From Cytophaga aurantiaca DSM 3654 (lineage in GTDB: Bacteria; Bacteroidota; Bacteroidia; Cytophagales; Cytophagaceae), in the NCBI RefSeq assembly GCF_000379725.1, contig NZ_KB903623.1, forward strand, positions 62,001 to 126,000: a stretch of DNA of 64,000 nucleotides, read 5' to 3'. The notes under the pieces are model-generated. The model made no database searches. It had not been told where the DNA came from and saw nothing but the letters and a program-made list of their open reading frames with translations. Positions 1 to 64,000 of the stretch are shown here, in pieces; the first letter of the stretch is position 1; each line of letters opens with the position of its first letter. The translations under genes were made by a program, and so were the position numbers.

Positions 1-35
1 TGTACCATAGATCATGGTGAAGAAGGTTTTTTATT

Positions 36-314
36 TTATGAGAAATGACTGATATTGTTCTCCTGTATCCGAAATGCCTCAATAATCAATCCCGGAATAT
101 ATTCGTAACCCGCATTGCTGATATCCAGGTCAATGCCCGAATCCAGAAAGTAGTGCAGGTACACGCCAAGCTGCCAGTCAAACGGGAGGGAGTCAAAGTG
201 AAGGTGTGTCAGATCCTTTATTTCACTGATCTCCAGCTGAAATTCATTAAAATCTTTCCATGTTTTTGGAAATTCTTTTTGTAACAGTTCAATATTTAGC
301 GTAACATTGCTCAT
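36..314 (-). CDS. hypothetical protein, 92 aa
   Basis: I do not recognise this 92-residue protein. It has a balanced, protein-like composition, is acidic and aromatic-rich (for example FDWQLGVYLHYFLDSGIDLD near residues 45-64), and has no signal peptide or membrane segment, so it is probably a small cytosolic protein. Its ATG lies directly back to back with the ATG of a small plus-strand reading frame, the two forming the palindrome CATATG at 312-317. The overlapping plus-strand frame at 45-284 looks like a shadow because its composition is poor. Confidence 0.6.
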   Translation of the reverse strand: MSNVTLNIELLQKEFPKTWKDFNEFQLEISEIKDLTHLHFDSLPFDWQLGVYLHYFLDSGIDLDISNAGYEYIPGLIIEAFRIQENNISHFS

Positions 315-452
315 ATGATACAGTGGTTAAAATCCGTTCGCGATTTCTATAGAAAGTATGAAGAATACATGAAGACAGATCTCATAATGTATGGGACGTT
401 TATTCTCGCATTTATTATTTTCTTGATTTGTATTACAGTATTCGATCTATAA
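315..452 (+). CDS. possible small membrane protein, 45 aa
   Basis: This short frame encodes a polar N-terminal half (IQWLKSVRDFYRKYEEYMK) followed by one clear hydrophobic segment at about residues 26-43 (MYGTFILAFIIFLICITVF), as in single-pass small membrane proteins. The ATG abuts the start codon of the divergent minus-strand gene, leaving no room for separate promoters, and no ribosome binding site is visible. The positively charged N-terminal half and the well-formed membrane helix favour a real gene, but its small size makes this uncertain. Confidence 0.4.
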   Translation: MIQWLKSVRDFYRKYEEYMKTDLIMYGTFILAFIIFLICITVFDL

Positions 453-542
453 TACAAAGGTATTATAATTGTTTCAGATAAATGACAGAGGTTAGTCTAA
501 AGTAACAGAAAATAGTTAATTGTATATTGGATAGTTGTAATA

Positions 543-1088
543 ATGAAAGCATCTTGTATTTCATTTCTTTTAATGTTCTTGTTATTTTCGTGTGTGAGCG
601 GTTATGATTATTACAGGTTTTCAGATGAAAAGAGGATGCTTTTGAATGATTCTTCTAAGATGAAATTTGCTCGTCAAAATATTTTATTTTCAAATAAGGA
701 TATTCAATTGATAGCGAAATTAGAAGAAACAAGATTTACACTTTTTAGTATTGCCACTAATGTTGAAATGTTTTCGGATTCTGTAGTAATAAATAATTTA
801 GATATTTCTATCGTAGAAGATACAATTATTGGTTGTACTGGATTACTTTTAAATGATTGTAATGGACAAACGATTCATGTTAGGGATTTTAAGAAAATTC
901 CTAGTGAATGCCAATCTAATCCGTATAAAACCATTTTTTTTGAATATCCAAGAAGTCCAACTAGCGACAAGATTGAATTGTATATTTATTTGGATTATTC
1001 GGTTGGTAATAGCGTGTTTGCTGATACAATTAAGGTTGAAGGTTTAACAAGGATCAGATCTAAAAAGCAACTTATTCCATTGCATTAA
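543..1088 (+). CDS. putative lipoprotein of unknown function, 181 aa
   Basis: The N-terminus is a lipoprotein signal: a hydrophobic stretch (ISFLLMFLLF) ending in the lipobox LFSC at about residues 14-17, so the mature protein is probably lipid-anchored. The rest is a beta-rich sequence of about 165 residues that I cannot assign to a family. It stands alone on the plus strand, followed by 120 bp without a gene. It is AT-rich compared with the flanking housekeeping genes, which may point to a lineage-specific gene. Confidence 0.65.
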   Translation: MKASCISFLLMFLLFSCVSGYDYYRFSDEKRMLLNDSSKMKFARQNILFSNKDIQLIAKLEETRFTLFSIATNVEMFSDSVVINNLDISIVEDTIIGCTGLLLNDCNGQTIHVRDFKKIPSECQSNPYKTIFFEYPRSPTSDKIELYIYLDYSVGNSVFADTIKVEGLTRIRSKKQLIPLH

Positions 1089-1210
1089 TGTTTAGTTGAA
1101 ATTCGATGAAGATCCAAATCTCACAAAGATTACTTAAATTGTGGTGTTGTCAAAGATGATTCAACTCACTATTCATAAAATTCATATTTTCTTAACAAAT
1201 TAAATTCATC

Positions 1211-1549
1211 ATGAAAAAAATACTACTAATTGTTTTTATAGCCTCTATGATAATGGCGTGTACAAGCAAACCCAACGCTGAAGCTGAATTTTATGTTCGC
1301 GGTAATTGCGACATGTGCAAAGAACGTATTGATAAAACGGCCCTTGTTGTAAAAGGTGTAAGTAGTGCGGATTGGAACGAAGAGACCAGTGTCTTAAAAG
1401 TTGCGTATGATTCCACTCAGACTTCCAGTATAGCTATTGAAAAAGCGATTGCTGCTACTGGTCATGCTACCAAAGGCGTAGCAATGGATTCGATTGCACA
1501 TAAGGCATTGCCTGAATGTTGTCAGGAACATGCAAAAGAAATGCATTGA
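1211..1549 (+). CDS. HMA-domain lipoprotein (heavy-metal-associated)
   Basis: A 112-residue protein with a lipoprotein signal (lipobox IMAC, Cys 17) followed by a ferredoxin-like HMA domain at about residues 25-93. The metal-binding loop reads GNCDMCKERID, which has the CxxC spacing of copper chaperones and of the N-terminal domains of P-type ATPases. A further CC and H residues near the C-terminus (PECCQEHAKEMH) could add metal ligands. Expected role: binding Cu(I) or a similar soft metal at the cell envelope. No metal transporter gene lies next to it in this window, so the partner is unknown. A long hairpin follows at 1582-1639. Confidence 0.8.
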   Translation: MKKILLIVFIASMIMACTSKPNAEAEFYVRGNCDMCKERIDKTALVVKGVSSADWNEETSVLKVAYDSTQTSSIAIEKAIAATGHATKGVAMDSIAHKALPECCQEHAKEMH

Positions 1550-1581
1550 TCTTTTCTTATTTTATCCGTAACATAAATGTG

Positions 1582-1639
1582 ACGGCAATGAAAGCCGAGC
1601 AGAACATTTAATAAAGTTCTGCTCGGCTTTCATTGCCGT
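1582..1639. terminator. perfect 24-bp inverted repeat, hairpin or terminator
   Basis: Positions 1582-1605 and 1616-1639 are exact reverse complements, separated by a 10-base A/T loop. There is no uridine run after the stem on either strand, so it is not a canonical intrinsic terminator. It may be a transcript-end hairpin for the HMA lipoprotein gene. The 3' end of its right arm also pairs in an alternative small hairpin at 1636-1656 (CCGTTTGGC with GCCAACGG). Confidence 0.55.
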
Positions 1640-1694
1640 TTGGCTTTAGCCAACGGTTTGGATTGCGAAGAGGTTTTAGAATTAAAATTGTGTG

Positions 1695-1748
1695 TAAAGC
1701 ATAAAAAAAGTCTCCCGTTAATTAACGGGAGACTTTTTTTATGCTTTA
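1695..1748. terminator. bidirectional intrinsic terminator
   Basis: A perfect 54-bp palindrome without a loop-forming spacer: a GC-containing core (AGTCTCCCGTTAATTAACGG and flanks) bounded by A and T runs, which gives a stem followed by uridines on both strands. It ends the convergent HMA-lipoprotein side (plus) and the SET-domain gene (minus). The stop codon of the SET gene at 1739-1741 lies inside the palindrome. Confidence 0.85.
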
Positions 1749-2329
1749 TCTTTCTTCTTTTTATCCTTATCCTTATCTTTTTTCTTCTTCTTTTTGTCTT
1801 TCTTCGGTTTCTCAGGTTGAAAGCCCATTGCAGCGCGCATTTCATCTCCATAATCAACCAATAATTCTTCACCTGCTTTGATCTTCTTTTTTGCAGTGAT
1901 TTCTATTACACCTTCATTGTCAAGGTATTCAACATTTGCCTTTTTACCAGAGCCGGTATAATCACAAACAAATCTACCCAATCCAGAAGACGTCTCACGA
2001 GCATCAATCACATGTTTCTTTCCCAAGGTCATACCATATTCGCCATGCCCTGATTTGTCGTAGCGTTTGTTGTATTGATCTACCGTTAACTTTTCACCTT
2101 CATACAATAAAGCTACAGCACCTTTTTTAATTTTCTTTAAGGTGAACAAACCAAGTCCTGCAAAAGGAACCGTTGATTGTGCAACTTTAAATGAAAGCTC
2201 AGATGCTGTATGTTCTTCGCAATACGGGTGCGTTAATGTACAAGTTGTTTTACAACGCTTGCCTTTTTCATCCTTATAGGCACATTGTTTTTTTACAACA
2301 ATCGAATGGTTGATTTGAGTCATATTCAA
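1739..2329 (-). CDS. SET-domain protein with N-terminal Cys/His motif and lysine-rich tail
   Basis: This 196-residue protein has three parts. Residues 15-41 hold a Cys/His cluster (CAYKDEKGKRC, CTLTHPYCEEH) that could bind zinc. Residues 45-165 form a SET domain: the GLGLF...I..G motif, a GRFVCDY segment where the NHSC motif normally lies, and the conserved ELLVDYGDE near the C-terminal end. Residues 172-196 are almost entirely Lys/Asp. SET proteins transfer methyl groups from S-adenosylmethionine to lysines. Here the NHSC region is degenerate, so activity is not assured. The gene starts 3 bp after the tyrS stop, so the two are probably co-transcribed. The target is unknown; the lysine-rich histone-like protein at 56.5-57.1 kb is a candidate by inference only. 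Confidence 0.8.
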   Translation of the reverse strand: MNMTQINHSIVVKKQCAYKDEKGKRCKTTCTLTHPYCEEHTASELSFKVAQSTVPFAGLGLFTLKKIKKGAVALLYEGEKLTVDQYNKRYDKSGHGEYGMTLGKKHVIDARETSSGLGRFVCDYTGSGKKANVEYLDNEGVIEITAKKKIKAGEELLVDYGDEMRAAMGFQPEKPKKDKKKKKKDKDKDKKKKDKA

Positions 2330-2332
2330 AAA

Positions 2333-3622
2333 TTAATTAAATCTAAGTATGTAATAATTTCTTCTGCCTTTTTGAACCAGTAAATAACTGTCGAGCAATA
2401 ATGGGTAATTTACAATTTCTTCCGAAGAATTTATTTTTATTTTATTAATACTTACACCACCGCCCTGAATCATTTTGCGGGCTTCGCCTTTAGAAGGGAA
2501 AACCTCTGAGTTTGTAATTGTGCTTAAAAGATCCAGAACAGTTGGCTTGTCAGCTAATATAGATTTCGAAATCTCGATCAAAGGAATACCTTCAAATACT
2601 GCCAGTAGGGTAGCTTCATTCAGTGATTGAAGATCTTCGATCACACTCTTTCCAAAAAGGATCTCAGAGGCTTTAATAGCCATGTTATAATCTTCTTCAG
2701 AGTGAACACGAATAGTAATGTCTTTTGCCAATGTCTTTTGTAACAGTCGCTCATGCGGAGCCTTTGCATGCTCTGCTTCCAACGCTTCGATCTCTTCTTT
2801 AGAAAATAACGTGAAGATGCGGATGAAACGGCTTACGTCTTCGTCTGCACTGTTCAGCCAAAACTGGTAGAACTTATATGGCGAAGTAAGATTGGGGTCC
2901 AGCCACACATTACCACCGGCAGACTTGCCAAACTTAGTACCGTCCGCTTTGGTAAGCAATGGCGTTGTTAAAGCAAAGGCAGTGCCTTCCGCCATTTTTT
3001 TAATAAGCGTAGTTCCTGAGGTAATATTACCCCATTGATCCGAACCGCCCATCTGTAACCGAACGTTGTTGTTTTTATATAAATGGTAGTAATCGTAGCC
3101 CTGAAGCAACTGGTATGAGAACTCCGTGTAAGAGATACCTGTACCGCTGTCCATACGTGACTTTACAGAATCTTTACTCATCATGTAGTTTACAGTCAGG
3201 TTTTTGCCTGCGTCTCGAAGGAATTCCAGAAAGCCAATGCCTTTAAACCAATCGTAATTATTAACAAGAATTGCGGAGTTTGAACCGCAATCAAAATTTA
3301 AAAACTTCGTCAATTGATTTCGGATGCCTTCCTGATTCAGACGTAGGGTTTCTTCTGAAAGGAAGTTTCGCTCTTCGGATTTTCCTGAAGGGTCACCGAT
3401 CATACCTGTTGCACCGCCAACCAATGCCATAGGTGTATGTCCTGCGTGCTGAAAATGCACCAGCATCATGATCGTAACAAGATTGCCTATTGTTAACGAC
3501 GCTGCAGTAGGGTCAAAGCCAACGTAGGCTGTAGTTTGATTTTTAAGCAGATATTCCTCAGTCCCGGGCATGCTGTCGTGCAACATACCTCTCCATTTAA
3601 GCTCTTCAACAAAATTTTTCAC
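2333..3622 (-). CDS. tyrS: tyrosine--tRNA ligase
   Basis: TyrRS charges tRNA-Tyr with tyrosine in the cytosol. The 429-residue length and architecture fit the bacterial family: class I catalytic core with [14 protein letters not shown] at about residues 68-81, tyrosine-pocket segments ([17 protein letters not shown] at 191-200), a KFGKS version of the KMSKS loop at 230-234, and a C-terminal S4-like RNA-binding domain from about residue 355. The HIGH signature is changed to TIGN (residues 44-47), so both histidines are replaced. Everything else looks intact. It leads a two-gene minus-strand unit with the SET-domain gene. Confidence 0.96.
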
Positions 3623-3645
3623 GAATCATGTATTTTATATAGGTA

Positions 3646-3653
3646 CAAATATA
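3646..3653 (-). promoter_or_regulatory. candidate Bacteroidota -7 promoter element of tyrS
   Basis: On the minus strand the bases read TATATTTG, an exact match to the Bacteroidota -7 consensus TAnnTTTG, 23 bp upstream of the tyrS ATG. I could not find a convincing TTG -33 element at the usual 17-23 bp spacing, so the call rests on the -7 box and position. Confidence 0.4.
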
Positions 3654-3722
3654 CGTTATATCCTCAAAAGCGGAAATTTCAAGTATTTATTCACATTGGT
3701 TTAGTTTCCACATAAAGGTTAG

Positions 3723-3730
3723 TAATTTTG
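3723..3730 (+). promoter_or_regulatory. candidate -7 promoter element of holA
   Basis: TAATTTTG matches TAnnTTTG exactly and ends only 5 bases before the holA ATG at 3736. If used, transcription would begin at or next to the start codon, giving a leaderless message. A TTG at 3696-3698 is a possible but slightly distant -33 element (24-bp spacer). Confidence 0.4.
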
Positions 3731-3735
3731 GTATT

Positions 3736-4770
3736 ATGGCTGAATCTAGCGTTGCTCCGGATAAAGTACTGAAAGACCTTAAAGAAGGTAAATATGCACC
3801 TGTATATTTTTTACAGGGCGAAGAACCGTATTTTATTGATTTGATCTCCGGCTACATCGAAAATAATTGTTTGCCTGAATCGGAAAGAGGGTTTAATCAA
3901 ACAATCTTATACGGTAAGGATACCAATGTGTCTACCATTCTGCAAAATGCCCGCAAGTATCCGATGTTTTCTGAACGTCAGGTGGTAATGATAAAAGAAG
4001 CTCAGGACGTTTCGGATCTTACGAAAGATTCTACTGAAAAATTTTTAATGGCATATCTGGAAAATCCATTGCCTACTACCATTTTAGTTTTCTGTCACAA
4101 ATACAAAAAGCTAGACGCACGGAAGAAAATTACCAAACACTTAATGAAACATGCGGTGTTTGTTGAATCTTCAAAAATATACGACAACAAACTTCCGGAT
4201 TGGATCAACAATTACGTTCGGGAAAAGAATTATAAAATTGATCCGAAGGCAGTTATTTTATTGTCAGAATCTATTGGTGTGGATCTTTCCAGAATGGCCA
4301 ATGAGATCGATAAACTTCTGATCAATGTCAAAGATTCTTCGGTAATGATTACGGAAGATCTGATCGAAAAATATGTTGGGGTAAGTAAAGAATACAATGT
4401 ATTTGAACTTCAGAAGGCGATAAGCATCCGTGACATCATTAAGGCAAATAAGATTGTAAATCATTTTGATTCCAATCCGAAGGCCAATCCGATTGTAATG
4501 GTATTGTCGAGTTTGTTTTCGTATTATTTAAAGATCCTTGCCATTCATGCCGCTACCGATAAAAGTGAAGCGAGTTTGGCTAAAGTAGTTGGTGTGCATC
4601 CGTTTTTTGTAAAAGAGTATATTAATTCGTCTAAAATTAACGATATTAATAAGTGTATATCTTGTGTCCGTGCTATTCGCGAAGCAGATAAAATGGTTAA
4701 AGGCTATACCGTAGTGAATGTCAGCGATGGATTTATTTTGAAGGAGTTGGTTTTTAAACTTCTTCACTAA
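3736..4770 (+). CDS. holA: DNA polymerase III delta subunit
   Basis: The delta subunit opens the sliding clamp within the clamp-loader complex. The protein is 344 residues, the usual size, and starts with the family's typical PVYFLQGEEPYFIDLI segment (about residues 22-37), followed by an AAA+-like fold without a functional P-loop and the alpha-helical C-terminal collar domain (GVSKEYNVFELQKAI onward from about residue 215). It faces away from tyrS and sits upstream of the TPR-protein run. Its client clamp, dnaN, is also in this window at 19.1 kb. Confidence 0.93.
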   Translation: MAESSVAPDKVLKDLKEGKYAPVYFLQGEEPYFIDLISGYIENNCLPESERGFNQTILYGKDTNVSTILQNARKYPMFSERQVVMIKEAQDVSDLTKDSTEKFLMAYLENPLPTTILVFCHKYKKLDARKKITKHLMKHAVFVESSKIYDNKLPDWINNYVREKNYKIDPKAVILLSESIGVDLSRMANEIDKLLINVKDSSVMITEDLIEKYVGVSKEYNVFELQKAISIRDIIKANKIVNHFDSNPKANPIVMVLSSLFSYYLKILAIHAATDKSEASLAKVVGVHPFFVKEYINSSKINDINKCISCVRAIREADKMVKGYTVVNVSDGFILKELVFKLLH

Positions 4771-4848
4771 AATAAATCACAACAGATGTATAAGATCTGT
4801 TCGCTGGTGCGTTAAAAAGTATTGATCGATAATAATTCATATAGATTT

Positions 4849-7800
4849 ATGATTAAAAAAAGTATTTTGGTATTCTTTGCAGTGGTGCAGCTCTTGGTTG
4901 TGCATGCTCAGAATACGTCTACGCATAATGCTTCTGATAGGAAGTATTATGATGGTATGGAATTGTACGACAAACAAAAGTATGTTGCTGCCAAAGCAAT
5001 TTTTCAGCAATACATACAGGAAAATCCACAGGATCCCAAGTCGATTGAGTGTGAATATTATGTTGCACTTTGCGCATTAAATCTTTTTAATGACGATGCG
5101 GAATTCGCGTTCAGTAATTTTATTGAAAAATATCCCAACCATGTAAAATCGGGTAGAGCAGGATATGATCTGGGTAATTTTTTTTACAATAATAAAAAGT
5201 ATGATAAGGCCATTGAATATTATGCAATGGTAGATGAGTCAAAACTATCGTCTGATGAAGCAAATGAATATAATTTCAGATCGGGTTATTCCAGTTTTAC
5301 TAAAAAGGATTTTACGGTTGCCTTAGAGAAATTTAATAAGTGTAAAGGAAGCAAGCATAGATATATGCCGGCTGCAAATTATTATGCAGGGTATATTGAA
5401 TTTAAAAATGGAGACTTTGATGCCGCTTTAGCGGATCTGAATAAGGCAGCAGAAAGCAATGAATACAAGCCCTTGGTTGCAGTATTGATTGCAAATGTAT
5501 ATTACAGACAAGGTAAATACGATGAACTGATTCCTTATGCAGAAAAAGTAATTGCTGATAAATCTGCCGGTCCCAATACCAATGACATTAAACTTATTTT
5601 AGCTGATGCATATTTTTTCAAAGAGAACTTTGCGAAAGCCACTCCATTGTTCAAAGATTATTTAACATCAACAGGTGCGAAGAGTCTTTCTGCGGATATG
5701 AAATACCGTATCGGATTTTCTTCGTATAAATCTTCCGACTACAAACAGGCTATTGATCTGTTGCAAACGATTTCAAGCGATAAAGATTCTCTTGGACAAT
5801 CATCTGCGTATATACTTGGTTTGAGTTATTTAAAGTCGAACAATAAGACTTCGGCTATCCTTGCATTTGAGTTGGCGCAGCGTTCTTCGTTCAGCGCGCC
5901 GATAAAAGAAGAATCACAATTTCTATATGCAAAAATTGCTGTAGAGTTGGGGCGTTTTACAGATGCGACAAAAACATTGAAATCATACCTGGAGTTATAT
6001 CCTAAAAGCACGCATTTACATGAAGTATCAGAGTTATTGAGTGAATCCTTTTTAGGTTCCCGAAATTACGATGAGGCTCTTGCCTATATTGAAAATTTAA
6101 AATATCAGAATTCAAGAATCAATACAACCTATCAGCGCATTGCCTATTATAAAGCAGTTGAATTGATGAATAAAAAAGATTATGCAGGTGCTATAACGGT
6201 GCTTGATAAATCTTCTAAATACAGTTTTGATAAGACGGTATATATCAATTCTTTTTATTGGAAAGGTGAGTGTCTGTCTTTAGAAAAAAGATATGCAGAG
6301 GCAGAGAATGCATACAAAGAAGCAATTGAAAAAGGTAGCACGCTTGAAAATTCAAATGTTATAAAAGCATATTATGGATTGGGTTATGCATATTATTATC
6401 AAAAGAATTGGGATAACGCTGTTCCGCAGTTTGTGAAATTCATTACACTACAAGCTGACAAAAAAGGTAAAGGAGATATTTATTATCGCGATTCAGAATT
6501 GAGATTGGCAGATCTGTACTTTGTTACAAGACGCTTTCCGGAAGCTGTGAAATATTATGATCTGGCATTGCAGGAAAGAAAAGAAGACGAAGATTATATT
6601 TTGTTTCAAAAAGCAACAATCAACTATCTGACAAAGAAAACAAGCGAAGCGTATACCATGTATACACAGCTGACAAATAGATTTCCGAATTCTTCTTATT
6701 ACGATAATGCGTTAATGCAACGTTGTCAGTTGGATCTGGATGCAAGTAAGTTTGAGCTTGCAATTGAAGGGTATTCAAGAATCATTAATAAGAAGGATGA
6801 TCTGAATGGATTGAAACCTGTGGCCTTGCAAAAAAGAGCTGTATCTTATTTTAATTTGCAGCAATACGATAACGCAATCAAAGATTATCAGCAGGTAATT
6901 GATGAGAATCCTAAAACTACCATGGCGTACAACTCCTTGTTGCGTATACAGGAGATTCTTGATATGCAGGAAAAATCGGATAGTTTCGCGCCGATATTAG
7001 CAAAATATAAAGAAGCAAATCCCGAAGGACAGGATTTAAAAGAAGTTGAGTTTTTGAGTGCACAATCTTCTTATAATGCACAAAAATATGCAGCGGCAAT
7101 TCCAGCATTTAATTCCTTTATTAAGCAGTATCCGGATCATCCGAAAGTGGACGATGCAAAGTTTTATTTAGCGGATGCTTACTTCAGAACAAAAGATTAC
7201 AAAGCTTCTAAAGCACTTTATATTGAAATTGCAGAAACTAAAAATCAAAATTATAAAAAAGCAATTCAACGCATTGCAGATATATCGTATTTGCAAAATG
7301 ATCTTCCGAATACCATCAAGTATTATTCGGAGCTTCAGCAATTAGCATCAAGCAATAAAGAAAAGACTGCATCCTGGCTTGGATTGATGGCTGCATTTTA
7401 TGATTCCAATCAGTTGGATTCCTGCAATGTATATGCGGATAAAGTAATCGGTCATGGTTCGGCTGCACCTGACGCACAGAATAAGGCACAACTGTATAAG
7501 GGTAAAGTTGCCTATGCGAAAAAAGATTTCGATGCCGCACAGGATTACTTCCTATTGTGTATGAATGGTGCGAAGGACGTAAGTGCTGCGGAAGCACATT
7601 ATTCATTGGCAAAAATTCAATACGATAAAAAGCAGTACAAGCAATCCATTGAAACCTTATATGATTTCAATAATACCTACAGCAGTTATGATTTTTGGTT
7701 GGGTAAGTCGTTCTTACTTATTGCCGAGAATTTTATTGCGAAGGATGAAGTGTTTCAGGCCAAAGAAACACTTACATCTGTTGTAGAGAAGTCGCCAAAT

Positions 7801-7896
7801 GCAGAGATAAAAAAACTGGCAAAGGAAAGGCTTGATCAATTAAATGCATCAGAGGCTATTAAAAATCAATCGAAGGAGGGAGCGGGCAATGAATAA
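4849..7896 (+). CDS. large exported TPR-repeat protein
   Basis: A protein of about 1,015 residues with a signal peptide (IKKSILVFFAVVQLLVVHAQ, cut after HAQ) and then tetratricopeptide-like repeats over nearly its whole length (for example AAKAIFQQYIQENPQDP, KAIEYYAMVDES, YDNAIKDYQQVIDENPKT). TPR solenoids in the periplasm scaffold protein complexes. I place the start at the ATG at 4849: a longer frame begins with TTG at 4822 but would put a polar stretch ahead of the signal peptide. Its stop overlaps the next gene by 8 bp, so it is translationally coupled to the outer-membrane protein. Exact function is unknown. Confidence 0.85.
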   Translation: MIKKSILVFFAVVQLLVVHAQNTSTHNASDRKYYDGMELYDKQKYVAAKAIFQQYIQENPQDPKSIECEYYVALCALNLFNDDAEFAFSNFIEKYPNHVKSGRAGYDLGNFFYNNKKYDKAIEYYAMVDESKLSSDEANEYNFRSGYSSFTKKDFTVALEKFNKCKGSKHRYMPAANYYAGYIEFKNGDFDAALADLNKAAESNEYKPLVAVLIANVYYRQGKYDELIPYAEKVIADKSAGPNTNDIKLILADAYFFKENFAKATPLFKDYLTSTGAKSLSADMKYRIGFSSYKSSDYKQAIDLLQTISSDKDSLGQSSAYILGLSYLKSNNKTSAILAFELAQRSSFSAPIKEESQFLYAKIAVELGRFTDATKTLKSYLELYPKSTHLHEVSELLSESFLGSRNYDEALAYIENLKYQNSRINTTYQRIAYYKAVELMNKKDYAGAITVLDKSSKYSFDKTVYINSFYWKGECLSLEKRYAEAENAYKEAIEKGSTLENSNVIKAYYGLGYAYYYQKNWDNAVPQFVKFITLQADKKGKGDIYYRDSELRLADLYFVTRRFPEAVKYYDLALQERKEDEDYILFQKATINYLTKKTSEAYTMYTQLTNRFPNSSYYDNALMQRCQLDLDASKFELAIEGYSRIINKKDDLNGLKPVALQKRAVSYFNLQQYDNAIKDYQQVIDENPKTTMAYNSLLRIQEILDMQEKSDSFAPILAKYKEANPEGQDLKEVEFLSAQSSYNAQKYAAAIPAFNSFIKQYPDHPKVDDAKFYLADAYFRTKDYKASKALYIEIAETKNQNYKKAIQRIADISYLQNDLPNTIKYYSELQQLASSNKEKTASWLGLMAAFYDSNQLDSCNVYADKVIGHGSAAPDAQNKAQLYKGKVAYAKKDFDAAQDYFLLCMNGAKDVSAAEAHYSLAKIQYDKKQYKQSIETLYDFNNTYSSYDFWLGKSFLLIAENFIAKDEVFQAKETLTSVVEKSPNAEIKKLAKERLDQLNASEAIKNQSKEGAGNE
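7873..7880 (+). promoter_or_regulatory. strong Shine-Dalgarno sequence before the barrel gene
   Basis: AAGGAGGG lies 8 bases upstream of the ATG at 7889, within the coding sequence of the preceding TPR gene. It matches the anti-Shine-Dalgarno end of 16S rRNA unusually well. Bacteroidota genes mostly lack such sites, and most genes here do. It fixes the start of the downstream protein at 7889 and argues against the longer frame from 7844. Confidence 0.6.
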
Positions 7897-9523
7897 GCTG
7901 AAACTTGCAATAACTGTAGTTCTTTTAAATACATCGTTGTGTGTATTTGCTCAGACGGATGGCATCATTCCTCCAACGGTATTTACCACCGAAGATAAAG
8001 CGAAATTAGATCTGGTTCCGGCTAACCGTTTCTTCGAACAGAATCAGGATTTGCAGCCGCAACAGGATCCGAAGCCGCAACAATACGATACGAAAGATTA
8101 CTCTATCAACCCACCTCGCTTTGATGCGAAGGTTAAAATACCAACCATGCCTGTAGATTCACTAGCTCCGATCTTAGCAAATTATGCTAAACTTGGTGCA
8201 GGTAATTATGGTACCGTATTGGGTGAAGTTTATCTGACAAATAAGAGAAGTAAATCCTATTCGTATGGTGCACATGGGAAGCATTTATCATCTTCGAAAG
8301 GTTCACTTATGAATTCCGGTAATGGTCATGATTTACTTGAAGTATTTGGTAGCAAATACGGTAAAGTTAACAGCTGGAACGGGCATGTGTCTTACAGCAA
8401 TGATCGTTACAGATATTATGGTTTGCCGCAAGCAGATTCGATCAACAACAAAGATTCGATCAAACAAACCTATCAATTGTTTCATGCCGGGATCAATACA
8501 AATAAAACAGTTGTAGGAGATAAGTTTACATACAATACAGGCTTTGATGTATATTATCTTACGACAAAACGCAAAGCAAATGAGCTGGAATTGATGTGGA
8601 ACGGAAAAGGAACATACAAAATAAATGATATACGTTCGGCTTCACTTGAAGCTTCTATTTCAAATGCAAACCGTGTAGATTCGTCAACTACCAACCGTTT
8701 TTTATTAATGATAAAGCCAACGTATAAATTGATCGAAGAGAAATGGGATCTGACAGTTGGTGCAACCGTAAATTATTCAACGGATACCTTGAAGGGATCA
8801 AATGGCTTCCATCTCTATCCGGCCATACATGGTAATTACAACTTGCTTCCGGGTAAGGTGACAGTGTTTGCTGGAATTGGCGGTGGTATGAATAAAAATA
8901 CCTACCGTACGCTGGTACAACAAAATCCGTACTTAGGTTCGGATGTACCTCTGCATCAAACCAGCTGCAAACTGGATTTGTATGCAGGTTCTTCAGGAAA
9001 TATTGATAATAATGTCAGTTATAAAGTTCAGATCAGTTATAAGACGTTCGGAAACCAGTACTTCCTTACAAACAGTAACTCTGATTCAAGCCAGTTTACT
9101 GCCTTGTACGATAATGCAAATCTATTTTCTTTTGACGGAGGTTTGTTTTATGACCTGCATAAAGACTGGAGAGTTTCAGCAAATGTCTTGTACAATGCAT
9201 GGAAAACAGACGTGCAAGCAGAGGCTTGGCACCGTCCGGCTTTTCAATCTTCTTTAGGAATTCAGTATAATTTGCAGAAAAAAATATACTTTAATGCCGA
9301 AATGTATTACATTAGTGGCATACAAGGTCGTAATTTAGAGAGCAATCGCACTGTTAAATTGAGTGATATTGCCGATTTGAGTCTGAAATCCGAATATAGA
9401 TTTTCGAATACTTTCTCGGCTTTCTTAGAATTAAATAATATCTTGTCACAGAAATACCAAAGATATTTATATTACCAGGTAAAAGGATTCAACGTTTTAG
9501 CTGGGTTGACGTATAGCTTTTAA
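7889..9523 (+). CDS. outer-membrane beta-barrel protein
   Basis: A protein of about 544 residues starting with a signal peptide (NKLKLAITVVLLNTSLCVFAQ). A Pro/Gln-rich linker (about residues 45-70) follows, then alternating hydrophobic and aromatic strands typical of an outer-membrane barrel, ending in LAGLTYSF with the C-terminal phenylalanine expected for barrel insertion. It has no plug domain, so it is not a full TonB-dependent receptor. It overlaps the TPR gene by 8 bp and is followed with no gap by the HU/SPOR gene, suggesting the three act together at the envelope. The substrate is unknown. Confidence 0.75.
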   Translation: MNKLKLAITVVLLNTSLCVFAQTDGIIPPTVFTTEDKAKLDLVPANRFFEQNQDLQPQQDPKPQQYDTKDYSINPPRFDAKVKIPTMPVDSLAPILANYAKLGAGNYGTVLGEVYLTNKRSKSYSYGAHGKHLSSSKGSLMNSGNGHDLLEVFGSKYGKVNSWNGHVSYSNDRYRYYGLPQADSINNKDSIKQTYQLFHAGINTNKTVVGDKFTYNTGFDVYYLTTKRKANELELMWNGKGTYKINDIRSASLEASISNANRVDSSTTNRFLLMIKPTYKLIEEKWDLTVGATVNYSTDTLKGSNGFHLYPAIHGNYNLLPGKVTVFAGIGGGMNKNTYRTLVQQNPYLGSDVPLHQTSCKLDLYAGSSGNIDNNVSYKVQISYKTFGNQYFLTNSNSDSSQFTALYDNANLFSFDGGLFYDLHKDWRVSANVLYNAWKTDVQAEAWHRPAFQSSLGIQYNLQKKIYFNAEMYYISGIQGRNLESNRTVKLSDIADLSLKSEYRFSNTFSAFLELNNILSQKYQRYLYYQVKGFNVLAGLTYSF

Positions 9524-10591
9524 ATGATCAATATAGAAAAATATATAGCTGAATTGGTTGGTAATCACGACTGTGTGATTGTCCCAGGCTTAGGTGCGTT
9601 TGTTGCCTTAGCTACTTCAGCAGATATACATCCCATTACCCATAAGTTTACAGCTCCGGGCCGTACACTGAGTTTTAATGCTCAAATTAAAGTGAATGAC
9701 GGCTTGTTAGCTGCTGAGATTTCACGTAAAGAAGGCATTTCTTTTCAGGAAGCAACTGCTATGATTGATGAATATGTAAAGCAGTTTAATACCTCTCTTT
9801 CTGTTTTTAAACACTACAACTGCAACGGCATTGGTCGTTTCTTTTACAATGTTGGAGGCAAATTAGAGTTTGAACCCGATTTTACGATTAATTTCTCATC
9901 AGACAGTTTTGGCTTAACGGATTTTATTTTTAAACCAATAGATCGCAACACATTCGATATGACTACTTCTCCAAATCACCGCAAGGCGAAAGAAGTTTCT
10001 TCAAAAGAGAAATCTGAAGAAGGCGCAAAAAGCAAAACAACTGTTTTAGCAAAAGTTCTGTTTATATTAATGCCTTTGGTTGTATTAATAGGTGCTGCAG
10101 GTGTTGTGGTATACAATCAACAATCGGATGTTTCACTTGGCGGAATTAACATCTTTGGATCTTTAGGGTCTAAAAAAGAAATTGCTGTAGTTGATTCTAT
10201 TGCAACAATCGCTGTTGTTGATTCAGTAGCTGAAGTTAGCAACGAAGAAGTAATGCCTGCTGTAGATACTGTTGTAGCGGAAGTTACTCCGGAAGTGATA
10301 GAAGCTGCTCCGGTAAAAGAAGTTAAGCATAAAAAGCCTGCGACTGTTGCTGCATCTGAAGCAACAGCTGGTAAATATTACATCATTGTAGGTGCTTTCA
10401 AAAACGAAAGCAATGCTGATAACTTATATTCTAAACTGCAAACGGAAAACAAAGCAGCAGCAAAACTTCCATTAGATGCTGCAGGCTTTTATAAGGTTGC
10501 AGTAGGGTCGTTTGAATCTTTAGAAGCTGCCAATGCTGAACTTACGAATCTTCAAGGTACGTATAGCGGTATCTGGGTGAAAAAATATTAA
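9524..10591 (+). CDS. HU-CCDC81-type domain protein with membrane segment and SPOR domain
   Basis: Residues 1 to about 145 form two divergent HU/IHF-like domains of the prokaryotic CCDC81 clade (INIEKYIAELVGNHDCVIVP; GAFVA; later GIGRFFYNVGGKLEFEPDF). A transmembrane segment follows at about residues 173-196 (KVLFILMPLVVLIGAAGVVV), then an acidic/valine-rich spacer and a C-terminal SPOR domain (about 284-355, KYYIIVGAFKNESNADNLYS). SPOR domains bind denuded septal peptidoglycan. Comparative work on the HU superfamily proposed that such fusions link the envelope or division site to a cytoplasmic ligand. The ATG follows the preceding stop with no gap. Confidence 0.85.
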   Translation: MINIEKYIAELVGNHDCVIVPGLGAFVALATSADIHPITHKFTAPGRTLSFNAQIKVNDGLLAAEISRKEGISFQEATAMIDEYVKQFNTSLSVFKHYNCNGIGRFFYNVGGKLEFEPDFTINFSSDSFGLTDFIFKPIDRNTFDMTTSPNHRKAKEVSSKEKSEEGAKSKTTVLAKVLFILMPLVVLIGAAGVVVYNQQSDVSLGGINIFGSLGSKKEIAVVDSIATIAVVDSVAEVSNEEVMPAVDTVVAEVTPEVIEAAPVKEVKHKKPATVAASEATAGKYYIIVGAFKNESNADNLYSKLQTENKAAAKLPLDAAGFYKVAVGSFESLEAANAELTNLQGTYSGIWVKKY

Positions 10592-10635
10592 TCGCATTGT
10601 AATAATTTATCTGAACACATTTCGTTCTTTAAACC

Positions 10636-11466
10636 ATGAGTGCAATTTCACAACAGGAAGACAAACAATACGAACGCAAAGGCCTTATTTATGCGCTGAT
10701 TTTTCATGCTGTTCTGCTTGTCAGTTTTTTCTTCTGGATTGTTCTTAAAAAAGTGAATACCGAAGCAGGTGGTGGAACACCGGGTGAGATTGTAAATTTC
10801 GGTTTTGATGAAATTGGGTCTGGAGATAATAACTCCATGGATCAGGTTACTACACAAGTAGATCAAACACCCCAAGAAGCACAGGAACCTCAAGAGGCTT
10901 CAACAGACGACGCAAATCTTACAACAACAGATCCAAATGCAGAGACGGTAGTAGACGATACTAAAAAGCCTGCAGCTTCTACACCAGTAACACCTACAAC
11001 TAAACCTACTCCTACACCAACTACAAAACCAGCGACCAATCCGAATGCACAGATGGGGGCATTGAATAAGCCTGGTGTTGACGGTGGTGATGGCGTTACA
11101 GGTAAACCAGGTAATCAAGGCAGTCAAACCGGGAGTCTGAATAGTCAGAATTATTACAACGAAGGTACTGGCGGCAAAGGTAACGGAACATTGAATATGG
11201 CTGGCTGGCATTTAGATGCGGATCCTAAAGTTGCGAATCCCAATAAAGAAAGTGGCAATATTGTTTTTACTGTTAAAATCGATGCAAAAGGTGATGTGGT
11301 AGGTGTCGTAATTAAAACTAGAACCATTAACGATGCAGCCTTGATTGAAAAATGCAAAAGTGAAATTAAGGAAAAAATGGAATTCGTTAAAAATAGAGAC
11401 AATACAAATTCTGACGAAAATTCCACCTACACCGGCACAATTACCTTTGTATTCGTAGTGAACTAA
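10636..11466 (+). CDS. TonB-like energy-transducer family protein
   Basis: A 276-residue protein with the TonB layout: a short cytoplasmic N-terminus, one membrane anchor at about residues 16-38 (LIYALIFHAVLLVSFFFWIV), a long Thr/Pro-rich periplasmic spacer (about 80-165, many TPTT/KPTP stretches), and a small C-terminal domain (about 188-276, AGWHLDADPKV...GTITFVFVV) resembling the TonB C-terminal fold. It would couple inner-membrane energy to outer-membrane partners, but no exbB or exbD is present here. The C-terminal domain is closely matched by the stand-alone exported protein at 13448-13843. Confidence 0.75.
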   Translation: MSAISQQEDKQYERKGLIYALIFHAVLLVSFFFWIVLKKVNTEAGGGTPGEIVNFGFDEIGSGDNNSMDQVTTQVDQTPQEAQEPQEASTDDANLTTTDPNAETVVDDTKKPAASTPVTPTTKPTPTPTTKPATNPNAQMGALNKPGVDGGDGVTGKPGNQGSQTGSLNSQNYYNEGTGGKGNGTLNMAGWHLDADPKVANPNKESGNIVFTVKIDAKGDVVGVVIKTRTINDAALIEKCKSEIKEKMEFVKNRDNTNSDENSTYTGTITFVFVVN

Positions 11467-11469
11467 TAC

Positions 11470-12759
11470 GTGGATTACAACCAAACAATTCATTTTCTTT
11501 ACACCCAATACCCGGCTTTTGAAAAACAAGGAGGTTTAGCTTATAAGCCAGGTTTAGATAATGTCCTTGGTATTTCAGAAGCATTCAATAATCCACATCT
11601 CGCATTCAAGTCTATCCATGTTGCAGGTACCAATGGAAAGGGCAGCAGCTCTAGTATGCTAGCTGCTATTTTACAAACTGCAGGCTATAAAGTAGGTCTC
11701 TATACATCTCCACACATACATCGCTTTACTGAACGTATCCGCATCAACGGTGTTGAAATTCCCGAAGCCGAAGTTGTCAATTTCGTTGAAAATAACACTG
11801 TTGTTTTCGAACAATTCAAACCTTCTTTCTTCGAGATAACGACCATACTTGCATTTAACTGGTTTGCAAAACAACAGGTTGATATTGCTATTGTTGAAAC
11901 GGGTATGGGGGGTAGATTAGATGCTACCAATATCATTCACCCGGAAGTTTCCTTGATCACGAACGTGAGTCTGGATCATACACAGTTTTTAGGAAATACA
12001 CTTACAGCTATCGCATCAGAAAAGGCAGGTATCATTAAACAGAATACACCTGTAGTTGTTTCAGAATATCAGCAAGATATTATAGAAGTTTTTGAAAATA
12101 CATCTTTAAGTCTGAATGCTCCGTTAATAAAGGCGTATGAGTATTATGAATGTAGTGATCTGCTGAATGTTGGACGTGCATCTGTTTTGGAAATTAAAAA
12201 TATTCCTACTCAAAAAAGTATGGATGTTAAAACAGATCTGCAGGGAATTTATCAAAGCAGAAATATACTTGGTGTATTAAGTGTGCTGGATGTATTGAAA
12301 AACAGTGGATGGAATATCTCTGAAACAGCTATTCTTGAAGGACTAAAACAGGTGCAAAAGCAATCTGGTTTTAAAGGGCGTTGGCAGGTTGTATCGGACA
12401 AGCCGCTTGTGATCCTTGATGCAGCGCACAACGAAGCAGGCATGATCCTTTCTATGGATCAATTGAATTCATTAAATAAAAAAATACATATAGTAATTGG
12501 TATGGTTAAAGATAAAGATGTGTCACACATTATATCATTACTTCCTGTATCCGCATCTTATTATTTCTGTCAGGCAAATAATCCACGCGCACTATCAGCA
12601 ACAGAATTGCAACAGTTGGCGCAGCAGCAAGGTCTTTCCGGTATTACGATACCGAATGTGAATGAGGCCCTGTTGGCAGCAAAGAATGCCTCTCATGCAG
12701 ACGATGTGATCTGGGTAGGCGGGAGCTTATATGTATTGGGAGAATTATCATTGAATTAA
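11470..12759 (+). CDS. folC: folylpolyglutamate/dihydrofolate synthase
   Basis: FolC joins glutamate to dihydropteroate or folates in the cytosol. The 429-residue protein carries the Mur-ligase-type P-loop GTNGKGS at residues 53-59, the YTSPHIHRFTERIRING segment, ETGMGGRLDATN, and NVSLDHTQFLG, all typical of FolC. The start is GTG at 11470, 3 bp after the TonB-like gene's stop. No other in-frame start fits the conserved N-terminus. Placement after a tonB-like gene is common in Bacteroidota. Confidence 0.95.
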   Translation: MDYNQTIHFLYTQYPAFEKQGGLAYKPGLDNVLGISEAFNNPHLAFKSIHVAGTNGKGSSSSMLAAILQTAGYKVGLYTSPHIHRFTERIRINGVEIPEAEVVNFVENNTVVFEQFKPSFFEITTILAFNWFAKQQVDIAIVETGMGGRLDATNIIHPEVSLITNVSLDHTQFLGNTLTAIASEKAGIIKQNTPVVVSEYQQDIIEVFENTSLSLNAPLIKAYEYYECSDLLNVGRASVLEIKNIPTQKSMDVKTDLQGIYQSRNILGVLSVLDVLKNSGWNISETAILEGLKQVQKQSGFKGRWQVVSDKPLVILDAAHNEAGMILSMDQLNSLNKKIHIVIGMVKDKDVSHIISLLPVSASYYFCQANNPRALSATELQQLAQQQGLSGITIPNVNEALLAAKNASHADDVIWVGGSLYVLGELSLN

Positions 12760-12762
12760 ATA

Positions 12763-13428
12763 ATGGCACGTAAAAAATTAATGCGTTTCAAATGGAACGA
12801 TGAAGTACATAATCTTTTTCAACCTGAAAAAGATAACTATAAATTTTACAAAGGAAATTGGAAAGAGTATTTTAAAAATACGAATCCGATTGTATTGGAA
12901 GTTGGTTGCGGCAGAGCAGAATACACAACGGGCTTGGCAGCATTGAACCCGGATGTGAATTACATAGGCTTGGATATTAAAGGCGCCAGATTGTGGAAAG
13001 GAAGTTCGTTATCAATTGAAGCAGGCCTTACCAATACAGCTTTCATTCGAACGAAATTGCAAAATCTGGAAGAGTTTTTTGAACCAGGTGAAGTGAAAGG
13101 AATCTGGATCACATTTCCGGATCCAAAGCCTAGGGAGAGTGAAGCGAAGTTACGTTTATCAGGCTTACGCTTTATGAATATTTACCGTAGATTAATGCCG
13201 CAAGGAGGTAAAGTGTTTTTTAAAACCGATAACAGGATATTGTTTGATCATACCTTAGAAGTTTTAAAGGAACCGAGTCTTAAAATTTCAAACCTGGTAT
13301 TTACACACGATCTATATCAGTCTGATTTGTTAGCTGAACATTACGGCATTCAGACAACCTATGAAAAAACCTATTTGAACCAAGGAGTATCGATCAATTA
13401 TTTGAAGTTTGATTTCTTACCATTGTAA
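12763..13428 (+). CDS. trmB: tRNA (guanine-N7-)-methyltransferase
   Basis: TrmB methylates G46 in the variable loop of tRNAs using S-adenosylmethionine. The 221-residue protein has the SAM-binding motif VLEVGCGRAEYT (about residues 44-55), the GLDIKG segment, and the family-diagnostic ITFPDPKPRESEAKLR (about 125-140). It starts 3 bp after folC stops, so it belongs to the same transcription unit. Confidence 0.94.
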   Translation: MARKKLMRFKWNDEVHNLFQPEKDNYKFYKGNWKEYFKNTNPIVLEVGCGRAEYTTGLAALNPDVNYIGLDIKGARLWKGSSLSIEAGLTNTAFIRTKLQNLEEFFEPGEVKGIWITFPDPKPRESEAKLRLSGLRFMNIYRRLMPQGGKVFFKTDNRILFDHTLEVLKEPSLKISNLVFTHDLYQSDLLAEHYGIQTTYEKTYLNQGVSINYLKFDFLPL

Positions 13429-13447
13429 TTGCTAAATATGTTTTATC

Positions 13448-13843
13448 ATGAAGAGTATTCTTAGATTGTTTCTGTTCATTTTCTTTAGTATTATATCTAT
13501 TCACACTTATGCTCAGCATAATTCTACTGATAAGCCAAAATATAATTATTCAGAGACGGTTGATACTTCTGGACGGCCACTATCAATGGATGGTTGGCAT
13601 CTTGAGAGCCAACCAAGTGTTGTAAATGCGGATAAGGAGACAGGTATGATCTGTTATGAAATAAGAATTAATAGTGATGGTGATTTATTATATCTTAAAG
13701 TTCTTAAGCAGACAATTAGTGATAAGCTTGCTGGAAAATGTAAAGATAAAATTCTTGAAATGGATTTCATTAAAAATCGAGATAATACTTCTACAGCATC
13801 TATTTCAAAGGGAACCATTACGTTTATATTTAGAGTAGAATAA
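13448..13843 (+). CDS. small exported protein, paralogue of the TonB-like C-terminal domain
   Basis: A 131-residue protein with a signal peptide (LRLFLFIFFSIISIHTYAQ) and then a single domain (about residues 45-131). That domain aligns along its length with the C-terminal domain of the protein at 10636-11466: MDGWHLESQPSVVNADKETG against MAGWHLDADPKVANPNKESG, and DFIKNRDNT...GTITFIFRVE against EFVKNRDNT...GTITFVFVVN. It lacks the membrane anchor and the Pro-rich spacer. This is a duplicated domain freed into the periplasm; its role is unknown. It lies 19 bp downstream of trmB. Confidence 0.75.
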   Translation: MKSILRLFLFIFFSIISIHTYAQHNSTDKPKYNYSETVDTSGRPLSMDGWHLESQPSVVNADKETGMICYEIRINSDGDLLYLKVLKQTISDKLAGKCKDKILEMDFIKNRDNTSTASISKGTITFIFRVE

Positions 13844-13858
13844 TAACTTATAAATTCT

Positions 13859-13909
13859 CCATAAAAAGGAAGCCTTGAAATATCTTATTTCAAGGCTTCC
13901 TTTTTATGG
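13859..13909. terminator. bidirectional intrinsic terminator
   Basis: Perfect 24-bp arms (13859-13882 and 13886-13909) with a 3-base loop. The GC core AAGGAAGCCTTG is flanked by A runs and T runs, so it can end transcription from both sides. It lies between the convergent small exported protein (plus) and the outer-membrane protein (minus). Confidence 0.9.
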
Positions 13910-13921
13910 ATTAAAGTTCAA

Positions 13922-14494
13922 TTACAAAATCTTAAATCCTGCCGTAATCAGGAATGCATTTGTATGCATGCTGTTAGATGTGTTGTCAATATCGGTTAGG
14001 CCTCTTTGATATTTTAAGTCGAACGTGAATTTCCACACATCAATACCTGCACCGACATTCAATAAGACATTGTCTGAGGAATAATTTGGGTTTAATGTTG
14101 GATCACCGTTTTTATATTTTAATGAGTTTATATTGGAATAGCTCGGCCCTGCAAATACACGTATATAAGTTAAATCAGTAAATTTGAAAATACGATAACC
14201 CAATAAAAGGTCTGCATTTACAGATTTTAAATGCGCATCTGTAGTTGATTGGTTATGATCAAACGAAGAAGAACTACTTAAGTAATAGACATTGGGCTGC
14301 AGATACCATTTTTTAATATCAAACCGTAGGAATCCACCCAATGCATAACCTGAGCCGGCACTGTTGTTTGTAAAGGTCGAATTGTCCAGCGTAGAAGTTG
14401 TATATCCTACCATCGGTCCGAATGTGAAAATTTTTTGAGCGTTGGCATTGCTGATAACTGCAAATACGACCAATAATAAAAGTATCTGTTTCAT
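13922..14494 (-). CDS. outer-membrane beta-barrel protein, 190 aa
   Basis: A 190-residue protein with a signal peptide (KQILLLLVVFAVISNANAQ) and an eight-strand-sized beta-barrel: FGPMVGYTTSTL, GYALGGFLRFDIKKWYLQPNVYYL, NADLLLGYRIF, VRVFAGPSYS-like strands, and a final TNAFLITAGFKIL. It resembles the small Bacteroidota outer-membrane barrels of the PorT/porin-like superfamily, but I see nothing that ties it specifically to type IX secretion. It is a single gene facing the folC-trmB run. Its function is unknown. Confidence 0.75.
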   Translation of the reverse strand: MKQILLLLVVFAVISNANAQKIFTFGPMVGYTTSTLDNSTFTNNSAGSGYALGGFLRFDIKKWYLQPNVYYLSSSSSFDHNQSTTDAHLKSVNADLLLGYRIFKFTDLTYIRVFAGPSYSNINSLKYKNGDPTLNPNYSSDNVLLNVGAGIDVWKFTFDLKYQRGLTDIDNTSNSMHTNAFLITAGFKIL

Positions 14495-14664
14495 GATTTT
14501 TATGGAATAAATAATAAGTCAAGATATAGAATTTCGCGTAAATAAAATCGGTTAAAAGCATTATTTTAAGTTAAATAATAGCTCTTTACCACATGTCTCT
14601 TAACAGATCAAATCAATGTTAAGAAATGCTTGATTTTAACACGGATAAACTCGAAAAATATGCG

Positions 14665-14672
14665 TATTTTTG
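14665..14672 (+). promoter_or_regulatory. candidate -7 promoter element of gldA
   Basis: TATTTTTG matches TAnnTTTG exactly and ends 16 bases upstream of the gldA ATG at 14689. It lies in a 194-bp intergenic region. No TTG is found at the expected distance upstream. Confidence 0.4.
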
Positions 14673-14688
14673 AAAAAATCCCTATAGT

Positions 14689-15606
14689 ATGTCGGTGTTG
14701 GTAAAAGACTTAGTTAAGATATATGGAACACAGCGCGCTGTGGATGGAATATCGTTTACTGCAGCCAAAGGACAGATAACCGGTTTTTTAGGTCCTAATG
14801 GTGCCGGTAAGTCAACAACAATGAAGATTGCCACGTGTTTCATACCACCAACTGAAGGTAGTATTGAAGTGTGCGGGTATGACGTTGTGACTTCACCAAT
14901 TGAAGTAAGAAAACAGATCGGATATCTTCCGGAACACAATCCATTATATCTTGATATGTACGTTCAGGAATACCTGAAATTTACAGGTGGTTTGTACGGC
15001 ATGAAAGGTGCTGCTTTACAAAAACGTATTGCTGATATGATTGAACTGTGTGGCTTAACGGTTGAGCAGTATAAAAAAATAGGCGCCTTGTCTAAAGGAT
15101 ATCGTCAGCGTGTTGGTTTGGCGCAGGCATTGATTCACGATCCGCAGGTATTGATCTTAGATGAACCCACAACAGGTCTGGATCCGAATCAGATTCTTGA
15201 GATACGTAAAGTGATCAAGAGTATTGCGAAAGATAAAACAGTAATCTTCTCTACACATATCATGCAGGAAGTGCAGGCTTTGTGCGATCAGGTGATCATC
15301 ATTAATAAAGGTAAAATTGTAGCAGATAAAACAATTGCAGAAATTCGCAATCTGAATACAACTGTAAAAATTATCCGAATTGAATTTACAGAGCAGGTTG
15401 ATATCAATCAGTTCAGATCATTTGAATTTGTTTCAGATGCAAAACATATTCAGGCGAATGTGTATGAACTTGTTGTAACAACTGATGCAGATACACGTCC
15501 GTTGATATTTAAGGCTTGTGCTGACAAAGGCTGGACACTGATAGAAATGAAGGTAGAAGAGCAGTCGTTAGAAAGTGTGTTCAGAGAACTGACTTCAAAA
15601 ATATAA
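14689..15606 (+). CDS. gldA: gliding-motility ABC transporter ATP-binding protein GldA
   Basis: The 305-residue protein is an ABC ATPase: Walker A GPNGAGKST (residues 35-43), signature LSKGYRQRVGLAQ, Walker B VLILDEPTTGLDP, and H-loop FSTHIMQE. YLPEHNPLYLDMYVQEYL and the C-terminal region with EMKVEEQSLESVFRELT match the GldA subfamily. GldA works with GldF and GldG as the ABC transporter needed for gliding in Flavobacterium johnsoniae. Here gldF follows directly after the stop codon, so the three form one operon. Confidence 0.92.
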   Translation: MSVLVKDLVKIYGTQRAVDGISFTAAKGQITGFLGPNGAGKSTTMKIATCFIPPTEGSIEVCGYDVVTSPIEVRKQIGYLPEHNPLYLDMYVQEYLKFTGGLYGMKGAALQKRIADMIELCGLTVEQYKKIGALSKGYRQRVGLAQALIHDPQVLILDEPTTGLDPNQILEIRKVIKSIAKDKTVIFSTHIMQEVQALCDQVIIINKGKIVADKTIAEIRNLNTTVKIIRIEFTEQVDINQFRSFEFVSDAKHIQANVYELVVTTDADTRPLIFKACADKGWTLIEMKVEEQSLESVFRELTSKI

Positions 15607-15615
15607 TTGAATTCT

Positions 15616-16344
15616 ATGTTGACTATATTTCAAAAAGAAATAGCCGTTTTTCTTAATTCCCTGATTGCATATTTAGTAATCTTAGTATTCCTGACTTTTA
15701 TAGGTCTATTCATGTGGGTATTGCCGGAAAGCAGTATACTGGATTATGGTTATGCTGAAATGGATACCTTATTTTCATACGGACCTTTAGCATTTTTATT
15801 GTTGATTCCTGCAATTACGATGCGTTCATTCGCAGAAGAAAAAAAAGATGGAACGATTGAACTCTTATTAACCAAGCCGATCAGTGATTGGTCATTGTTG
15901 TTGGGGAAATATTTATCGGCATGCGCGCTTGTTGCTTTTGCGTTAATTCCAACGATTCTGTATTACATCTCCGTATATAAATTAGGGAAGCCCGTAGGTA
16001 ATATTGATTCAGCTGCTGTGAGTTCTTCTTACATCGGTTTGTTTTTATTAGGTTGTGTGTATACATCCGCAGGTATCTTTGCTTCATCTGTAAGTACCAA
16101 TCAGATTGTTTCATTTATTGTAGCTCTCTTGTTATGCTATTTGATCTATAATGGATTTAATCATTTGGCAAGCCTCGATCTTTGGGAAGGCTCTGCAGTA
16201 TCCTTACTGCCTTTGGGGTTAGATTATCATTACAATGCATTGAGTAAAGGTGTTGTTGATTCCAGAAATGTATTTTACTTTCTGACGGTAATCGGCATTA
16301 TGCTTTTATCGACAAAAATAATTTTAGGGAGTAGAAAGTGGTAA
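15616..16344 (+). CDS. gldF: gliding-motility ABC transporter permease GldF
   Basis: A permease of about 242 residues with six hydrophobic segments (for example IAYLVILVFLTFIGLFMWVL, YGPLAFLLLIPAITMRSFAEEK, ACALVAFALIPTILYYISVY, FIVALLLCYLIYNGF). The RSFAEEKKDGTIELLLTKPI motif after the second segment is typical of ABC-2 type and GldF permeases. I start at the ATG at 15616; a TTG at 15607 would add three residues. It overlaps gldG by a few bases. Confidence 0.9.
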   Translation: MLTIFQKEIAVFLNSLIAYLVILVFLTFIGLFMWVLPESSILDYGYAEMDTLFSYGPLAFLLLIPAITMRSFAEEKKDGTIELLLTKPISDWSLLLGKYLSACALVAFALIPTILYYISVYKLGKPVGNIDSAAVSSSYIGLFLLGCVYTSAGIFASSVSTNQIVSFIVALLLCYLIYNGFNHLASLDLWEGSAVSLLPLGLDYHYNALSKGVVDSRNVFYFLTVIGIMLLSTKIILGSRKW

Positions 16345-18014
16345 GCAACGTGAAGAAAAAAAACGATATACTCGAATATATATTTCTGATTGCCATATTG
16401 GTATTTGTAAATATTATTTTGTCGGAACATTTCTTTCGACTGGATTTTACACAGGATAAACGTTATTCCATTTCTCCAGTTTCTCAAAAAGTATTGAGTT
16501 CATTGGATGGTGATGTATACGTAGAGATATTTTTAGATGGAGAATTAAGTCCGGAGTACGATCGACTAAAAAAATCCATTAAAGAAAAACTTGATCAGTT
16601 TAAAGCATATTCAAATACAAAATTAGATTATCGTTTTATTGATCCGTCTGCTGAAGAAGACAAGCAAATGCGTGATCGTGGATTTACGCTGATTGCACAG
16701 CGAGGTGTTCAGCCTAAATATTTTCTGGATGAAAAGAACGGACAGAAAACAGAGAAGATTATTTTCCCTGGTGCAATTGTAAGTTATAAGCAAAACGAAA
16801 CCCCGGTTCAATTTTTAAAAGGTAATAAAGTACAATCGGATGAAGAGCAGTTGAATCAGGCTGTAGAAGGTGTTGAATTTGAATTATTGAAAGCAATCCG
16901 AAAACTTAGCATAAAAGAGTTTAAAACAATCGCCATTATTGAAGGACATGGTGAACCTGCAAAAGAAAATTTAGAAGATGTTGTAAGTACGCTTAATGAA
17001 TTCTATGCTGTGAAACGTGTTCGGCTGGATAGCTTGTCTGTATTGAAAGGTGTGAATATGGCAATGGTGATCGGACCGAAAACAGCATATACTGAAAAAG
17101 AGAAATTCATTCTGGATCAGTTCATTACTTCGGGAGGTAAAGCATTCTTTGCTTATGATGCCATTGATATCCGTAAAGATAGTTTGAAGAATGGAGAAAC
17201 ATTTGGCTTGAGCAAAAATGTAAATCTGGACGATCTGCTGTTTAAGTATGGTGTACGCATGAATCAGTCTGTTGTAGAAGATATGAACTGTGCAAAGACT
17301 GTCATTCAAACAGGATTGAACGGAGAAGTTCAAGCAATTAATTTTCCGTATTATCCGGTCGTGTATCAATTTGGTTCGCACCCGATTGTTAAAAATATGG
17401 ATGCAGTAGTTCTTCGCTTTGCAGGTTCTATTGATACAGTTAAAGCGGTAGGTATAAAGAAAACGATTTTAGTACAGACTTCAGCACAAACCAAAGAGGT
17501 ACAGGTTCCTTTTCAGATCGATCTGGATGAATTAAAAAAAGATCTAGTACCGGAATCATTCTCAAGCGGCAGCAAACCTGTTGTTTGCCTGTTGGAAGGT
17601 TCATTTACGTCGTTGTATAAAAATAAACCTGCTCCGTTTGAAGGCGTTGTTGCAGCAGCTACATCTGCACCATCTAAGATTGTTGTATGTGCTGATCTGG
17701 ACATGATACGCAACGATTACGATGCAAAACGTGATATGCCTGTCCCTTTGGGTTACGATCGTGATATGCGCTACATATTCTCCAATAAAGAATTTGTATT
17801 GAATGCAATCGATTATTTAATGGAAGAAGAACTGTTACTCGTTCGTGAGAAAGAGGTAGTGATGCGTCCGTTAGATGCTCAGAAAATTAAAAATGATAAA
17901 AAGTTTTGGCAGGTAGTAAATATTCTTGTGCCAATTCTTTTGGTTTTATTATACGGTATTGGTCGCTTTATCTGGCGCAAAAAGAAATACGGAACTCCAC
18001 GCAACGCTCAATAA
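16338..18014 (+). CDS. gldG: gliding-motility ABC transporter-associated protein GldG
   Basis: A 558-residue protein with an N-terminal membrane segment (about residues 11-30, ILEYIFLIAILVFVNIILSE), a large extracytoplasmic GldG/ABC-uptake-like domain (DYRFIDPSAEED, IAIIEGHGEPAKE, SGGKAFFAYD), and a C-terminal membrane segment (about 527-545, VVNILVPILLVLLYGIGRF). This is the GldG arrangement. The start is GTG at 16338, overlapping gldF by 7 bp; GTG at 16350 is an alternative. It follows gldA and gldF and is required with them for gliding in related bacteria. Confidence 0.9.
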   Translation: MVSNVKKKNDILEYIFLIAILVFVNIILSEHFFRLDFTQDKRYSISPVSQKVLSSLDGDVYVEIFLDGELSPEYDRLKKSIKEKLDQFKAYSNTKLDYRFIDPSAEEDKQMRDRGFTLIAQRGVQPKYFLDEKNGQKTEKIIFPGAIVSYKQNETPVQFLKGNKVQSDEEQLNQAVEGVEFELLKAIRKLSIKEFKTIAIIEGHGEPAKENLEDVVSTLNEFYAVKRVRLDSLSVLKGVNMAMVIGPKTAYTEKEKFILDQFITSGGKAFFAYDAIDIRKDSLKNGETFGLSKNVNLDDLLFKYGVRMNQSVVEDMNCAKTVIQTGLNGEVQAINFPYYPVVYQFGSHPIVKNMDAVVLRFAGSIDTVKAVGIKKTILVQTSAQTKEVQVPFQIDLDELKKDLVPESFSSGSKPVVCLLEGSFTSLYKNKPAPFEGVVAAATSAPSKIVVCADLDMIRNDYDAKRDMPVPLGYDRDMRYIFSNKEFVLNAIDYLMEEELLLVREKEVVMRPLDAQKIKNDKKFWQVVNILVPILLVLLYGIGRFIWRKKKYGTPRNAQ

Positions 18015-18021
18015 TAATTAT

Positions 18022-18978
18022 ATGTTATCAGGAATTACAACGCGCGTAAAAGTATTGTTTTTAGTTGCTGTAGTAACAGGAGCTTTAGCATTTTGGACTT
18101 CTGTAAGTAAAGATCAATCGGGCAAACCTGTGTATGCGGAGTTTATTGCTATTGATACAACAGATCTGGTAAAAGTAGAATTTACTGCAAATGGCGAAAC
18201 GCATTATGTGGCACCTAAAACAAACAATACATGGTTTATAGATTCTAAGTACGACGTGCGTAAGGATTTCATTACAACGATGAAGTTAGGTTTGGGGCGT
18301 ATGGATGTTAAGATGCCGGTGGCTTCTGAAGTAAAGGATGAAATACGCAAGAGATTGCTTTCTGAAGGGGTACATGTAACAGTGAGTACAGAAGAAGCAA
18401 CGAAAGAGTTTTGGGTGCTTACAAATGATAATGATAATAATAGTTCCTATTACATCAGTTCAAAGGATGCCGAGCCTTATATTATCTACGTGCCGGGCTT
18501 TACAGGTGATCTGACAGATCTGTTTAAGATAAAGGCCGGAGACTGGAGAAATAAAGCGCTCTTTAGAAATATACCTGGCAGCATTCAGGAGGTTACATTA
18601 AAATATGCTTCTTCTCCTAAAGATGGGTTTGTTATTCAACAAAAAATGAACAGCTACGAAGTTGTAGACATGAAATCGGTAGATTCCACAAAGTTATATA
18701 CTTATTTAAGCTTGTTTCAACGTGTAAATGTTGATAATATCCTTGTGGATAAGCAGAAAGACTCTGTGGAATTCCTGTTGAAAACTCAGAGTGCTGAAGT
18801 AACGCTTTCTATTGTCGATCACGATAAAACACAGTCAAAAACCATTCAGATATATAAAGCACTTCCAGGAACAAAATTATTGTATGCGAAGGTTGTGGAT
18901 AACGGAGAGTTGGTAACGTTGAACCCGGAAACATTCTATCGCTTATTGGTAAGGAAACAATGGTTTATGGATAAATAA
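18022..18978 (+). CDS. DUF4340-like membrane-anchored protein
   Basis: A protein of about 318 residues with an N-terminal membrane anchor (TRVKVLFLVAVVTGALAFW) and a repeated extracytoplasmic domain (FIAIDTTDLVKVEFTANGETHYV; later DLFKIKAGDWRNKALFRNIPGSIQEVTLKY) that matches the DUF4340 pattern often found beside GldG-like ABC transporters. I start at the ATG at 18022, 7 bp after the gldG stop; the longer frame from 17926 runs through the gldG coding end. Its position suggests it is an accessory subunit of the Gld transporter; that is inference. Confidence 0.8.
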   Translation: MLSGITTRVKVLFLVAVVTGALAFWTSVSKDQSGKPVYAEFIAIDTTDLVKVEFTANGETHYVAPKTNNTWFIDSKYDVRKDFITTMKLGLGRMDVKMPVASEVKDEIRKRLLSEGVHVTVSTEEATKEFWVLTNDNDNNSSYYISSKDAEPYIIYVPGFTGDLTDLFKIKAGDWRNKALFRNIPGSIQEVTLKYASSPKDGFVIQQKMNSYEVVDMKSVDSTKLYTYLSLFQRVNVDNILVDKQKDSVEFLLKTQSAEVTLSIVDHDKTQSKTIQIYKALPGTKLLYAKVVDNGELVTLNPETFYRLLVRKQWFMDK

Positions 18979-19027
18979 GCCATTTTTCCTTAGAATTTTC
19001 GTTAACAATTAATTATTTTTACACTAA

Positions 19028-19035
19028 TATTTTTG
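19028..19035 (+). promoter_or_regulatory. candidate -7 promoter element of dnaN
   Basis: TATTTTTG matches TAnnTTTG exactly and ends 24 bases before the dnaN ATG at 19060. It lies in the 81-bp gap after the DUF4340-like gene, so dnaN probably has its own promoter. Confidence 0.4.
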
Positions 19036-19059
19036 GTTTATTTATAAAAACTTTCAAGG

Positions 19060-20184
19060 ATGAAATTTGTCGTTTCTTCAAATGCTTTACTAAAGCAATT
19101 AACCGCTATCAACGGCGTTATTACAACTAATCCAGTTGTACCTATTTTAGAGAATTTCCTATTTGAAATAGGAGATGGAATGCTTGTTGTTTCAGCTTCT
19201 GATCTTCAAACATCCATGATTACTGAAATTGCAGTTGAAGCGAAAGCAAAAGGCAGCATTGCAGTACCGGCTAAAATTTTATTGGATACATTAAAAGGCT
19301 TACCGGAACAACCTGTAACATTTACAATCGATCCTGAAACATACAGTATTGAGATCAGCTCTGATAACGGTCGTTATAAATTGTCTGGTGAAAATGCTAC
19401 AGATTTCCCTAAAGTACCAGGTGTTAAGAATGGCTACAGTGTAGATATTTCAACTGAGATATTGAATCGTGCAATTTCTTCAACAATCTTTGCTGCAAGT
19501 AACGATGAATTGAAACCGGCAATGACAGGTGTTTACCTTTCATTAACAGAATCAAATGCTACGTTTGTTGCAACAGATGGTCACCGTTTGATTCGTTACA
19601 GACGTACAGACATTGTATCTGAAATGGCGAATACATTGATCATTCCTAAAAAAGCATTGAACTTATTAAAAGCTTCATTGCCTTCAGAAAATACAAATGT
19701 TAAAATTGAATACAATGCTTCAAATGCATTCTTCAGTTTCAATAATATTAAAATGATCTGTCGCTTGATTGATGAGCGTTTCCCGGATTACGAAAACGCA
19801 ATTCCGGTAGACAATCCGAATGTTCTTACAATCGCAAGAACAGATATGATGAACTCATTAAAGCGTATCTCTATCTATGCAAACAAAACAACGCATCAGG
19901 TGCGTTTGAAATTAGCAGGAAGCGAATTGCAGATCTCTGCTGAAGATTTAGATTTCTCAAACGAAGCAAACGAACGTTTGTCATGTGAGTTTGAAGGTCA
20001 GGATATGGAGATTGGATTTAATGCAAAGTTCTTAGTTGAAATGTTAAGTAACTTAGATACACCTCAGATCTCAATGCATTTCTCTGCTCCAAACAGAGCA
20101 GGTATCATTACTCCTGCAGATAAAGACGAACACGAAGATGTATTGATGCTTGTTATGCCTGTAATGTTAAACAGCTACGCGTAA
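19060..20184 (+). CDS. dnaN: DNA polymerase III beta subunit (sliding clamp)
   Basis: The beta clamp is a ring that tethers DNA polymerase to its template. The 374-residue length and three-domain layout fit: domain 1 opens with MKFVVSSNALLKQLTAINGVI, domain 2 has VYLSLTESNATFVATDGHRL (about residues 160-180), and the C-terminus ends in the partner-binding region EDVLMLVMPVMLNSYA, which matches the conserved MPVRL-type tail. It is separate from dnaA in this window. Confidence 0.96.
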   Translation: MKFVVSSNALLKQLTAINGVITTNPVVPILENFLFEIGDGMLVVSASDLQTSMITEIAVEAKAKGSIAVPAKILLDTLKGLPEQPVTFTIDPETYSIEISSDNGRYKLSGENATDFPKVPGVKNGYSVDISTEILNRAISSTIFAASNDELKPAMTGVYLSLTESNATFVATDGHRLIRYRRTDIVSEMANTLIIPKKALNLLKASLPSENTNVKIEYNASNAFFSFNNIKMICRLIDERFPDYENAIPVDNPNVLTIARTDMMNSLKRISIYANKTTHQVRLKLAGSELQISAEDLDFSNEANERLSCEFEGQDMEIGFNAKFLVEMLSNLDTPQISMHFSAPNRAGIITPADKDEHEDVLMLVMPVMLNSYA

Positions 20185-20207
20185 TAAGTATTAAAAAATT
20201 AATAACT

Positions 20208-20237
20208 AAATCCCGATTATGAAAATAGTCGGGATTT
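20208..20237 (+). terminator. intrinsic terminator after dnaN
   Basis: AAATCCCGATTAT and ATAGTCGGGATTT form a 13-bp stem with one G-U pair and a GAAA loop, followed by a T run (20235-20240). It lies 24 bp after the dnaN stop. Confidence 0.85.
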
Positions 20238-20248
20238 TTTATTTAAAT

Positions 20249-20283
20249 AATTCATAATTCATAATTCATAATTCATAATTCAT
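20249..20283. repeat. short tandem repeat, 7-bp unit
   Basis: About five head-to-tail copies of the 7-bp unit TTCATAA sit between the dnaN terminator and the ATG of the cupin gene at 20287. The array lies exactly where promoter or leader sequence is expected, so copy-number change could alter expression. Confidence 0.8.
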
Positions 20284-20286
20284 CAC

Positions 20287-20775
20287 ATGCTTACAGCTGA
20301 ATATTATATTGAACAATTGAATTTATTGCCACATCCGGAAGGCGGCTATTATAAGGAAATGTATCGTTCAGGTGAACAGATACTAGTGCAAGGATTTGAT
20401 GGAGTAAGAAGTGTTTTAACTTCTATTTATTTCTTATTGAAAAATAATGAAAAGTCGCATCTGCATCGCATTAAATCAGATGAGCAATGGTTCTATCATG
20501 GAGGGACTGTATTGGAGATAATTATTCTGCATGAAAATAAACTTTCAATAAAATTGCTCGGTACAAATATTGAAAAAGGAGAGTCGTTACATATTACAGT
20601 GCCGGCAGGAGCATGGTTTGGTTCGCGTGTTAAAGATCAGGCGGGCTTTGTATTGGTAAGCTGTGTGGTAGCGCCGGGTTTTGATTTTGGAGACTTTGAA
20701 TTGGCTTTATATAAAAAAATAAGCCGGGAATTCCCGGCTTATGATTCTTTGTTAAAAGAAATGTGTATTGAATAA
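20287..20775 (+). CDS. cupin-fold protein of the DUF985 (cupin_5) family
   Basis: A 162-residue cytosolic protein with the family's typical opening (YYIEQLNLLPHPEGGYYKEMYRS), TSIYFLL (about 47-53), HLHRIKSDEQWFYHGG (about 60-75) and a second cupin motif (PAGAWFGSRV; LVSCVVAPGFDFGDFEL). Members are predicted sugar- or small-molecule-binding cupins, mostly without a known activity. The 3' coding end contains one perfect palindrome and runs into a second that serves as terminator. Confidence 0.9.
   Translation: MLTAEYYIEQLNLLPHPEGGYYKEMYRSGEQILVQGFDGVRSVLTSIYFLLKNNEKSHLHRIKSDEQWFYHGGTVLEIIILHENKLSIKLLGTNIEKGESLHITVPAGAWFGSRVKDQAGFVLVSCVVAPGFDFGDFELALYKKISREFPAYDSLLKEMCIE
20719..20742. repeat. 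perfect 24-bp palindrome inside the cupin gene
   Basis: The core AAGCCGGGAATTCCCGGCTT (20721-20740) is a perfect palindrome extended by AT on both sides. It lies in the last 60 bases of the cupin coding sequence and encodes part of KISREFPAYD. It could form a strong RNA hairpin just upstream of the terminator palindrome. Confidence 0.75.
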
Positions 20776-20797
20776 AATTTTTTATTCAATACACATT
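20760..20797. terminator. bidirectional intrinsic terminator overlapping a stop codon
   Basis: Perfect 18-bp arms (20760-20777 and 20780-20797) with a 2-base loop. The cupin stop codon (20773-20775) lies within the left arm, and the minus-strand gene ends 6 bp beyond. A and T runs flank the centre. The stem is AT-rich, so it may be weaker than others here. Confidence 0.6.
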
Positions 20798-20803
20798 ATA
20801 AAA

Positions 20804-22351
20804 TTAGTAGTTGATCTTTTCTAATCTCAAATCAACTGTTTTTAATTTTTTGTCGTATTCATAAATCATCACATAACCAGTTTTAGCAGCTAGTGTACGG
20901 ATTGTTTTTGTTTTAGACGTTAATTTGATTTTATCTGTTGTGAAAGGTTCATTGATTCCTTTAACGATGTAACATAATTCGTAGCCATATCTTTTATCTT
21001 CTTCGTCTTTCACATAATCCAGATAAGAAACGAAGAAACGAGAGTCATCTTTATTGATAAGTGTATACTGATAATCAAATCCACCAGCTGCTTTAACAAA
21101 CAATGCAAGTGTTTGCGCATCCATCATTCCTTCTTTGTCAAAGTAAAATTTAGATACGGTTTTATCAAATTTTGTAACTTCCTTTAATTTGAAGTCTGAT
21201 GTAAACTCCATAATATACATATCTTCCATAACAATATTACATGGCATTCCATTGCTGCTGCCACCTGCTGCTAATGCCATACCTACACCATCTAATTTCT
21301 TTTTGTATTGTTCAGTGATTGCATAGAATGAACCATCATTTAGCTTAACAATATTGTGAAAAAAGAAATACCCGATATCTTCAATTTTGCCATTATCTTT
21401 AACTTTGAAATATTTGCTTAAGCCTTCCTGCCAGCCGATATATGCGGAAGATGTTACTTTACCATCTAAACTGATAGAAACGTTAAACATACCTTTACTC
21501 AAATCTTTGACCATATTATCTTTTGGGTCGAAGTACAAACCCATAATTCTGATTTTGTTTGCAGCTTTATCAAAAAAAGCTTCCAAAGGCTGAGCTTTGT
21601 GCGTTGCATCATCAAGTGATACATTAAATAGTTCTTTTCCTGTATTTATATCGATACCTGAGACAGTGTACTTCAAATCATTGGAAAATAAAGAAGGTTT
21701 TGTTACAATTGTTGATAATAAGATGTTTTCATTTTGTTCAAGAAAAGAAGCAAATATCATATCTTTAGAAGCTACATCACTTCCGACTTTCCATGTTTTT
21801 TTACCGTCTGTTGAAGTGTATGAGATCTGATATCCCGTTTTTTTATTATCCACAATACCATAGTTCACATATCCTGAATTTTCGATTCCAACCAATGTTG
21901 AAACTTCGATACCTGATTCCGAATTTGCATATGCCTGTAATGAATAGAGTTCCCATGTAGAAGTTATGATTTCGTCTTTCTGGAAAAGTAATTCTGCATT
22001 CAAATCATAGCAGTAATATTTTATTATTTTCTTTTTAGGGTCTACAAATTTTAACATAATCGATTCGCCATTAAAATCTGATTCTGCTAAGAAAAGTGCG
22101 TTTGCTTCAACCAGTGTTTTGGAAGCGGTTTCTTCAAGATTTGTATTAAGTATTGATAATAGATACGTTGAATTTACTTTATCTACTTTGTCTACTTTGT
22201 ACAATACTACATACCCGCTAACTACATTGTCTTTCATGATGTAGTTAATGGCTGAAGACTGCATTTTTTTAATGTTATTGATCGTTTTTGTTTGTGCTAA
22301 ACTGCATAACGATAAAGCAAATAAAAGGGACAGGGAAGCTAAAATTCTCAT
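20804..22351 (-). CDS. secreted protein of unknown function, 515 aa
   Basis: The protein has a signal peptide (RILASLSLLFALSLCSLAQ) and no membrane segment after it. The mature part is rich in beta-strand patterns with repeated short W/Y-containing segments (GYVVLYKVDKVDK, LFNVSLDD, GYFFFHNIVKLNDGSFYAITEQ), which suggests a propeller-like fold. I think it may belong to an uncharacterised Bacteroidota family (DUF6770-like), but cannot confirm that. A 9-bp tandem duplication near 22184-22202 gives the local VDKVDKV repeat. It follows the M48 peptidase gene with a 16-bp gap. Confidence 0.7.
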   Translation of the reverse strand: MRILASLSLLFALSLCSLAQTKTINNIKKMQSSAINYIMKDNVVSGYVVLYKVDKVDKVNSTYLLSILNTNLEETASKTLVEANALFLAESDFNGESIMLKFVDPKKKIIKYYCYDLNAELLFQKDEIITSTWELYSLQAYANSESGIEVSTLVGIENSGYVNYGIVDNKKTGYQISYTSTDGKKTWKVGSDVASKDMIFASFLEQNENILLSTIVTKPSLFSNDLKYTVSGIDINTGKELFNVSLDDATHKAQPLEAFFDKAANKIRIMGLYFDPKDNMVKDLSKGMFNVSISLDGKVTSSAYIGWQEGLSKYFKVKDNGKIEDIGYFFFHNIVKLNDGSFYAITEQYKKKLDGVGMALAAGGSSNGMPCNIVMEDMYIMEFTSDFKLKEVTKFDKTVSKFYFDKEGMMDAQTLALFVKAAGGFDYQYTLINKDDSRFFVSYLDYVKDEEDKRYGYELCYIVKGINEPFTTDKIKLTSKTKTIRTLAAKTGYVMIYEYDKKLKTVDLRLEKINY

Positions 22352-22367
22352 AAGTATTTGTTAGGGG

Positions 22368-23801
22368 TTAAAATTTAGTAGAATAAGTACCAGTTGGGTA
22401 TTTGTTTAAATAATCATTTTTAATTAAATCAGCAGTTGTTGTATCGTAGTTGGATTTGGCCGCTAAATAGGACGTATACAGATATTCTTCGTCATTAAAT
22501 TTTTCATAGTATTGAAGCATAAAACGCATGTTGATATTTGTAATATCTGTTGTGCGCCATTCTTTTAAAAGTGTTGTTAAATCATAGAGATTCGGATAAT
22601 ATTTTTTTGAGACAGTTGGAACATATTTACCAACCTCGTGCGTACTTTTAGCAGCATTTATTATGTTCATACTTTTTCCGATTTGAGTTGCTATATAACT
22701 GTCATCGGGGTGTTGAAGTTGTAATTTTAATGATCTGTAAATACATTCGCTCAACTGTCTGGAATAAAATAAATATTCTATTACTTCATATTGGCAAATA
22801 TTTTTTATCCGATAAAACAAATCTTTGTCCTGATAGAAAACTTTTTTATTTACCGGCGGCTGCAGTAACATTTTTTGAATGTAAACAATTCTGATTTTAC
22901 AGTCCGGGTGTGTTTTTAACGAATCTGCTAACAGTAATTGTTTGTCCGTTTTCTTTTGTGATATGGTTATCATATCATTTTCATTCAACCACTCCGGTCT
23001 AAAAGGATAATCAGTAAAGTTGAAGATTTTTGAATAATCCAATTGAACTTTATTTTCTTCGTCTTCTATGTGATCAAGTATAGCAAGAGCTGACAATGTT
23101 TCAGCTTCATTATAGATCGTTTTGGATAAATATAAAAAGCCCAATGAATCGGCTTGCTTTTCATGAAAGCGACTGATCTTTCTATGCTTTAATGTAATGC
23201 TGGTAAGTAACTCGTCAAGTTTTGTAGCTTGGTTGTATTTATTTTTAGCAATCGCTTTTACTTTATCCTGGGTTTCTTTTGAATTATAATCTATCAAAAT
23301 ATCCTGAATACTTGAATTGGAGTGATTTAAAATATAATGAGAGATTTCATGGCAGATAATAAAGGCCAACTGACTTTCATTGTCGAGCATTGCAATCAGT
23401 CCAAGGTTTATTTCGATTGTCCCATCACCCGTTGATAGGGCATTGGCTTCTGCATCTTTATTTATAAAAAGACGAAGTTTGCGCGCTTTTAATTCAGGAT
23501 TTTTATTAAGAATCTCCTGGAAAATAATATTAGCGTATAAATTAACAGGAGTTTTTAGTAAGATATAATTGCTGTCAAGCTCAGTAATTGTTTCTGTTGC
23601 CCGTTCGGTATAAATTTTTTGAAGTTCAACTTTGTTTTTAACATCAACAATAGCTTTGATATCGGCATCTTTTGCTGCCAATATTTGTTTTTTTAATGCA
23701 TAAACTCCATTCGTATCACTTTTGAGCGGAATGTATGTTGTTTGAGCATTCGCAATTCCTGAATAAAAAAGAATGACTAATGCTGTTAAAAATATTCGCA
23801 T
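22368..23801 (-). CDS. exported M48-family zinc metallopeptidase
   Basis: The 477-residue protein has a signal peptide (RIFLTALVILFYSGIANAQ) and a metallopeptidase domain with the zinc motif HEISH at residues 151-155 and a downstream ExxAD motif (RFHEKQADSLGF) giving the third ligand, as in the M48 (BepA/HtpX-like) clan. The C-terminal half (about residues 290-477) is helical and may be TPR-like. The role is probably protein turnover or quality control in the periplasm, as for BepA in E. coli; the substrate is unknown. Confidence 0.85.
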   Translation of the reverse strand: MRIFLTALVILFYSGIANAQTTYIPLKSDTNGVYALKKQILAAKDADIKAIVDVKNKVELQKIYTERATETITELDSNYILLKTPVNLYANIIFQEILNKNPELKARKLRLFINKDAEANALSTGDGTIEINLGLIAMLDNESQLAFIICHEISHYILNHSNSSIQDILIDYNSKETQDKVKAIAKNKYNQATKLDELLTSITLKHRKISRFHEKQADSLGFLYLSKTIYNEAETLSALAILDHIEDEENKVQLDYSKIFNFTDYPFRPEWLNENDMITISQKKTDKQLLLADSLKTHPDCKIRIVYIQKMLLQPPVNKKVFYQDKDLFYRIKNICQYEVIEYLFYSRQLSECIYRSLKLQLQHPDDSYIATQIGKSMNIINAAKSTHEVGKYVPTVSKKYYPNLYDLTTLLKEWRTTDITNINMRFMLQYYEKFNDEEYLYTSYLAAKSNYDTTTADLIKNDYLNKYPTGTYSTKF

Positions 23802-23846
23802 GAAAATCTAATTTAAAATTTAGGGGTAATTTTAATATCAGGAGTA

Positions 23847-24245
23847 TTATTTACTTTGAATCACTTCGACACCGTCAACCACATATTTGCTGTCGCCAAC
23901 CCAGAATAGCTTCCAGAATTTTTGATGATAATGTAGCTTTACTCTGTGTCCGTTTAATAAAGCATCTTCTAATTGTTTAATCAGCGCATCGTCGTTTTTA
24001 ATTGAGAAGTACCAGATGTTGTTGATCACACCACTTCCGTCTGCATCGCCCGGTTCCCCGCTGCTGTTGATTACGGTAGCGGTATACATTTCGCCTTCAT
24101 TGGTTTTGAAAATGAATCCCTTTTTAGCCACTTTAGTTAATGCACCCGCTCTATAGCCTTCGCCATAAGAACCGAACATCATAAATGCTAAAAATAATAC
24201 TCCTAATAAAACTACTATGCCGACAATTTTCTTAAAAGTGCTCAT
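23847..24245 (-). CDS. conserved small membrane-anchored protein, 132 aa
   Basis: An N-terminal membrane segment (IVGIVVLLGVLFLAFMMFG, residues 7-25) is followed by a beta-rich domain (GFIFKTNEGEMYTATVI, WYFSIKNDDALIKQLEDAL, RVKLHYHQKFWKLFWVGDSKY). Close relatives occur widely in Bacteroidota and are sometimes annotated as 6-phosphogluconate dehydrogenase, which this sequence does not support: it is far too short and has no nucleotide-binding motif. It lies 7 bp after murA. Function is unknown. Confidence 0.75.
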   Translation of the reverse strand: MSTFKKIVGIVVLLGVLFLAFMMFGSYGEGYRAGALTKVAKKGFIFKTNEGEMYTATVINSSGEPGDADGSGVINNIWYFSIKNDDALIKQLEDALLNGHRVKLHYHQKFWKLFWVGDSKYVVDGVEVIQSK

Positions 24246-24252
24246 AAAAATT

Positions 24253-25560
24253 TTAGTTTAAACGTTTGATTTTTGCACCTAGTGCATTTAGTCTTTCATC
24301 AATATTCTGATAACCTCTATCAATCTGTTCGATGTTGTGTATGGTTGATTTTCCTTGCGCAGACATCGCAGCGATCAATAAAGATACACCCGCTCTGATA
24401 TCCGGTGAACTCATTGAAATACCGCGTAAGGATACTTGCTTGCCTAATCCAATTACAGTTGCTCTGTGTGGATCACATAATATAATTTGAGCACCCATGT
24501 CGATTAATTTATCTACGAAGAATAATCGACTCTCAAACATTTTCTGGTGGATCAATACAGAACCCTTTGCTTGTGTAGCTACAACCAATACGATACTCAA
24601 TAAATCAGGAGTGAAGCCTGGCCAGATCTGATCTGCAACAGTTAAGATAGAACCATCAATAAATGTGTCGATCTCATAATATTCCTGTTCCGGAATATAA
24701 ATATCATCCCCTCTGATTTCTAATTTGATACCTAAACGCTGAAATACAGAAGGAATTAAACCCAACATATCTATCCTGCAGTTTTTGATCGTTAGTTCAG
24801 AACCTGTCATTGCAGCAAGTCCAATGAAACTGCCGATCTCAATCATGTCAGGAAGAATCGTATGTTCTGTTCCTCCCAAGTAATCTACGCCTTCAATCTT
24901 TAATAAGTTTGAGCCGATACCGCTGATCTTGGCACCCATTCGATTTAACATGCTACATAATTGTTGCAGGTATGGCTCGCAAGCTGCATTGTATATCGTT
25001 GTTTCGCCTTTTGCCATTACAGCAGCCAATACAACATTTGCAGTACCTGTTACGGAAGCTTCGTCCAATAACATATAACAACCTCTTAATTCAGATGCAC
25101 TGATGTTATAGAAACTGTCGTTTGAATCATAATCAAATGATGCACCTAGCTTTTGTAAACCAATAAAGTGTGTATCTAATCTTCTTCTTCCAATTTTATC
25201 TCCACCTGGTTTTGGCATTTTTGCTTTCCCAAAACGAGCAAGCAATGGGCCAATGATCATGATCGAACCGCGTAGGGCAGAAGCTTTCTTTTTAAAATCT
25301 TCCGTATCTAAAAAATCTAAATTGATATCTTTTGATTCGAAGCGATAAGATGAAGAAGTTATTTTTGTAACTAAAACACCCATATCATTTAATAATTCTA
25401 TGAGTTTGTTAACGTCAATAATGTTTGGCACATTATGAATAACAATTGGTTCAGGAGATATTAGAACTGCACAAAGTATTTGTAATGCTTCATTTTTAGC
25501 TCCTTGTGGAGTGATTTCACCGCGTAATTTGGTGCCGCCCGTAATTTCAAAAGATGCCAT
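24253..25560 (-). CDS. murA: UDP-N-acetylglucosamine 1-carboxyvinyltransferase
   Basis: MurA carries out the first committed step of peptidoglycan synthesis: transfer of enolpyruvate from PEP to UDP-GlcNAc. The 435-residue length and motifs fit (GGTKLRGEITPQGAKNEAL at the N-terminus, RRRLDTHFIGLQKLGA at about 125-140, DIRAGVSLLIAAM near residue 390). The catalytic-loop cysteine of E. coli MurA (Cys115, in PGGC) is Asp here (PGGD, residue 121). Asp at this site supports catalysis but prevents covalent inactivation by fosfomycin. The ATG overlaps the stop of the upstream DUF4290 gene (TAATG). Confidence 0.95.
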   Translation of the reverse strand: MASFEITGGTKLRGEITPQGAKNEALQILCAVLISPEPIVIHNVPNIIDVNKLIELLNDMGVLVTKITSSSYRFESKDINLDFLDTEDFKKKASALRGSIMIIGPLLARFGKAKMPKPGGDKIGRRRLDTHFIGLQKLGASFDYDSNDSFYNISASELRGCYMLLDEASVTGTANVVLAAVMAKGETTIYNAACEPYLQQLCSMLNRMGAKISGIGSNLLKIEGVDYLGGTEHTILPDMIEIGSFIGLAAMTGSELTIKNCRIDMLGLIPSVFQRLGIKLEIRGDDIYIPEQEYYEIDTFIDGSILTVADQIWPGFTPDLLSIVLVVATQAKGSVLIHQKMFESRLFFVDKLIDMGAQIILCDPHRATVIGLGKQVSLRGISMSSPDIRAGVSLLIAAMSAQGKSTIHNIEQIDRGYQNIDERLNALGAKIKRLN

Positions 25561-26294
25561 TAGTTTCTTCTTCTTGGTTTATTTTGTTGATATCTATTGC
25601 TGCTGCCATTACCACCATTATTGTTGGAATAGCCGTTGCCGCCGTTGCCATTTGAATTTGATCTGCGAGAGTTGTTACTTGATCTTGATTGGCTGCTTGA
25701 GCTGCTAGGGATTCTGCTATCTGCAACAACTCCGCCAACGGTATCAAACAAGCGTTCTGCTTTTACTTTCGCAATGTCAATTTGTAGTTTCTTTTTAGAA
25801 AGCTCTGATAGATGCTCAACGATTACTTCATCGTCAACATTTTCTTTGTTCCATGTACTGTAAAGACGTTTCATTAAACGACCAATGTAAATGATCGCGT
25901 CGTCTTTTTCAACACCATCCTCTTTTAGTATCGCTTGGTCAATCAATAGATTGATATTCTTGCCATAGTGTTTATAGCGAAGGTTGTTGTGATTGTATGG
26001 TACACGATCTGGCTTCTTACCTAATACAGCAAGATCCGGCATTGGGTGTGGTGTATCAACATCTAATTTAAAATTAGACATGATAAAAAGATGATCCCAA
26101 AGCTTTGTTGTTTGCTCGTCAGTATCTCTAACGCCGGGATTTAATTGACGCATCAATTCAACACATGTATTTGCATATCTGGTACGTTGATCTCTGTCTT
26201 CAATCGTTAAAATCCAGTCTACAATTTTTTGTATGTTTTTGCCGTATTCTTTTAATACGATACCCGTTCCCGGTTCTCCTTTAATTAATGTCAT
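25560..26294 (-). CDS. DUF4290-family protein
   Basis: A 244-residue protein of a conserved Bacteroidota family. Residues 1 to about 185 are a helical domain (EYGKNIQKIVDWILTIEDRDQRTRYANTCVELMRQLNP; LDVDTPHPMPDLAVLGKKPDRVPY). The last 55 residues are a low-complexity Ser/Asn/Gly tail with Arg (SSSSSQSRSSNNSRRSN; ending KPRRRN), as in disordered or RNA-binding tails. It sits between uvrD and murA, sharing one base with the murA start. No biochemical role is known to me. Confidence 0.85.
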   Translation of the reverse strand: MTLIKGEPGTGIVLKEYGKNIQKIVDWILTIEDRDQRTRYANTCVELMRQLNPGVRDTDEQTTKLWDHLFIMSNFKLDVDTPHPMPDLAVLGKKPDRVPYNHNNLRYKHYGKNINLLIDQAILKEDGVEKDDAIIYIGRLMKRLYSTWNKENVDDEVIVEHLSELSKKKLQIDIAKVKAERLFDTVGGVVADSRIPSSSSSQSRSSNNSRRSNSNGNGGNGYSNNNGGNGSSNRYQQNKPRRRN

Positions 26295-26321
26295 TTGTGT
26301 AGTATTAATCCCTCAAGTTAA

Positions 26322-28571
26322 CTAAGATTCGTGAATTCTCAGTTTTGCGAAGCTAAGAATTAGCGTTTTTTCTCCTAAATTTTTAAAATCTATCAATGCT
26401 TTACGGTCATTACCGTTAGATTGTATATTTTTTACCTCCCCAAACCCAAATTTCGGGTGTTCTACCTTCATTCCAACAGCTAAATTACTTGTGTCACTTG
26501 GTTTAAAATCCGCTGAAGGGGTATAGGCAGGTGCTGCTTTTGCTTTTGTCTGTATTACTGTGGCAGTTGTTGTTTTAGGTTTTATACCTACAAATGCCGG
26601 CGATTGCTCCTGACTGTTTATAGAATTGGCTGTGATGCTCGTCATCTGTAAATGTCTTGGATCTATTTCTTCCAAAAAGCGGCTTGGTGAGCAACTCTTT
26701 AATTGTCCAAAACGATAACGGGAAGTTGCAAAACTTAAGGATAATCTTTTTTCTGCACGTGTAATTGCAACATAAAATAAACGACGTTCTTCTTCCAGAT
26801 CTGCACGACTATTCAACATCATTGCAGAAGGGAATAAGTCTTCTTCTATACCAACAACAAAAACCTGATTAAATTCTAGCCCCTTTGCAGAGTGAATGGT
26901 CATGAGGGTTACAGAATCTTTTTCATTTTTATCTTCTGTATCTGTTAATAAAGAAATTTCCTGTAAGTACGTTCCAAGTGATTTGTCTTCCTGATCCGGA
27001 CGATCAACGAATTCTTTGATACCATTTAAAAGTTCCTGTACGTTTTCATATCGCGCAATGCCTTCAACTGTTTTATCTTCATACAATTCTTTTAATAAAC
27101 CCGATTGCTTTGCTATTTCATTAGCTGCTTCAAATGCATCTTTTGTCTGAGCTAAAATTTTGTATGATTTGATCATATCAACAAAACCTTCAAACACGGT
27201 AGTCAAACGACCAGTCATTACACTTTTTGCATTACACAAAACGTCCCAAACACTTGCACCCTGTTCATCTGCAATCACAAATATTTTTGCAATGGTTGTA
27301 TCACCAATACCACGTTTTGGAAAATTAACGATGCGCCTAAAGCTTTGTTCGTCCTGATCATTTAAGACAAAACGCAAGTACGCCAATACATCTTTAATTT
27401 CTTTACGTTGGTAAAAAGACATACCACCAACCACTTTGTAATTAATGTTCAGTTTTCTTAACGCTTCTTCAAAACTTCTGGATTGAGAGTTTGTTCTATA
27501 TAAAATTGCGAAATCATTATTACGCAATTGCAGATTCATTTTGCTTTCAAAGATCGCTTGTGCAACGATGCGGCCCTCTTCATTGTCACTGGCAGCACGG
27601 TATAGATGAATCTTTTCGCCAGATTCGTTGGATGTCCATACATCTTTCTTTAGCTGTGCTTTGTTTTTAGTTATAACATTATTAGCTGCTTCAACAATTG
27701 TTTTTGTTGAACGGTAATTCTGTTCAAGTTTTAAAACCTTTAGTTCTGAATAATCTTTTTCAAAATTTAAAATATTCTGAATGTCGGCACCGCGGAATGC
27801 GTAGATACTTTGTGCATCATCACCAACCACACAAATATTGCGGTTCATTGCTGCAAGTTTTTTTGTAATGCTGTACTGTGCAATATTGGTATCCTGAAAC
27901 TCATCCACCATGATGTATTTGAAGCGGTGCTGATATTTGTTCAGTACATCCGGATGTTCATTGAATAATTTGAACGTGTAAAATAATAAATCATCAAAAT
28001 CCATTGCGCCGGCACGGATCAAACGTTCCTGGTAGGTTTTATAAAGCTTACCCATTTCCGGTCGCAACGCTGCTCTGTCATCTGCTGTAAAATTTGGATT
28101 TGCAATATATTCTGTATAGGAAATTAATCTGTTTTTTGCAGCACTGATTCTGTTGAAAACCGTATTCGGTTTATATACTTTATCATCTAAGTTTTGTTCT
28201 TTTAATATGGTTCGCAGTAAACCTTTTGAATCTTCTGTATCGTAGATCGTGAAGTTACTAGGGAAGCCTAGGCGACTGGATTCGACACGCAGAATTTTCG
28301 AAAAGACAGAGTGGAATGTACCCATCATAACGTTTCTGGCTTCACTGCCGCAAACGGTCTGAATTCTGTGCTGCATCTCTTTGGCAGCCTTATTGGTAAA
28401 TGTTAAAGATAATATATTGAAAGGCTCGACACCTTTTTTGATTAAATGAGCAATGCGGTATGTTAAAACACGTGTTTTTCCTGATCCTGCACCGGCAATG
28501 ATCATTACAGGTCCTTCGGTCTGTTCAACTGCCTGTCGTTGAACTTCATTTAATGAATCCAGATAACTCAT
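26322..28571 (-). CDS. uvrD: UvrD/PcrA-type superfamily 1 DNA helicase
   Basis: A 749-residue 3'-5' helicase with motif I AGAGSGKT (residues 26-33), motif Ia LTFTNKAAKEM, motif II VDEFQDTN, motif III VVGDDAQSIYAFRGAD, motif IV QNYRST, motif V VTLMTIHSAKGLEF and motif VI VAITRAEKRL. The C-terminus (about 690-749, MKVEHPKFGFGEVKNIQ) is the small Tudor-like domain found in PcrA/UvrD, which contacts RNA polymerase in other bacteria. It functions in nucleotide excision and mismatch repair. It heads the six-gene minus-strand unit. Confidence 0.95.
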   Translation of the reverse strand: MSYLDSLNEVQRQAVEQTEGPVMIIAGAGSGKTRVLTYRIAHLIKKGVEPFNILSLTFTNKAAKEMQHRIQTVCGSEARNVMMGTFHSVFSKILRVESSRLGFPSNFTIYDTEDSKGLLRTILKEQNLDDKVYKPNTVFNRISAAKNRLISYTEYIANPNFTADDRAALRPEMGKLYKTYQERLIRAGAMDFDDLLFYTFKLFNEHPDVLNKYQHRFKYIMVDEFQDTNIAQYSITKKLAAMNRNICVVGDDAQSIYAFRGADIQNILNFEKDYSELKVLKLEQNYRSTKTIVEAANNVITKNKAQLKKDVWTSNESGEKIHLYRAASDNEEGRIVAQAIFESKMNLQLRNNDFAILYRTNSQSRSFEEALRKLNINYKVVGGMSFYQRKEIKDVLAYLRFVLNDQDEQSFRRIVNFPKRGIGDTTIAKIFVIADEQGASVWDVLCNAKSVMTGRLTTVFEGFVDMIKSYKILAQTKDAFEAANEIAKQSGLLKELYEDKTVEGIARYENVQELLNGIKEFVDRPDQEDKSLGTYLQEISLLTDTEDKNEKDSVTLMTIHSAKGLEFNQVFVVGIEEDLFPSAMMLNSRADLEEERRLFYVAITRAEKRLSLSFATSRYRFGQLKSCSPSRFLEEIDPRHLQMTSITANSINSQEQSPAFVGIKPKTTTATVIQTKAKAAPAYTPSADFKPSDTSNLAVGMKVEHPKFGFGEVKNIQSNGNDRKALIDFKNLGEKTLILSFAKLRIHES

Positions 28572-28624
28572 TTATTCAATTTATTTAATGGATAAATTTA
28601 CGATTTAATCCCCTTTAAAACCAT

Positions 28625-28632
28625 TATCTTTG
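28625..28632 (+). promoter_or_regulatory. candidate -7 promoter element of the DUF3109 gene
   Basis: TATCTTTG matches TAnnTTTG exactly, 37 bases upstream of the ATG at 28670, in the region between the divergent uvrD and DUF3109 genes. No TTG -33 box is evident. Confidence 0.4.
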
Positions 28633-28669
28633 TGTATAGTATTGATATGTTGATAAATTATAAAATTGT

Positions 28670-29242
28670 ATGATTTCTTTAGGAAATGCGGTTATAAGCG
28701 AAGATATCGTTGATAAATTTTTTGTCTGTGATCTAATCAAATGCAAAGGAGCCTGCTGTGTGGAAGGAGATATGGGCGCACCGTTGGATGTAGAAGAAGC
28801 ATTGATTTTGGAAGAAATTTACCCGATTGTAAAGCCCTATTTATCCAAAGAAGGAATTAAAGCAATTGAAAAGCAAGGAACTTCCGTAACGGATGAAGAA
28901 GGAGAGCCAGTAACGCCAACGATCGGAAATAATAAGGAATGCGCTTACGCCATTTATGATCCGAAAGGCATATTGAAATGTGGGATTGAGCAGGCATATC
29001 TTGAAAAGAAAGTTGATTTTCAAAAGCCGATCTCCTGTCATTTATATCCGATCCGTATTACAAAATACGATGAGTTTGATGCATTGAATTATGATCGCTG
29101 GAGTATTTGTAAACCGGCATGTTCAAACGGAAAAGAATTAGGTGTTCCAATCTATAAATTTTTAAAAGGGCCTCTTATCCGTAAGTACGGTGAATCATGG
29201 TATGCAGAGTTATGTAAGACCATTGATGAAAAGAAAAAGTAA
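28670..29242 (+). CDS. DUF3109-family cysteine-rich protein
   Basis: A 190-residue cytosolic protein matching the DUF3109 family: [20 protein letters not shown] at the N-terminus (about residues 20-39), [17 protein letters not shown], and SCHLYPIRI and SICKPAC in the C-terminal half. The many spaced cysteines suggest a bound metal or iron-sulfur cluster, but the family has no established function. It is followed 6 bp later by a helicase gene. Confidence 0.88.
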
Positions 29243-29248
29243 ATCATA

Positions 29249-31141
29249 ATGAGTATAGCGAAGGAATATTTTCAAACATTGAAAAATGTTTTGAAAATAG
29301 AAATGAACGAAGATGCTAAGATTTACGAAGAGGAATTATCAAAGCAATCCATTCAGGAACGGAAAGAAATAGGCATTACCTGGTATCCGCTATTTATAAA
29401 ATCTGAATATTACGGCTTTGCAGAGCGCTTACATATTGAGGTTGAACGAAAGTATGAGTTTGATACACCCAATGTTTTTTATTCAGGCGATAAAGTCCGG
29501 ATCTTTTCCAATCATCAGCACAGCAATTCAAAAGAAGATTTTGTTGATGGTGTGATTACTGCTTCGGGTGGTAATCAGGTTACGGTTCAATTAATGAAAG
29601 ATGAGGCGCCGGATTGGCTTTCGGATGGAAAGATCGGAATGGATAAACTTTTTGATAAGCATAGTTACGAGACGATGCTTTCAACGCTTGATTATTGGGG
29701 CGGGGAGCAAGGATTGACCAAAGATTCTGTTCGTTTGAGAGATGTGATTTTGGGTGAAAAAGAAGCTGATTTTGATGAAAAAGAGGATTATCCTGTTCCT
29801 TCAACCTTAGATGATTCTCAAAAGAAAGCCTGGCTCAAGGCCATTCAGGCAAAGGATATAGCGATCATTCACGGCCCACCGGGCACAGGAAAAACAACAA
29901 CTATTGTTGAAATTGTAAAGACTCTGGTAGAAAAGGGTGAGCGGGTTTTAGTATGTGCATCAAGTAATGCTGCGGTAGATGTGCTTACTGAACGTATTGC
30001 TAATAGAGGTATTCCGGTGGTTCGATTGGGCAATCCATCTAAAATTACCGAACAAAATCTTCAATATTGTTTGGAGAGACAGGTTACAACTCATGCACAA
30101 TTTGGCTTGGTAAAAGAATTAAAAAAACGTGCGGAAGAATTCTTTCGTATGGCAAATAAATATAAACGAAATTTTGATCGGGAAGAGCGTGAACAACGTA
30201 AAGCTATTTTAAAGGAAGCAAAAAATCTTAGAGGACAAGCAGACGATCATCTGCAATTTTTACAGCAGAATGTTCTTGTGAAAAATCAAGTGGTGACATG
30301 TACGCCTGTTGTATCAATGCACAGAGAAATAGGTAAGGATAAATTTGATACACTTATTTTTGATGAAGCCGGACAAACACTGGAACCTATGTGCTGGATC
30401 CCTATACAAAAAGTAAAGAAAGTCATTTTAGCCGGTGATCATTTACAACTGCCCCCAACAGTAAAATCCGAAGATGCCGCAAAGAAAGGCTTGGCAATTA
30501 GTTTACTCGAAAAATTAATGCCTATTGAAAGTATTTCTGAAATGCTGGCGATCCAATACCGGATGAATACGAAGATCATGCAGTTTCCTTCACAATGGTT
30601 TTATGAAAATAAATTAGAAGCACATGCTAGTGTTAAAGATCACCAATTAGATGAAGCTGTCGTTCAATTTATAGATACCGCCGGCACCGGATATGAAGAA
30701 GAACTGGTCGGAGCTCCTTTTGGGATTCGTAATAAACAAGAAGCTGATCTGGTGTTGACAATATTGCAATCAATAGTAAATGAGTATAAACATGCGAGTA
30801 TAGGTATTATTAGTCCGTATAAATTACAGATCCAATATTTGCGTGAGCAATTAATAGAACAAAGCATTACTTCTAAAAATATTCAGGTACAAACTGTTGA
30901 TGGATTTCAAGGACAGGAAAAGGATATCATTATTATCAGTCTTGTTCGTTCTAATGGAAAGCAGGAGATAGGCTTCCTTAAAGATCTACGAAGAATGAAT
31001 GTAGCAATTACACGTGCCCGTAAAAAGCTTATTGTTATTGGTGATTCTTCTACTTTATCGACTTCAAAATTTTATGCAGGCTTTCAGGAGTATGTTGAAA
31101 TGCATGATGGATATCATTCTGCTTGGGAATATATCAGTTGA
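29249..31141 (+). CDS. UPF1/IGHMBP2-like superfamily 1 helicase
   Basis: A 630-residue protein with an N-terminal OB-like domain and a UPF1-type SF1 helicase core: Walker A GPPGTGKTT near residue 212, ASSNAAVDVLTERI, FDEAGQTLEP (DExx-type motif II), AGDHLQLPPTV, QYRMN, QTVDGFQGQEKDIIIIS and RRMNVAITRARKKLIVIGD. Bacterial members act on DNA or RNA with 5'-3' polarity; the cellular role is not settled. It forms a two-gene unit with the DUF3109 gene. Confidence 0.9.
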   Translation: MSIAKEYFQTLKNVLKIEMNEDAKIYEEELSKQSIQERKEIGITWYPLFIKSEYYGFAERLHIEVERKYEFDTPNVFYSGDKVRIFSNHQHSNSKEDFVDGVITASGGNQVTVQLMKDEAPDWLSDGKIGMDKLFDKHSYETMLSTLDYWGGEQGLTKDSVRLRDVILGEKEADFDEKEDYPVPSTLDDSQKKAWLKAIQAKDIAIIHGPPGTGKTTTIVEIVKTLVEKGERVLVCASSNAAVDVLTERIANRGIPVVRLGNPSKITEQNLQYCLERQVTTHAQFGLVKELKKRAEEFFRMANKYKRNFDREEREQRKAILKEAKNLRGQADDHLQFLQQNVLVKNQVVTCTPVVSMHREIGKDKFDTLIFDEAGQTLEPMCWIPIQKVKKVILAGDHLQLPPTVKSEDAAKKGLAISLLEKLMPIESISEMLAIQYRMNTKIMQFPSQWFYENKLEAHASVKDHQLDEAVVQFIDTAGTGYEEELVGAPFGIRNKQEADLVLTILQSIVNEYKHASIGIISPYKLQIQYLREQLIEQSITSKNIQVQTVDGFQGQEKDIIIISLVRSNGKQEIGFLKDLRRMNVAITRARKKLIVIGDSSTLSTSKFYAGFQEYVEMHDGYHSAWEYIS

Positions 31142-31158
31142 TGATTATTACTTTCATT

Positions 31159-31199
31159 TAATAAAAAAGGTCTCGCTATTAACGAGACCTTTTTTATTA
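31159..31199. terminator. bidirectional intrinsic terminator
   Basis: Perfect 17-bp arms (31159-31175 and 31183-31199) with a 7-base loop. The core GGTCTCG is flanked by A and T runs on both sides. It separates the helicase gene (plus) from the end of the giant surface-protein gene (minus). Confidence 0.9.
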
Positions 31200-31218
31200 T
31201 TTATCTGATCGATATTTA

Positions 31219-34200
31219 TTATCTGATAATTGTTACCGAACCTGTTTGTTTGTAAGGTCCTTTGAATTGAGCTCTACCTTCGTATGTCACGATCCATGGA
31301 TACGTTCCGGATGGCATTGGTTCACCTAAATAATTACCATCCCATGTTGCATTTTTATCCGTTGACATGAAGATTACTTCACCCCATCTGTTAAAGATCA
31401 TGATCTTGTAGTTTTGTTCGTATTTACCAAAACCTCTGAAGAACTGATCGCCACCAGCTGTTCCAGGTGTAAATGCTGTAGGTACATCAATGTGTGGTGC
31501 ACATATTGAGAATATAGTTGTTTTGTCTGTTATAGAACAATTGAATTGGTTTGTGATTCGAACAACATAAATTGTATCCTCTATTGGTGATGCAATCTTA
31601 ATTCCTGTAGTTACAGGTGATTCACTGTTCCATTTGTAAGTTGTATTCGGAAGAGTACCTGCATCTAATGTTACAGTATGATCCGTATCCGGACAGTATG
31701 TATATTGATCCGGCAAACTTGAGGTAGGATACGCTGCAAAGGCAATTACATTGGTTGAAGTGTCTTTACATTGATCGATTGAAATTGCACCTCTATATGT
31801 ACCAAGTGAATTTACAATAATGGTAGAATCTGTTGCAAAGATTGCTCCTCCATCTTTTCTCCAATCAAAGCTCAATTGCAGGAATTGATCTAAGTTAGGG
31901 ATGTTTGTTGGTCTTGCAGTTAATTTAACCGTCAATCCCTGACAAGAAGTAGAATCAAGTGACACCATTTGTGGTATTGGAAGTCCTATAACATAAGCAC
32001 TATCATGTGCGATACAGCCTGTAATTGGATTCTGTGCTTGCAAGTCGTATTTGATTGTGTCATTCGGTACAGAAACAATGTTTAATGTATTACCTGCACC
32101 CGATGGAGCTCCATTTAAACTCCAGGTGATTGTTGCATTCGCAGGGAATGCACTCGCCGTAAAGACACCATTTCCGCAGGCAATAATATCTTTCTTACTA
32201 ATAATTGGAACAGGATTCACTTTTACCTGACCGGTTGAACTACAGTTTGCAAAAGCAAATTCAATTTTAAATGTGCCAGTATCCGGTACAATTAAGAAGT
32301 CTTTATTTTGTCCTGTCATAATACTTCCGTTGTTGAACCACTGATATATACCAGGTACAGTTGGTTGCGGAGCAGGATTAGATTGAACTAATAAATTCTC
32401 ACTGTAACATGCCGGATTTGGTGACAAGGTGAACGAAGGCAATGTGAATGTTACAATATTTACTGTATCTCTGGATACACAACCTTTCGGATCTGTTGCT
32501 TCAAGAATACGTTGTGTATTGCCGCCAACAGTAAATGTATGTGACTTAGAGTTTGCAGGCTGTACAATCGTACCTGTATTATCTGTCCATGCATAACTTA
32601 CACCAGCCTGCGTATTATTTGCAGATACAGTGATTTGACTACCAACACAAGAGAATTGATCCTGTCCTGCATTTGCAATCGGCAGTGGCTCAATCAATAA
32701 TATTGCATTGCTTGTTACATCATTACATGTTCCATAATTAGATGCTGTAAGAGTAAGGGTTACTCTACCTGCAGTGATATCGGCAGCTGTAGGATAGTAT
32801 GTAGCAGTTAATGTAGAATTATTTACTGCAAACACGCCTGCACCTGAACTTGACCATGTAGTTGATCCTGTCAATGCGCTTGTAACCGTACCTGTTAATG
32901 CAGCTCCCTTAGCAGTCTCGCATATAATAGGAGCACCTGCAGAAACAACCGGAATAGGAGCAATGGATACAATTAACGTATCCGTTCTTGAACTACAAAT
33001 TCCGGAATTCGCTGAAGTAGCATATAATTCTATTGTACCCGTTGTTGCATCTGCTTGAGATACATTGTAGGATACCGGATTTCCTGAAGAGTTCGGAGAG
33101 AATGTTCCTGTACCGTTAGTTGTCCATGATACACCTGTAGCATTGTTAATATCTGCGCTTACCTGAATGGTACCTGCGTCTGCGCATATAGCCTGATCTG
33201 CTGATGCAAGTACTACCGGTACAGGTTGTACAGTAATTTTTATGGTGTCATAAACCGGTTTACATAAACCCTGATTTGTTGTTTTAGCAAACACGTTGAA
33301 TACTTTATTTGTTGTATCCGCATTCGACATGAGGTATTGTGTGCTAAGTCCTGCTGCAGGGAAAAAAATACCCGAACCTGAAGAAGTCCAGTTAACGCTG
33401 GTAGCCACAGTTGTTGCTGCAGTTAAGTTAACGGATTTATCTGCACACACAAGCTTGTCCGGTCCAAGAGATAACGTTGGTTTTGGAGTAAATCGTAGAT
33501 CTAAGAAGTTAGAATACGCATTACATGTTCCATTACCTGTTGTTACTAAGGTTAGCGTTATTCTTCCTTTTTTTCTATCTGCCGCAGATGGGACATACAC
33601 CGCATTTAAGTCTGAAATACTAGGAGAAAATATCCCTGTACCCGATGTTGACCATTCACCACCCAATGCATTTGTAATAGTAGGAGCTAATTGGATGTAA
33701 GCTGTATCTGCACACAATGGAGGCAATGGTGTACCTGCACTAACTGTAGGTGTTGGTGTTATTGTCAATACCATATCATCGAAGCTTGGAGCACAAATAT
33801 TATTATTTGTAGAAGTTAATCTAACTGTTATACCTCCTGCAGCAATATCTAATGGATCCGGAATGAAAGTCGGATTTAAATCTGTAGGATCTGGATCAAA
33901 AGTACCACGACCGGTAGAACTTGTCCAAATACCTGTTCCTCCAAGTCCACCTACAATTCCATTAAGAGGGTAGAAAAGGGCATCCGCACAGGCCGTTTGG
34001 TCAAAGCCTGCATTTACAAGAGACGCTGGGGATTGAAGAATCGTGATAGAGAAGTATTTTTCAATTTCTTTACATGGATTAGATCCGACAGTAGAAGCAT
34101 ATATAATAACGCCACCATTTGATTGGTCAGCTAAAGATGGTGTATAGACTGTTGGTGAACCCGTAGTTGTACTGAATGTACCGGTACCTGTTGTTTTCCA

Positions 34201-37200
34201 GATCAGTGAAGTTGTATTGGTTACATTCGCTGTAGCAGTAATTGTATTTCCTGTACAGATTGAATCCTGCGGAACAGAACCTCCGATTGTTGGTTTTGGA
34301 TTTAACGTTATAGCAACATCGTTTGTATACGCATTACATGTACCATTACCCGTTGTAGTCAGAGTAAGCGTAACATTACCAGATGATTTATCTGAAGCTG
34401 AAGGAATGTATTGAGCATTCAACGAGTTTGCATTTGGTGTGAATGTTCCTCCCGATGGCGATGACCATGTTCCGCCTGTTGCTACGGAAACCAAGCCGTG
34501 TAATGGAATAGATGTTGTATCTGTACAAACTGTAATCGGCGAGCCTGCAGAAACAGCAGGTTTTTTCGTGAATGTAATCAGCATCTGGTCAGTCGCTGCA
34601 GGACAGCCTGCTAATTGTCCGGTAGTTGATACTTGTATTGTAACCGAACCGGCAGTCGTATCTGCAGGTATTGCAACATTGTATGTTGTATTTGCTGAAG
34701 TTGTACTGCTATACGTACCGTTAGCTGTTACATTTGACCATTGTATGCCTGTTGCATTAGAGAATATTGAACTGATATTTACAGTTGCAGCATCTCCACA
34801 AACAATCTGATCTACACCTGTTGTTACTTTAGGAGCAGGTGCAATTAATAAGTGTACAGTGTCTGCTGCTACTTTACATGCAGGATTTGTTCCACTTGAT
34901 GAAATTGTTAAAACAACTTCTCCGCCATTTTTATCAGATTGGGATGGAGTATAAGTTGGACTAATAGTATTTCCATTTGTAAATGTACCAGAACCGGAAG
35001 TAGACCAGGTTACACCTGTTGAACTTACTCCATTCGTAGAGCCTGATAAATTAACAGAAGGAGAGTTTGCACAGATTTGTGCTACAGTACCTGCACCAAC
35101 TACCGGGCCATCTAAAATAGTATATGTTACATTGTCAACAGCTGGTGTACAAACACCATTGTTTGTTGTAGTAAGGGTTAATGTAACAGTTCCTGCCGTA
35201 ACTTCTGCTGCACTTGGTGTATAGAGAGCATTTAATGTTTGATCATTTGGACTGAATGTTCCCGTATATCCAGACCATTGTGCAGATGAACCTGATCCTT
35301 GTAATGCAATTGGGAAATCTGTGCTACAAACCGATTTGCTATTTCCTGCATCTATTGGAGGAGCGGCAACAAACGTAATTGTAACAATATCTGAAACGTT
35401 TGAACAACCACTGAATGCAGTACCTGTTACTTTTAATGTAACGCTTCCTGCTATAACATCAGCTGGGGAAACATTATATGAAGTAGCAATATTTGTAGTA
35501 GTAGTTAGAGAACCGTTTCCGGATATGATCTGCCAGCTTACACTGGAAATATTTGTTGATGAACCATTGATGTTCACAGTTGTAACACTATTACATTCCT
35601 GAAGATCATTACCAGCAGAAATTGTAGCTACCGGATTGAATTTCAATGTAACATTGTCGGAGACTTGTTTACATAAACCATTCCCGGTTGAAACTAAGGT
35701 CAATACAACGGTTCCTACTGTTAAATCAGAAGTAGAAGGAGAGTAGTTGGGATTCAATGTTGAGTTGTTAGGTGCAAAGCTACCGCTACCGCTAGTTGTC
35801 CATGCCCCTCCGGTTGCATTGTTAACAATGCCTCCTAAAAGTAATTGATCGACATCCGCACAAACTGTTCTATCAACACCTGCATCAACTACAGGTTTAG
35901 GTGCTATTGATACTAGTATATCATCATGAACTGCTTTACATGTTCCGTTATTGGTTGTTGTCAATGTTAATGTAACGGATTTTGCAGTTGTATCAGCATT
36001 TGAAGGAATGTAATTAGCTCCTGTTACCAATGCACTTGGTGTAAATATACCCGACCCAGATGTTGTCCATTTAACACCACCGGCAATGGTAGAGCTTCCA
36101 GACAATTTAACGCCATTTGTATCTGCGCATATAGATATATCTGAACCTGCATTCACTGTAGGTATTGGTGTTATTGTTATCTGAATTGTATCGCGCACAG
36201 GTAAACATAAACCATTACCGGTTGTTACTACAGCAAGTTTAACCAGGCCTGTTGTTTTATCAGCAGTAGATGGGAAGTAGGTAGGTTGAGTTGTTGTATT
36301 ATTAGGTCCAAATACACCACTGCCGTTTGTAGACCATAGTACTCCTGTAGCAGTCGTAACTGTAGCCTCATCTAATTTAACACCTAAACTATCACCACAG
36401 ATTGTTTTATCAAAGCCTGCATTTAATATTGGAGCAGGTGTGATTGTTAATGTTAAGAAGCCTTGTGCAGGTTTACATGTTCCGTTACCTGTAGTAGTTA
36501 TAGCCAATACAACAGATCCTGCCGCTTTATCAATGGCAGAAGGTGTGTAAATTGTTGTCGTTGAAGTAGGGCTTCCAAATACACCAGAGCCTGAAGTTGT
36601 CCATTTAACACCTGAAGCAGCAACAGCCGGAGTGAATCCACCTGTTACACTTGTAACAGCACTATTTGCACACACAGTTTGATCTGAACTGATTGTAACA
36701 ACAGGTGCAGGAGTAATTGTAATTACCATATTGTCTGATACAGGAGGACAAACACCATTAGTTGTTGATGTTAATGTAAGTGTAACAGAACCGCTTGTTT
36801 TATCTGCAGCAGTTGGAGAATATACAGCATTTAGATCTATTGTACTTGGGAAGAAAATACCTGTTCCCGATTTAGTCCAGATACCACCACCGGCATTTGT
36901 AACTAAACCTGCAAGTTGTACATAAGCACTATCTCCACAAATAGTTTGAGATGGGCCAGCCTCAACAATTGCAATTTTCTTAAATGTAATCGTTACATTT
37001 TTACTAACAGGTGTACATGTTCCGTTACCGGTAGAAGTTAATGTAAAGATTACGGATCCGGCTGTTGTGTCAGCCTGAGTTGGTGTATAGGTAGTTGAAA
37101 GTGCATTTGCGTTGGCAAATGAACCGGTACCATTAGAAGTCCATGTACCACCACTTGCATTTTGTACTGTACCGTTCAATGTAATAGCAGATGTTGTTGA

Positions 37201-40200
37201 ACAAACAGTTTGCGGTAAACCTGCATCAACAATTGGTGCCGGCGCAATTGTTACCTGTACCTGAGCTGATTTAGCTTTACATGTTCCATTACCAGTTGTT
37301 TTTACAGTCAAGGTTACTAAGCCGGATGAAATATCAGCTATAGATGGTGCATAAGTTGTTGATGCGGAAGTTTGACTCGCAAATGTGCCTGTACCGGATG
37401 TAGTCCAGTTTACAGCAGTTGCTGTCACGATCGTTGCATTAAGAGTTACAGTAGAATTGTTTTCACAAACTGTTTGTGTTGAAGGAACAGATACTGTCAC
37501 AATAGGAGTAATTGTCACTGTAAGTGTTTTTACAATCGGATTACATGTACCGTTGCCAGTAGTAGTAGCGGTCAATGTAACACTTCCACTAGATCTATCT
37601 GCAGCAGATGGGATGTAATGTGCATTGGCAGTTACATTGTTAGGTGAAAATGTTCCTGTTCCATTACTTGTCCATTTTACGCCGGTTGCAATAGTGAACG
37701 TTGCTCCCAATTGTACATAAGCACTATCACCACAAATGGTTTGATTTCCACCTTGATTCAATGTAGGTGCTGGTGTTAAGGTATGGGCTACGGTACTTGT
37801 CACAGCAGGACAGCCGCCATTTCCTGTTGAAGTTAATAAGAAGGATACCGAACCTGTTGTTATGTCTCCTGCTGTAGGAGTGTAGGTAGTAACCAAACTT
37901 GTCGGAGAAGCTATTGAGCCGCCTCCAGAAGTGATAGACCAAATACCACCTGTTGCTGTTGTAACAGATCCATTCAATGTAATGCCGGAAACATCTGCAC
38001 AAAGTGTTTGATTAGGGCCTGCACTTACTACAATTGCTGGCGTGATTGTTAAGGTAATTGTTTTAGCAACCTGTTGACAGAAACCATTACCAGTTGATGT
38101 CAGTGTCAATTGCACAGAGCCATTTGTTCTGTCAGTAGTGGAAGGTGTATACGATGCATTAAGTGTATTGGCATTCGGAGTGAATGAACCTGTGCCGTTT
38201 GTTGTCCAGATACCACCGGTTGCATTTGTAACAGTTCCATTTAATGGGTAAGCAGCTAAGCTTCCACACATTGTTTGACTTGCAGCACCTGGATTTACAA
38301 TAGGACCTGCCGGGATTGTAATGGTGATCTGATCCGTCTTTGTTGGACATGCACCACTTGGAATTGTACTGATAGATAAGGTAACCGTACCTGCAGAGAT
38401 CTCTCCAGCAGATGGATTATACGTAGTTGTTAATGAATTGACATTACCAAACGTACCACCACTTGTAGCCCAGCTAGCAGGAGAGCCCGTTGCAGAAAGA
38501 TTTATTGGAAGTTCTGTTGAACATACAATCTGATTGGCTCCTGCATTAATGGAAGGTACCGGAGTGTAAGTAATTGTCATGGTATTAGATACCGGTTGAC
38601 ATAATCCGTTTCCTGTACTTGTTAATTTCAATGTTACAGATCCGTTTGTTACATCCAAGGTTGACGGTGTATAGGTAGTTGATGTATTGTTCGCATTTCC
38701 AAACGTTCCTGTACCGGATACTTTTGTCCATGTTCCACCACTTGCACCTGTAACAGTTCCTGTTAAATTAGAGACTGTAGCAACCGTACCGCAGACTATC
38801 TGATTTGATCCTGCATTTACAGTAGGTGCTGGCGCGATTAGTATTTGTACATTAGATGATACGGGTGAACAAGTTCCATTACCTGTAGTTGTTACAGTCA
38901 ATGATACAGACCCCGCATTTACTTCTGCAGTAGTTGGTACATATGTGGTAGATAAAGCAGTAGGACTTGTAATAGTTCCTGAACCGCCAGACCACAATAC
39001 ACCTGTTGCCAATGTTTTTGTTGTAGAGATAGATGCTGTCGGAGCATCTGCACAGACATTTACAGGTGTTACAGGTGTTATGGTAGGTGAAGCTGTAAAT
39101 GTAATGGTTGCAGTTCCTGAAACCATAGTACAATTACCATTTCCTGTTGATTGTAAAGTTAAATTTAAAGATCCACTTGAAATTTCAGCTGCAGTAGGAG
39201 TATAGGTAGGGTTCAATACAGTTCTGCTTGGTGTGAAGGTTCCTGCGCCACCAACCCATTGTCCGCCTGATGCTACAGTAACTGAACCATTTAAACTAAC
39301 TGTTGCATTGTTTGAACATACCGTATAAGTTCCCGGTGTTACAACAGGAGTAGGAGTAAACGTCATTGTAGTCGTTGCGGATACTGGTGAACAATTTCCG
39401 TTATTGGTTGTAGTTAACGTTAACGTAACAGTTCCTGCAATTAAATCGTTTGGACCTGCTGTATATGTTGTGTTTACAGAAGTAGATGTGCCAAATGTTC
39501 CATCTCCGCCGGTAGTCCATTTAACACCGAAGCCTGTAGGTCCGGTTGCTGTTCCATTAAATGTAGCTGTTGGATTGTTTCTACAAACACTTCTTGAAGG
39601 TCCTGCATTTACTGTAGGTTTGGGCGTAATTGTAACCACAACCTGATCGACAACAGGTAAACAGGTGGCTTTATTAGCAGTAACCGTTAATGTTACCGAT
39701 CCATTAGTAATATCAGTTGCTGTAGCTGTATAATTTGTTACAGGATTACTTGGTGCGGAGAATAAACCTCCGGTTGGTGATGACCATGTTACAGTTGATA
39801 TACCTACAACAGATCCCGTTAATTTTCCTGTAGGGTTGTTTTCGCAAATTGAAATTGGCAAACCTGCGTCAACAGTAGGAGCAGGGTTAAAGCTGACAAG
39901 GGCAGTATCTGAAGTTGGAGGACAAATACCTCCTGTTGTTTGCAAAACAACACCTGTAAGACCACCTGCAATTTCACCGGCAGAAGGGGTATAAGTAACA
40001 GGGCTGACAGTTGTGTTCGGAGAGAATGTTCCGCCATTACCTATCCATTTTATACCTGTAGCTCCCGAAAATGTACCTGATAAATTAAAGGAAGGATTGT
40101 TATCACATACGGAAGCCGGAGCAGTAATAACCGCTGTCGGAGCCGCATTTAACGTGATGGTCATGTTGCTTGTTACAGGATTACAAGTTCCGTTCCCAGT

Positions 40201-42804
40201 TGATGTAAGTGTTAAAACAACACTTGAACCTGCTAATTCAGCAGCACTTGGTTTATAGTTTGCTGTAAGTGTCGTATTATCCGGTGTGAATTTACCTGTA
40301 CCGCCAGACCAGATACCACCGGTTGCATTGGTAACTGTACCTGCGAGATTTACAGAATCATTTTTACAAATGGTTCTGTCTATACCGGCACTAACAATTG
40401 GAGACGGATTGATAGTAACATTCACATTGGATGTTACAGAATTACAGCCGACTTTACTTGCAGTTAATGTTAAAGTTACTGTTTTAGGATTTCCTGTTTT
40501 TTCAGCAGCAGAAGGAGTATACGTAGTACTTAAAGCTCCAGGACTTCCAAATGTTCCGGTTCCTCCGGTCCAGGTAACGCCGGTTTGATTCGTAGCTGTA
40601 CCAGTCACCGTTGCAACAGGATTGTTAACACATACTATTACTGGTGATCCCGCATTAACTGTTGGTGCAGGCGTGTATGTTAAAGTTACAGTACCGGATG
40701 CCTCAGGACATAATGTACTACCGGTTGTTGTTATTGTTAATGTAACTGAACCTGCACTTATCTCTGCAGCAGTAGGAGTGTAAGTTGCATTTTTAGTTGT
40801 ATTGTTTGGTACATATGTACCTGCACCACCTGTCCAGATAATTCCAGGAGCCACCGTAAAGTTACCGGCTAATGTCATGGTTGGATTGTTGGCACAGGCC
40901 GATTGCGGACCGCCTGGTGTAACAGTTGGGCCACCTATAAATGTAATTTTGATGGAATCTTTTATGGCTGGACAGGCTCCGTTACCTGTTGATGTAAGGT
41001 ATAGATATATAGATGCTTTACCTAAGTCAGCAGTAGAAGGAGTAAACGTTGTTACAGGAGAAGTTGCACTTGCAAAAGTTCCTGTAACACCAGCTTTAAC
41101 AGACCATGTAGCCCCACCAGCACCGGTTTGTGCACCATTCAAAGAGATAGGGTCGGCATTTGTACAGCTATTAATATCGTTTGCAGAACCAGTGCCAGGA
41201 GTTGTAGTATTTGCATCAACACTTATACTCCCCGGTACATTATAGGTAGCATTTACATTTATGTAATTAGCATACCACCAGGTATTGACGGTTTTATTAT
41301 CACCCCAGTTTGCTGTAGTTGGATTACTTGATGGAGGCATAGCACCTGCCGTAACAGAACCAAAACCATGACAGCCTGTAGTTGCTGTTGGGATACCTGT
41401 TGTACAACCAGCAAGATTACTTCCTCCGCCTATACCGGTATCATCCCAGAAAAGCAATGGTGGCGGGCCGGCAGGTCTTACCAGAGATACAATATATCCA
41501 TATGGATGATTTTCTACGTCAAATAAAGGTAAGTGTGTTATACCATTGAAATAATCAAGTCGCATATCCAGCGCTGTACCTGGTGTAATTAAATTTCCTA
41601 ATCCATCGCGGCTATCCCACGGAATACAGTTTGCACCAACAACCAAGGTTTGTTTAATCAGTACATCGCTTGTACCAAATTGATATCCCGGTACGCCATT
41701 AAAATTTAATAGTAATTCTGTACCACCGGCTTTATCAACAACAATATTTATACATCGGTTGTTTACATCACAACCCGTGACGGTAATATTATTTTTATTA
41801 AGGATATCACCAAAAATCCCTGTAGGGAAAGAGCATATATCTGGATTGTTTAGAAATATCCTATAATCCGCGTAAGTAGAATTCCCTGCAACAGACCTTC
41901 TAATCGTAGCGGTAGGTCCTGTTGGCGCAACACCTGTAGGGTTACATGAAATTGCAAACCCAAAAGGCCTGATTCTATTAAAATCAAGACCCGTTACAAT
42001 ACCATCCGTTGAGTATACAAACATTTTACAGATAAATGGGTTGCCTCCGGCATTCACATTTATATCCCATGTTTTTGAGAATAATCTACCAAGAATTCTA
42101 TTTCCACCTAAGCCTGAACCAGCCACAAGCTGTGCAGCTGTAGGGGAAGGTAGGTCTGATACAGTTAAATCAAAAAAACGAATACGGGTTTTTGATTTTT
42201 GCTGTCCATTTATTAGTGCTATATCGGCGGCAGTTAATGCTACCGATTCGTCAAAAACTTTATTAGTTGCAGGCATCCCTGCATTACTTTTCCTGTAAAA
42301 TTCTATGTAAAAGTCACCTTGTTCACCTGGTGTAAAATGTAAAGGTGTATAACCACCCGTTCCACCAGCGATATTGTTTGGACCTGCAACTGCTTGTGCC
42401 CAACTTGAAATTGAACCAGCTCCAGCATTTGTTACTTGTTGCCAACCTGTGCCTGAAGTTGGGAAAACAATCGTACCACTTGGAGAAATAATTCTATACC
42501 AAAGTGTTGCAGGAGCAGCTAAATCTGCTGTTTCATAGTTCATCCCAAAATAAGCTTCTTCAGGATTACAAATATTAAAATATAAACGTTTTGTTCCTGG
42601 ACAGCCAAACGTAGATGAATTTCTGGTAACATCACCGTTATCCCAAATTTGCAATACACCCTGGTTATCAGAAGCTAAGGTAGGTGTTAACTGTGCAGTA
42701 CCTTCTGCAAAAGCAAACACACTTATAAATAGCAACGGAATTTGGAAAAGCGCCTTTAGGATATTTTTGGTTTGAAGTTGGGAAGTAGTATATAGTGTCT
42801 TCAT
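31219..42804 (-). CDS. giant repeat-rich secreted protein with type-B T9SS C-terminal domain
   Basis: This 3,861-residue protein has a signal peptide (about residues 15-37, LKALFQIPLLFISVFAFAEG) and a unique N-terminal region of about 520 residues. About 32 tandem modules of 84-90 residues follow (roughly 540-3370). They share a pattern of P-x-V-x-A-G near the start, a conserved Cys, a W-T/S-x-x-G-x-G-x-F centre, Y-x-P-S, and T-L-T-T-T-G-N-G-x-C at the end. Then come PKD-like segments and a C-terminal domain (about 3775-3861, VPTAFTPG, IMIFNRWGEVIF, PSGTYPWIVTYEG) typical of the gliding-motility-associated type-B T9SS signal. It should be exported by T9SS and act at the surface, probably as an adhesin. 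The modules are Cys-paired and Thr/Ser-rich. It follows the TPR/PD40 gene with a 68-bp gap. Confidence 0.93.
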   Translation of the reverse strand: MKTLYTTSQLQTKNILKALFQIPLLFISVFAFAEGTAQLTPTLASDNQGVLQIWDNGDVTRNSSTFGCPGTKRLYFNICNPEEAYFGMNYETADLAAPATLWYRIISPSGTIVFPTSGTGWQQVTNAGAGSISSWAQAVAGPNNIAGGTGGYTPLHFTPGEQGDFYIEFYRKSNAGMPATNKVFDESVALTAADIALINGQQKSKTRIRFFDLTVSDLPSPTAAQLVAGSGLGGNRILGRLFSKTWDINVNAGGNPFICKMFVYSTDGIVTGLDFNRIRPFGFAISCNPTGVAPTGPTATIRRSVAGNSTYADYRIFLNNPDICSFPTGIFGDILNKNNITVTGCDVNNRCINIVVDKAGGTELLLNFNGVPGYQFGTSDVLIKQTLVVGANCIPWDSRDGLGNLITPGTALDMRLDYFNGITHLPLFDVENHPYGYIVSLVRPAGPPPLLFWDDTGIGGGSNLAGCTTGIPTATTGCHGFGSVTAGAMPPSSNPTTANWGDNKTVNTWWYANYINVNATYNVPGSISVDANTTTPGTGSANDINSCTNADPISLNGAQTGAGGATWSVKAGVTGTFASATSPVTTFTPSTADLGKASIYLYLTSTGNGACPAIKDSIKITFIGGPTVTPGGPQSACANNPTMTLAGNFTVAPGIIWTGGAGTYVPNNTTKNATYTPTAAEISAGSVTLTITTTGSTLCPEASGTVTLTYTPAPTVNAGSPVIVCVNNPVATVTGTATNQTGVTWTGGTGTFGSPGALSTTYTPSAAEKTGNPKTVTLTLTASKVGCNSVTSNVNVTINPSPIVSAGIDRTICKNDSVNLAGTVTNATGGIWSGGTGKFTPDNTTLTANYKPSAAELAGSSVVLTLTSTGNGTCNPVTSNMTITLNAAPTAVITAPASVCDNNPSFNLSGTFSGATGIKWIGNGGTFSPNTTVSPVTYTPSAGEIAGGLTGVVLQTTGGICPPTSDTALVSFNPAPTVDAGLPISICENNPTGKLTGSVVGISTVTWSSPTGGLFSAPSNPVTNYTATATDITNGSVTLTVTANKATCLPVVDQVVVTITPKPTVNAGPSRSVCRNNPTATFNGTATGPTGFGVKWTTGGDGTFGTSTSVNTTYTAGPNDLIAGTVTLTLTTTNNGNCSPVSATTTMTFTPTPVVTPGTYTVCSNNATVSLNGSVTVASGGQWVGGAGTFTPSRTVLNPTYTPTAAEISSGSLNLTLQSTGNGNCTMVSGTATITFTASPTITPVTPVNVCADAPTASISTTKTLATGVLWSGGSGTITSPTALSTTYVPTTAEVNAGSVSLTVTTTGNGTCSPVSSNVQILIAPAPTVNAGSNQIVCGTVATVSNLTGTVTGASGGTWTKVSGTGTFGNANNTSTTYTPSTLDVTNGSVTLKLTSTGNGLCQPVSNTMTITYTPVPSINAGANQIVCSTELPINLSATGSPASWATSGGTFGNVNSLTTTYNPSAGEISAGTVTLSISTIPSGACPTKTDQITITIPAGPIVNPGAASQTMCGSLAAYPLNGTVTNATGGIWTTNGTGSFTPNANTLNASYTPSTTDRTNGSVQLTLTSTGNGFCQQVAKTITLTITPAIVVSAGPNQTLCADVSGITLNGSVTTATGGIWSITSGGGSIASPTSLVTTYTPTAGDITTGSVSFLLTSTGNGGCPAVTSTVAHTLTPAPTLNQGGNQTICGDSAYVQLGATFTIATGVKWTSNGTGTFSPNNVTANAHYIPSAADRSSGSVTLTATTTGNGTCNPIVKTLTVTITPIVTVSVPSTQTVCENNSTVTLNATIVTATAVNWTTSGTGTFASQTSASTTYAPSIADISSGLVTLTVKTTGNGTCKAKSAQVQVTIAPAPIVDAGLPQTVCSTTSAITLNGTVQNASGGTWTSNGTGSFANANALSTTYTPTQADTTAGSVIFTLTSTGNGTCTPVSKNVTITFKKIAIVEAGPSQTICGDSAYVQLAGLVTNAGGGIWTKSGTGIFFPSTIDLNAVYSPTAADKTSGSVTLTLTSTTNGVCPPVSDNMVITITPAPVVTISSDQTVCANSAVTSVTGGFTPAVAASGVKWTTSGSGVFGSPTSTTTIYTPSAIDKAAGSVVLAITTTGNGTCKPAQGFLTLTITPAPILNAGFDKTICGDSLGVKLDEATVTTATGVLWSTNGSGVFGPNNTTTQPTYFPSTADKTTGLVKLAVVTTGNGLCLPVRDTIQITITPIPTVNAGSDISICADTNGVKLSGSSTIAGGVKWTTSGSGIFTPSALVTGANYIPSNADTTAKSVTLTLTTTNNGTCKAVHDDILVSIAPKPVVDAGVDRTVCADVDQLLLGGIVNNATGGAWTTSGSGSFAPNNSTLNPNYSPSTSDLTVGTVVLTLVSTGNGLCKQVSDNVTLKFNPVATISAGNDLQECNSVTTVNINGSSTNISSVSWQIISGNGSLTTTTNIATSYNVSPADVIAGSVTLKVTGTAFSGCSNVSDIVTITFVAAPPIDAGNSKSVCSTDFPIALQGSGSSAQWSGYTGTFSPNDQTLNALYTPSAAEVTAGTVTLTLTTTNNGVCTPAVDNVTYTILDGPVVGAGTVAQICANSPSVNLSGSTNGVSSTGVTWSTSGSGTFTNGNTISPTYTPSQSDKNGGEVVLTISSSGTNPACKVAADTVHLLIAPAPKVTTGVDQIVCGDAATVNISSIFSNATGIQWSNVTANGTYSSTTSANTTYNVAIPADTTAGSVTIQVSTTGQLAGCPAATDQMLITFTKKPAVSAGSPITVCTDTTSIPLHGLVSVATGGTWSSPSGGTFTPNANSLNAQYIPSASDKSSGNVTLTLTTTGNGTCNAYTNDVAITLNPKPTIGGSVPQDSICTGNTITATANVTNTTSLIWKTTGTGTFSTTTGSPTVYTPSLADQSNGGVIIYASTVGSNPCKEIEKYFSITILQSPASLVNAGFDQTACADALFYPLNGIVGGLGGTGIWTSSTGRGTFDPDPTDLNPTFIPDPLDIAAGGITVRLTSTNNNICAPSFDDMVLTITPTPTVSAGTPLPPLCADTAYIQLAPTITNALGGEWSTSGTGIFSPSISDLNAVYVPSAADRKKGRITLTLVTTGNGTCNAYSNFLDLRFTPKPTLSLGPDKLVCADKSVNLTAATTVATSVNWTSSGSGIFFPAAGLSTQYLMSNADTTNKVFNVFAKTTNQGLCKPVYDTIKITVQPVPVVLASADQAICADAGTIQVSADINNATGVSWTTNGTGTFSPNSSGNPVSYNVSQADATTGTIELYATSANSGICSSRTDTLIVSIAPIPVVSAGAPIICETAKGAALTGTVTSALTGSTTWSSSGAGVFAVNNSTLTATYYPTAADITAGRVTLTLTASNYGTCNDVTSNAILLIEPLPIANAGQDQFSCVGSQITVSANNTQAGVSYAWTDNTGTIVQPANSKSHTFTVGGNTQRILEATDPKGCVSRDTVNIVTFTLPSFTLSPNPACYSENLLVQSNPAPQPTVPGIYQWFNNGSIMTGQNKDFLIVPDTGTFKIEFAFANCSSTGQVKVNPVPIISKKDIIACGNGVFTASAFPANATITWSLNGAPSGAGNTLNIVSVPNDTIKYDLQAQNPITGCIAHDSAYVIGLPIPQMVSLDSTSCQGLTVKLTARPTNIPNLDQFLQLSFDWRKDGGAIFATDSTIIVNSLGTYRGAISIDQCKDTSTNVIAFAAYPTSSLPDQYTYCPDTDHTVTLDAGTLPNTTYKWNSESPVTTGIKIASPIEDTIYVVRITNQFNCSITDKTTIFSICAPHIDVPTAFTPGTAGGDQFFRGFGKYEQNYKIMIFNRWGEVIFMSTDKNATWDGNYLGEPMPSGTYPWIVTYEGRAQFKGPYKQTGSVTIIR
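32690..41175 (-). repeat. about 32 tandem coding repeats of roughly 265 bp
   Basis: By eye I count 32 Trp-centred modules in the translated sequence between these approximate limits, giving an average near 88 residues. The protein-level pattern is well kept while each copy differs, and short DNA words around the T-G-N-G-x-C turn recur many times. Such an array can change length by recombination or replication slippage. It also creates many long opposite-strand open frames that are shadows. Confidence 0.9.
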
Positions 42805-42872
42805 AAGTACGTAGTACTAGTTTGTGTTACTTTACGAGAATGTGAGTGAAAATGTTCCTTTTTTGTGAGAAA

Positions 42873-44480
42873 TCATTCTTTTATGATGTCGGGACAGAGA
42901 TTAATGTTGGTTTCACGTTCCTGATATCCACTCAATTCTTTTGTTGTAATTACGTCATCACAAACTTTGTAATTCGGAGATTGTATTGATATTCTGTACT
43001 TACCGCCTTCTGGCAATGCCATAATGTATTTTCCTGTTACTTTATTAGAATGATATATACCAACAATTGAATTATTGCCAGTATCTACAACTTCAATAGA
43101 TGCACTAATTGGCTGTTTAGAAATAGAATCCTGAATTACACCTACAATTACCAATACATCCAATACTTTTGTTTGTTCAATCGTAGCCATATAAATATCC
43201 CGATCTCCAAATCCTTCAGGACGTATAGATGCAAAATAAATACGTCTGCCATCAGCAGACAAACTAAAGTGGATATCATCGTGCGCTGAGTTTAATGGAT
43301 AGCCAACATTCACAGGCTTATCCCATGATATTGTTGAATCAGACAACGATTTTGAAACGAACATATCAAAACCTCCCATCGAGTTATGTCCGTTAGAACT
43401 AAAGTATAATGTACGTCCATCGGAATGAAGAAAAGGTGAATCTTCATCGTATTTTGTATTGATGACAGGCCCAAGGTTGATAGGTCTGGCCCATTCATTA
43501 TTTACTAGTTTTTTTGAAATGTACAAATCCAGTCCACCATAACCACCTGGCCTGTTGCTACTGAAAATTAAAAAACTTCCATCTTTTGTCAGACATGCTG
43601 ATGGCTCATAAAATTTTGAGTTTACTTCACCCAACAATTCTTCTGCAGGTAGCCATGTTACTCCATCCAATTTTGATAAAAGAAAACCCGCTTCATTTTC
43701 ATAGCGGTAAATTAATAATTGCTGGCCATCCGGGGTTAAGGAAACACTTGCGTCATGCCCTATAGTATTTATTGAAGAGCCCATATTTATTGCTGTAGAC
43801 CAGCTCGAATCTTTTTTTGAAGAGATGTAAACATCTTCAAAATACAATCCGTCTTCCGTGTCAATTAAACCACCCGTTGTTTCAGGTCTGCAGGATGTGA
43901 AGATTAATTCTTTCTCATCTAATGTTAAAACGGGAGCATATTCAGGATAATTACTGTTGATTTTCGGGCCTAAATTCTGGATGTCAATTATCAATTCATC
44001 TTTGATTAATTGCTTGCCATTTTCACACATTTCAATTTCTCTATATATATCCTTTATTATATAGGCATATTGTTTCTTCTTTTTATATAAATGAGAAAGG
44101 CAAAGTTCATACTCAACAATGGCATCATCAAAACGATGAGAAAGATGGTAGGCTCTTCCAAGATAATAATGTAATGTAGGAGGATATTGGCTTGATTTTA
44201 ATTTGCATTGTTCTAAATATTTCAATGCATTCTTCTGATCACCAGTTGTGTTAATATAGCATACCCCAAGTGGAAATATATACTTAGGAACATTAGGATA
44301 TAAACTATCGAGGGTTAAAAACAAGGGCAATGCATGGTAATAATCTTTGCTTTTGAATGTATAATCAGCATTTGTTTCTAATTCAACCCTGGAAAGAGAT
44401 GTTTGAGAAAAAACATTGGTGCTGAATAATGCAATACTTATGATAAGTATAAATATTGAACCGATTTTCTTTGAAAACAT
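42873..44480 (-). CDS. TPR/PD40 beta-propeller protein lacking an OmpA domain
   Basis: A 535-residue exported protein: signal peptide (IGSIFILIISIALFSTNVFSQ), TPR-type helices (about 30-165), five PD40/WD40-like propeller blades (about 180-430, for example FLIFSSNRPGGYGGLDLYIS, LYFSSNGHNSMGGFDMFVS), and a carboxypeptidase-regulatory-like beta domain (about 440-530). It aligns end to end with the first 500 or so residues of the protein at 46104-48029 but stops where that protein begins its OmpA domain. PorE-type proteins link T9SS to peptidoglycan through OmpA; this paralogue would lack that anchor. It lies just upstream of the giant gene on the same strand. Confidence 0.88.
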   Translation of the reverse strand: MFSKKIGSIFILIISIALFSTNVFSQTSLSRVELETNADYTFKSKDYYHALPLFLTLDSLYPNVPKYIFPLGVCYINTTGDQKNALKYLEQCKLKSSQYPPTLHYYLGRAYHLSHRFDDAIVEYELCLSHLYKKKKQYAYIIKDIYREIEMCENGKQLIKDELIIDIQNLGPKINSNYPEYAPVLTLDEKELIFTSCRPETTGGLIDTEDGLYFEDVYISSKKDSSWSTAINMGSSINTIGHDASVSLTPDGQQLLIYRYENEAGFLLSKLDGVTWLPAEELLGEVNSKFYEPSACLTKDGSFLIFSSNRPGGYGGLDLYISKKLVNNEWARPINLGPVINTKYDEDSPFLHSDGRTLYFSSNGHNSMGGFDMFVSKSLSDSTISWDKPVNVGYPLNSAHDDIHFSLSADGRRIYFASIRPEGFGDRDIYMATIEQTKVLDVLVIVGVIQDSISKQPISASIEVVDTGNNSIVGIYHSNKVTGKYIMALPEGGKYRISIQSPNYKVCDDVITTKELSGYQERETNINLCPDIIKE

Positions 44481-44583
44481 TATGTTCGAAATTTTAGACG
44501 TATTACAAATTAACAGAAACTAAACCTCTAAAAAAACTATTCTCAATAAATTTCGTATTGAGGTTTACGGGTGTATATTTACG

Positions 44584-44591
44584 TATATTTG
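44584..44591 (+). promoter_or_regulatory. candidate -7 promoter element of the porP/sprF-like gene
   Basis: TATATTTG matches TAnnTTTG exactly, 28 bases upstream of the ATG at 44620, in the 139-bp region between divergent genes. A TTG at 44558-44560 is the nearest upstream -33-like element (23-bp spacer). Confidence 0.45.
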
Positions 44592-44619
44592 GTCGTGATT
44601 CATTCTAAATATAATATTC

Positions 44620-45669
44620 ATGTTTAGTAAAATTTATTTACGTATATTCATATTAACGGCATTATTTACCTCATTTGGGTATAATAATGCTTATTCACAA
44701 GATATTCAATTTTCTCAGTTTTACGCAGTTCCCTTGTATCATAATCCAGCATTTGCAGGTAGTGTACATGCACCTCGGGGAATTGTTCATACCCGTTTAC
44801 AATGGCTTGGCTTAGATGCGAACTATAAAACATATTATGCATCTGGAGATACATATCTTGATAAATACAAAAGTGGCATTGGTTTTCAAGTTTTACATGA
44901 TATTCAGGGCTCTAGTGTATATGCTTCAACACAATTCTCTTTTTTATATTCATACGAAATTCCTGTTTCTAAAAAGTTTACCGCTCGATTAGGCTTACAA
45001 GCATCCGGCATTCAACGTACACTCGACTATACAGGCTTAAGATACCCAAGCCAATTTGATGATCCGAATGGTTACAAAGGCGGTGGAACTCATCCTACAG
45101 GTATTCAAAGTCAATTATATGCAGATGTTGGTGCTGGAACCGTTGTATATTCAGATCGCATCTGGGGTGGTTTTTCTGTAGAGCATTTGAACACGCCTGT
45201 TCAATCGTTTGCAGGAGCAACAAAAGATAATTTACCAATGAATTTTCAGTTGACAGGGGGCTATAAAATACCTCTTTCACAAAGAAAGTATCTTGCTTAT
45301 ACAGAAGATGCAACGGAAATAAGTATTACTCCTACATTTCATTATAAATCTCAAGGCAAGTCGGATCAATTAGATTTGGGACTTTATGGTATGTACAATC
45401 AGTTAATGGCGGGCGTTTGGTATAGAGGTATACCTGTTAAGCACTACGATAACAATTATAAGATACCGAATAGAGAGTCTGTGGTTTTTCTGGTAGGATG
45501 GATGTATAAAACATGGAGTTTTGGATATAGCTATGACTTAACAATCTCTAAGTTGACGGCAGCAGGCCCTGGTGGATCGCATGAATTTAACATCACGTAC
45601 ATTCATAAACCGGTTAAGAAACATAAACCAATGAGACGCTTACCTTGTCCGAGTTTCTATAAACACTAA
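44620..45669 (+). CDS. PorP/SprF-family type IX secretion outer-membrane protein
   Basis: The 349-residue protein has a signal peptide (RIFILTALFTSFGYNNAYSQ) and the family hallmark DIQFSQFYAVPLYHNPAFAGS immediately after it, then a beta-barrel (GIGFQVLHDIQGSS, LYADVGAGTVVYSDRIWGGFSVEHL, VFLVGWMYKTWSFGYSYDLT). SprF is needed for secretion of the SprB adhesin in Flavobacterium johnsoniae, and type-B T9SS substrates generally require a cognate SprF-like partner. The giant type-B protein nearby is the obvious candidate partner. It diverges from the TPR/PD40 gene. Confidence 0.92.
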   Translation: MFSKIYLRIFILTALFTSFGYNNAYSQDIQFSQFYAVPLYHNPAFAGSVHAPRGIVHTRLQWLGLDANYKTYYASGDTYLDKYKSGIGFQVLHDIQGSSVYASTQFSFLYSYEIPVSKKFTARLGLQASGIQRTLDYTGLRYPSQFDDPNGYKGGGTHPTGIQSQLYADVGAGTVVYSDRIWGGFSVEHLNTPVQSFAGATKDNLPMNFQLTGGYKIPLSQRKYLAYTEDATEISITPTFHYKSQGKSDQLDLGLYGMYNQLMAGVWYRGIPVKHYDNNYKIPNRESVVFLVGWMYKTWSFGYSYDLTISKLTAAGPGGSHEFNITYIHKPVKKHKPMRRLPCPSFYKH

Positions 45670-45684
45670 ATCATTATCTGATTA

Positions 45685-45736
45685 CAGAGCATAAAAAAGT
45701 CCCATGTTATAAACGTGGGACTTTTTTTATGCTCTG
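45685..45736. terminator. bidirectional intrinsic terminator
   Basis: A long hairpin: left arm 45685-45708 and right arm 45712-45736, with one bulged base and one G-U pair. The core AAGTCCCA is flanked by A and T runs on both strands. It lies between the porP/sprF-like gene (plus) and the small lipoprotein gene (minus). Confidence 0.88.
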
Positions 45737-45757
45737 TATGTGTATATTATAAACGAA

Positions 45758-46036
45758 TTAATGGAAATAGAATTTAAACTCACCGCTATGCTTTTTAGCT
45801 TTACCATTTGTTTTAGCCTTCTCTGCAGCGGCAGCATTTGTTTGCTGTCTGTTTTTCTCTGAAGCTTTTTGATTTGCAGCTTTATTCTTTGCGTTCTCGT
45901 TTACTACTTTATTCGCACTATTTGCATGGTAGCCTTTTTGATTTGATTTTTCTTGCTTACTCATGTAATATTGCTTCTTACCTGCGCAAGAAACTAAAGA
46001 TGCTAACAATAGACTTCCAATCAATAACCTTTTCAT
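45758..46036 (-). CDS. small basic lipoprotein, 92 aa
   Basis: A lipoprotein signal (RLLIGSLLLASLVSC, lipobox LVSC at residues 14-17) is followed by a low-complexity Lys/Ala/Asn/Gln-rich mature chain (KQEKSNQKGYHANSANK, NAKNKAANQKASEKNRQQ), ending KFYFH. It is probably a disordered, positively charged envelope peptide. It sits between the two T9SS-type genes, divergent from the PorE-like gene with a 67-bp gap. I do not recognise a family. Confidence 0.7.
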   Translation of the reverse strand: MKRLLIGSLLLASLVSCAGKKQYYMSKQEKSNQKGYHANSANKVVNENAKNKAANQKASEKNRQQTNAAAAEKAKTNGKAKKHSGEFKFYFH

Positions 46037-46103
46037 TCACAAATGCGTTTTTGTATATGTAACGCAAATTAGCACAATAAGTTTTTCTTACAAATTAAAA
46101 ACG

Positions 46104-48029
46104 ATGTATAAGTACATTTATATTTTAGCAATTATACTCATTGCGAGTAATAATTTGGCAGTTGCACAATCCATTCCTAAGGAGGCGCGCAATCATTTAG
46201 AAGAAGGCAAAATGTATTACGATCAAGCAAATTACCTCAAGGCGCTTGATGAATACCTTGCTGCTTATGCATTTGTGCCAACAGATCCTGGGATAAATTA
46301 TTCGATTGCTTTATGCTATATAAATACCTACAGCTACGATAAAGCTTTAAAATATTTGTTGCCAGCTAAAAAAGCAGGTATTGAAGATCCAATGCTTGAG
46401 TATTATTTAGGGGTATCTTATCATGCAAATGCCAAGATTGACGAGGCAATTTTAAATTTACAATCCTTTAAAGCCAAACTAAGACCGGCGGATAAAGAAT
46501 TATTAGCTCAGACGAATCGTTACCTGCGTTATTGTGAAAATGCAAAATTATTAATGAGTAAACCTGTTGTAATGAAAATTAGCAACTTGGGTAAAACAAT
46601 CAATTCTGCCTATCCTGATTATAATCCGGCTATCAGTGTAGATGAATCGACGATTATTTATACTTCCAGAAGACCCAATTCTACAGGAGGTTTGGTATCT
46701 GAAATGGATGGACATTATTTCGAAGATATCTACATATCCAATAAACTAGCAAACAATACCTGGAAAGAAGGAACGCAACTGGATCAAACAATTAACTCTG
46801 CAAATCACGATGCATGCGTTGGTTTATCCTCTGAAGGACAAACTATGATCATATATAAGGATGATGGCGGCGGAGATCTTTTCTATAGTCAATTAACAGG
46901 TGCATCCTGGGGTAAACCGGTTTCGTTTGGGAAGTTCATTAATACGGATGGTTGGGAACCTTGCGGCAACTTTTCGCCGGATGGGAATTATTTGTTTTTT
47001 GTTTCAAATAAAAAAGGAGGTTTTGGTGGGACCGACATATATTGGTCTAAGAAGAACGCAGATGGTACCTGGGGAGCACCTGTAAATATGGGCAAAGAAG
47101 TAAATACTGCTGAAGATGAATTTTCACCTTACTTACATGCTGATGGAAAAACATTTTATTTCAGTTCACAAGGACATAATTCAATGGGCAGTTTTGATAT
47201 ATTTCAATCAACAATTGATTGGTCAACTACACCTGTGCTGATTGTTTCTCCGCCAACGAATCTAGGATACCCGATTAATACAGTAGGAGATGAAATTTAT
47301 TTTGTTTGGTCGGCGGATAATAAACGTGCATACTTTTCTTCTGCCCGTGAAGGAGGATTGGGCGACAAGGATCTTTATTTGTTAGAACGTCCGGAAGCCA
47401 AGGCTGCATTGGTATTGCTAAAAGGAACCGTTTCTGATTGTAAAACGAAAGAGTTTATTCAAGGAAATATTAACGTAACCGATATTGAATCCGGTAAACT
47501 GATTGGGAAATATGTTTCAAATAGTTCTACTGGCAAGTTCGTTGTTACCCTGCCGGCAGGAAAGAATTATGCGATTGCAGTTGAAGCTAAAGGATATTTA
47601 TTCCATTCTAAAAATATAGATATTCCCAAGCTGGAAAATTTTAAAGAGATCGACGATGAAATCTGTCTCGAGAAAATGGATATTGGTTCAACGATTGTAT
47701 TGAACAACGTATTCTTTGATGTGAACAAAGCTACATTAAGAAAAGAATCAGAGGTAGAGTTGGATAAATTATTCGATATATTAAGTAAGAATCCTAAAAT
47801 TAAAATTGAAGTGTCCGGCCACACAGACAGTGATGGTGAGACTCAAGCTAATTTGACTTTATCTGATGCGCGTGCACACGCTGTAATGAATTACTTAATC
47901 GCTAAAGGCATCAGTGCGGATCGCATCATTTATATCGGACATGGTGAAGACAAGCCTGTTGTTCCAAACGACACCCCTGAAAATAAACAATTGAATAGAA
48001 GAACTGAAATTAAGATTCTTGCAAATTAA
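46104..48029 (+). CDS. PorE-like TPR/PD40/OmpA protein
   Basis: A 641-residue exported protein: signal peptide (YIYILAIILIASNNLAVAQ), TPR helices (about 25-150), five PD40 blades (about 165-430, for example YLFFVSNKKGGFGGTDIYWS, FYFSSQGHNSMGSFDIFQS), a CarboxypepD_reg-like beta domain (about 440-525), and a C-terminal OmpA peptidoglycan-binding domain (about 530-641, VFFDVNKATLRKESEVELDKL, VSGHTDSDGE, LSDARAHAVMNYL, NRRTEIKI). This order matches PorE of type IX secretion. It probably anchors the nearby PorP/SprF-like protein or its substrate to the cell wall; that pairing is inference. The IS3-family element begins 83 bp after its stop. Confidence 0.88.
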   Translation: MYKYIYILAIILIASNNLAVAQSIPKEARNHLEEGKMYYDQANYLKALDEYLAAYAFVPTDPGINYSIALCYINTYSYDKALKYLLPAKKAGIEDPMLEYYLGVSYHANAKIDEAILNLQSFKAKLRPADKELLAQTNRYLRYCENAKLLMSKPVVMKISNLGKTINSAYPDYNPAISVDESTIIYTSRRPNSTGGLVSEMDGHYFEDIYISNKLANNTWKEGTQLDQTINSANHDACVGLSSEGQTMIIYKDDGGGDLFYSQLTGASWGKPVSFGKFINTDGWEPCGNFSPDGNYLFFVSNKKGGFGGTDIYWSKKNADGTWGAPVNMGKEVNTAEDEFSPYLHADGKTFYFSSQGHNSMGSFDIFQSTIDWSTTPVLIVSPPTNLGYPINTVGDEIYFVWSADNKRAYFSSAREGGLGDKDLYLLERPEAKAALVLLKGTVSDCKTKEFIQGNINVTDIESGKLIGKYVSNSSTGKFVVTLPAGKNYAIAVEAKGYLFHSKNIDIPKLENFKEIDDEICLEKMDIGSTIVLNNVFFDVNKATLRKESEVELDKLFDILSKNPKIKIEVSGHTDSDGETQANLTLSDARAHAVMNYLIAKGISADRIIYIGHGEDKPVVPNDTPENKQLNRRTEIKILAN

Positions 48030-48112
48030 GGATAGGTGCTAGGTGCCAGTTGCTAGGTGCTAGACCAGTGATTATAGAGTTCTTAGTATAAAGAGAATTG
48101 CATTTCATATAG

Positions 48113-48136
48113 TGTGTCGTCCTGAAATAGCGATAC
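48113..48136 (+). repeat. left terminal inverted repeat of the IS
   Basis: The inner 20 bases read TCGTCCTGAAATAGCGATAC and are repeated in inverted form at 49473-49492. The outer four bases differ at one position between the two ends. Confidence 0.9.
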
Positions 48137-48159
48137 AGTTTTACAAGGATACCAATTTA

Positions 48160-49008
48160 TTAAATAGCATCACATTTTTGTGATGCTATTTTGCTTTTAT
48201 ATGTTCTCATTTTGATTTTAGATTGATTATGCATCTGTTGAGGCGTTTCATAATAATTTGAATAATGTGGTCTTTCCGTGTTGTAAATATCAATTGACTC
48301 AGCAACCAATAAACGCATTAACTGTAAATCCTTAATGCTTATTCCCTCTAAGAATTCTTGTTTAAGTATACCATTCACGCGTTCTGCAACAGCATTTTGA
48401 TAAGGATCATATTTTTCAGTCATACTGCAGCTAATATTATTGCCTATTAATAGCTCTTGATATTCATTGCTGCAATATTGAAGTCCTTTATCGGAGTGGT
48501 GTATTAAATCAGCATGATGATAAAAACGATTCTTTATTGCCATTGTCATTGCTGCAAATGCACCTGCAGTTGTCAAGTTATTGGAAACATTAAACCCCAT
48601 AATCTTTTTAGAATATGCGTCTGTTACCAATGCTAAATACATCGGATATGCCCTAGTTCCAATATATGTGATGTCAGATACAAAAACCTGCTCAGGCTTA
48701 TGTATCAATAAATTTTCGATTAAATTTTTATGTTTTTTAAATCTGTGATGCGAATTGGTTGTGACATGATATTGTCGCTTAGGTCTTATTTGCAAATGAT
48801 TTGCTTTCATTATAGCAAACAGTTTATCTCTTCCTACATCAAGTTCATTGAGGTTTATGTAAAGTATTTTATACAATTTTTTACCTCCGATTCGAGGCAT
48901 ACGCAATCGTATGGCTTTTATCATAGAAACAACTTTACAAGCTACCTGTAGGCTCTTTTGCTTTGATTTAACTGATCTATAATAAACTTGCCTATTCATC
49001 CCGAGCAA
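48160..49008 (-). CDS. IS3-family transposase OrfB (DDE integrase domain)
   Basis: A 282-residue protein with an HTH-like region (about 30-70) and an rve/DDE catalytic core: VSDITYIG (first D), HHSDKGLQYCS (second D) and NAVAERVNGILKQEF (catalytic E), the usual IS3 spacing. The visible start at 49006-49008 is a TTG, and the frame is open upstream into the end of orfA, so the active product is probably an OrfAB fusion made by programmed -1 frameshifting. Confidence 0.92.
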   Translation of the reverse strand: MLGMNRQVYYRSVKSKQKSLQVACKVVSMIKAIRLRMPRIGGKKLYKILYINLNELDVGRDKLFAIMKANHLQIRPKRQYHVTTNSHHRFKKHKNLIENLLIHKPEQVFVSDITYIGTRAYPMYLALVTDAYSKKIMGFNVSNNLTTAGAFAAMTMAIKNRFYHHADLIHHSDKGLQYCSNEYQELLIGNNISCSMTEKYDPYQNAVAERVNGILKQEFLEGISIKDLQLMRLLVAESIDIYNTERPHYSNYYETPQQMHNQSKIKMRTYKSKIASQKCDAI

Positions 49009-49022
49009 TTCACAAGTACCCG

Positions 49023-49457
49023 TTAAGGTTTCTTTTTGTTCTTCTCTAAATCGGCTAATTGTTCGGGCGAGAGCTTTTTTCTGATTGGGATTTTGAATTC
49101 TTCTTCGGCAATATCAATCATCATATCAAAGAAAATCGCTTTCTTATCACTACGCTCTAATTGATGTTCTAATGCTGCTTTTTGCTTTTCAAGTAAGCGC
49201 ACCTTTTGCTCTAGTTCTAAAAGTTTTTGTTCATTAGATTTAGGCATAACTGAGTCGCTTTTATTGGACATGTCAAAGTTACCATATTTTTTCAACCATG
49301 TTGCAACCGTGTGGCTACCTTGAATTCCATACTTGTCGTGGGCTTCTTTTACACTTATTAAACCCTGCTCAATTTCCTGAATTACAGCTAATTTAAAGCT
49401 ATAGCTGTAGTCTTTTGAACTTCTTCTAACATACTGTTTCTCTGATTCTTCTTTCAT
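49023..49457 (-). CDS. IS3-family transposase OrfA (helix-turn-helix)
   Basis: The 144-residue protein has an HTH_Tnp_1-type N-terminus (YSYSFKLAVIQEIEQGLISVKEA, GSHTVATWLKKYG) and a leucine-zipper-like coiled coil (about 78-105, EQKLLELEQKVRLLEKQKAALEHQLERSD), as in IS3-family OrfA. It would bind the terminal repeats and dimerise. Near its end the run A5G (plus-strand 49032-49037) precedes the stop and is the likely slippery site for fusion to OrfB. Confidence 0.9.
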   Translation of the reverse strand: MKEESEKQYVRRSSKDYSYSFKLAVIQEIEQGLISVKEAHDKYGIQGSHTVATWLKKYGNFDMSNKSDSVMPKSNEQKLLELEQKVRLLEKQKAALEHQLERSDKKAIFFDMMIDIAEEEFKIPIRKKLSPEQLADLEKNKKKP

Positions 49458-49472
49458 AACGTTACTTTTTAT

Positions 49473-49496
49473 GTATCGCTATTTCAGGACGAGACA
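49473..49496 (-). repeat. right terminal inverted repeat of the IS
   Basis: Inverted copy of the left end at 48113-48136, 23 of 24 positions matching. It begins 15 bp upstream of the orfA start codon and so may overlap the transposase promoter. Confidence 0.9.
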
Positions 49497-49506
49497 TATT
49501 ATAAAC

Positions 49507-49539
49507 AAAAAAGGTTCTGCAAATCGCGGAACCTTTTTT
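49507..49539. terminator. intrinsic terminator beyond the IS
   Basis: A 14-bp stem (49507-49520 with 49526-49539, one G-U pair) around the loop AAATC, with the core GGTTC and A and T runs on both sides. It is 10 bp outside the right end of the IS. It could end the thioredoxin operon on the minus strand and, before the IS inserted, the PorE-like gene on the plus strand. Confidence 0.8.
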
Positions 49540-49603
49540 TTTGGTTGTTGTTGCAAATCTAAATGGCCAAACAATTCATAATTTATAACTCATAATTTAA
49601 TAA

Positions 49604-49647
49604 TTAAACAAACGCCTGCAGCGTCTTGCTCAACTTCCCTTCATTCA
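49604..49647 (-). pseudogene. 3'-terminal remnant of a second thioredoxin gene
   Basis: Read on the minus strand this stretch encodes NEGKLSKTLQAFV followed by a TAA stop, the same C-terminal residues as the intact thioredoxin gene (DEGKLSKTLQAFV). At the DNA level about eight of 44 positions differ, mostly at third codon positions. Nothing upstream of it continues the thioredoxin frame; the next 50 bp (49648-49697) are unrelated and include the inverted repeat ACCAGTC/GACTGGT (49653-49679). It looks like what is left after deletion of a tandem gene copy. Confidence 0.75.
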
Positions 49648-49697
49648 CTGGAACCAGTCTTAGCGAAGCGTGGACTGGTGTCTATCATTACGTAGTC

Positions 49698-49994
49698 TTA
49701 AACGAACGCTTGCAAGGTCTTGCTCAATTTTCCTTCATCCATATAACCCGACCCGCGCCAAACAATCTTTCCTTGTTTAAATAAGATCATAGTCGGTACA
49801 CCCTTTACCTGATAGGCTTGTGCAGCAGATGCATTTTTGTCTACATCCACTTTTATGATTTTTAATCGCTCGCTAAATTTTGAAGCGACCTTTTCAATCA
49901 CAGGAGATAGCTGTTTGCATGGGCCGCACCAGGTTGCATGGAAATCAACCAGTACGGGTTTGTCAGAATTGATCAGTTCTTTAAATGATGACAT
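49698..49994 (-). CDS. trxA: thioredoxin
   Basis: A 98-residue thioredoxin with the active site WCGPC (FHATWCGPCKQL, about residues 20-31), the cis-proline segment GVPTMILFKQGK (about 69-80) and the usual length. I start at the ATG at 49994; a longer frame to 50081 would overlap the preceding gene and add an unrelated leader. It is the last gene of the sulfur operon, 22 bp after the MBL/rhodanese gene, and would reduce persulfides or oxidised partner cysteines there. Confidence 0.93.
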   Translation of the reverse strand: MSSFKELINSDKPVLVDFHATWCGPCKQLSPVIEKVASKFSERLKIIKVDVDKNASAAQAYQVKGVPTMILFKQGKIVWRGSGYMDEGKLSKTLQAFV

Positions 49995-50016
49995 AGCTGT
50001 ATTGTTTATGTAATTA

Positions 50017-51402
50017 TTAATTAATGTTTTTACTTTCTTGCAGTTCTTTTTGAATTGCACCATATCCACCTGCAACATCAATTACGTTATGAATGTTCCT
50101 TGATTTTAAAATTGATTCTGTAATTACAGAACGGTAACCGCCAGCGCAATGCACATAATAGGTTTTATTTTTATCAAGTGAATTTGTCCAATCATTTATG
50201 TAGTCTAATGGCAGGTTAATTGCTCCATCTACATGACCACTTTCATATTCAGACGCCCTTCTTGCATCAATAATTGCAAGTGTATCACCTGTTTTGCTTA
50301 GAAATTCCTTTGGTGTTATACTTTCAATTCGATCTTCAGGTTTTCCTGCAACTTCCCATGTTGTGTAACCACTTTTTAAATACCCTATCACATTGTCTAC
50401 GCCTACACGTGCCAAACGGATTATGGCTTCTTTTTCTTTATCCGGCTCGGTGATGAGTAAGATGGGTTGGGTATTGTCTGTTATCAATACACCTGCCCAT
50501 GGCGCAAACTGTCCATCAAGACCAATATTGATTGAGCCAGGAATAAAACCTTCTTTAAACGTTACAGGATCTCTTGTGTCAAGCAATAGTGCATGCGTTT
50601 GTAGTTGCATTTTTTCGAATGCATCGGCATCAAGTGCTATGCTTCCTTGTTTGATCACTTCAGCGGTATTTTTATACCCTTCTTTATTCATCAATGCATT
50701 TACACTGAAGTAAGAAGGAGCAGGTTGTAGGTCTTTTAATACTTCTTTAATAAACGTCGCTTTATCTTTCGCTTTTAGCGCATAATTCGTAAGCTTTTGA
50801 TTGCCTAAGGTGTCGAAGGTATCCTTACTCATGTTTTTGCCGCAAGCTGATCCTGCTCCATGTGCAGGATAAATAAGAATAGAGTCGGGGAGTGTTTTGA
50901 TTTTTGTTTCCAGTGAATCATATAACATACCCGCTAGATCTTCTTTGGTTAAATCGCTTTTAATGGCAAGGTCGGGTCTTCCTACATCGCCAATAAATAA
51001 CGTATCGCCTGTGAAAATTGCATGCTTGTTTCCTGTTTCGTCATATAATAAATAACAGCTTGATTCAGGAGTGTGGCCGGGTGTATGCAATACTTCAATT
51101 GTCAGTTTGCCAACAGTAAGTTTTTCACGGTCATGAGCGATGTGACTTTTAAACGTTGTTGCAGCTTTAGGTCCGTATACAATAATGGCACCTGTTGCTT
51201 CAGCAAGGTCAATGTGTCCTGAAACAAAATCTGCATGAAAATGCGTTTCTAAAATAAATTTTAATTTGACATGATTACGTTCAAGCTTTTGTATATAAGG
51301 TTGTATGTCGCGTAATGGATCAATTATGATTGCTTCACCTTCCGATTCAATGTAATAGGCTGCTTCAGCCAAACATCCTGTATATAATTGTTCGATTTTC
51401 AT
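50017..51402 (-). CDS. MBL-fold hydrolase with two rhodanese domains (persulfide dioxygenase type)
   Basis: A 461-residue cytosolic protein. Residues 1 to about 245 form a metallo-beta-lactamase fold of the ETHE1/persulfide dioxygenase type (THFHADFVSGH, HTPGHTPESS, FTGDTLFIGDVGRPD, IYPAHGAGSACG). Two rhodanese domains follow: the first (about 275-355) lacks the active cysteine, the second (about 365-455) has it in YVHCAGGYRS. Members oxidise glutathione- or protein-bound persulfides to sulfite. I start at the ATG at 51402, in line with MKIEQLYTGCLAEAAYYI. It follows the TauE-like gene by 2 bp. Confidence 0.9.
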   Translation of the reverse strand: MKIEQLYTGCLAEAAYYIESEGEAIIIDPLRDIQPYIQKLERNHVKLKFILETHFHADFVSGHIDLAEATGAIIVYGPKAATTFKSHIAHDREKLTVGKLTIEVLHTPGHTPESSCYLLYDETGNKHAIFTGDTLFIGDVGRPDLAIKSDLTKEDLAGMLYDSLETKIKTLPDSILIYPAHGAGSACGKNMSKDTFDTLGNQKLTNYALKAKDKATFIKEVLKDLQPAPSYFSVNALMNKEGYKNTAEVIKQGSIALDADAFEKMQLQTHALLLDTRDPVTFKEGFIPGSINIGLDGQFAPWAGVLITDNTQPILLITEPDKEKEAIIRLARVGVDNVIGYLKSGYTTWEVAGKPEDRIESITPKEFLSKTGDTLAIIDARRASEYESGHVDGAINLPLDYINDWTNSLDKNKTYYVHCAGGYRSVITESILKSRNIHNVIDVAGGYGAIQKELQESKNIN

Positions 51403-51404
51403 AT

Positions 51405-52208
51405 TTAATGAATGGATTGATGTGTTATTACTTCTTTGTATATAATCGCTATGCCCATTAAAAGAATGAACCAACTAAATAGCGATTTTAATTTTACTGG
51501 TGATATTAAATGATTGAATCTGCTTCCAATTGTAACACCAATGATTGAAAATATGGAGTAGCTGATTATTTTAATCCAATCTATATGTATGCTGTTTATA
51601 TCACTTACAAAACCAATGATTGAATTTATACTAATAATTAGTAATGATGTCCCGACTGCGGTTTTGATTGGTGTTTTATTTGCAATAACCAATGATGGAA
51701 TAATTAAAAAGCCACCTCCGGCCCCTGTTATTCCAGTAATAAATCCGACCAGACCTCCCTCAAATGGAATAAATCCTAAGTGTTTATCTGTATCGGTTTG
51801 CTTATAGTTATGTACATTACTTGTAATCATACTATAAAATGCTGCAACCATAAATATACCGAATAAGAGCATAATTAGATTGCTTTTACTAATGTTGACA
51901 TGTGTTCCCCAATTTATTGTCTCAGGAACCATTGGCATTAAATAACTTCTAGTAAGGAATATAATTACTAATGAAGGGATAGCAAACAGAAGAGCTATTT
52001 TTATATCATATTCCTTTTTAATTATATAGCTTATCGCCCCAAATGAACTTGTAACTCCTACAATGATTAAAGAGTAGGTTGTAGCCAATAGTGGCGGCAT
52101 CCCAAATGCATATACCAATACTGGTAATGTTATGATTGATCCGCCACTGCCCAGTAAACCTATTACCACACCCATGATTAATATTCCTACAATGCCTATA
52201 ATTTCCAT
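51405..52208 (-). CDS. TauE/SafE-family membrane permease
   Basis: A 267-residue integral membrane protein with about eight hydrophobic segments (IIGIVGILIMGVVIGLLGSGG, PLLATTYSLIIVGVTSSFGA, IALLFAIPSLVIIFL, GGLVGFITGITGAGGGFLIIP). The GLLGSGGSIITLPVLVYAFG and GAGGGFLIIPSLV repeats are the family hallmark. TauE/SafE proteins export sulfite or sulfonates and related sulfur anions. Placement between an ArsR-type regulator and a persulfide dioxygenase suggests export of sulfite formed by the latter. Confidence 0.9.
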   Translation of the reverse strand: MEIIGIVGILIMGVVIGLLGSGGSIITLPVLVYAFGMPPLLATTYSLIIVGVTSSFGAISYIIKKEYDIKIALLFAIPSLVIIFLTRSYLMPMVPETINWGTHVNISKSNLIMLLFGIFMVAAFYSMITSNVHNYKQTDTDKHLGFIPFEGGLVGFITGITGAGGGFLIIPSLVIANKTPIKTAVGTSLLIISINSIIGFVSDINSIHIDWIKIISYSIFSIIGVTIGSRFNHLISPVKLKSLFSWFILLMGIAIIYKEVITHQSIH

Positions 52209-52212
52209 AATG

Positions 52213-52518
52213 TTACATGTTACAGTTACATTTTTCTACACAGCGAATGATTTCGATTAATCCCTTTTCTTTTAAAGAATAAATTATGGAAACACCCGCT
52301 TTTCTGGAAACAAGTAATCCTTTGAGTTTTAAATTTTGTAAGTGGTGTGATATTAGGGATTGTTCTGCATTTAATAATTCACAAATTTGCGTTACTGATA
52401 ATTCTTCTTTTATTGTTAGGTGTTCTATTATTGATAATCGCAATGGGTGTGCAATTGTTTTTAATATATAAGCAGCCTTCTCTAATTTTTCGGGTGATAT
52501 TTTATGTTTAATTGCCAT
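52213..52518 (-). CDS. ArsR-family transcriptional regulator
   Basis: A 101-residue winged-helix repressor: IAHPLRLSIIEHL (about 22-34), recognition region SVTQICELLNAEQSLISHHLQNLKLKGLL, wing SRKAGVSIIYSL. Cysteines at the recognition helix (QIC) and in the C-terminal CVEKCNC tail could sense metals, persulfides or oxidants, as in SqrR/BigR-type relatives. It is the first gene of the sulfur operon and probably controls it through the inverted repeat 20 bp upstream. Confidence 0.9.
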   Translation of the reverse strand: MAIKHKISPEKLEKAAYILKTIAHPLRLSIIEHLTIKEELSVTQICELLNAEQSLISHHLQNLKLKGLLVSRKAGVSIIYSLKEKGLIEIIRCVEKCNCNM

Positions 52519-52537
52519 GATTATTCTCTTAATATTC

Positions 52538-52565
52538 TAATATATGAACATACATTCATATATTA
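52538..52565. promoter_or_regulatory. putative ArsR-type operator
   Basis: Arms TAATATATGAA (52538-52548) and TTCATATATTA (52555-52565) are exact reverse complements with a 6-base spacer. The site is 19 bp upstream of the regulator ATG, where it would cover the promoter. Size and symmetry fit a winged-helix dimer such as ArsR. Confidence 0.7.
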
Positions 52566-52673
52566 ATAGTTCCAATACTAAAAAAATAATTATTTTTCCC
52601 CTTAATAAATTATTTTAATGATCTATAAAAAGTGATTCTTGAAGAATATACTTTTGGGAATAAACGGTTTATA

Positions 52674-53201
52674 TTAAATGAACGAATAATGCAATTGCAC
52701 CAAACCTTTATCGAATGCTTGAGAGGAGACAAGCGAGAACTGCTGTTCCGGATTGTTATCATTAAATAATCGTACACCGCTGCCCAATACAACAGGTATT
52801 ATAGAAAGAACCATTTCATCAATGAGTTGTTCTTTGAGTAAAGCGTTTACAATTTCTGAACCTCCGTCGATGAAGATGTTTTTGCCTTGCGCTGCTTTAA
52901 GTTTATGAATAAGTTCTTTTAAGTTGTCTGTATAAAAATGCGTGTTGTCTATACTGGATTTTGTTGTTCGTGTGATTACAAAGGTTTCTTTATCTGCATG
53001 GACAAATTCTGGTACGTGGGCCATTATCCAATCGTAGGTTTTTCTTCCCAAAATAACCGTGTCAACCGTCTTAATAAAGGTTGCGTATCCATAATCTTCC
53101 CCTTCTTTTTCAACGATGGATAAAAAACTGAGATCATCATTGGGCTTAGCAATATATCCATCTATACTCATTGCGATATACAATATAACTTTTCGACTCA
53201 T
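52674..53201 (-). CDS. dihydrofolate reductase-like (RibD C-terminal) protein
   Basis: A 175-residue protein with the RibD C-terminal/DHFR-like fold: VILYIAMSIDGYIAKPNDDLSFL at the N-terminus, ILGRKTYDWIM (about 50-60), IFIDGGSEIVNALLKEQLIDEMVLSIIPVVLGSGVRLF (about 108-146). Members of this group are usually NADPH-dependent reductases of unknown substrate, distinct from housekeeping FolA. Single gene, minus strand, with 155 bp to the ArsR gene. Confidence 0.88.
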   Translation of the reverse strand: MSRKVILYIAMSIDGYIAKPNDDLSFLSIVEKEGEDYGYATFIKTVDTVILGRKTYDWIMAHVPEFVHADKETFVITRTTKSSIDNTHFYTDNLKELIHKLKAAQGKNIFIDGGSEIVNALLKEQLIDEMVLSIIPVVLGSGVRLFNDNNPEQQFSLVSSQAFDKGLVQLHYSFI

Positions 53202-53260
53202 GATTTAAATTTATTTTGAAATACAATATCTTGTTGACTGTTGTTTTGTAAATTACGTGT

Positions 53261-53515
53261 ATGATAATTATAGGGATCTTTTTTTGTATATTTTATTTCC
53301 TGTATACATTGCGTTTTGCAATATTGTTTAATCAGAAAGATGTCTTTTTTTTCGGAAGACTGAAACTGCTTCACAATATTGGTATCTGGTTGGTGCCCTT
53401 TATCTGGATAGCTGTATTGAAGCAGTTATCAAAGCCCATACAAGGTTCTCATCAATATAAAAGGAAGGTGTTTGGCGATGATTATTCATTAGAAGGAGGG
53501 CCTGATGGTGACTGA
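53261..53515 (+). CDS. small membrane protein, 84 aa
   Basis: Two hydrophobic segments (IIIGIFFCIFYFLYTLRFAIL, residues 2-22; LLHNIGIWLVPFIWIAVL, about 36-53) followed by a polar C-terminus (QYKRKVFGDDYSLEGGPDGD). The composition is convincing for a two-pass membrane protein. I do not recognise a family. It lies between two minus-strand genes. Confidence 0.65.
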   Translation: MIIIGIFFCIFYFLYTLRFAILFNQKDVFFFGRLKLLHNIGIWLVPFIWIAVLKQLSKPIQGSHQYKRKVFGDDYSLEGGPDGD

Positions 53516-53523
53516 AATTTGAT

Positions 53524-53841
53524 TTACATCAAATCGATCTCCAGATTTTGCTTCGCATTTTTTAATTCAGCCAATGTTTTCATTTCGTTTAAATCCGTTG
53601 CCAACTGAATACCTTTGTCGTATATCTCTAACGCCTTTTCATAAATACCTTTTTCGGCAAAATATTCTGCAGCCTGGTAATACGTTGCCAGGTAATCGGG
53701 GAAAGAATTTAATAGTAAATTGAAATATACTGCCGTTTCATCAGAATCGATTTTCTTATGTTCAAGAGCTATTCCATAGACTAAAAATGGGTCATTGGGT
53801 TGTTCTTTATGCAGTTGTAGTAAATACTCTAATCGATTCAT
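53524..53841 (-). CDS. small TPR-repeat protein, 105 aa
   Basis: A cytosolic protein with two to three TPR-like helical pairs (DPFLVYGIALEHKKI, ATYYQAAEYFAEKGIYEKALEIYDKGIQLATD) and no signal peptide. Short TPR proteins like this are common in Bacteroidota and their partners are unknown. Its stop is 8 bp from the stop of the convergent small membrane protein, with no terminator hairpin visible between them. Confidence 0.8.
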   Translation of the reverse strand: MNRLEYLLQLHKEQPNDPFLVYGIALEHKKIDSDETAVYFNLLLNSFPDYLATYYQAAEYFAEKGIYEKALEIYDKGIQLATDLNEMKTLAELKNAKQNLEIDLM

Positions 53842-54018
53842 TAATTAATTGTCATTTTTCTATAAAAAATGTAACTTTTAAGCATATAATCAGTTAAATA
53901 TAATATATTGAATAGTGTTTTTTATCAATTCAATATTTCCGTCAATTTAAGTAAAATTATTCAAGTCTCGGTGAATGACGGTAGCCGATTCAGTTGTAAC
54001 TAAATATACATATAACCG

Positions 54019-54750
54019 ATGAAGATTTTAGTTTGTATCACACACGTTCCGGATACTACTTCCAAAATTACCTTTGCCAATAACGCTTTCAATGCTGCAG
54101 GCGTTCAGTTTATCATCGGACCTTATGACGAATATGCTTTGTCCAGAGCCGTGGAGTTAAAAGAACAACATGGTGGTACTGTTACTGTGTTGAATGTTGG
54201 AGATGCAGAAACGGAACCTACGATTCGTAAAGCTCTAGCGATCGGTGCAGATGATGCCATTCGCATCAATGCAGTTCCTAAAGATTCCGGTTTTGTTGCT
54301 GCTCAAATAGCTGCTGTTGCTAAAACAGGAGGATATGATCTTATTTTAATGGGACGAGAGTCTATTGATTATAACGGTGGATTGGTTCATGGTCTTGTAG
54401 CAGATGCATTGGGTATACCATCTATTACACCGATCATGAAGTTGGATATCGAAGGTGGTGTTGCAAAAATGACACGTGAGATTGAAGGTGGGAAAGAATC
54501 TGTTGAATGTGCATTGCCATTTGTAGCTGGCTGTCAGGAGCCGATCGCTGAATGGAAAATTCCAAACATGCGTGGTATCATGTCGGCAAGAACAAAAACA
54601 TTGAATGTAGTTGAGCCCGTTGCTGTAAATGATGCTGTGTTATATGGCACATTCTCATTGCCTGCTCCTAAAGGTGCATGTAAAATGGTAGATGCTGCAA
54701 ATCCAGGTGAGTTGTTGACCTTGTTACGCAACGAAGCAAAAGTACTTTAA
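54019..54750 (+). CDS. etfB: electron transfer flavoprotein beta subunit
   Basis: EtfB pairs with EtfA to carry electrons from acyl-CoA and other dehydrogenases. The 243-residue protein has the typical KILVCITHVPDTTSKI start, GPYDEYALSRAVELKE, ALAIGADDAIRI, LILMGRESIDYNGGLVHG and ANPGELLTLLRNEAKVL end. etfA follows after 32 bp. The 177-bp gap upstream should hold its promoter, but I see no exact TAnnTTTG there. Confidence 0.95.
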   Translation: MKILVCITHVPDTTSKITFANNAFNAAGVQFIIGPYDEYALSRAVELKEQHGGTVTVLNVGDAETEPTIRKALAIGADDAIRINAVPKDSGFVAAQIAAVAKTGGYDLILMGRESIDYNGGLVHGLVADALGIPSITPIMKLDIEGGVAKMTREIEGGKESVECALPFVAGCQEPIAEWKIPNMRGIMSARTKTLNVVEPVAVNDAVLYGTFSLPAPKGACKMVDAANPGELLTLLRNEAKVL

Positions 54751-54782
54751 TTGATTCTTTGTTTTATTTAGATCGAAAAATT

Positions 54783-55748
54783 ATGTCAGTATTAATATAT
54801 GTTGAGTCTAATGGCTCAGAAATAAAAAAATCTTCTTTAGATGCTGTTTCTTATGGTGCACAGGTTGCATCAAAGGTAGGCGGTGCAGCTAATGTAATTG
54901 CTGTTGGTACATTTCCTCAGGAACAATTAACAGCCTTAGGTAATTTTGGTGCAGCAAGTATTTTGAATGTGACAGGTGATTCATTCAATCAGAATTCTCC
55001 TGCAGCCTCTGCAGCGGCTGTTATTGCAGCTGCAAATAAGGTGGGAGCGAAGGTTGTGGTTTTGCCTAAATCAACACTTGTTGATTCATTCGCAGCGAAA
55101 GTTGCAGCACAATTGAAGGCAGGTATTGTTACCAACGTTACGGACTTGCCGGATACGAGCAATGGTTTTTCAGTGAAGCGTTCTATATTCACAGGCAAAG
55201 CTTTTGCTACTGTTGCAATCAATTCCAATATTAAAGTAATCACACTTGCTAAAAATGCTTATCAAGGTACTGAAACAGGTGGTACTGCTGCAGTAGAAAG
55301 TCTGACGGTTTCCTTGTCAGAAGGCGATACGAAAGTAAAAACTACGAATGTGGAAAAAATGTCCGGTGAGCTTTTATTGACCGAAGCGGAGATTGTTGTA
55401 TCAGGTGGCAGAGGCTTTAAAGGCCCTGAAAACTGGGGACTTTTACTTGATTTAGCGAAAGCTTTGGGCGCTGCAACAGGTTGTTCTAAACCCGTTTCGG
55501 ATATGGATTGGAGACCTCACCACGAACACGTTGGTCAAACAGGTGTAAAAGTAGCACCAAATTTATATATTGCAGTCGGAATTTCAGGAGCGATTCAACA
55601 CTTGGCTGGAGTGAATTCATCAAAGTGCATTGTTGTTATCAATAAAGATCCTGAAGCACCGTTCTTTAAAGCTGCAGACTACGGCATTGTAGGAGACTTG
55701 TTTGAAGTATTACCTAAATTGACAGAAGCTGCTAAATTGCTTAAATAA
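54783..55748 (+). CDS. etfA: electron transfer flavoprotein alpha subunit
   Basis: A 321-residue protein with the FAD-binding C-terminal domain: SGGRGFKGPENWGLLLDLAKALGAATGCSKPVSDMDWRPHHEHVGQTG-type segment (about residues 203-250), APNLYIAVGISGAIQHLAGV and CIVVINKDPEAPFFKAADYGIVGDLFEVLP near the end. I start at the ATG at 54783 because SVLIYVESNGSEIKKSS is the usual N-terminus; a TTG at 54759 is unlikely. It forms a pair with etfB. Confidence 0.95.
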   Translation: MSVLIYVESNGSEIKKSSLDAVSYGAQVASKVGGAANVIAVGTFPQEQLTALGNFGAASILNVTGDSFNQNSPAASAAAVIAAANKVGAKVVVLPKSTLVDSFAAKVAAQLKAGIVTNVTDLPDTSNGFSVKRSIFTGKAFATVAINSNIKVITLAKNAYQGTETGGTAAVESLTVSLSEGDTKVKTTNVEKMSGELLLTEAEIVVSGGRGFKGPENWGLLLDLAKALGAATGCSKPVSDMDWRPHHEHVGQTGVKVAPNLYIAVGISGAIQHLAGVNSSKCIVVINKDPEAPFFKAADYGIVGDLFEVLPKLTEAAKLLK

Positions 55749-55759
55749 GCATCAGTAGA

Positions 55760-56395
55760 GTGGAGAAAATCAGATTAGAAATTATAGGCTTATCGTCGAG
55801 TCAATCTCAAACAGGTTCGTTTGCATTGGTATTAGGCGAGGTTAATGGTAATAGACGATTACCAATCATTATTGGAATGTTTGAGGCGCAGGCCATTGCT
55901 ATTGAGATTGAAAAGGTAATACCGAATCGTCCGATGACACATGATCTGTTCAAATCATTTGCATTATCGTTTCATTTCATCGTTGAAGAAATTGTTATTT
56001 CTGATTTGAAGGAAGGAGTGTTCTTTGCTAAGATCATTTGTTCAGATGGTATTAAGAACATTGAAATAGATGCACGTCCGTCTGATGCAATTGCTATAGG
56101 TTTACGTTTCGATGTTCCCATCTATTCCTATGAAACCATCATGTCTGAAGCAGGTATTGTCTTAAATGACGATATGGAAGACGAAATGGATGAAGACGAA
56201 GAGGACGAAGATGAGGATAACCTGGAAGAAGCTTCAGTAACTTCCAATAAGCCTGATTCAGGCTTTACAGGTAAGGAAGATCAGATCAAGAATATGTCCT
56301 TAGATCAATTACAGGCAATGCTTGATGATGCTATCGACAAAGAAGATTATGAGAAGGCTGCCCGTGTAAGAGATGAAATGAATAAGCGGAACTAA
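55760..56395 (+). CDS. bifunctional nuclease-domain (DUF151) protein with UVR motif
   Basis: A 211-residue protein. Residues 1 to about 130 match the BFN/DUF151 domain (LGEVNGNRRLPIIIGMFEAQAIAIEIE; RPMTHDLFKSF; IDARPSDAIAIGLRFDVPIY). A highly acidic linker (about 137-155) is followed by a UvrB/UvrC (UVR) motif (LDQLQAMLDDAIDKEDYEKAARVRDEMNK, about 180-209). The start is GTG at 55760, 11 bp after the etfA stop. The family has reported nuclease activity in plants; in bacteria its role is unclear. Confidence 0.88.
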   Translation: MEKIRLEIIGLSSSQSQTGSFALVLGEVNGNRRLPIIIGMFEAQAIAIEIEKVIPNRPMTHDLFKSFALSFHFIVEEIVISDLKEGVFFAKIICSDGIKNIEIDARPSDAIAIGLRFDVPIYSYETIMSEAGIVLNDDMEDEMDEDEEDEDEDNLEEASVTSNKPDSGFTGKEDQIKNMSLDQLQAMLDDAIDKEDYEKAARVRDEMNKRN

Positions 56396-56412
56396 TGAAA
56401 AGTACATAAAAT

Positions 56413-56448
56413 AAAAATCCATCTTGCTGATAAGCGGGATGGATTTTT
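56413..56448 (+). terminator. intrinsic terminator after the DUF151 gene
   Basis: A 16-bp stem (56413-56428 with 56433-56448, two G-U pairs) around a GATA loop and followed by a T run. It lies 17 bp after the stop codon. Confidence 0.85.
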
Positions 56449-56487
56449 TTATTTATACCTGTTTGTATGTATAAACGAAATACAAAA

Positions 56488-56514
56488 AAAAATCCCGCCA
56501 TCAGCGGGATTTTT
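56488..56514 (-). terminator. intrinsic terminator of the histone-like gene
   Basis: AAAAATCCCGC and GCGGGATTTTT pair exactly around the 5-base loop CATCA, with an A run on the plus-strand left side, which gives a U run for minus-strand transcripts. It lies 19 bp beyond the histone-like gene's stop. Confidence 0.85.
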
Positions 56515-56533
56515 CTGTATGATAACCTTACGA

Positions 56534-57124
56534 TTAGAAAATAGAATTATCATTTGGAGAGAATAAATCTCCTAATGATTTTTCATCATCATCATCGTTT
56601 TTTGCAGGTTCAGCTGGTGCAGTGTAAGTAAGTATTTCTACTTCTTCTGCTTTTGGTGCTGCTGGTTTAGCTGCTTTTTTAGGTGCTGATTTTTTCTTTG
56701 GAGCTGCTGCCTTTTTAGGAGCTGCTGCTGCTTTCTTAGGAGCTGTAGCCTTCTTTGCTACTGCTTTCTTAGGAGCTGCAGATTTTTTAGCTGCTGCTTT
56801 TTTAACAACTGCTTTCTTAGCTGTTTTTTTAGCAGGCGCTGCTTTTTTAGCAACTTTCTTTACCGCTTTTTTAACAGCCTTCTTAGCAGGTGCCGCTTTC
56901 TTAGCTACTTTCTTAGCAACTTTTTTTACAGCTTTTTTAACTGCTTTCTTAACCGCTTTTTTAGGAGCTGCTTTTTTTGCAGGGGCTGCTTTTTTAGTAA
57001 CTTTTTTAGCTACTTGTTTTACTTTTTTCGCTACTTTCGCAGCTACTTTTTTTACAGCTTTTTCAGCTTTTTTTAGAGTCTTCTTAACTGAAGATTTCTC
57101 TGCTTTTTTTACTTTTTTTGCCAT
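56534..57124 (-). CDS. histone H1-like lysine/alanine-rich protein
   Basis: A 196-residue, extremely basic protein made of near-repeats of KKAVKKAVKK, KKAAPAKK and AAPKK over residues 1 to about 155, like the C-terminal tail of histone H1 and Hc1-type bacterial proteins. The last 40 residues switch to an acidic tail (EEVEILTYTAPAEPAKNDDDDEKSLGDLFSP). Such proteins bind and compact DNA through charge. The repeats are short and imperfect at the DNA level, so length variation between strains is likely. Confidence 0.88.
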   Translation of the reverse strand: MAKKVKKAEKSSVKKTLKKAEKAVKKVAAKVAKKVKQVAKKVTKKAAPAKKAAPKKAVKKAVKKAVKKVAKKVAKKAAPAKKAVKKAVKKVAKKAAPAKKTAKKAVVKKAAAKKSAAPKKAVAKKATAPKKAAAAPKKAAAPKKKSAPKKAAKPAAPKAEEVEILTYTAPAEPAKNDDDDEKSLGDLFSPNDNSIF

Positions 57125-57235
57125 GGTACGTCAGTGATATAAAAATATTCTCTTGTGACTAAAGTTATTTAATACCCTAAAATAAAAAAAATGTTTTATA
57201 TTAAAATTTGTTGAGCAAAATATTTTAAAAAATAA

Positions 57236-57748
57236 ATGAAAGTATTATCCTTTATCGATCACGAATTTGAAGATTTAGAGTTTTGGTATCCTATTTTAAG
57301 ACTGCGTGAAGACGGACATACCGTTGTAATTGCAGGTCCGGAGAAAGGAGTGACCTACGCAGGAAAGTATGGAGTGCCCGCCAATAGCGATGTTTCATAT
57401 GCAGACGTCAATTCAGCAGACTATGATGCATTGCTGGTGCCAGGTGGTTGGGCTCCAGATAAGATTCGTAGATCTGCTAAAGTCATTCAGATTGTTCAGG
57501 AGATGCATGCAGCAAATAAAGTGATCGGTCAGATCTGTCATGCTGGTTGGGTATTGATTTCTGCTAAGATATTGTCAGGTTATAAGGTTACAAGTACTCC
57601 AGGTATTAAAGATGATATGGAAAATGCAGGAAGTATCTGGTATGATACCCCTGCGATGGTTGACAGAAATATCGTTTCTGCCCAGCGTCCACCGGATCTT
57701 CCGGAATACATGAAGCTCTTTATTCAAACATTAAATGCGCAAAAGTAA
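57236..57748 (+). CDS. DJ-1/PfpI-family protein
   Basis: A 170-residue protein of the class I glutamine amidotransferase-like DJ-1/PfpI superfamily. The nucleophile elbow is IGQICHAGWVL (Cys near residue 100, followed by His). LVPGGWAPDKIRR and VTSTPGIKDDMENAG are typical of the PfpI branch. Members act as glyoxalases, deglycases or peptidases; the exact activity cannot be told from sequence. The next gene begins directly after its stop codon. Confidence 0.9.
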   Translation: MKVLSFIDHEFEDLEFWYPILRLREDGHTVVIAGPEKGVTYAGKYGVPANSDVSYADVNSADYDALLVPGGWAPDKIRRSAKVIQIVQEMHAANKVIGQICHAGWVLISAKILSGYKVTSTPGIKDDMENAGSIWYDTPAMVDRNIVSAQRPPDLPEYMKLFIQTLNAQK

Positions 57749-59224
57749 ATGTTTGCTCTTTCAATAAATCGTATACTGCTGAGGCCTGTCGCCCCTTTAT
57801 TCGTGGTATTGGGGTGTTTTGGTGCATTTGAATTGCCAGCTCAGACAAATTTGACTACACATCTGCAATCTATATTGGCTGATACATTATTGTCCAGGGC
57901 CCAAGTAGGAGTTTCGATTCGCAACATTCAAACAAATGCCATTGTGTTTGAAAAAAATGCAAACCAATCTTTTACCCCGGCCTCTAATCTGAAACTGCTT
58001 ACAACTGCTGCTGCAATAAACGTACTTGGGGCCGATTACCGCTTTACAACGAAAGTACTCTATTCAGACTCTATACAAAACGGTGCATTTGGTGGTACGC
58101 TACTTGTTAAAGGCAGCGGAGATCCAACCTTAGGCTCTGATCGGATGAATGGACAGCTATCGTATCAAGCGTTGATTAAAAATTGGGTTGCAGCTTTTAA
58201 GTCTAAAGGTGTAACCCGATTCGACGGAAGATTGGTTGTTGATCCCACACATTTTGAATACAATGCCATTCCAATGGACTATACCTGGGGAGATATAGGC
58301 AATTACTATGGTGCGGGTAGTTTTGGATTGAATGTAAATGAAAATCAAACGAATGTTCTGTTTAAGCCAGGTAATCGCATAGGTGCTGCAACATCTGTAC
58401 AATCCATTACTCCATGGGATTCTGCGTGTACGTTCGTAAATCATGTCTATACGGGTCCTGCAGGTTCAGGGGACGAATCCGTTATCTACTCTTCACCTTA
58501 TAATAATTTTGTATTTGCAGAAGGCACGATACCCATCGGAAATACATTTTTAGTAAAAGGAAGTATATCGAATCCTTCAGCACTTTTGGCAAAATTGATC
58601 ATTGCTGAAATGAACGTACAAGGTATTGTTTGGAACGGATCCGTTTTTATCGTAAAGCCCGGTGAGAATATTGTAGGGCTATCTTCGTTCAAAACTCTTC
58701 TTGAACATACTTCACCCTCATTAAAAGAGATTGCACAATATACCAACCTTGTAAGCAATAACCTGTATGCCGAATGTTTATTGAAAGAGGTTGCATTTAA
58801 GGAAACCGGACAAGGTACTACTGCTATTGGAGTGAATCAGGTGAAGCGTTATTTGAAGAGCATTGGAGTAGATACATTGGGAATGGTCTTGCGGGATGGA
58901 TCGGGTATGTCACCATTTAATTCGGTTGCTCCAAATCAATATACTCAGTTTTTAGGTACTCAGGTTACTTCAACAATTTTTGTGAATTGTATTCCTGTTG
59001 CAGGACGAGAAGGTACTGTTTCTCATATTTGCAGAGAGTCTGGCGGTAAGATCCGTGTTAAAAGTGGCACTATGAATGGCACTACGTGCTACAGTGGTTA
59101 TGTTATAGCAAAATCCGGTAAAACATATGCCGTGTCTTTAATGGTTAATAAACATGAAGCTCAGAATAGAAAAATTCAGCGTGTGCTGGAGAAAATACTG
59201 ATGGGAGTAATGAATAACGGATAA
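57749..59224 (+). CDS. dacB: D-alanyl-D-alanine carboxypeptidase/endopeptidase (PBP4, S13)
   Basis: A 491-residue penicillin-binding protein that trims and cleaves peptidoglycan cross-links in the periplasm. It has an N-terminal signal-like region (about residues 10-31), the SxxK motif in TPASNLKLLTTAAAINVLG (about 72-90), the SxN motif in NLVSNNLYAECLL and the KTG-type motif KSGTMNGTTCYSGYV near the C-terminus, with the family-specific insertion between the first two. The start ATG follows the DJ-1/PfpI stop with no gap, so they are co-transcribed. Confidence 0.93.
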   Translation: MFALSINRILLRPVAPLFVVLGCFGAFELPAQTNLTTHLQSILADTLLSRAQVGVSIRNIQTNAIVFEKNANQSFTPASNLKLLTTAAAINVLGADYRFTTKVLYSDSIQNGAFGGTLLVKGSGDPTLGSDRMNGQLSYQALIKNWVAAFKSKGVTRFDGRLVVDPTHFEYNAIPMDYTWGDIGNYYGAGSFGLNVNENQTNVLFKPGNRIGAATSVQSITPWDSACTFVNHVYTGPAGSGDESVIYSSPYNNFVFAEGTIPIGNTFLVKGSISNPSALLAKLIIAEMNVQGIVWNGSVFIVKPGENIVGLSSFKTLLEHTSPSLKEIAQYTNLVSNNLYAECLLKEVAFKETGQGTTAIGVNQVKRYLKSIGVDTLGMVLRDGSGMSPFNSVAPNQYTQFLGTQVTSTIFVNCIPVAGREGTVSHICRESGGKIRVKSGTMNGTTCYSGYVIAKSGKTYAVSLMVNKHEAQNRKIQRVLEKILMGVMNNG

Positions 59225-59241
59225 TGTTCTTCAAGTAATCC

Positions 59242-59284
59242 ATAAAAAAAAGAGTGATACCAACTGGCATCACTCTTTTTTTAT
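59242..59284. terminator. bidirectional intrinsic terminator
   Basis: A stem of about 19 bp (59242-59261 with 59266-59284, one mismatch) with the loop AACT, core GAGTGAT, and A and T runs on both sides. It lies between the convergent dacB and TerC-family genes. Confidence 0.87.
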
Positions 59285-59300
59285 ATGAATGAAAATGGAA

Positions 59301-60236
59301 TTAGAAATCCAGTTCTTCGTTATTTTTTTTGGGGAACAGCCATGAAGCCAAAATAGAAATAGCTAATGTTGAAACAACGAATAACAAGGCAAACTGATGA
59401 TTGATTTCATACCAATGATGTATAAGTAATTTTACACCCACAAACGATAAGATTACAGCTAAGCCATAATTGATATAGTGGAACAGCTTCATTACACTTG
59501 ACAGCGCAAAGTATAAGGAGCGTAAACCCAATAAGGCAAACACATTGGATGTATATACAATGAATGTATCTGTAGTGATACCTAAGATGGTAGGTATTGA
59601 ATCTACAGCAAATACCACATCTGTACTTTCAACAATTAAAACAACAATGAATAAAGGCGTAGCATACAGGATACCTTCTTTACGAATAAAGAATTTATCT
59701 TCTTCATACGTTTTTGTTACCCGAATGAACTTATTAGTCAACTTTAATATGATGTTGTTTTCCGGATCGATCTCTTCATCATCACTTGAAAATAACATCT
59801 TGATCCCTGTATACATTAAGAAGAATCCTAATACATATAACAACCAATCAAATCGTTGAATTAATTCAATTCCTAATACAATGAATAATCCTCTTAATAT
59901 TAAAGCACCAATGATTCCCCAGAACAATACTTTGCGCTGGTATTCTGCAGGAACTCTGAAATAGCTAAAGATAAGCATGAAGACAAACAGATTGTCAACG
60001 CTAAGAGACTCTTCGATAACATATCCGGTGAAAAATAATTCGGCAGCTTCCTGACCTCTCCAGATGTATACAAATATGTTAAATGCTAATGCCAACCCAA
60101 CCCAAAAGGCACTCCATACAAGAGCTGATTTTGTAGTTACAACCTTGTTGCCTTTATTAAATACGAATAAGTCTAGTACTAGTAGTGTAAGGATACTAAT
60201 GTTAAAAATGATCCAGAATATAGCTTCGTTATTCAT
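59301..60236 (-). CDS. TerC/Alx-family integral membrane protein
   Basis: A 311-residue protein with about nine membrane segments and TerC-family signatures: FFTGYVIEESLSVDNLFVFMLIFSYFRVP (about residues 69-97), LLVLDLFVF, and VVLIVESTDVVFAVDSIPTILGITTDTFIVYTSNVFALLGLRSLYF (about 198-243). The acidic pairs in the membrane (EES, ESTD) are the proposed metal sites; Alx and related proteins export manganese or influence it. I see no yybP-ykoY-type riboswitch in the 119 bp upstream. Confidence 0.92.
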   Translation of the reverse strand: MNNEAIFWIIFNISILTLLVLDLFVFNKGNKVVTTKSALVWSAFWVGLALAFNIFVYIWRGQEAAELFFTGYVIEESLSVDNLFVFMLIFSYFRVPAEYQRKVLFWGIIGALILRGLFIVLGIELIQRFDWLLYVLGFFLMYTGIKMLFSSDDEEIDPENNIILKLTNKFIRVTKTYEEDKFFIRKEGILYATPLFIVVLIVESTDVVFAVDSIPTILGITTDTFIVYTSNVFALLGLRSLYFALSSVMKLFHYINYGLAVILSFVGVKLLIHHWYEINHQFALLFVVSTLAISILASWLFPKKNNEELDF

Positions 60237-60355
60237 ATAATTTTTAAAGACTGTATAATTTCGATAAGCGAACTACAATATTACTGCATTATTCCTTACC
60301 AACAATACTTAATTACGGATTAAATCGATAAAAAGATACAACTTAATGGCTTACA

Positions 60356-61006
60356 TTAAGTTGTCATATCTGTATTCTTTTTTGCTCTATTACGTTCTTT
60401 GATATACGTAACAACTACCGGAATCCACGTGACAATAACGATTCCAAGGATAATATATTCTAAATAATCTTTTGATTTGGGGAAAATCTGACCAAGTAAA
60501 TAGCCTCCATACACCAAACTTACTACCCATAATGTACCACCTATGATATTGTATAGTAGGAATTTACCATAAGGGTATCGGATTATTCCTGAGAAAATAG
60601 GAGCAAATGTTCTGATAATGGGTAAAAAACGGGCCATTATCAAGGCTACTGCACCATATCGAACAAAGAATGCTTCAGCAGCAAACATGTATTTCTTTTT
60701 AAAGAACACTGAATCGTCTTTGGTAAATAGTTTACTACCGGCCTTTTCACCAAAGAAATATCCAAACAAACTACCTAAATAAGCTGCGATACATATGGTT
60801 ATTAATAGAGTAGTAATGGGGACATCAAACTTTCCGGTAGACGATAGCAAACCTGTAGTGAAAAGTAAGGTGTCACCAGGTAGAAAAAATCCGAAGAACA
60901 CACCATTCTCTGCAAAAATGATCAGGAGGATTAAGAATAATCCTCCTGTTTTTATAATTACTTCTGGATGTGTTATTAAATGATAAAACTCTAAAATTGA
61001 TTCCAT
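60356..61006 (-). CDS. DedA-family membrane protein
   Basis: A 216-residue protein with the DedA/SNARE-associated fold: FAENGVFFGFFLPGDTLLFTTGLL (about 31-54), YLGSLFGYFFGEKAGSKLF, RYGAVALIMARFLPIIRTFAPIFSGI (about 115-140, the conserved Arg region), NIIGGTLWVVSLVYGGYLLG. DedA proteins include polyprenyl-phosphate and phospholipid translocases. Its ATG overlaps the nuoN stop by one base (TAATG), so it is translationally coupled to the complex I operon. Confidence 0.92.
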   Translation of the reverse strand: MESILEFYHLITHPEVIIKTGGLFLILLIIFAENGVFFGFFLPGDTLLFTTGLLSSTGKFDVPITTLLITICIAAYLGSLFGYFFGEKAGSKLFTKDDSVFFKKKYMFAAEAFFVRYGAVALIMARFLPIIRTFAPIFSGIIRYPYGKFLLYNIIGGTLWVVSLVYGGYLLGQIFPKSKDYLEYIILGIVIVTWIPVVVTYIKERNRAKKNTDMTT

Positions 61007-62382
61007 TAGATTTGTTTCCCGATTTGCAATAAAATATCTGGAAATAAACCAATCAATACAACAAGTACTGACATTATAACCAGAATAATTTTTGCGAATC
61101 CGAATTCATATCTGACAGCAGATGATGTATTTTCTGGTTCACTATACATTGCAATAATGGTTTTAAAATAATAATAAACACTTATTAATGAACCTAAAAT
61201 AGCAATCAGTACCAGATAAATATTTCCGCCTTTAATTACTTCTGTGAACAAATAGAATTTACCAAAGAAGCCGGCTGCTGGTGGAATACCTGCCAACGAA
61301 ATTAAAGCCAATGTCATAACGAATGCTAAAAAAGGATTTGACTTCGCTAAGCCTCCAAAATTCTCAACTGTAGCTTCATCTTTCAACTTTTCAATTGAAT
61401 GTACCACATAGATCGCAATTAAATTTGCAACCGCATAACCTGCTAAGTAAACAAATAAAGAAGATTTAGAACCTACACTTAACATTGGGAAAACCATTAA
61501 CATATAACCGGCTTGAGATACCCCTGAAAATGCTAATAGACGCTTCACATTGTTTTGATACGAAGCTGCTAGATTACCAATCAGTATAGTTAACGCAGAA
61601 AGACCAATTAGTGTATAGCTTAAATAAGATGGTACTTGAGTAAATATACTGTCTAATAAATGATAGAATGCGCCAAAAGCGGCAACTTTTACAAATGTAG
61701 ACATAAACGCAGTGATGAATGTGGGTGCACCGCCATATACATCAGGTACCCAGAAATGAAAAGGTACAGCAGATATTTTAAATGCGAAGGAAATACTTAA
61801 TAAGGTGATTCCAACATAAAATAACGATTGTTGAGATGCTGCTATTTTAATTGCAGCAAGATCAAACGTTCCGGTTGCTCCATAGATCAATGCAATGCCC
61901 AATAACATGATACCTGTAGCAAACGAACCAAGGATGAAATATTTTATAGAGGCTTCAACTGAACGTATGTCTTTTTTTCTACTACCTGCTAAGATGTAAA
62001 GCGGAATAGATAAAATTTCAACACCTAAGAATAGGGTAGACATATTAGTAAAGGATACCAATAATAAACCACCAACAGTTGAAAATAAAATCAATGCATA
62101 GTGATCCCCTTGATTGAATTCTCCTGCACTATACGATTCGCGTGAAAGCAGGAACCATAATAGAGTTATTGTAATGAGTAATGATCCAAAGGCAACAGAA
62201 TAATTATCATGCAGCAACATGCCGTAATGAACTTCCGGGGTATTCCAGAAAGAACAGATGTTGTAACCAAGGATACCAACTAAGGATAAAAGAATAATTG
62301 GATAGATAAATTTCTTTAGTCCGATAAACTCAGACATCATTGTGAAAATACCTAAAATTGATATAAGAATTATTGCGTTCAT
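61006..62382 (-). CDS. nuoN: NADH-quinone oxidoreductase subunit N
   Basis: An antiporter-like proton-channel subunit of complex I, 458 residues with about 13-14 membrane segments. Typical features are VEILSIPLYILAGSRKKDIRSVEASIKYFILGSFATGIMLLG (about 120-161), FKISAVPFHFWVPDVYGGAPT (about 197-217, with the conserved Lys) and LSLAGIPPAAGFFGKFYLF-type segments. It follows nuoM with an 18-bp gap. Confidence 0.95.
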   Translation of the reverse strand: MNAIILISILGIFTMMSEFIGLKKFIYPIILLSLVGILGYNICSFWNTPEVHYGMLLHDNYSVAFGSLLITITLLWFLLSRESYSAGEFNQGDHYALILFSTVGGLLLVSFTNMSTLFLGVEILSIPLYILAGSRKKDIRSVEASIKYFILGSFATGIMLLGIALIYGATGTFDLAAIKIAASQQSLFYVGITLLSISFAFKISAVPFHFWVPDVYGGAPTFITAFMSTFVKVAAFGAFYHLLDSIFTQVPSYLSYTLIGLSALTILIGNLAASYQNNVKRLLAFSGVSQAGYMLMVFPMLSVGSKSSLFVYLAGYAVANLIAIYVVHSIEKLKDEATVENFGGLAKSNPFLAFVMTLALISLAGIPPAAGFFGKFYLFTEVIKGGNIYLVLIAILGSLISVYYYFKTIIAMYSEPENTSSAVRYEFGFAKIILVIMSVLVVLIGLFPDILLQIGKQI

Positions 62383-62400
62383 ACTGCTTCTAACGTTCTC

Positions 62401-63864
62401 TTAGTTTGCAACCGGGATTGAATTATTTACTGTATGTAAAATTTCATTTACTGCAGGTTCAGTTAAATCTAAAACTAGATTCGGGAACAAACCAAACACG
62501 AAAATTACAATCACAATCGGAATTAAAATACTTTTTTCAATAAGGGTTAAGTCCAATACATTGTTGTATGCAGACTTCGCTTCGCCCAACATGATTTTCT
62601 GATACGAGCTAAGCATGTATACTGCGCCTAATATGATGGTTAAACCTGCAACAGCAGCCAAGTATGGATTGTAATTGAAAATACCCACAAATAATAAGAA
62701 TTCACCAATAAAACCATTTGTAGAAGGCAATGCAATACTGGCCATCATAATAACAACAAAGAATACTGCAAATTGTGGCATTTGATTTCTCAAACCACCC
62801 AATTTAGAAATCTCTAATGTTCCGGTTCTATTTAAAAGAATTTCGATCACAAATAAGATTCCAACAACGTTCACACCGTGTGCCAACATCTGTGCGATCA
62901 CACCTTGTAAACCTTCAACTGAATTCGAGAATAAACCTGCTGCAATTAAGCCAACGTGGGCAATTGAAACATAAGCAATCAACGTTTTGTAATTTGATTG
63001 TCTGATTGCAATGATCGATGCATATACAATACCTATTACAGATAACAATGCTGCTAACCAGCCCCAGTTCATAAGAGCTGTTGGAACTACTGGCAATACC
63101 CATCTGATTACTCCATAGATACCCATCTTTAACATGATACCGCTTAATAACATTGTACCTGCAATCGGAGCACTGGTGTATGTTGAAGGTTGCCATGTAT
63201 GCAATGGAAATATAGGCATCTTAATACCGAATGCTAAGAACAATGCTGCGAAGACCCATGTTTGCTCTAATGCAGAAAGGTCCGTGTTGTAAATATTTTC
63301 CAGAGCAAATGATTTTTCAGGAGTAACTGTATACAGATATATGATTGCTGCTAACATCAATAAGCTACCAAATAAAGTATATATGAAAAACTTAAACGTA
63401 ACCGGTCTGCGGTTTTCATCTCCCCATAATAAACATATAAAGTAAATTGGAATTAATGCCAATTCCCAGAAGATGTAGAACAGGAATAAGTCTTTCGCTA
63501 CAAAAACTCCGATCAAAGCAGATTGCATGATGAGTGCAAGTGAATAGAAGGAAGCTTTATCTTTTAGAGGACTTAATAAAGATGAAAGCAAAATGATGGG
63601 TAATAAGAATGTAGTCAATAAGACCAATGCCATACTTATTCCGTCCATGCCAATATTAAAACTGATACCTAAAGAAGGAATCCATTCCTGATTCACTGCA
63701 AAATTCCATCCTGCCGCAACGTCAAATGTGAAGTATGCATATAAAGCAACAGCAAATTCAAGAACGGTAGCAGCTATTGCAACTGTAGGTGCCAAACGTT
63801 GACCAGCAAGATATACTAATAATGCTGCAACAAGAGGTAAGATTATTAAAAGCGTCGTAATCAT
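62401..63864 (-). CDS. nuoM: NADH-quinone oxidoreductase subunit M
   Basis: A 487-residue antiporter-like subunit of complex I with about 14 membrane segments. Key regions are FYIFWELALIPIYFICLLWG (about 128-147, channel Glu), FLAFGIKMPIFPLHTWQPSTYTSAPIAGTMLLSGIMLKMGIYG (about 210-252, channel Lys) and YVSIAHVGLIAAGLFS. It lies between the nuoL end (14-bp gap) and nuoN. Confidence 0.95.
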   Translation of the reverse strand: MITTLLIILPLVAALLVYLAGQRLAPTVAIAATVLEFAVALYAYFTFDVAAGWNFAVNQEWIPSLGISFNIGMDGISMALVLLTTFLLPIILLSSLLSPLKDKASFYSLALIMQSALIGVFVAKDLFLFYIFWELALIPIYFICLLWGDENRRPVTFKFFIYTLFGSLLMLAAIIYLYTVTPEKSFALENIYNTDLSALEQTWVFAALFLAFGIKMPIFPLHTWQPSTYTSAPIAGTMLLSGIMLKMGIYGVIRWVLPVVPTALMNWGWLAALLSVIGIVYASIIAIRQSNYKTLIAYVSIAHVGLIAAGLFSNSVEGLQGVIAQMLAHGVNVVGILFVIEILLNRTGTLEISKLGGLRNQMPQFAVFFVVIMMASIALPSTNGFIGEFLLFVGIFNYNPYLAAVAGLTIILGAVYMLSSYQKIMLGEAKSAYNNVLDLTLIEKSILIPIVIVIFVFGLFPNLVLDLTEPAVNEILHTVNNSIPVAN

Positions 63865-63878
63865 GTCTAACGTATGTA

Positions 63879-64000
63879 TTACAGTACCAGGTTAAGAAAT
63901 AAGATAACTACAATACCTATAACCATAAATATGGCATATGTATTTACATCTCCGGATTGAATGTATCGGATGGTTTTGCCACTCCATTGAATGGATTTTC
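63879..64000 (-). CDS. nuoL: NADH-quinone oxidoreductase subunit L, C-terminal end (partial)
   Basis: Read on the minus strand from the window edge, the open frame encodes SIQWSGKTIRYIQSGDVNTY followed by a membrane segment (AIFMVIGIVVILFLNLVL) and a TAA stop at 63879-63881. The RxxQSGxxxxY sequence with a closing helix is the usual C-terminus of NuoL. The rest of the gene lies outside the window. Order nuoL-nuoM-nuoN matches the normal operon. Confidence 0.85.
   Translation of the reverse strand, partial: KSIQWSGKTIRYIQSGDVNTYAIFMVIGIVVILFLNLVL

Follow-up and report, generated by a model that had tools for sequence, protein, structure and literature searches.

Parts of the locus described here have counterparts in several known systems. 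In F. johnsoniae, the giant repeat protein SprB carries a type-B T9SS sorting domain and has its own carrier of the PorP/SprF family, SprF; according to the available part of PMC12635249, the Cys-X-Cys tail of SprF bonds GldK on a moving track, the second cysteine making the bond. The accessible sections of PMC12618676 describe the mobile type-B substrates of this bacterium as not encoded with PorE-like genes, and type-B substrates linked to PorE are thought to be static (PMC12618676 and PMC9143113, both in excerpt). A complex of PorE, PorP and the type-B substrate PG1035 is described for P. gingivalis in the same excerpt of PMC9143113. In Cytophaga hutchinsonii, the SprB homologue CHU_2225 was reported, with data not shown, to be unneeded for gliding (PMC8564354, available portion). 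RTX giant adhesins such as MpAFP and SiiE are likewise very long secreted rods; they consist of Ig-like domains in tandem, and calcium is reported to stiffen the linkers (PMC7493085, accessible part). GhpA of Aureispira sp. CCB-QB1, whose solved structures include PDB entries 9flp, 9fls, 9flu-9fly and 9g8b, is reported as a heptamer in the available text of PMC13319060, which cites Lien et al. 2024.

The window analysed here, the whole 64,000-nucleotide stretch of DNA from Cytophaga aurantiaca DSM 3654, holds the gene for a giant protein, P0001, that shares features with each of these systems. As with SprB and SprF, a giant repeat protein with a type-B domain is accompanied by its own PorP/SprF-family carrier, P0002, with a cysteine in the carrier tail. 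However, the P0001 modules are not Pfam SprB repeats, the tail of P0002 has one cysteine and not Cys-X-Cys, PorE-like genes adjoin here, and the carrier is not directly downstream of the substrate as it is in F. johnsoniae. Like the PorP-PorE-PG1035 system, the locus combines a type-B substrate with a carrier and a PD40/OmpA protein, the three genes lying together here; it differs in its giant substrate of 37 units, in the conserved cysteine of the carrier tail and in a second PorE-like protein that lacks OmpA. K319L-like PKD (PF22352) and other PKD domains share the Ig/PKD fold (the PKD domain 2yrl superposes with Z 9.8), but the matches are weak and the P0001 cysteine pair lies in the A'/B and F/G turns. 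RTX adhesins use another secretion system, and P0001 would have a predicted disulfide staple in place of their calcium linkers. The closest solved relative of the P0001 modules is GhpA, which likewise has Ig-like units, alternating cysteine steps of 54-58 and 26-28 residues, and a tryptophan (556 residues examined). GhpA is longer, at 5,898 residues, is reported to be heptameric, and its sorting-domain match reaches only 10.5 bits.

Architecture of the giant protein and its modules

The first-pass annotation of this DNA had placed an open reading frame of 3,861 residues correctly and left its strand unstated; the gene runs on the minus strand (Table 1). The protein contains 85 cysteines and 50 tryptophans, very regularly spaced. 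Behind a head of about 530 residues stands a shaft of 37 units, one divergent, 31 strong and five PKD-like, each built on the plan of a cysteine, a tryptophan about 20 residues further on and a second cysteine. The repeat array had been put at about 32 modules of 84-90 residues; the array itself stands, with 31 strong modules and a slightly wider pitch of 85-92 residues. At the C-terminus, the sorting domain matches TIGR04131 with 44.2 bits (cut-off 35) and PF13585 (CHU_C) with 44 bits (cut-off 27), in agreement with the annotation's type-B T9SS assignment.

Table 1. Features of the locus, in positions of the window
Feature	Position	Strand	Basis or remark
Giant T9SS substrate ORF P0001, 3,861 aa	31219..42804	-	One uninterrupted frame; orthologue L126
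Signal-peptide-like N-terminus, residues 1-36	42697..42804	-	Judged by eye
N-terminal head, residues 37-529, beta-rich, kept in long-shaft and short-shaft relatives	41218..42696	-	Model pLDDT 64.9
Divergent first unit m01, residues 530-619	40948..41217	-	54 bits with module HMM
31 Ig/PKD-like modules m02-m32, residues 620-3368, C18/W38/G44/C80 each	32701..40947	-	Alignment, model
Five PKD-like Cys/Trp units m33-m37, residues 3369-3770	31495..32700	-	Cys/Trp layout
Cap cysteine 3768, 12 residues past last C2, adjoining sorting domain	31501..31503	-	Cys layout
Type-B T9SS sorting domain, residues 3772-3849	31258..31491	-	TIGR04131 / CHU_C
P0003, PD40 protein resembling PorE without OmpA (TPR part inferred)	42873..44480	-	68 bases upstream of giant gene
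P0002, PorP/SprF-family outer-membrane carrier	44620..45669	+	PF11751 253 bits; TIGR03519 266.6 bits, cut-off 90.55
Single cysteine 343 in P0002 C-tail RRLPCPSFYKH, seven residues from end	45646..45648	+	Sequence
P0004, PD40-OmpA protein, PorE-like (TPR part inferred)	46104..48029	+	Pfam; PorE model

An assembly artefact is unlikely, since a same-genus genome assembled as one contig contains a 3,851-residue orthologue in the same gene order. Tandem Repeats Finder reported no tandem repeats left in the DNA of the gene, and a recent repeat expansion was rejected on this ground. Judged from its sequence, P0001 is a true T9SS type-B surface rod of giant size, its exact function being left to the rival readings weighed below; the 37-unit shaft, the predicted fold and the sorting domain support the long surface rod that the annotation had proposed.

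Across the 31 strong modules, C18, W38, G44 and C80 are invariant and mean column identity is 46%; pairwise identity among modules m01-m33 averages about 36% (range 17-60%). When the whole protein was compared with Pfam and NCBIfam, only CHU_C and TIGR04131 scored above their cut-offs, and PKD_4 reached 18.2 of 27 bits. Searched singly, three of the 31 modules touched K319L-like PKD (PF22352) in Pfam, with a best E of 0.0021, and the best NCBIfam value, 0.0044 in a single module, went to an unrelated beta-lactamase model and looks like chance. The SprB repeat, PF13573, was absent from P0001 at E values up to 10, and the same Pfam library detects it in L085, a protein discussed below. The modules thus match no well-described family significantly in Pfam or NCBIfam, the outcome that the annotation's own check had been designed to probe. 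Its view of the repeats as distinct from PKD and HYR holds for the family and not for the fold, which is Ig/PKD-like, with GhpA as the closest solved relative.

Two adjacent modules were modelled with AlphaFold2, using 30 pairs from the window as the alignment. The prediction, which carries out the structure check suggested earlier, is a beta sandwich of the Ig/PKD-like type that also contains a short helix (pLDDT 97.8, pTM 0.83). Its top structural match is GhpA, with Z 12.7 over 166 aligned residues (rmsd 5.4, 21% identity), and the second-best match has Z 9.8. GhpA is also the only PDB sequence match of full-length P0001, at an E of 3.3e-24; this value adds up matches between repeats, is subject to large corrections for composition bias and includes a weak C-terminal stretch of 10.5 bits. 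Shorter queries against PDB sequences did not reach it: the module profile had a best E of 0.096, the module pair had no match, the C-terminal part had a best E of 1.6 (RecT), and four modules together found phage Ig-like tail proteins instead (E 1.5e-4). Because of the fold match, the full-length sequence match and the shared cysteine steps, we place the P0001 module in the same general class as the GhpA units.

Pairing of the ladder cysteines

In the two-module model, C18 (the first ladder cysteine, C1) is in the A'/B turn, where strand A' ends, and C80 (the second, C2) is in the F/G turn. Because the strands alternate in direction in the model, we infer that the two cysteines sit at opposite poles of the predicted fold, the C18 pole directed towards the next module and the C80 pole of that module facing back. 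With the poles opposite, a bond from C1 of unit i to C2 of unit i+1 would come naturally, and one from C1 to C2 of the same unit would not. This geometry argues against the annotation's proposal of a disulfide closed inside every module.

Of the 447 modules readable at both sites (462 modules in 35 proteins, a cysteine displaced by a few columns being accepted), 444 possess the full pair, a constancy that pairing within modules would also predict. The three exceptions are each the last module of an array, with C2 kept and C1 lost. Two-by-two tables of co-loss, which would set pairing within modules against pairing between them, suffered from how rarely a cysteine is lost, and for that reason the ends of the arrays were used instead. 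For this we assembled 71 ladder proteins, defined by at least three long steps and a tryptophan in 60% of them, 61 of which have an intact C-terminal end. The sample, made up of the reading frames of loci fetched around carriers and modules together with P0001, is not random and contains many homologues, including fragments or near-identical pairs (L050/L052, L063/L064 and L087). The limits for a long step were widened from 48-76 to 45-76 residues, a step of 47 being common, and the tryptophan condition was added; all counts use the final limits.

None of the 61 intact C-terminal ends stops on a complete cysteine pair. In 28, a cap cysteine follows 10-16 residues past the last pair; in 24, the next cysteine comes only 74-105 residues on, without a C1; nine take other forms. 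Counting the cysteines that come after the last pair gives an odd number in 55 ends and an even number in six; by cluster, the count is odd in 9 of 10, 15 of 18 and 31 of 36 clusters formed at 30, 40 and 50% identity, respectively. At the other end, two arrays begin directly behind a presumed signal peptide, and each has a single additional cysteine 11 residues ahead of its first C1. Twenty-one ladder proteins have nearly cysteine-free N-termini (11 of them are orthologues from a single family, and another is a fragment). By script, with residues 1-27 excluded as signal peptide, a single upstream cysteine was counted in 17; in the remaining four, one closely follows the presumed signal peptide.

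The orthologous family just mentioned, 11 Cyclobacteriaceae proteins of SprB-repeat type checked against Pfam through the member L085 alone, has a first unit with C1 and the tryptophan and no C2, and a last unit, a PKD domain, with the tryptophan and C2 and no C1. All ten cysteines of L085 find partners only if neighbouring units are stapled from C1 to the following C2. Closure within modules would strand two cysteines in each of L085 and L150, separated by about 450 residues in the former and by nearly 600 in the latter. The sequence-adjacent scheme, C2(i)-C1(i+1), was rejected: it leaves four orphans in L085 and also fails in L150, where the C2 of each of the last two modules would be partnerless.

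Several counts run against the staple. Over all ladder proteins, N-side parity is odd in just 43 of 67, and a tryptophan stands at the expected place in 19 of 24 end stretches taken as C1-less and in 17 of 24 taken as C2-less. P0001 has one cysteine too many under either scheme (C611 if units are stapled, Cys3768 if each closes on itself), and the eight head cysteines shared with the orthologue are an even number, which fits closure within modules. Taken together, the opposite poles and the array ends, which lack a self-contained pair, are strong indirect evidence that favours disulfides between neighbours, C1(i)-C2(i+1), over disulfides within modules. Bonds within each module would give the same rod with free linkers and less rigidity, an arrangement that we consider unlikely.

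Should the staple be real, a class of giant surface rods would be stiffened covalently at every joint, where RTX adhesins rely on calcium linkers. An Ig-like domain is about 4 nm long, and covalent joints would help to explain how an arm of about 150 nm (37 units of about 4 nm) bears load; an inter-bead cysteine lock would be a testable account of stiffness under load in long bacterial arms. The literature surveyed, which lies largely outside subscription journals and was available partly in excerpt, yielded no description of an inter-domain staple, which does not imply that none exists, and the staple may already be visible in the GhpA structures. A stapled, ordered ladder combined with conflicting anchoring cues is new, or at least was not met in these partly available sources, the kind of protein being known. 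More broadly, we propose, as a conjecture that could fall either way, that Bacteroidota T9SS rods, among them P0001, GhpA and the SprB-repeat proteins, form covalent Ig ladders stapled C1(i)-C2(i+1), their cell end capped either by a C1-less unit or by a cysteine adjoining the sorting domain, and that rods of Cytophagales may be attached to carriers whose tail has one cysteine in place of Cys-X-Cys for coupling to the gliding track.

Conservation of the shaft and exchange of the head

Eighteen of the 19 genomes from the family contain the module, as do at least 14 of 296 genomes sampled evenly across the phylum (E <= 1e-8, with at most 18 candidates scored per genome). In this genome, 64 module-profile matches fall in the giant gene and nine other reading frames. 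Two of these nine frames, C36 and C42, lie at contig ends, share their final residues and may be one gene.

The orthologue of P0001, L126, is encoded in the same four-gene order in the one-contig Cytophaga genome of 4,433,218 bases, which also has a paralogue of 3,674 residues elsewhere, beside a second copy of the carrier. Modules of the orthologue are collinear with those of P0001, 33 of 33 being in register (34 of 35 over all HMM-called units), and those of the paralogue are collinear at an offset of +1 in 34 of 35 cases. In a third genome, where the array is cut after 15 modules, 13 of the 15 keep the same position. Over the gene, P0001 and its orthologue differ with a dN of 0.195 and a dS of 1.5, the latter near saturation, and the orthologue keeps 83 of the 85 cysteines and 49 of the 50 tryptophans. 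From the collinearity, the substitution values and the retention of cysteine and tryptophan, we infer that the order and number of the modules are under selection. L172, from another genome, offers a contrast: nine of its ten modules score alike, at 52.2 bits, as would those of a homogenised repeat.

The head is combined with shafts of different lengths. Identity to the P0001 head is 74% in the orthologue and 54% in the third genome; it falls to about 40% in short-shaft proteins with 3-5 modules, one of which is encoded in this genome. The head of the paralogue has no BLAST match to that of P0001 at E 1e-3, though the shaft is shared. An exchangeable head on a common shaft is what a stalk bearing a tip would lead one to expect. 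The model of the head is poor and returned no Foldseek match at E <= 0.001; structural matches (VIA) cover only residues 294-490 of the model and are generic beta-sandwiches. Against Pfam, the head family touched mainly Inhibitor_I42, in 5 of 11 members with a best E of 0.00073, below the cut-off in the first member.

The carrier, its neighbours and the proposed anchoring of the rod

P0002 is encoded one gene away from P0001, in divergent orientation. Both neighbouring PD40 proteins score below the cut-off of 600 bits of the NCBIfam PorE model (317 bits for P0004 and 149 for P0003), so that we call them PorE-like; Pfam lists PD40 and OmpA in P0004, and its putative TPR part comes from the PorE-model match and not from Pfam. 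The carrier and PorE-like genes follow the same order in genomes G002 and G003, the giant gene of G003 being cut at a contig end. P0002 is 88% identical at the protein level to its homologue L036. Among 89 distinct tails of carrier homologues, 70 contain a cysteine within their final 22 residues and none has Cys-X-Cys; the motif CP is present in 43 of the 46 distinct tails that are at least 40% identical to P0002.

The observed architecture, predicted fold, regularity of the ladder, ordered conservation, exchange of heads and gene neighbourhood lead us to regard the following as the probable arrangement, with a fair margin for error: a T9SS-exported type-B surface rod held in the outer membrane by the adjacent PorP/SprF-type carrier, with a head at its tip and disulfide-locked junctions. 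The T9SS would export P0001, and the carrier would hold it in the outer membrane with the C-terminal sorting domain seated on the carrier. The 37 Ig/PKD-like units would form the shaft, and the N-terminal head would stand at the tip, its probable role there being to bind another cell or a surface. Every junction would be locked by a bond from C1, in the A'/B turn of unit i, to C2, in the F/G turn of unit i+1, and the last C1 would pair with the cap cysteine, Cys3768.

A role for the rod in adhesion or gliding is plausible. The locus points both ways: P0002 has a tail cysteine, a published cue for mobile substrates, and the two PorE-like genes beside it are a published cue for static ones. The rod could be a mobile gliding adhesin if the tail cysteine bonded GldK on a moving track, as that of SprF does in F. 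johnsoniae (PMC12635249, available part), so that the rod drags the cell. The single C-terminal tail cysteine of P0002 and the recurrent CP of its closer homologues are consistent with this analogy. GldK is present in this genome (at C15, 470.9 bits over its pieces), 9 of the genome's 19 PorP homologues have a tail cysteine, and the copy beside gldK has none. Another adhesin is moreover being sought in C. hutchinsonii, its SprB homologue having been reported dispensable (PMC8564354, in excerpt), and the present locus provides candidates. Against a mobile rod stand the Cys-X-Cys that gliding by SprF needs and that none of the 89 carrier tails has, and the two PorE-like genes here, in contrast to the mobile type-B substrates of F. 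johnsoniae, which lack such a gene in the accessible text of PMC12618676. We hold the mobile reading tentatively, as a possibility falling somewhat short of an even chance.

A static surface adhesin is about equally credible and is advanced with the same reserve. The carrier together with P0004 would then pin the rod to peptidoglycan, and the rod would serve attachment to cells or fibres, by analogy with the PorE-PorP-PG1035 complex of P. gingivalis (PMC9143113, available part). P0004, with its PD40 and OmpA domains, adjoins the carrier, likewise in G002 and G003, and substrates linked to PorE have been proposed to be non-mobile (PMC9143113 and PMC12618676, in excerpt). A static rod would, however, leave the conserved tail cysteine unexplained, and P0003, directly upstream of the giant gene, has no peptidoglycan-binding domain. 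In addition, three relatives with long arrays (L048, L060 and L063) have a carrier and no gene like P0003 or P0004 in the fetched stretch, whereas L050 and L052 do have one. Holding both a moving cue, the tail cysteine, and a static one, the PorE-like genes, the locus can show which of them decides.

Less likely than either a mobile or a static rod, and improbable in our estimate, is a grappling-hook-like filament of several parallel chains, as in GhpA, that would catch prey or other cells, with ladder cysteines that might bond between chains: GhpA is the best structural match and the sole PDB sequence match of the full protein, and its examined stretch has the same cysteine ladder, but it is the larger protein, the full-length match runs repeat to repeat with large bias corrections and a weak C-terminal stretch, and shorter queries miss it, four modules matching phage tail proteins instead. 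We know of no predation by Cytophaga.

The rule that a PorE neighbour means no tail cysteine fails in this genome: among 15 of the 19 PorP genes whose surroundings were covered, four have a PorE-like neighbour, two with a tail cysteine and two without. The GldJ family proved useless as a marker of gliding, as it matches 58 of 59 genomes, none over its cut-off. The GldK of this genome has four cysteines besides that of its lipobox.

Heads on a common module shaft

BLAST found no match between the N-terminal head of L125, a giant paralogue in the same genus, and that of the giant P0001, whereas the module shaft is common to both. Judged from sequence, L125 is a head swap made by nature; a second copy of the carrier adjoins it. 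N-terminal of the L152 array stand TLWTWG-motif repeats, read by eye, which look RCC1-like.

Module arrays and small relatives

Because nine of ten L172 modules score identically (52.2 bits), this array looks recently homogenised, unlike the ordered ladder of P0001. Cysteine steps in L182 alternate 26/62, almost without breaks. The 11 small Cyclobacteriaceae proteins lack the second module cysteine in the first unit and the first in the last, and are minimal, well-suited targets for testing disulfides.

PorP-type genes and the window neighbour

Both L156 genes end in CPSNFW, in contrast to PCPSF in the carrier P0002. Directly past the PorE-like gene P0004 lies a transposase-like gene.

Features discussed
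Feature	Location	ORF or strand	Description
L152	G000:C12:38500-42500	257-3703	module array, same genome as P0001
L125	G002:C1:2222000-2241999	5397-16421	giant paralogue
L068, L071, L074, L077, L079, L080, L082, L084-L086, L088		~540-640 aa	SprB-repeat type, Cyclobacteriaceae
L172	G189:C1:3791000-3805000	2487-9794	module protein, 2,435 aa
L182	G007:C1:1856000-1875900	1609-19095	relative, 5,828 aa, 58 module matches
rve	window 48160-49008	minus	integrase-core, transposase-like
L156	G000:C1:322000-328825	4359-5321, 5549-6511	tandem PorP-type pair
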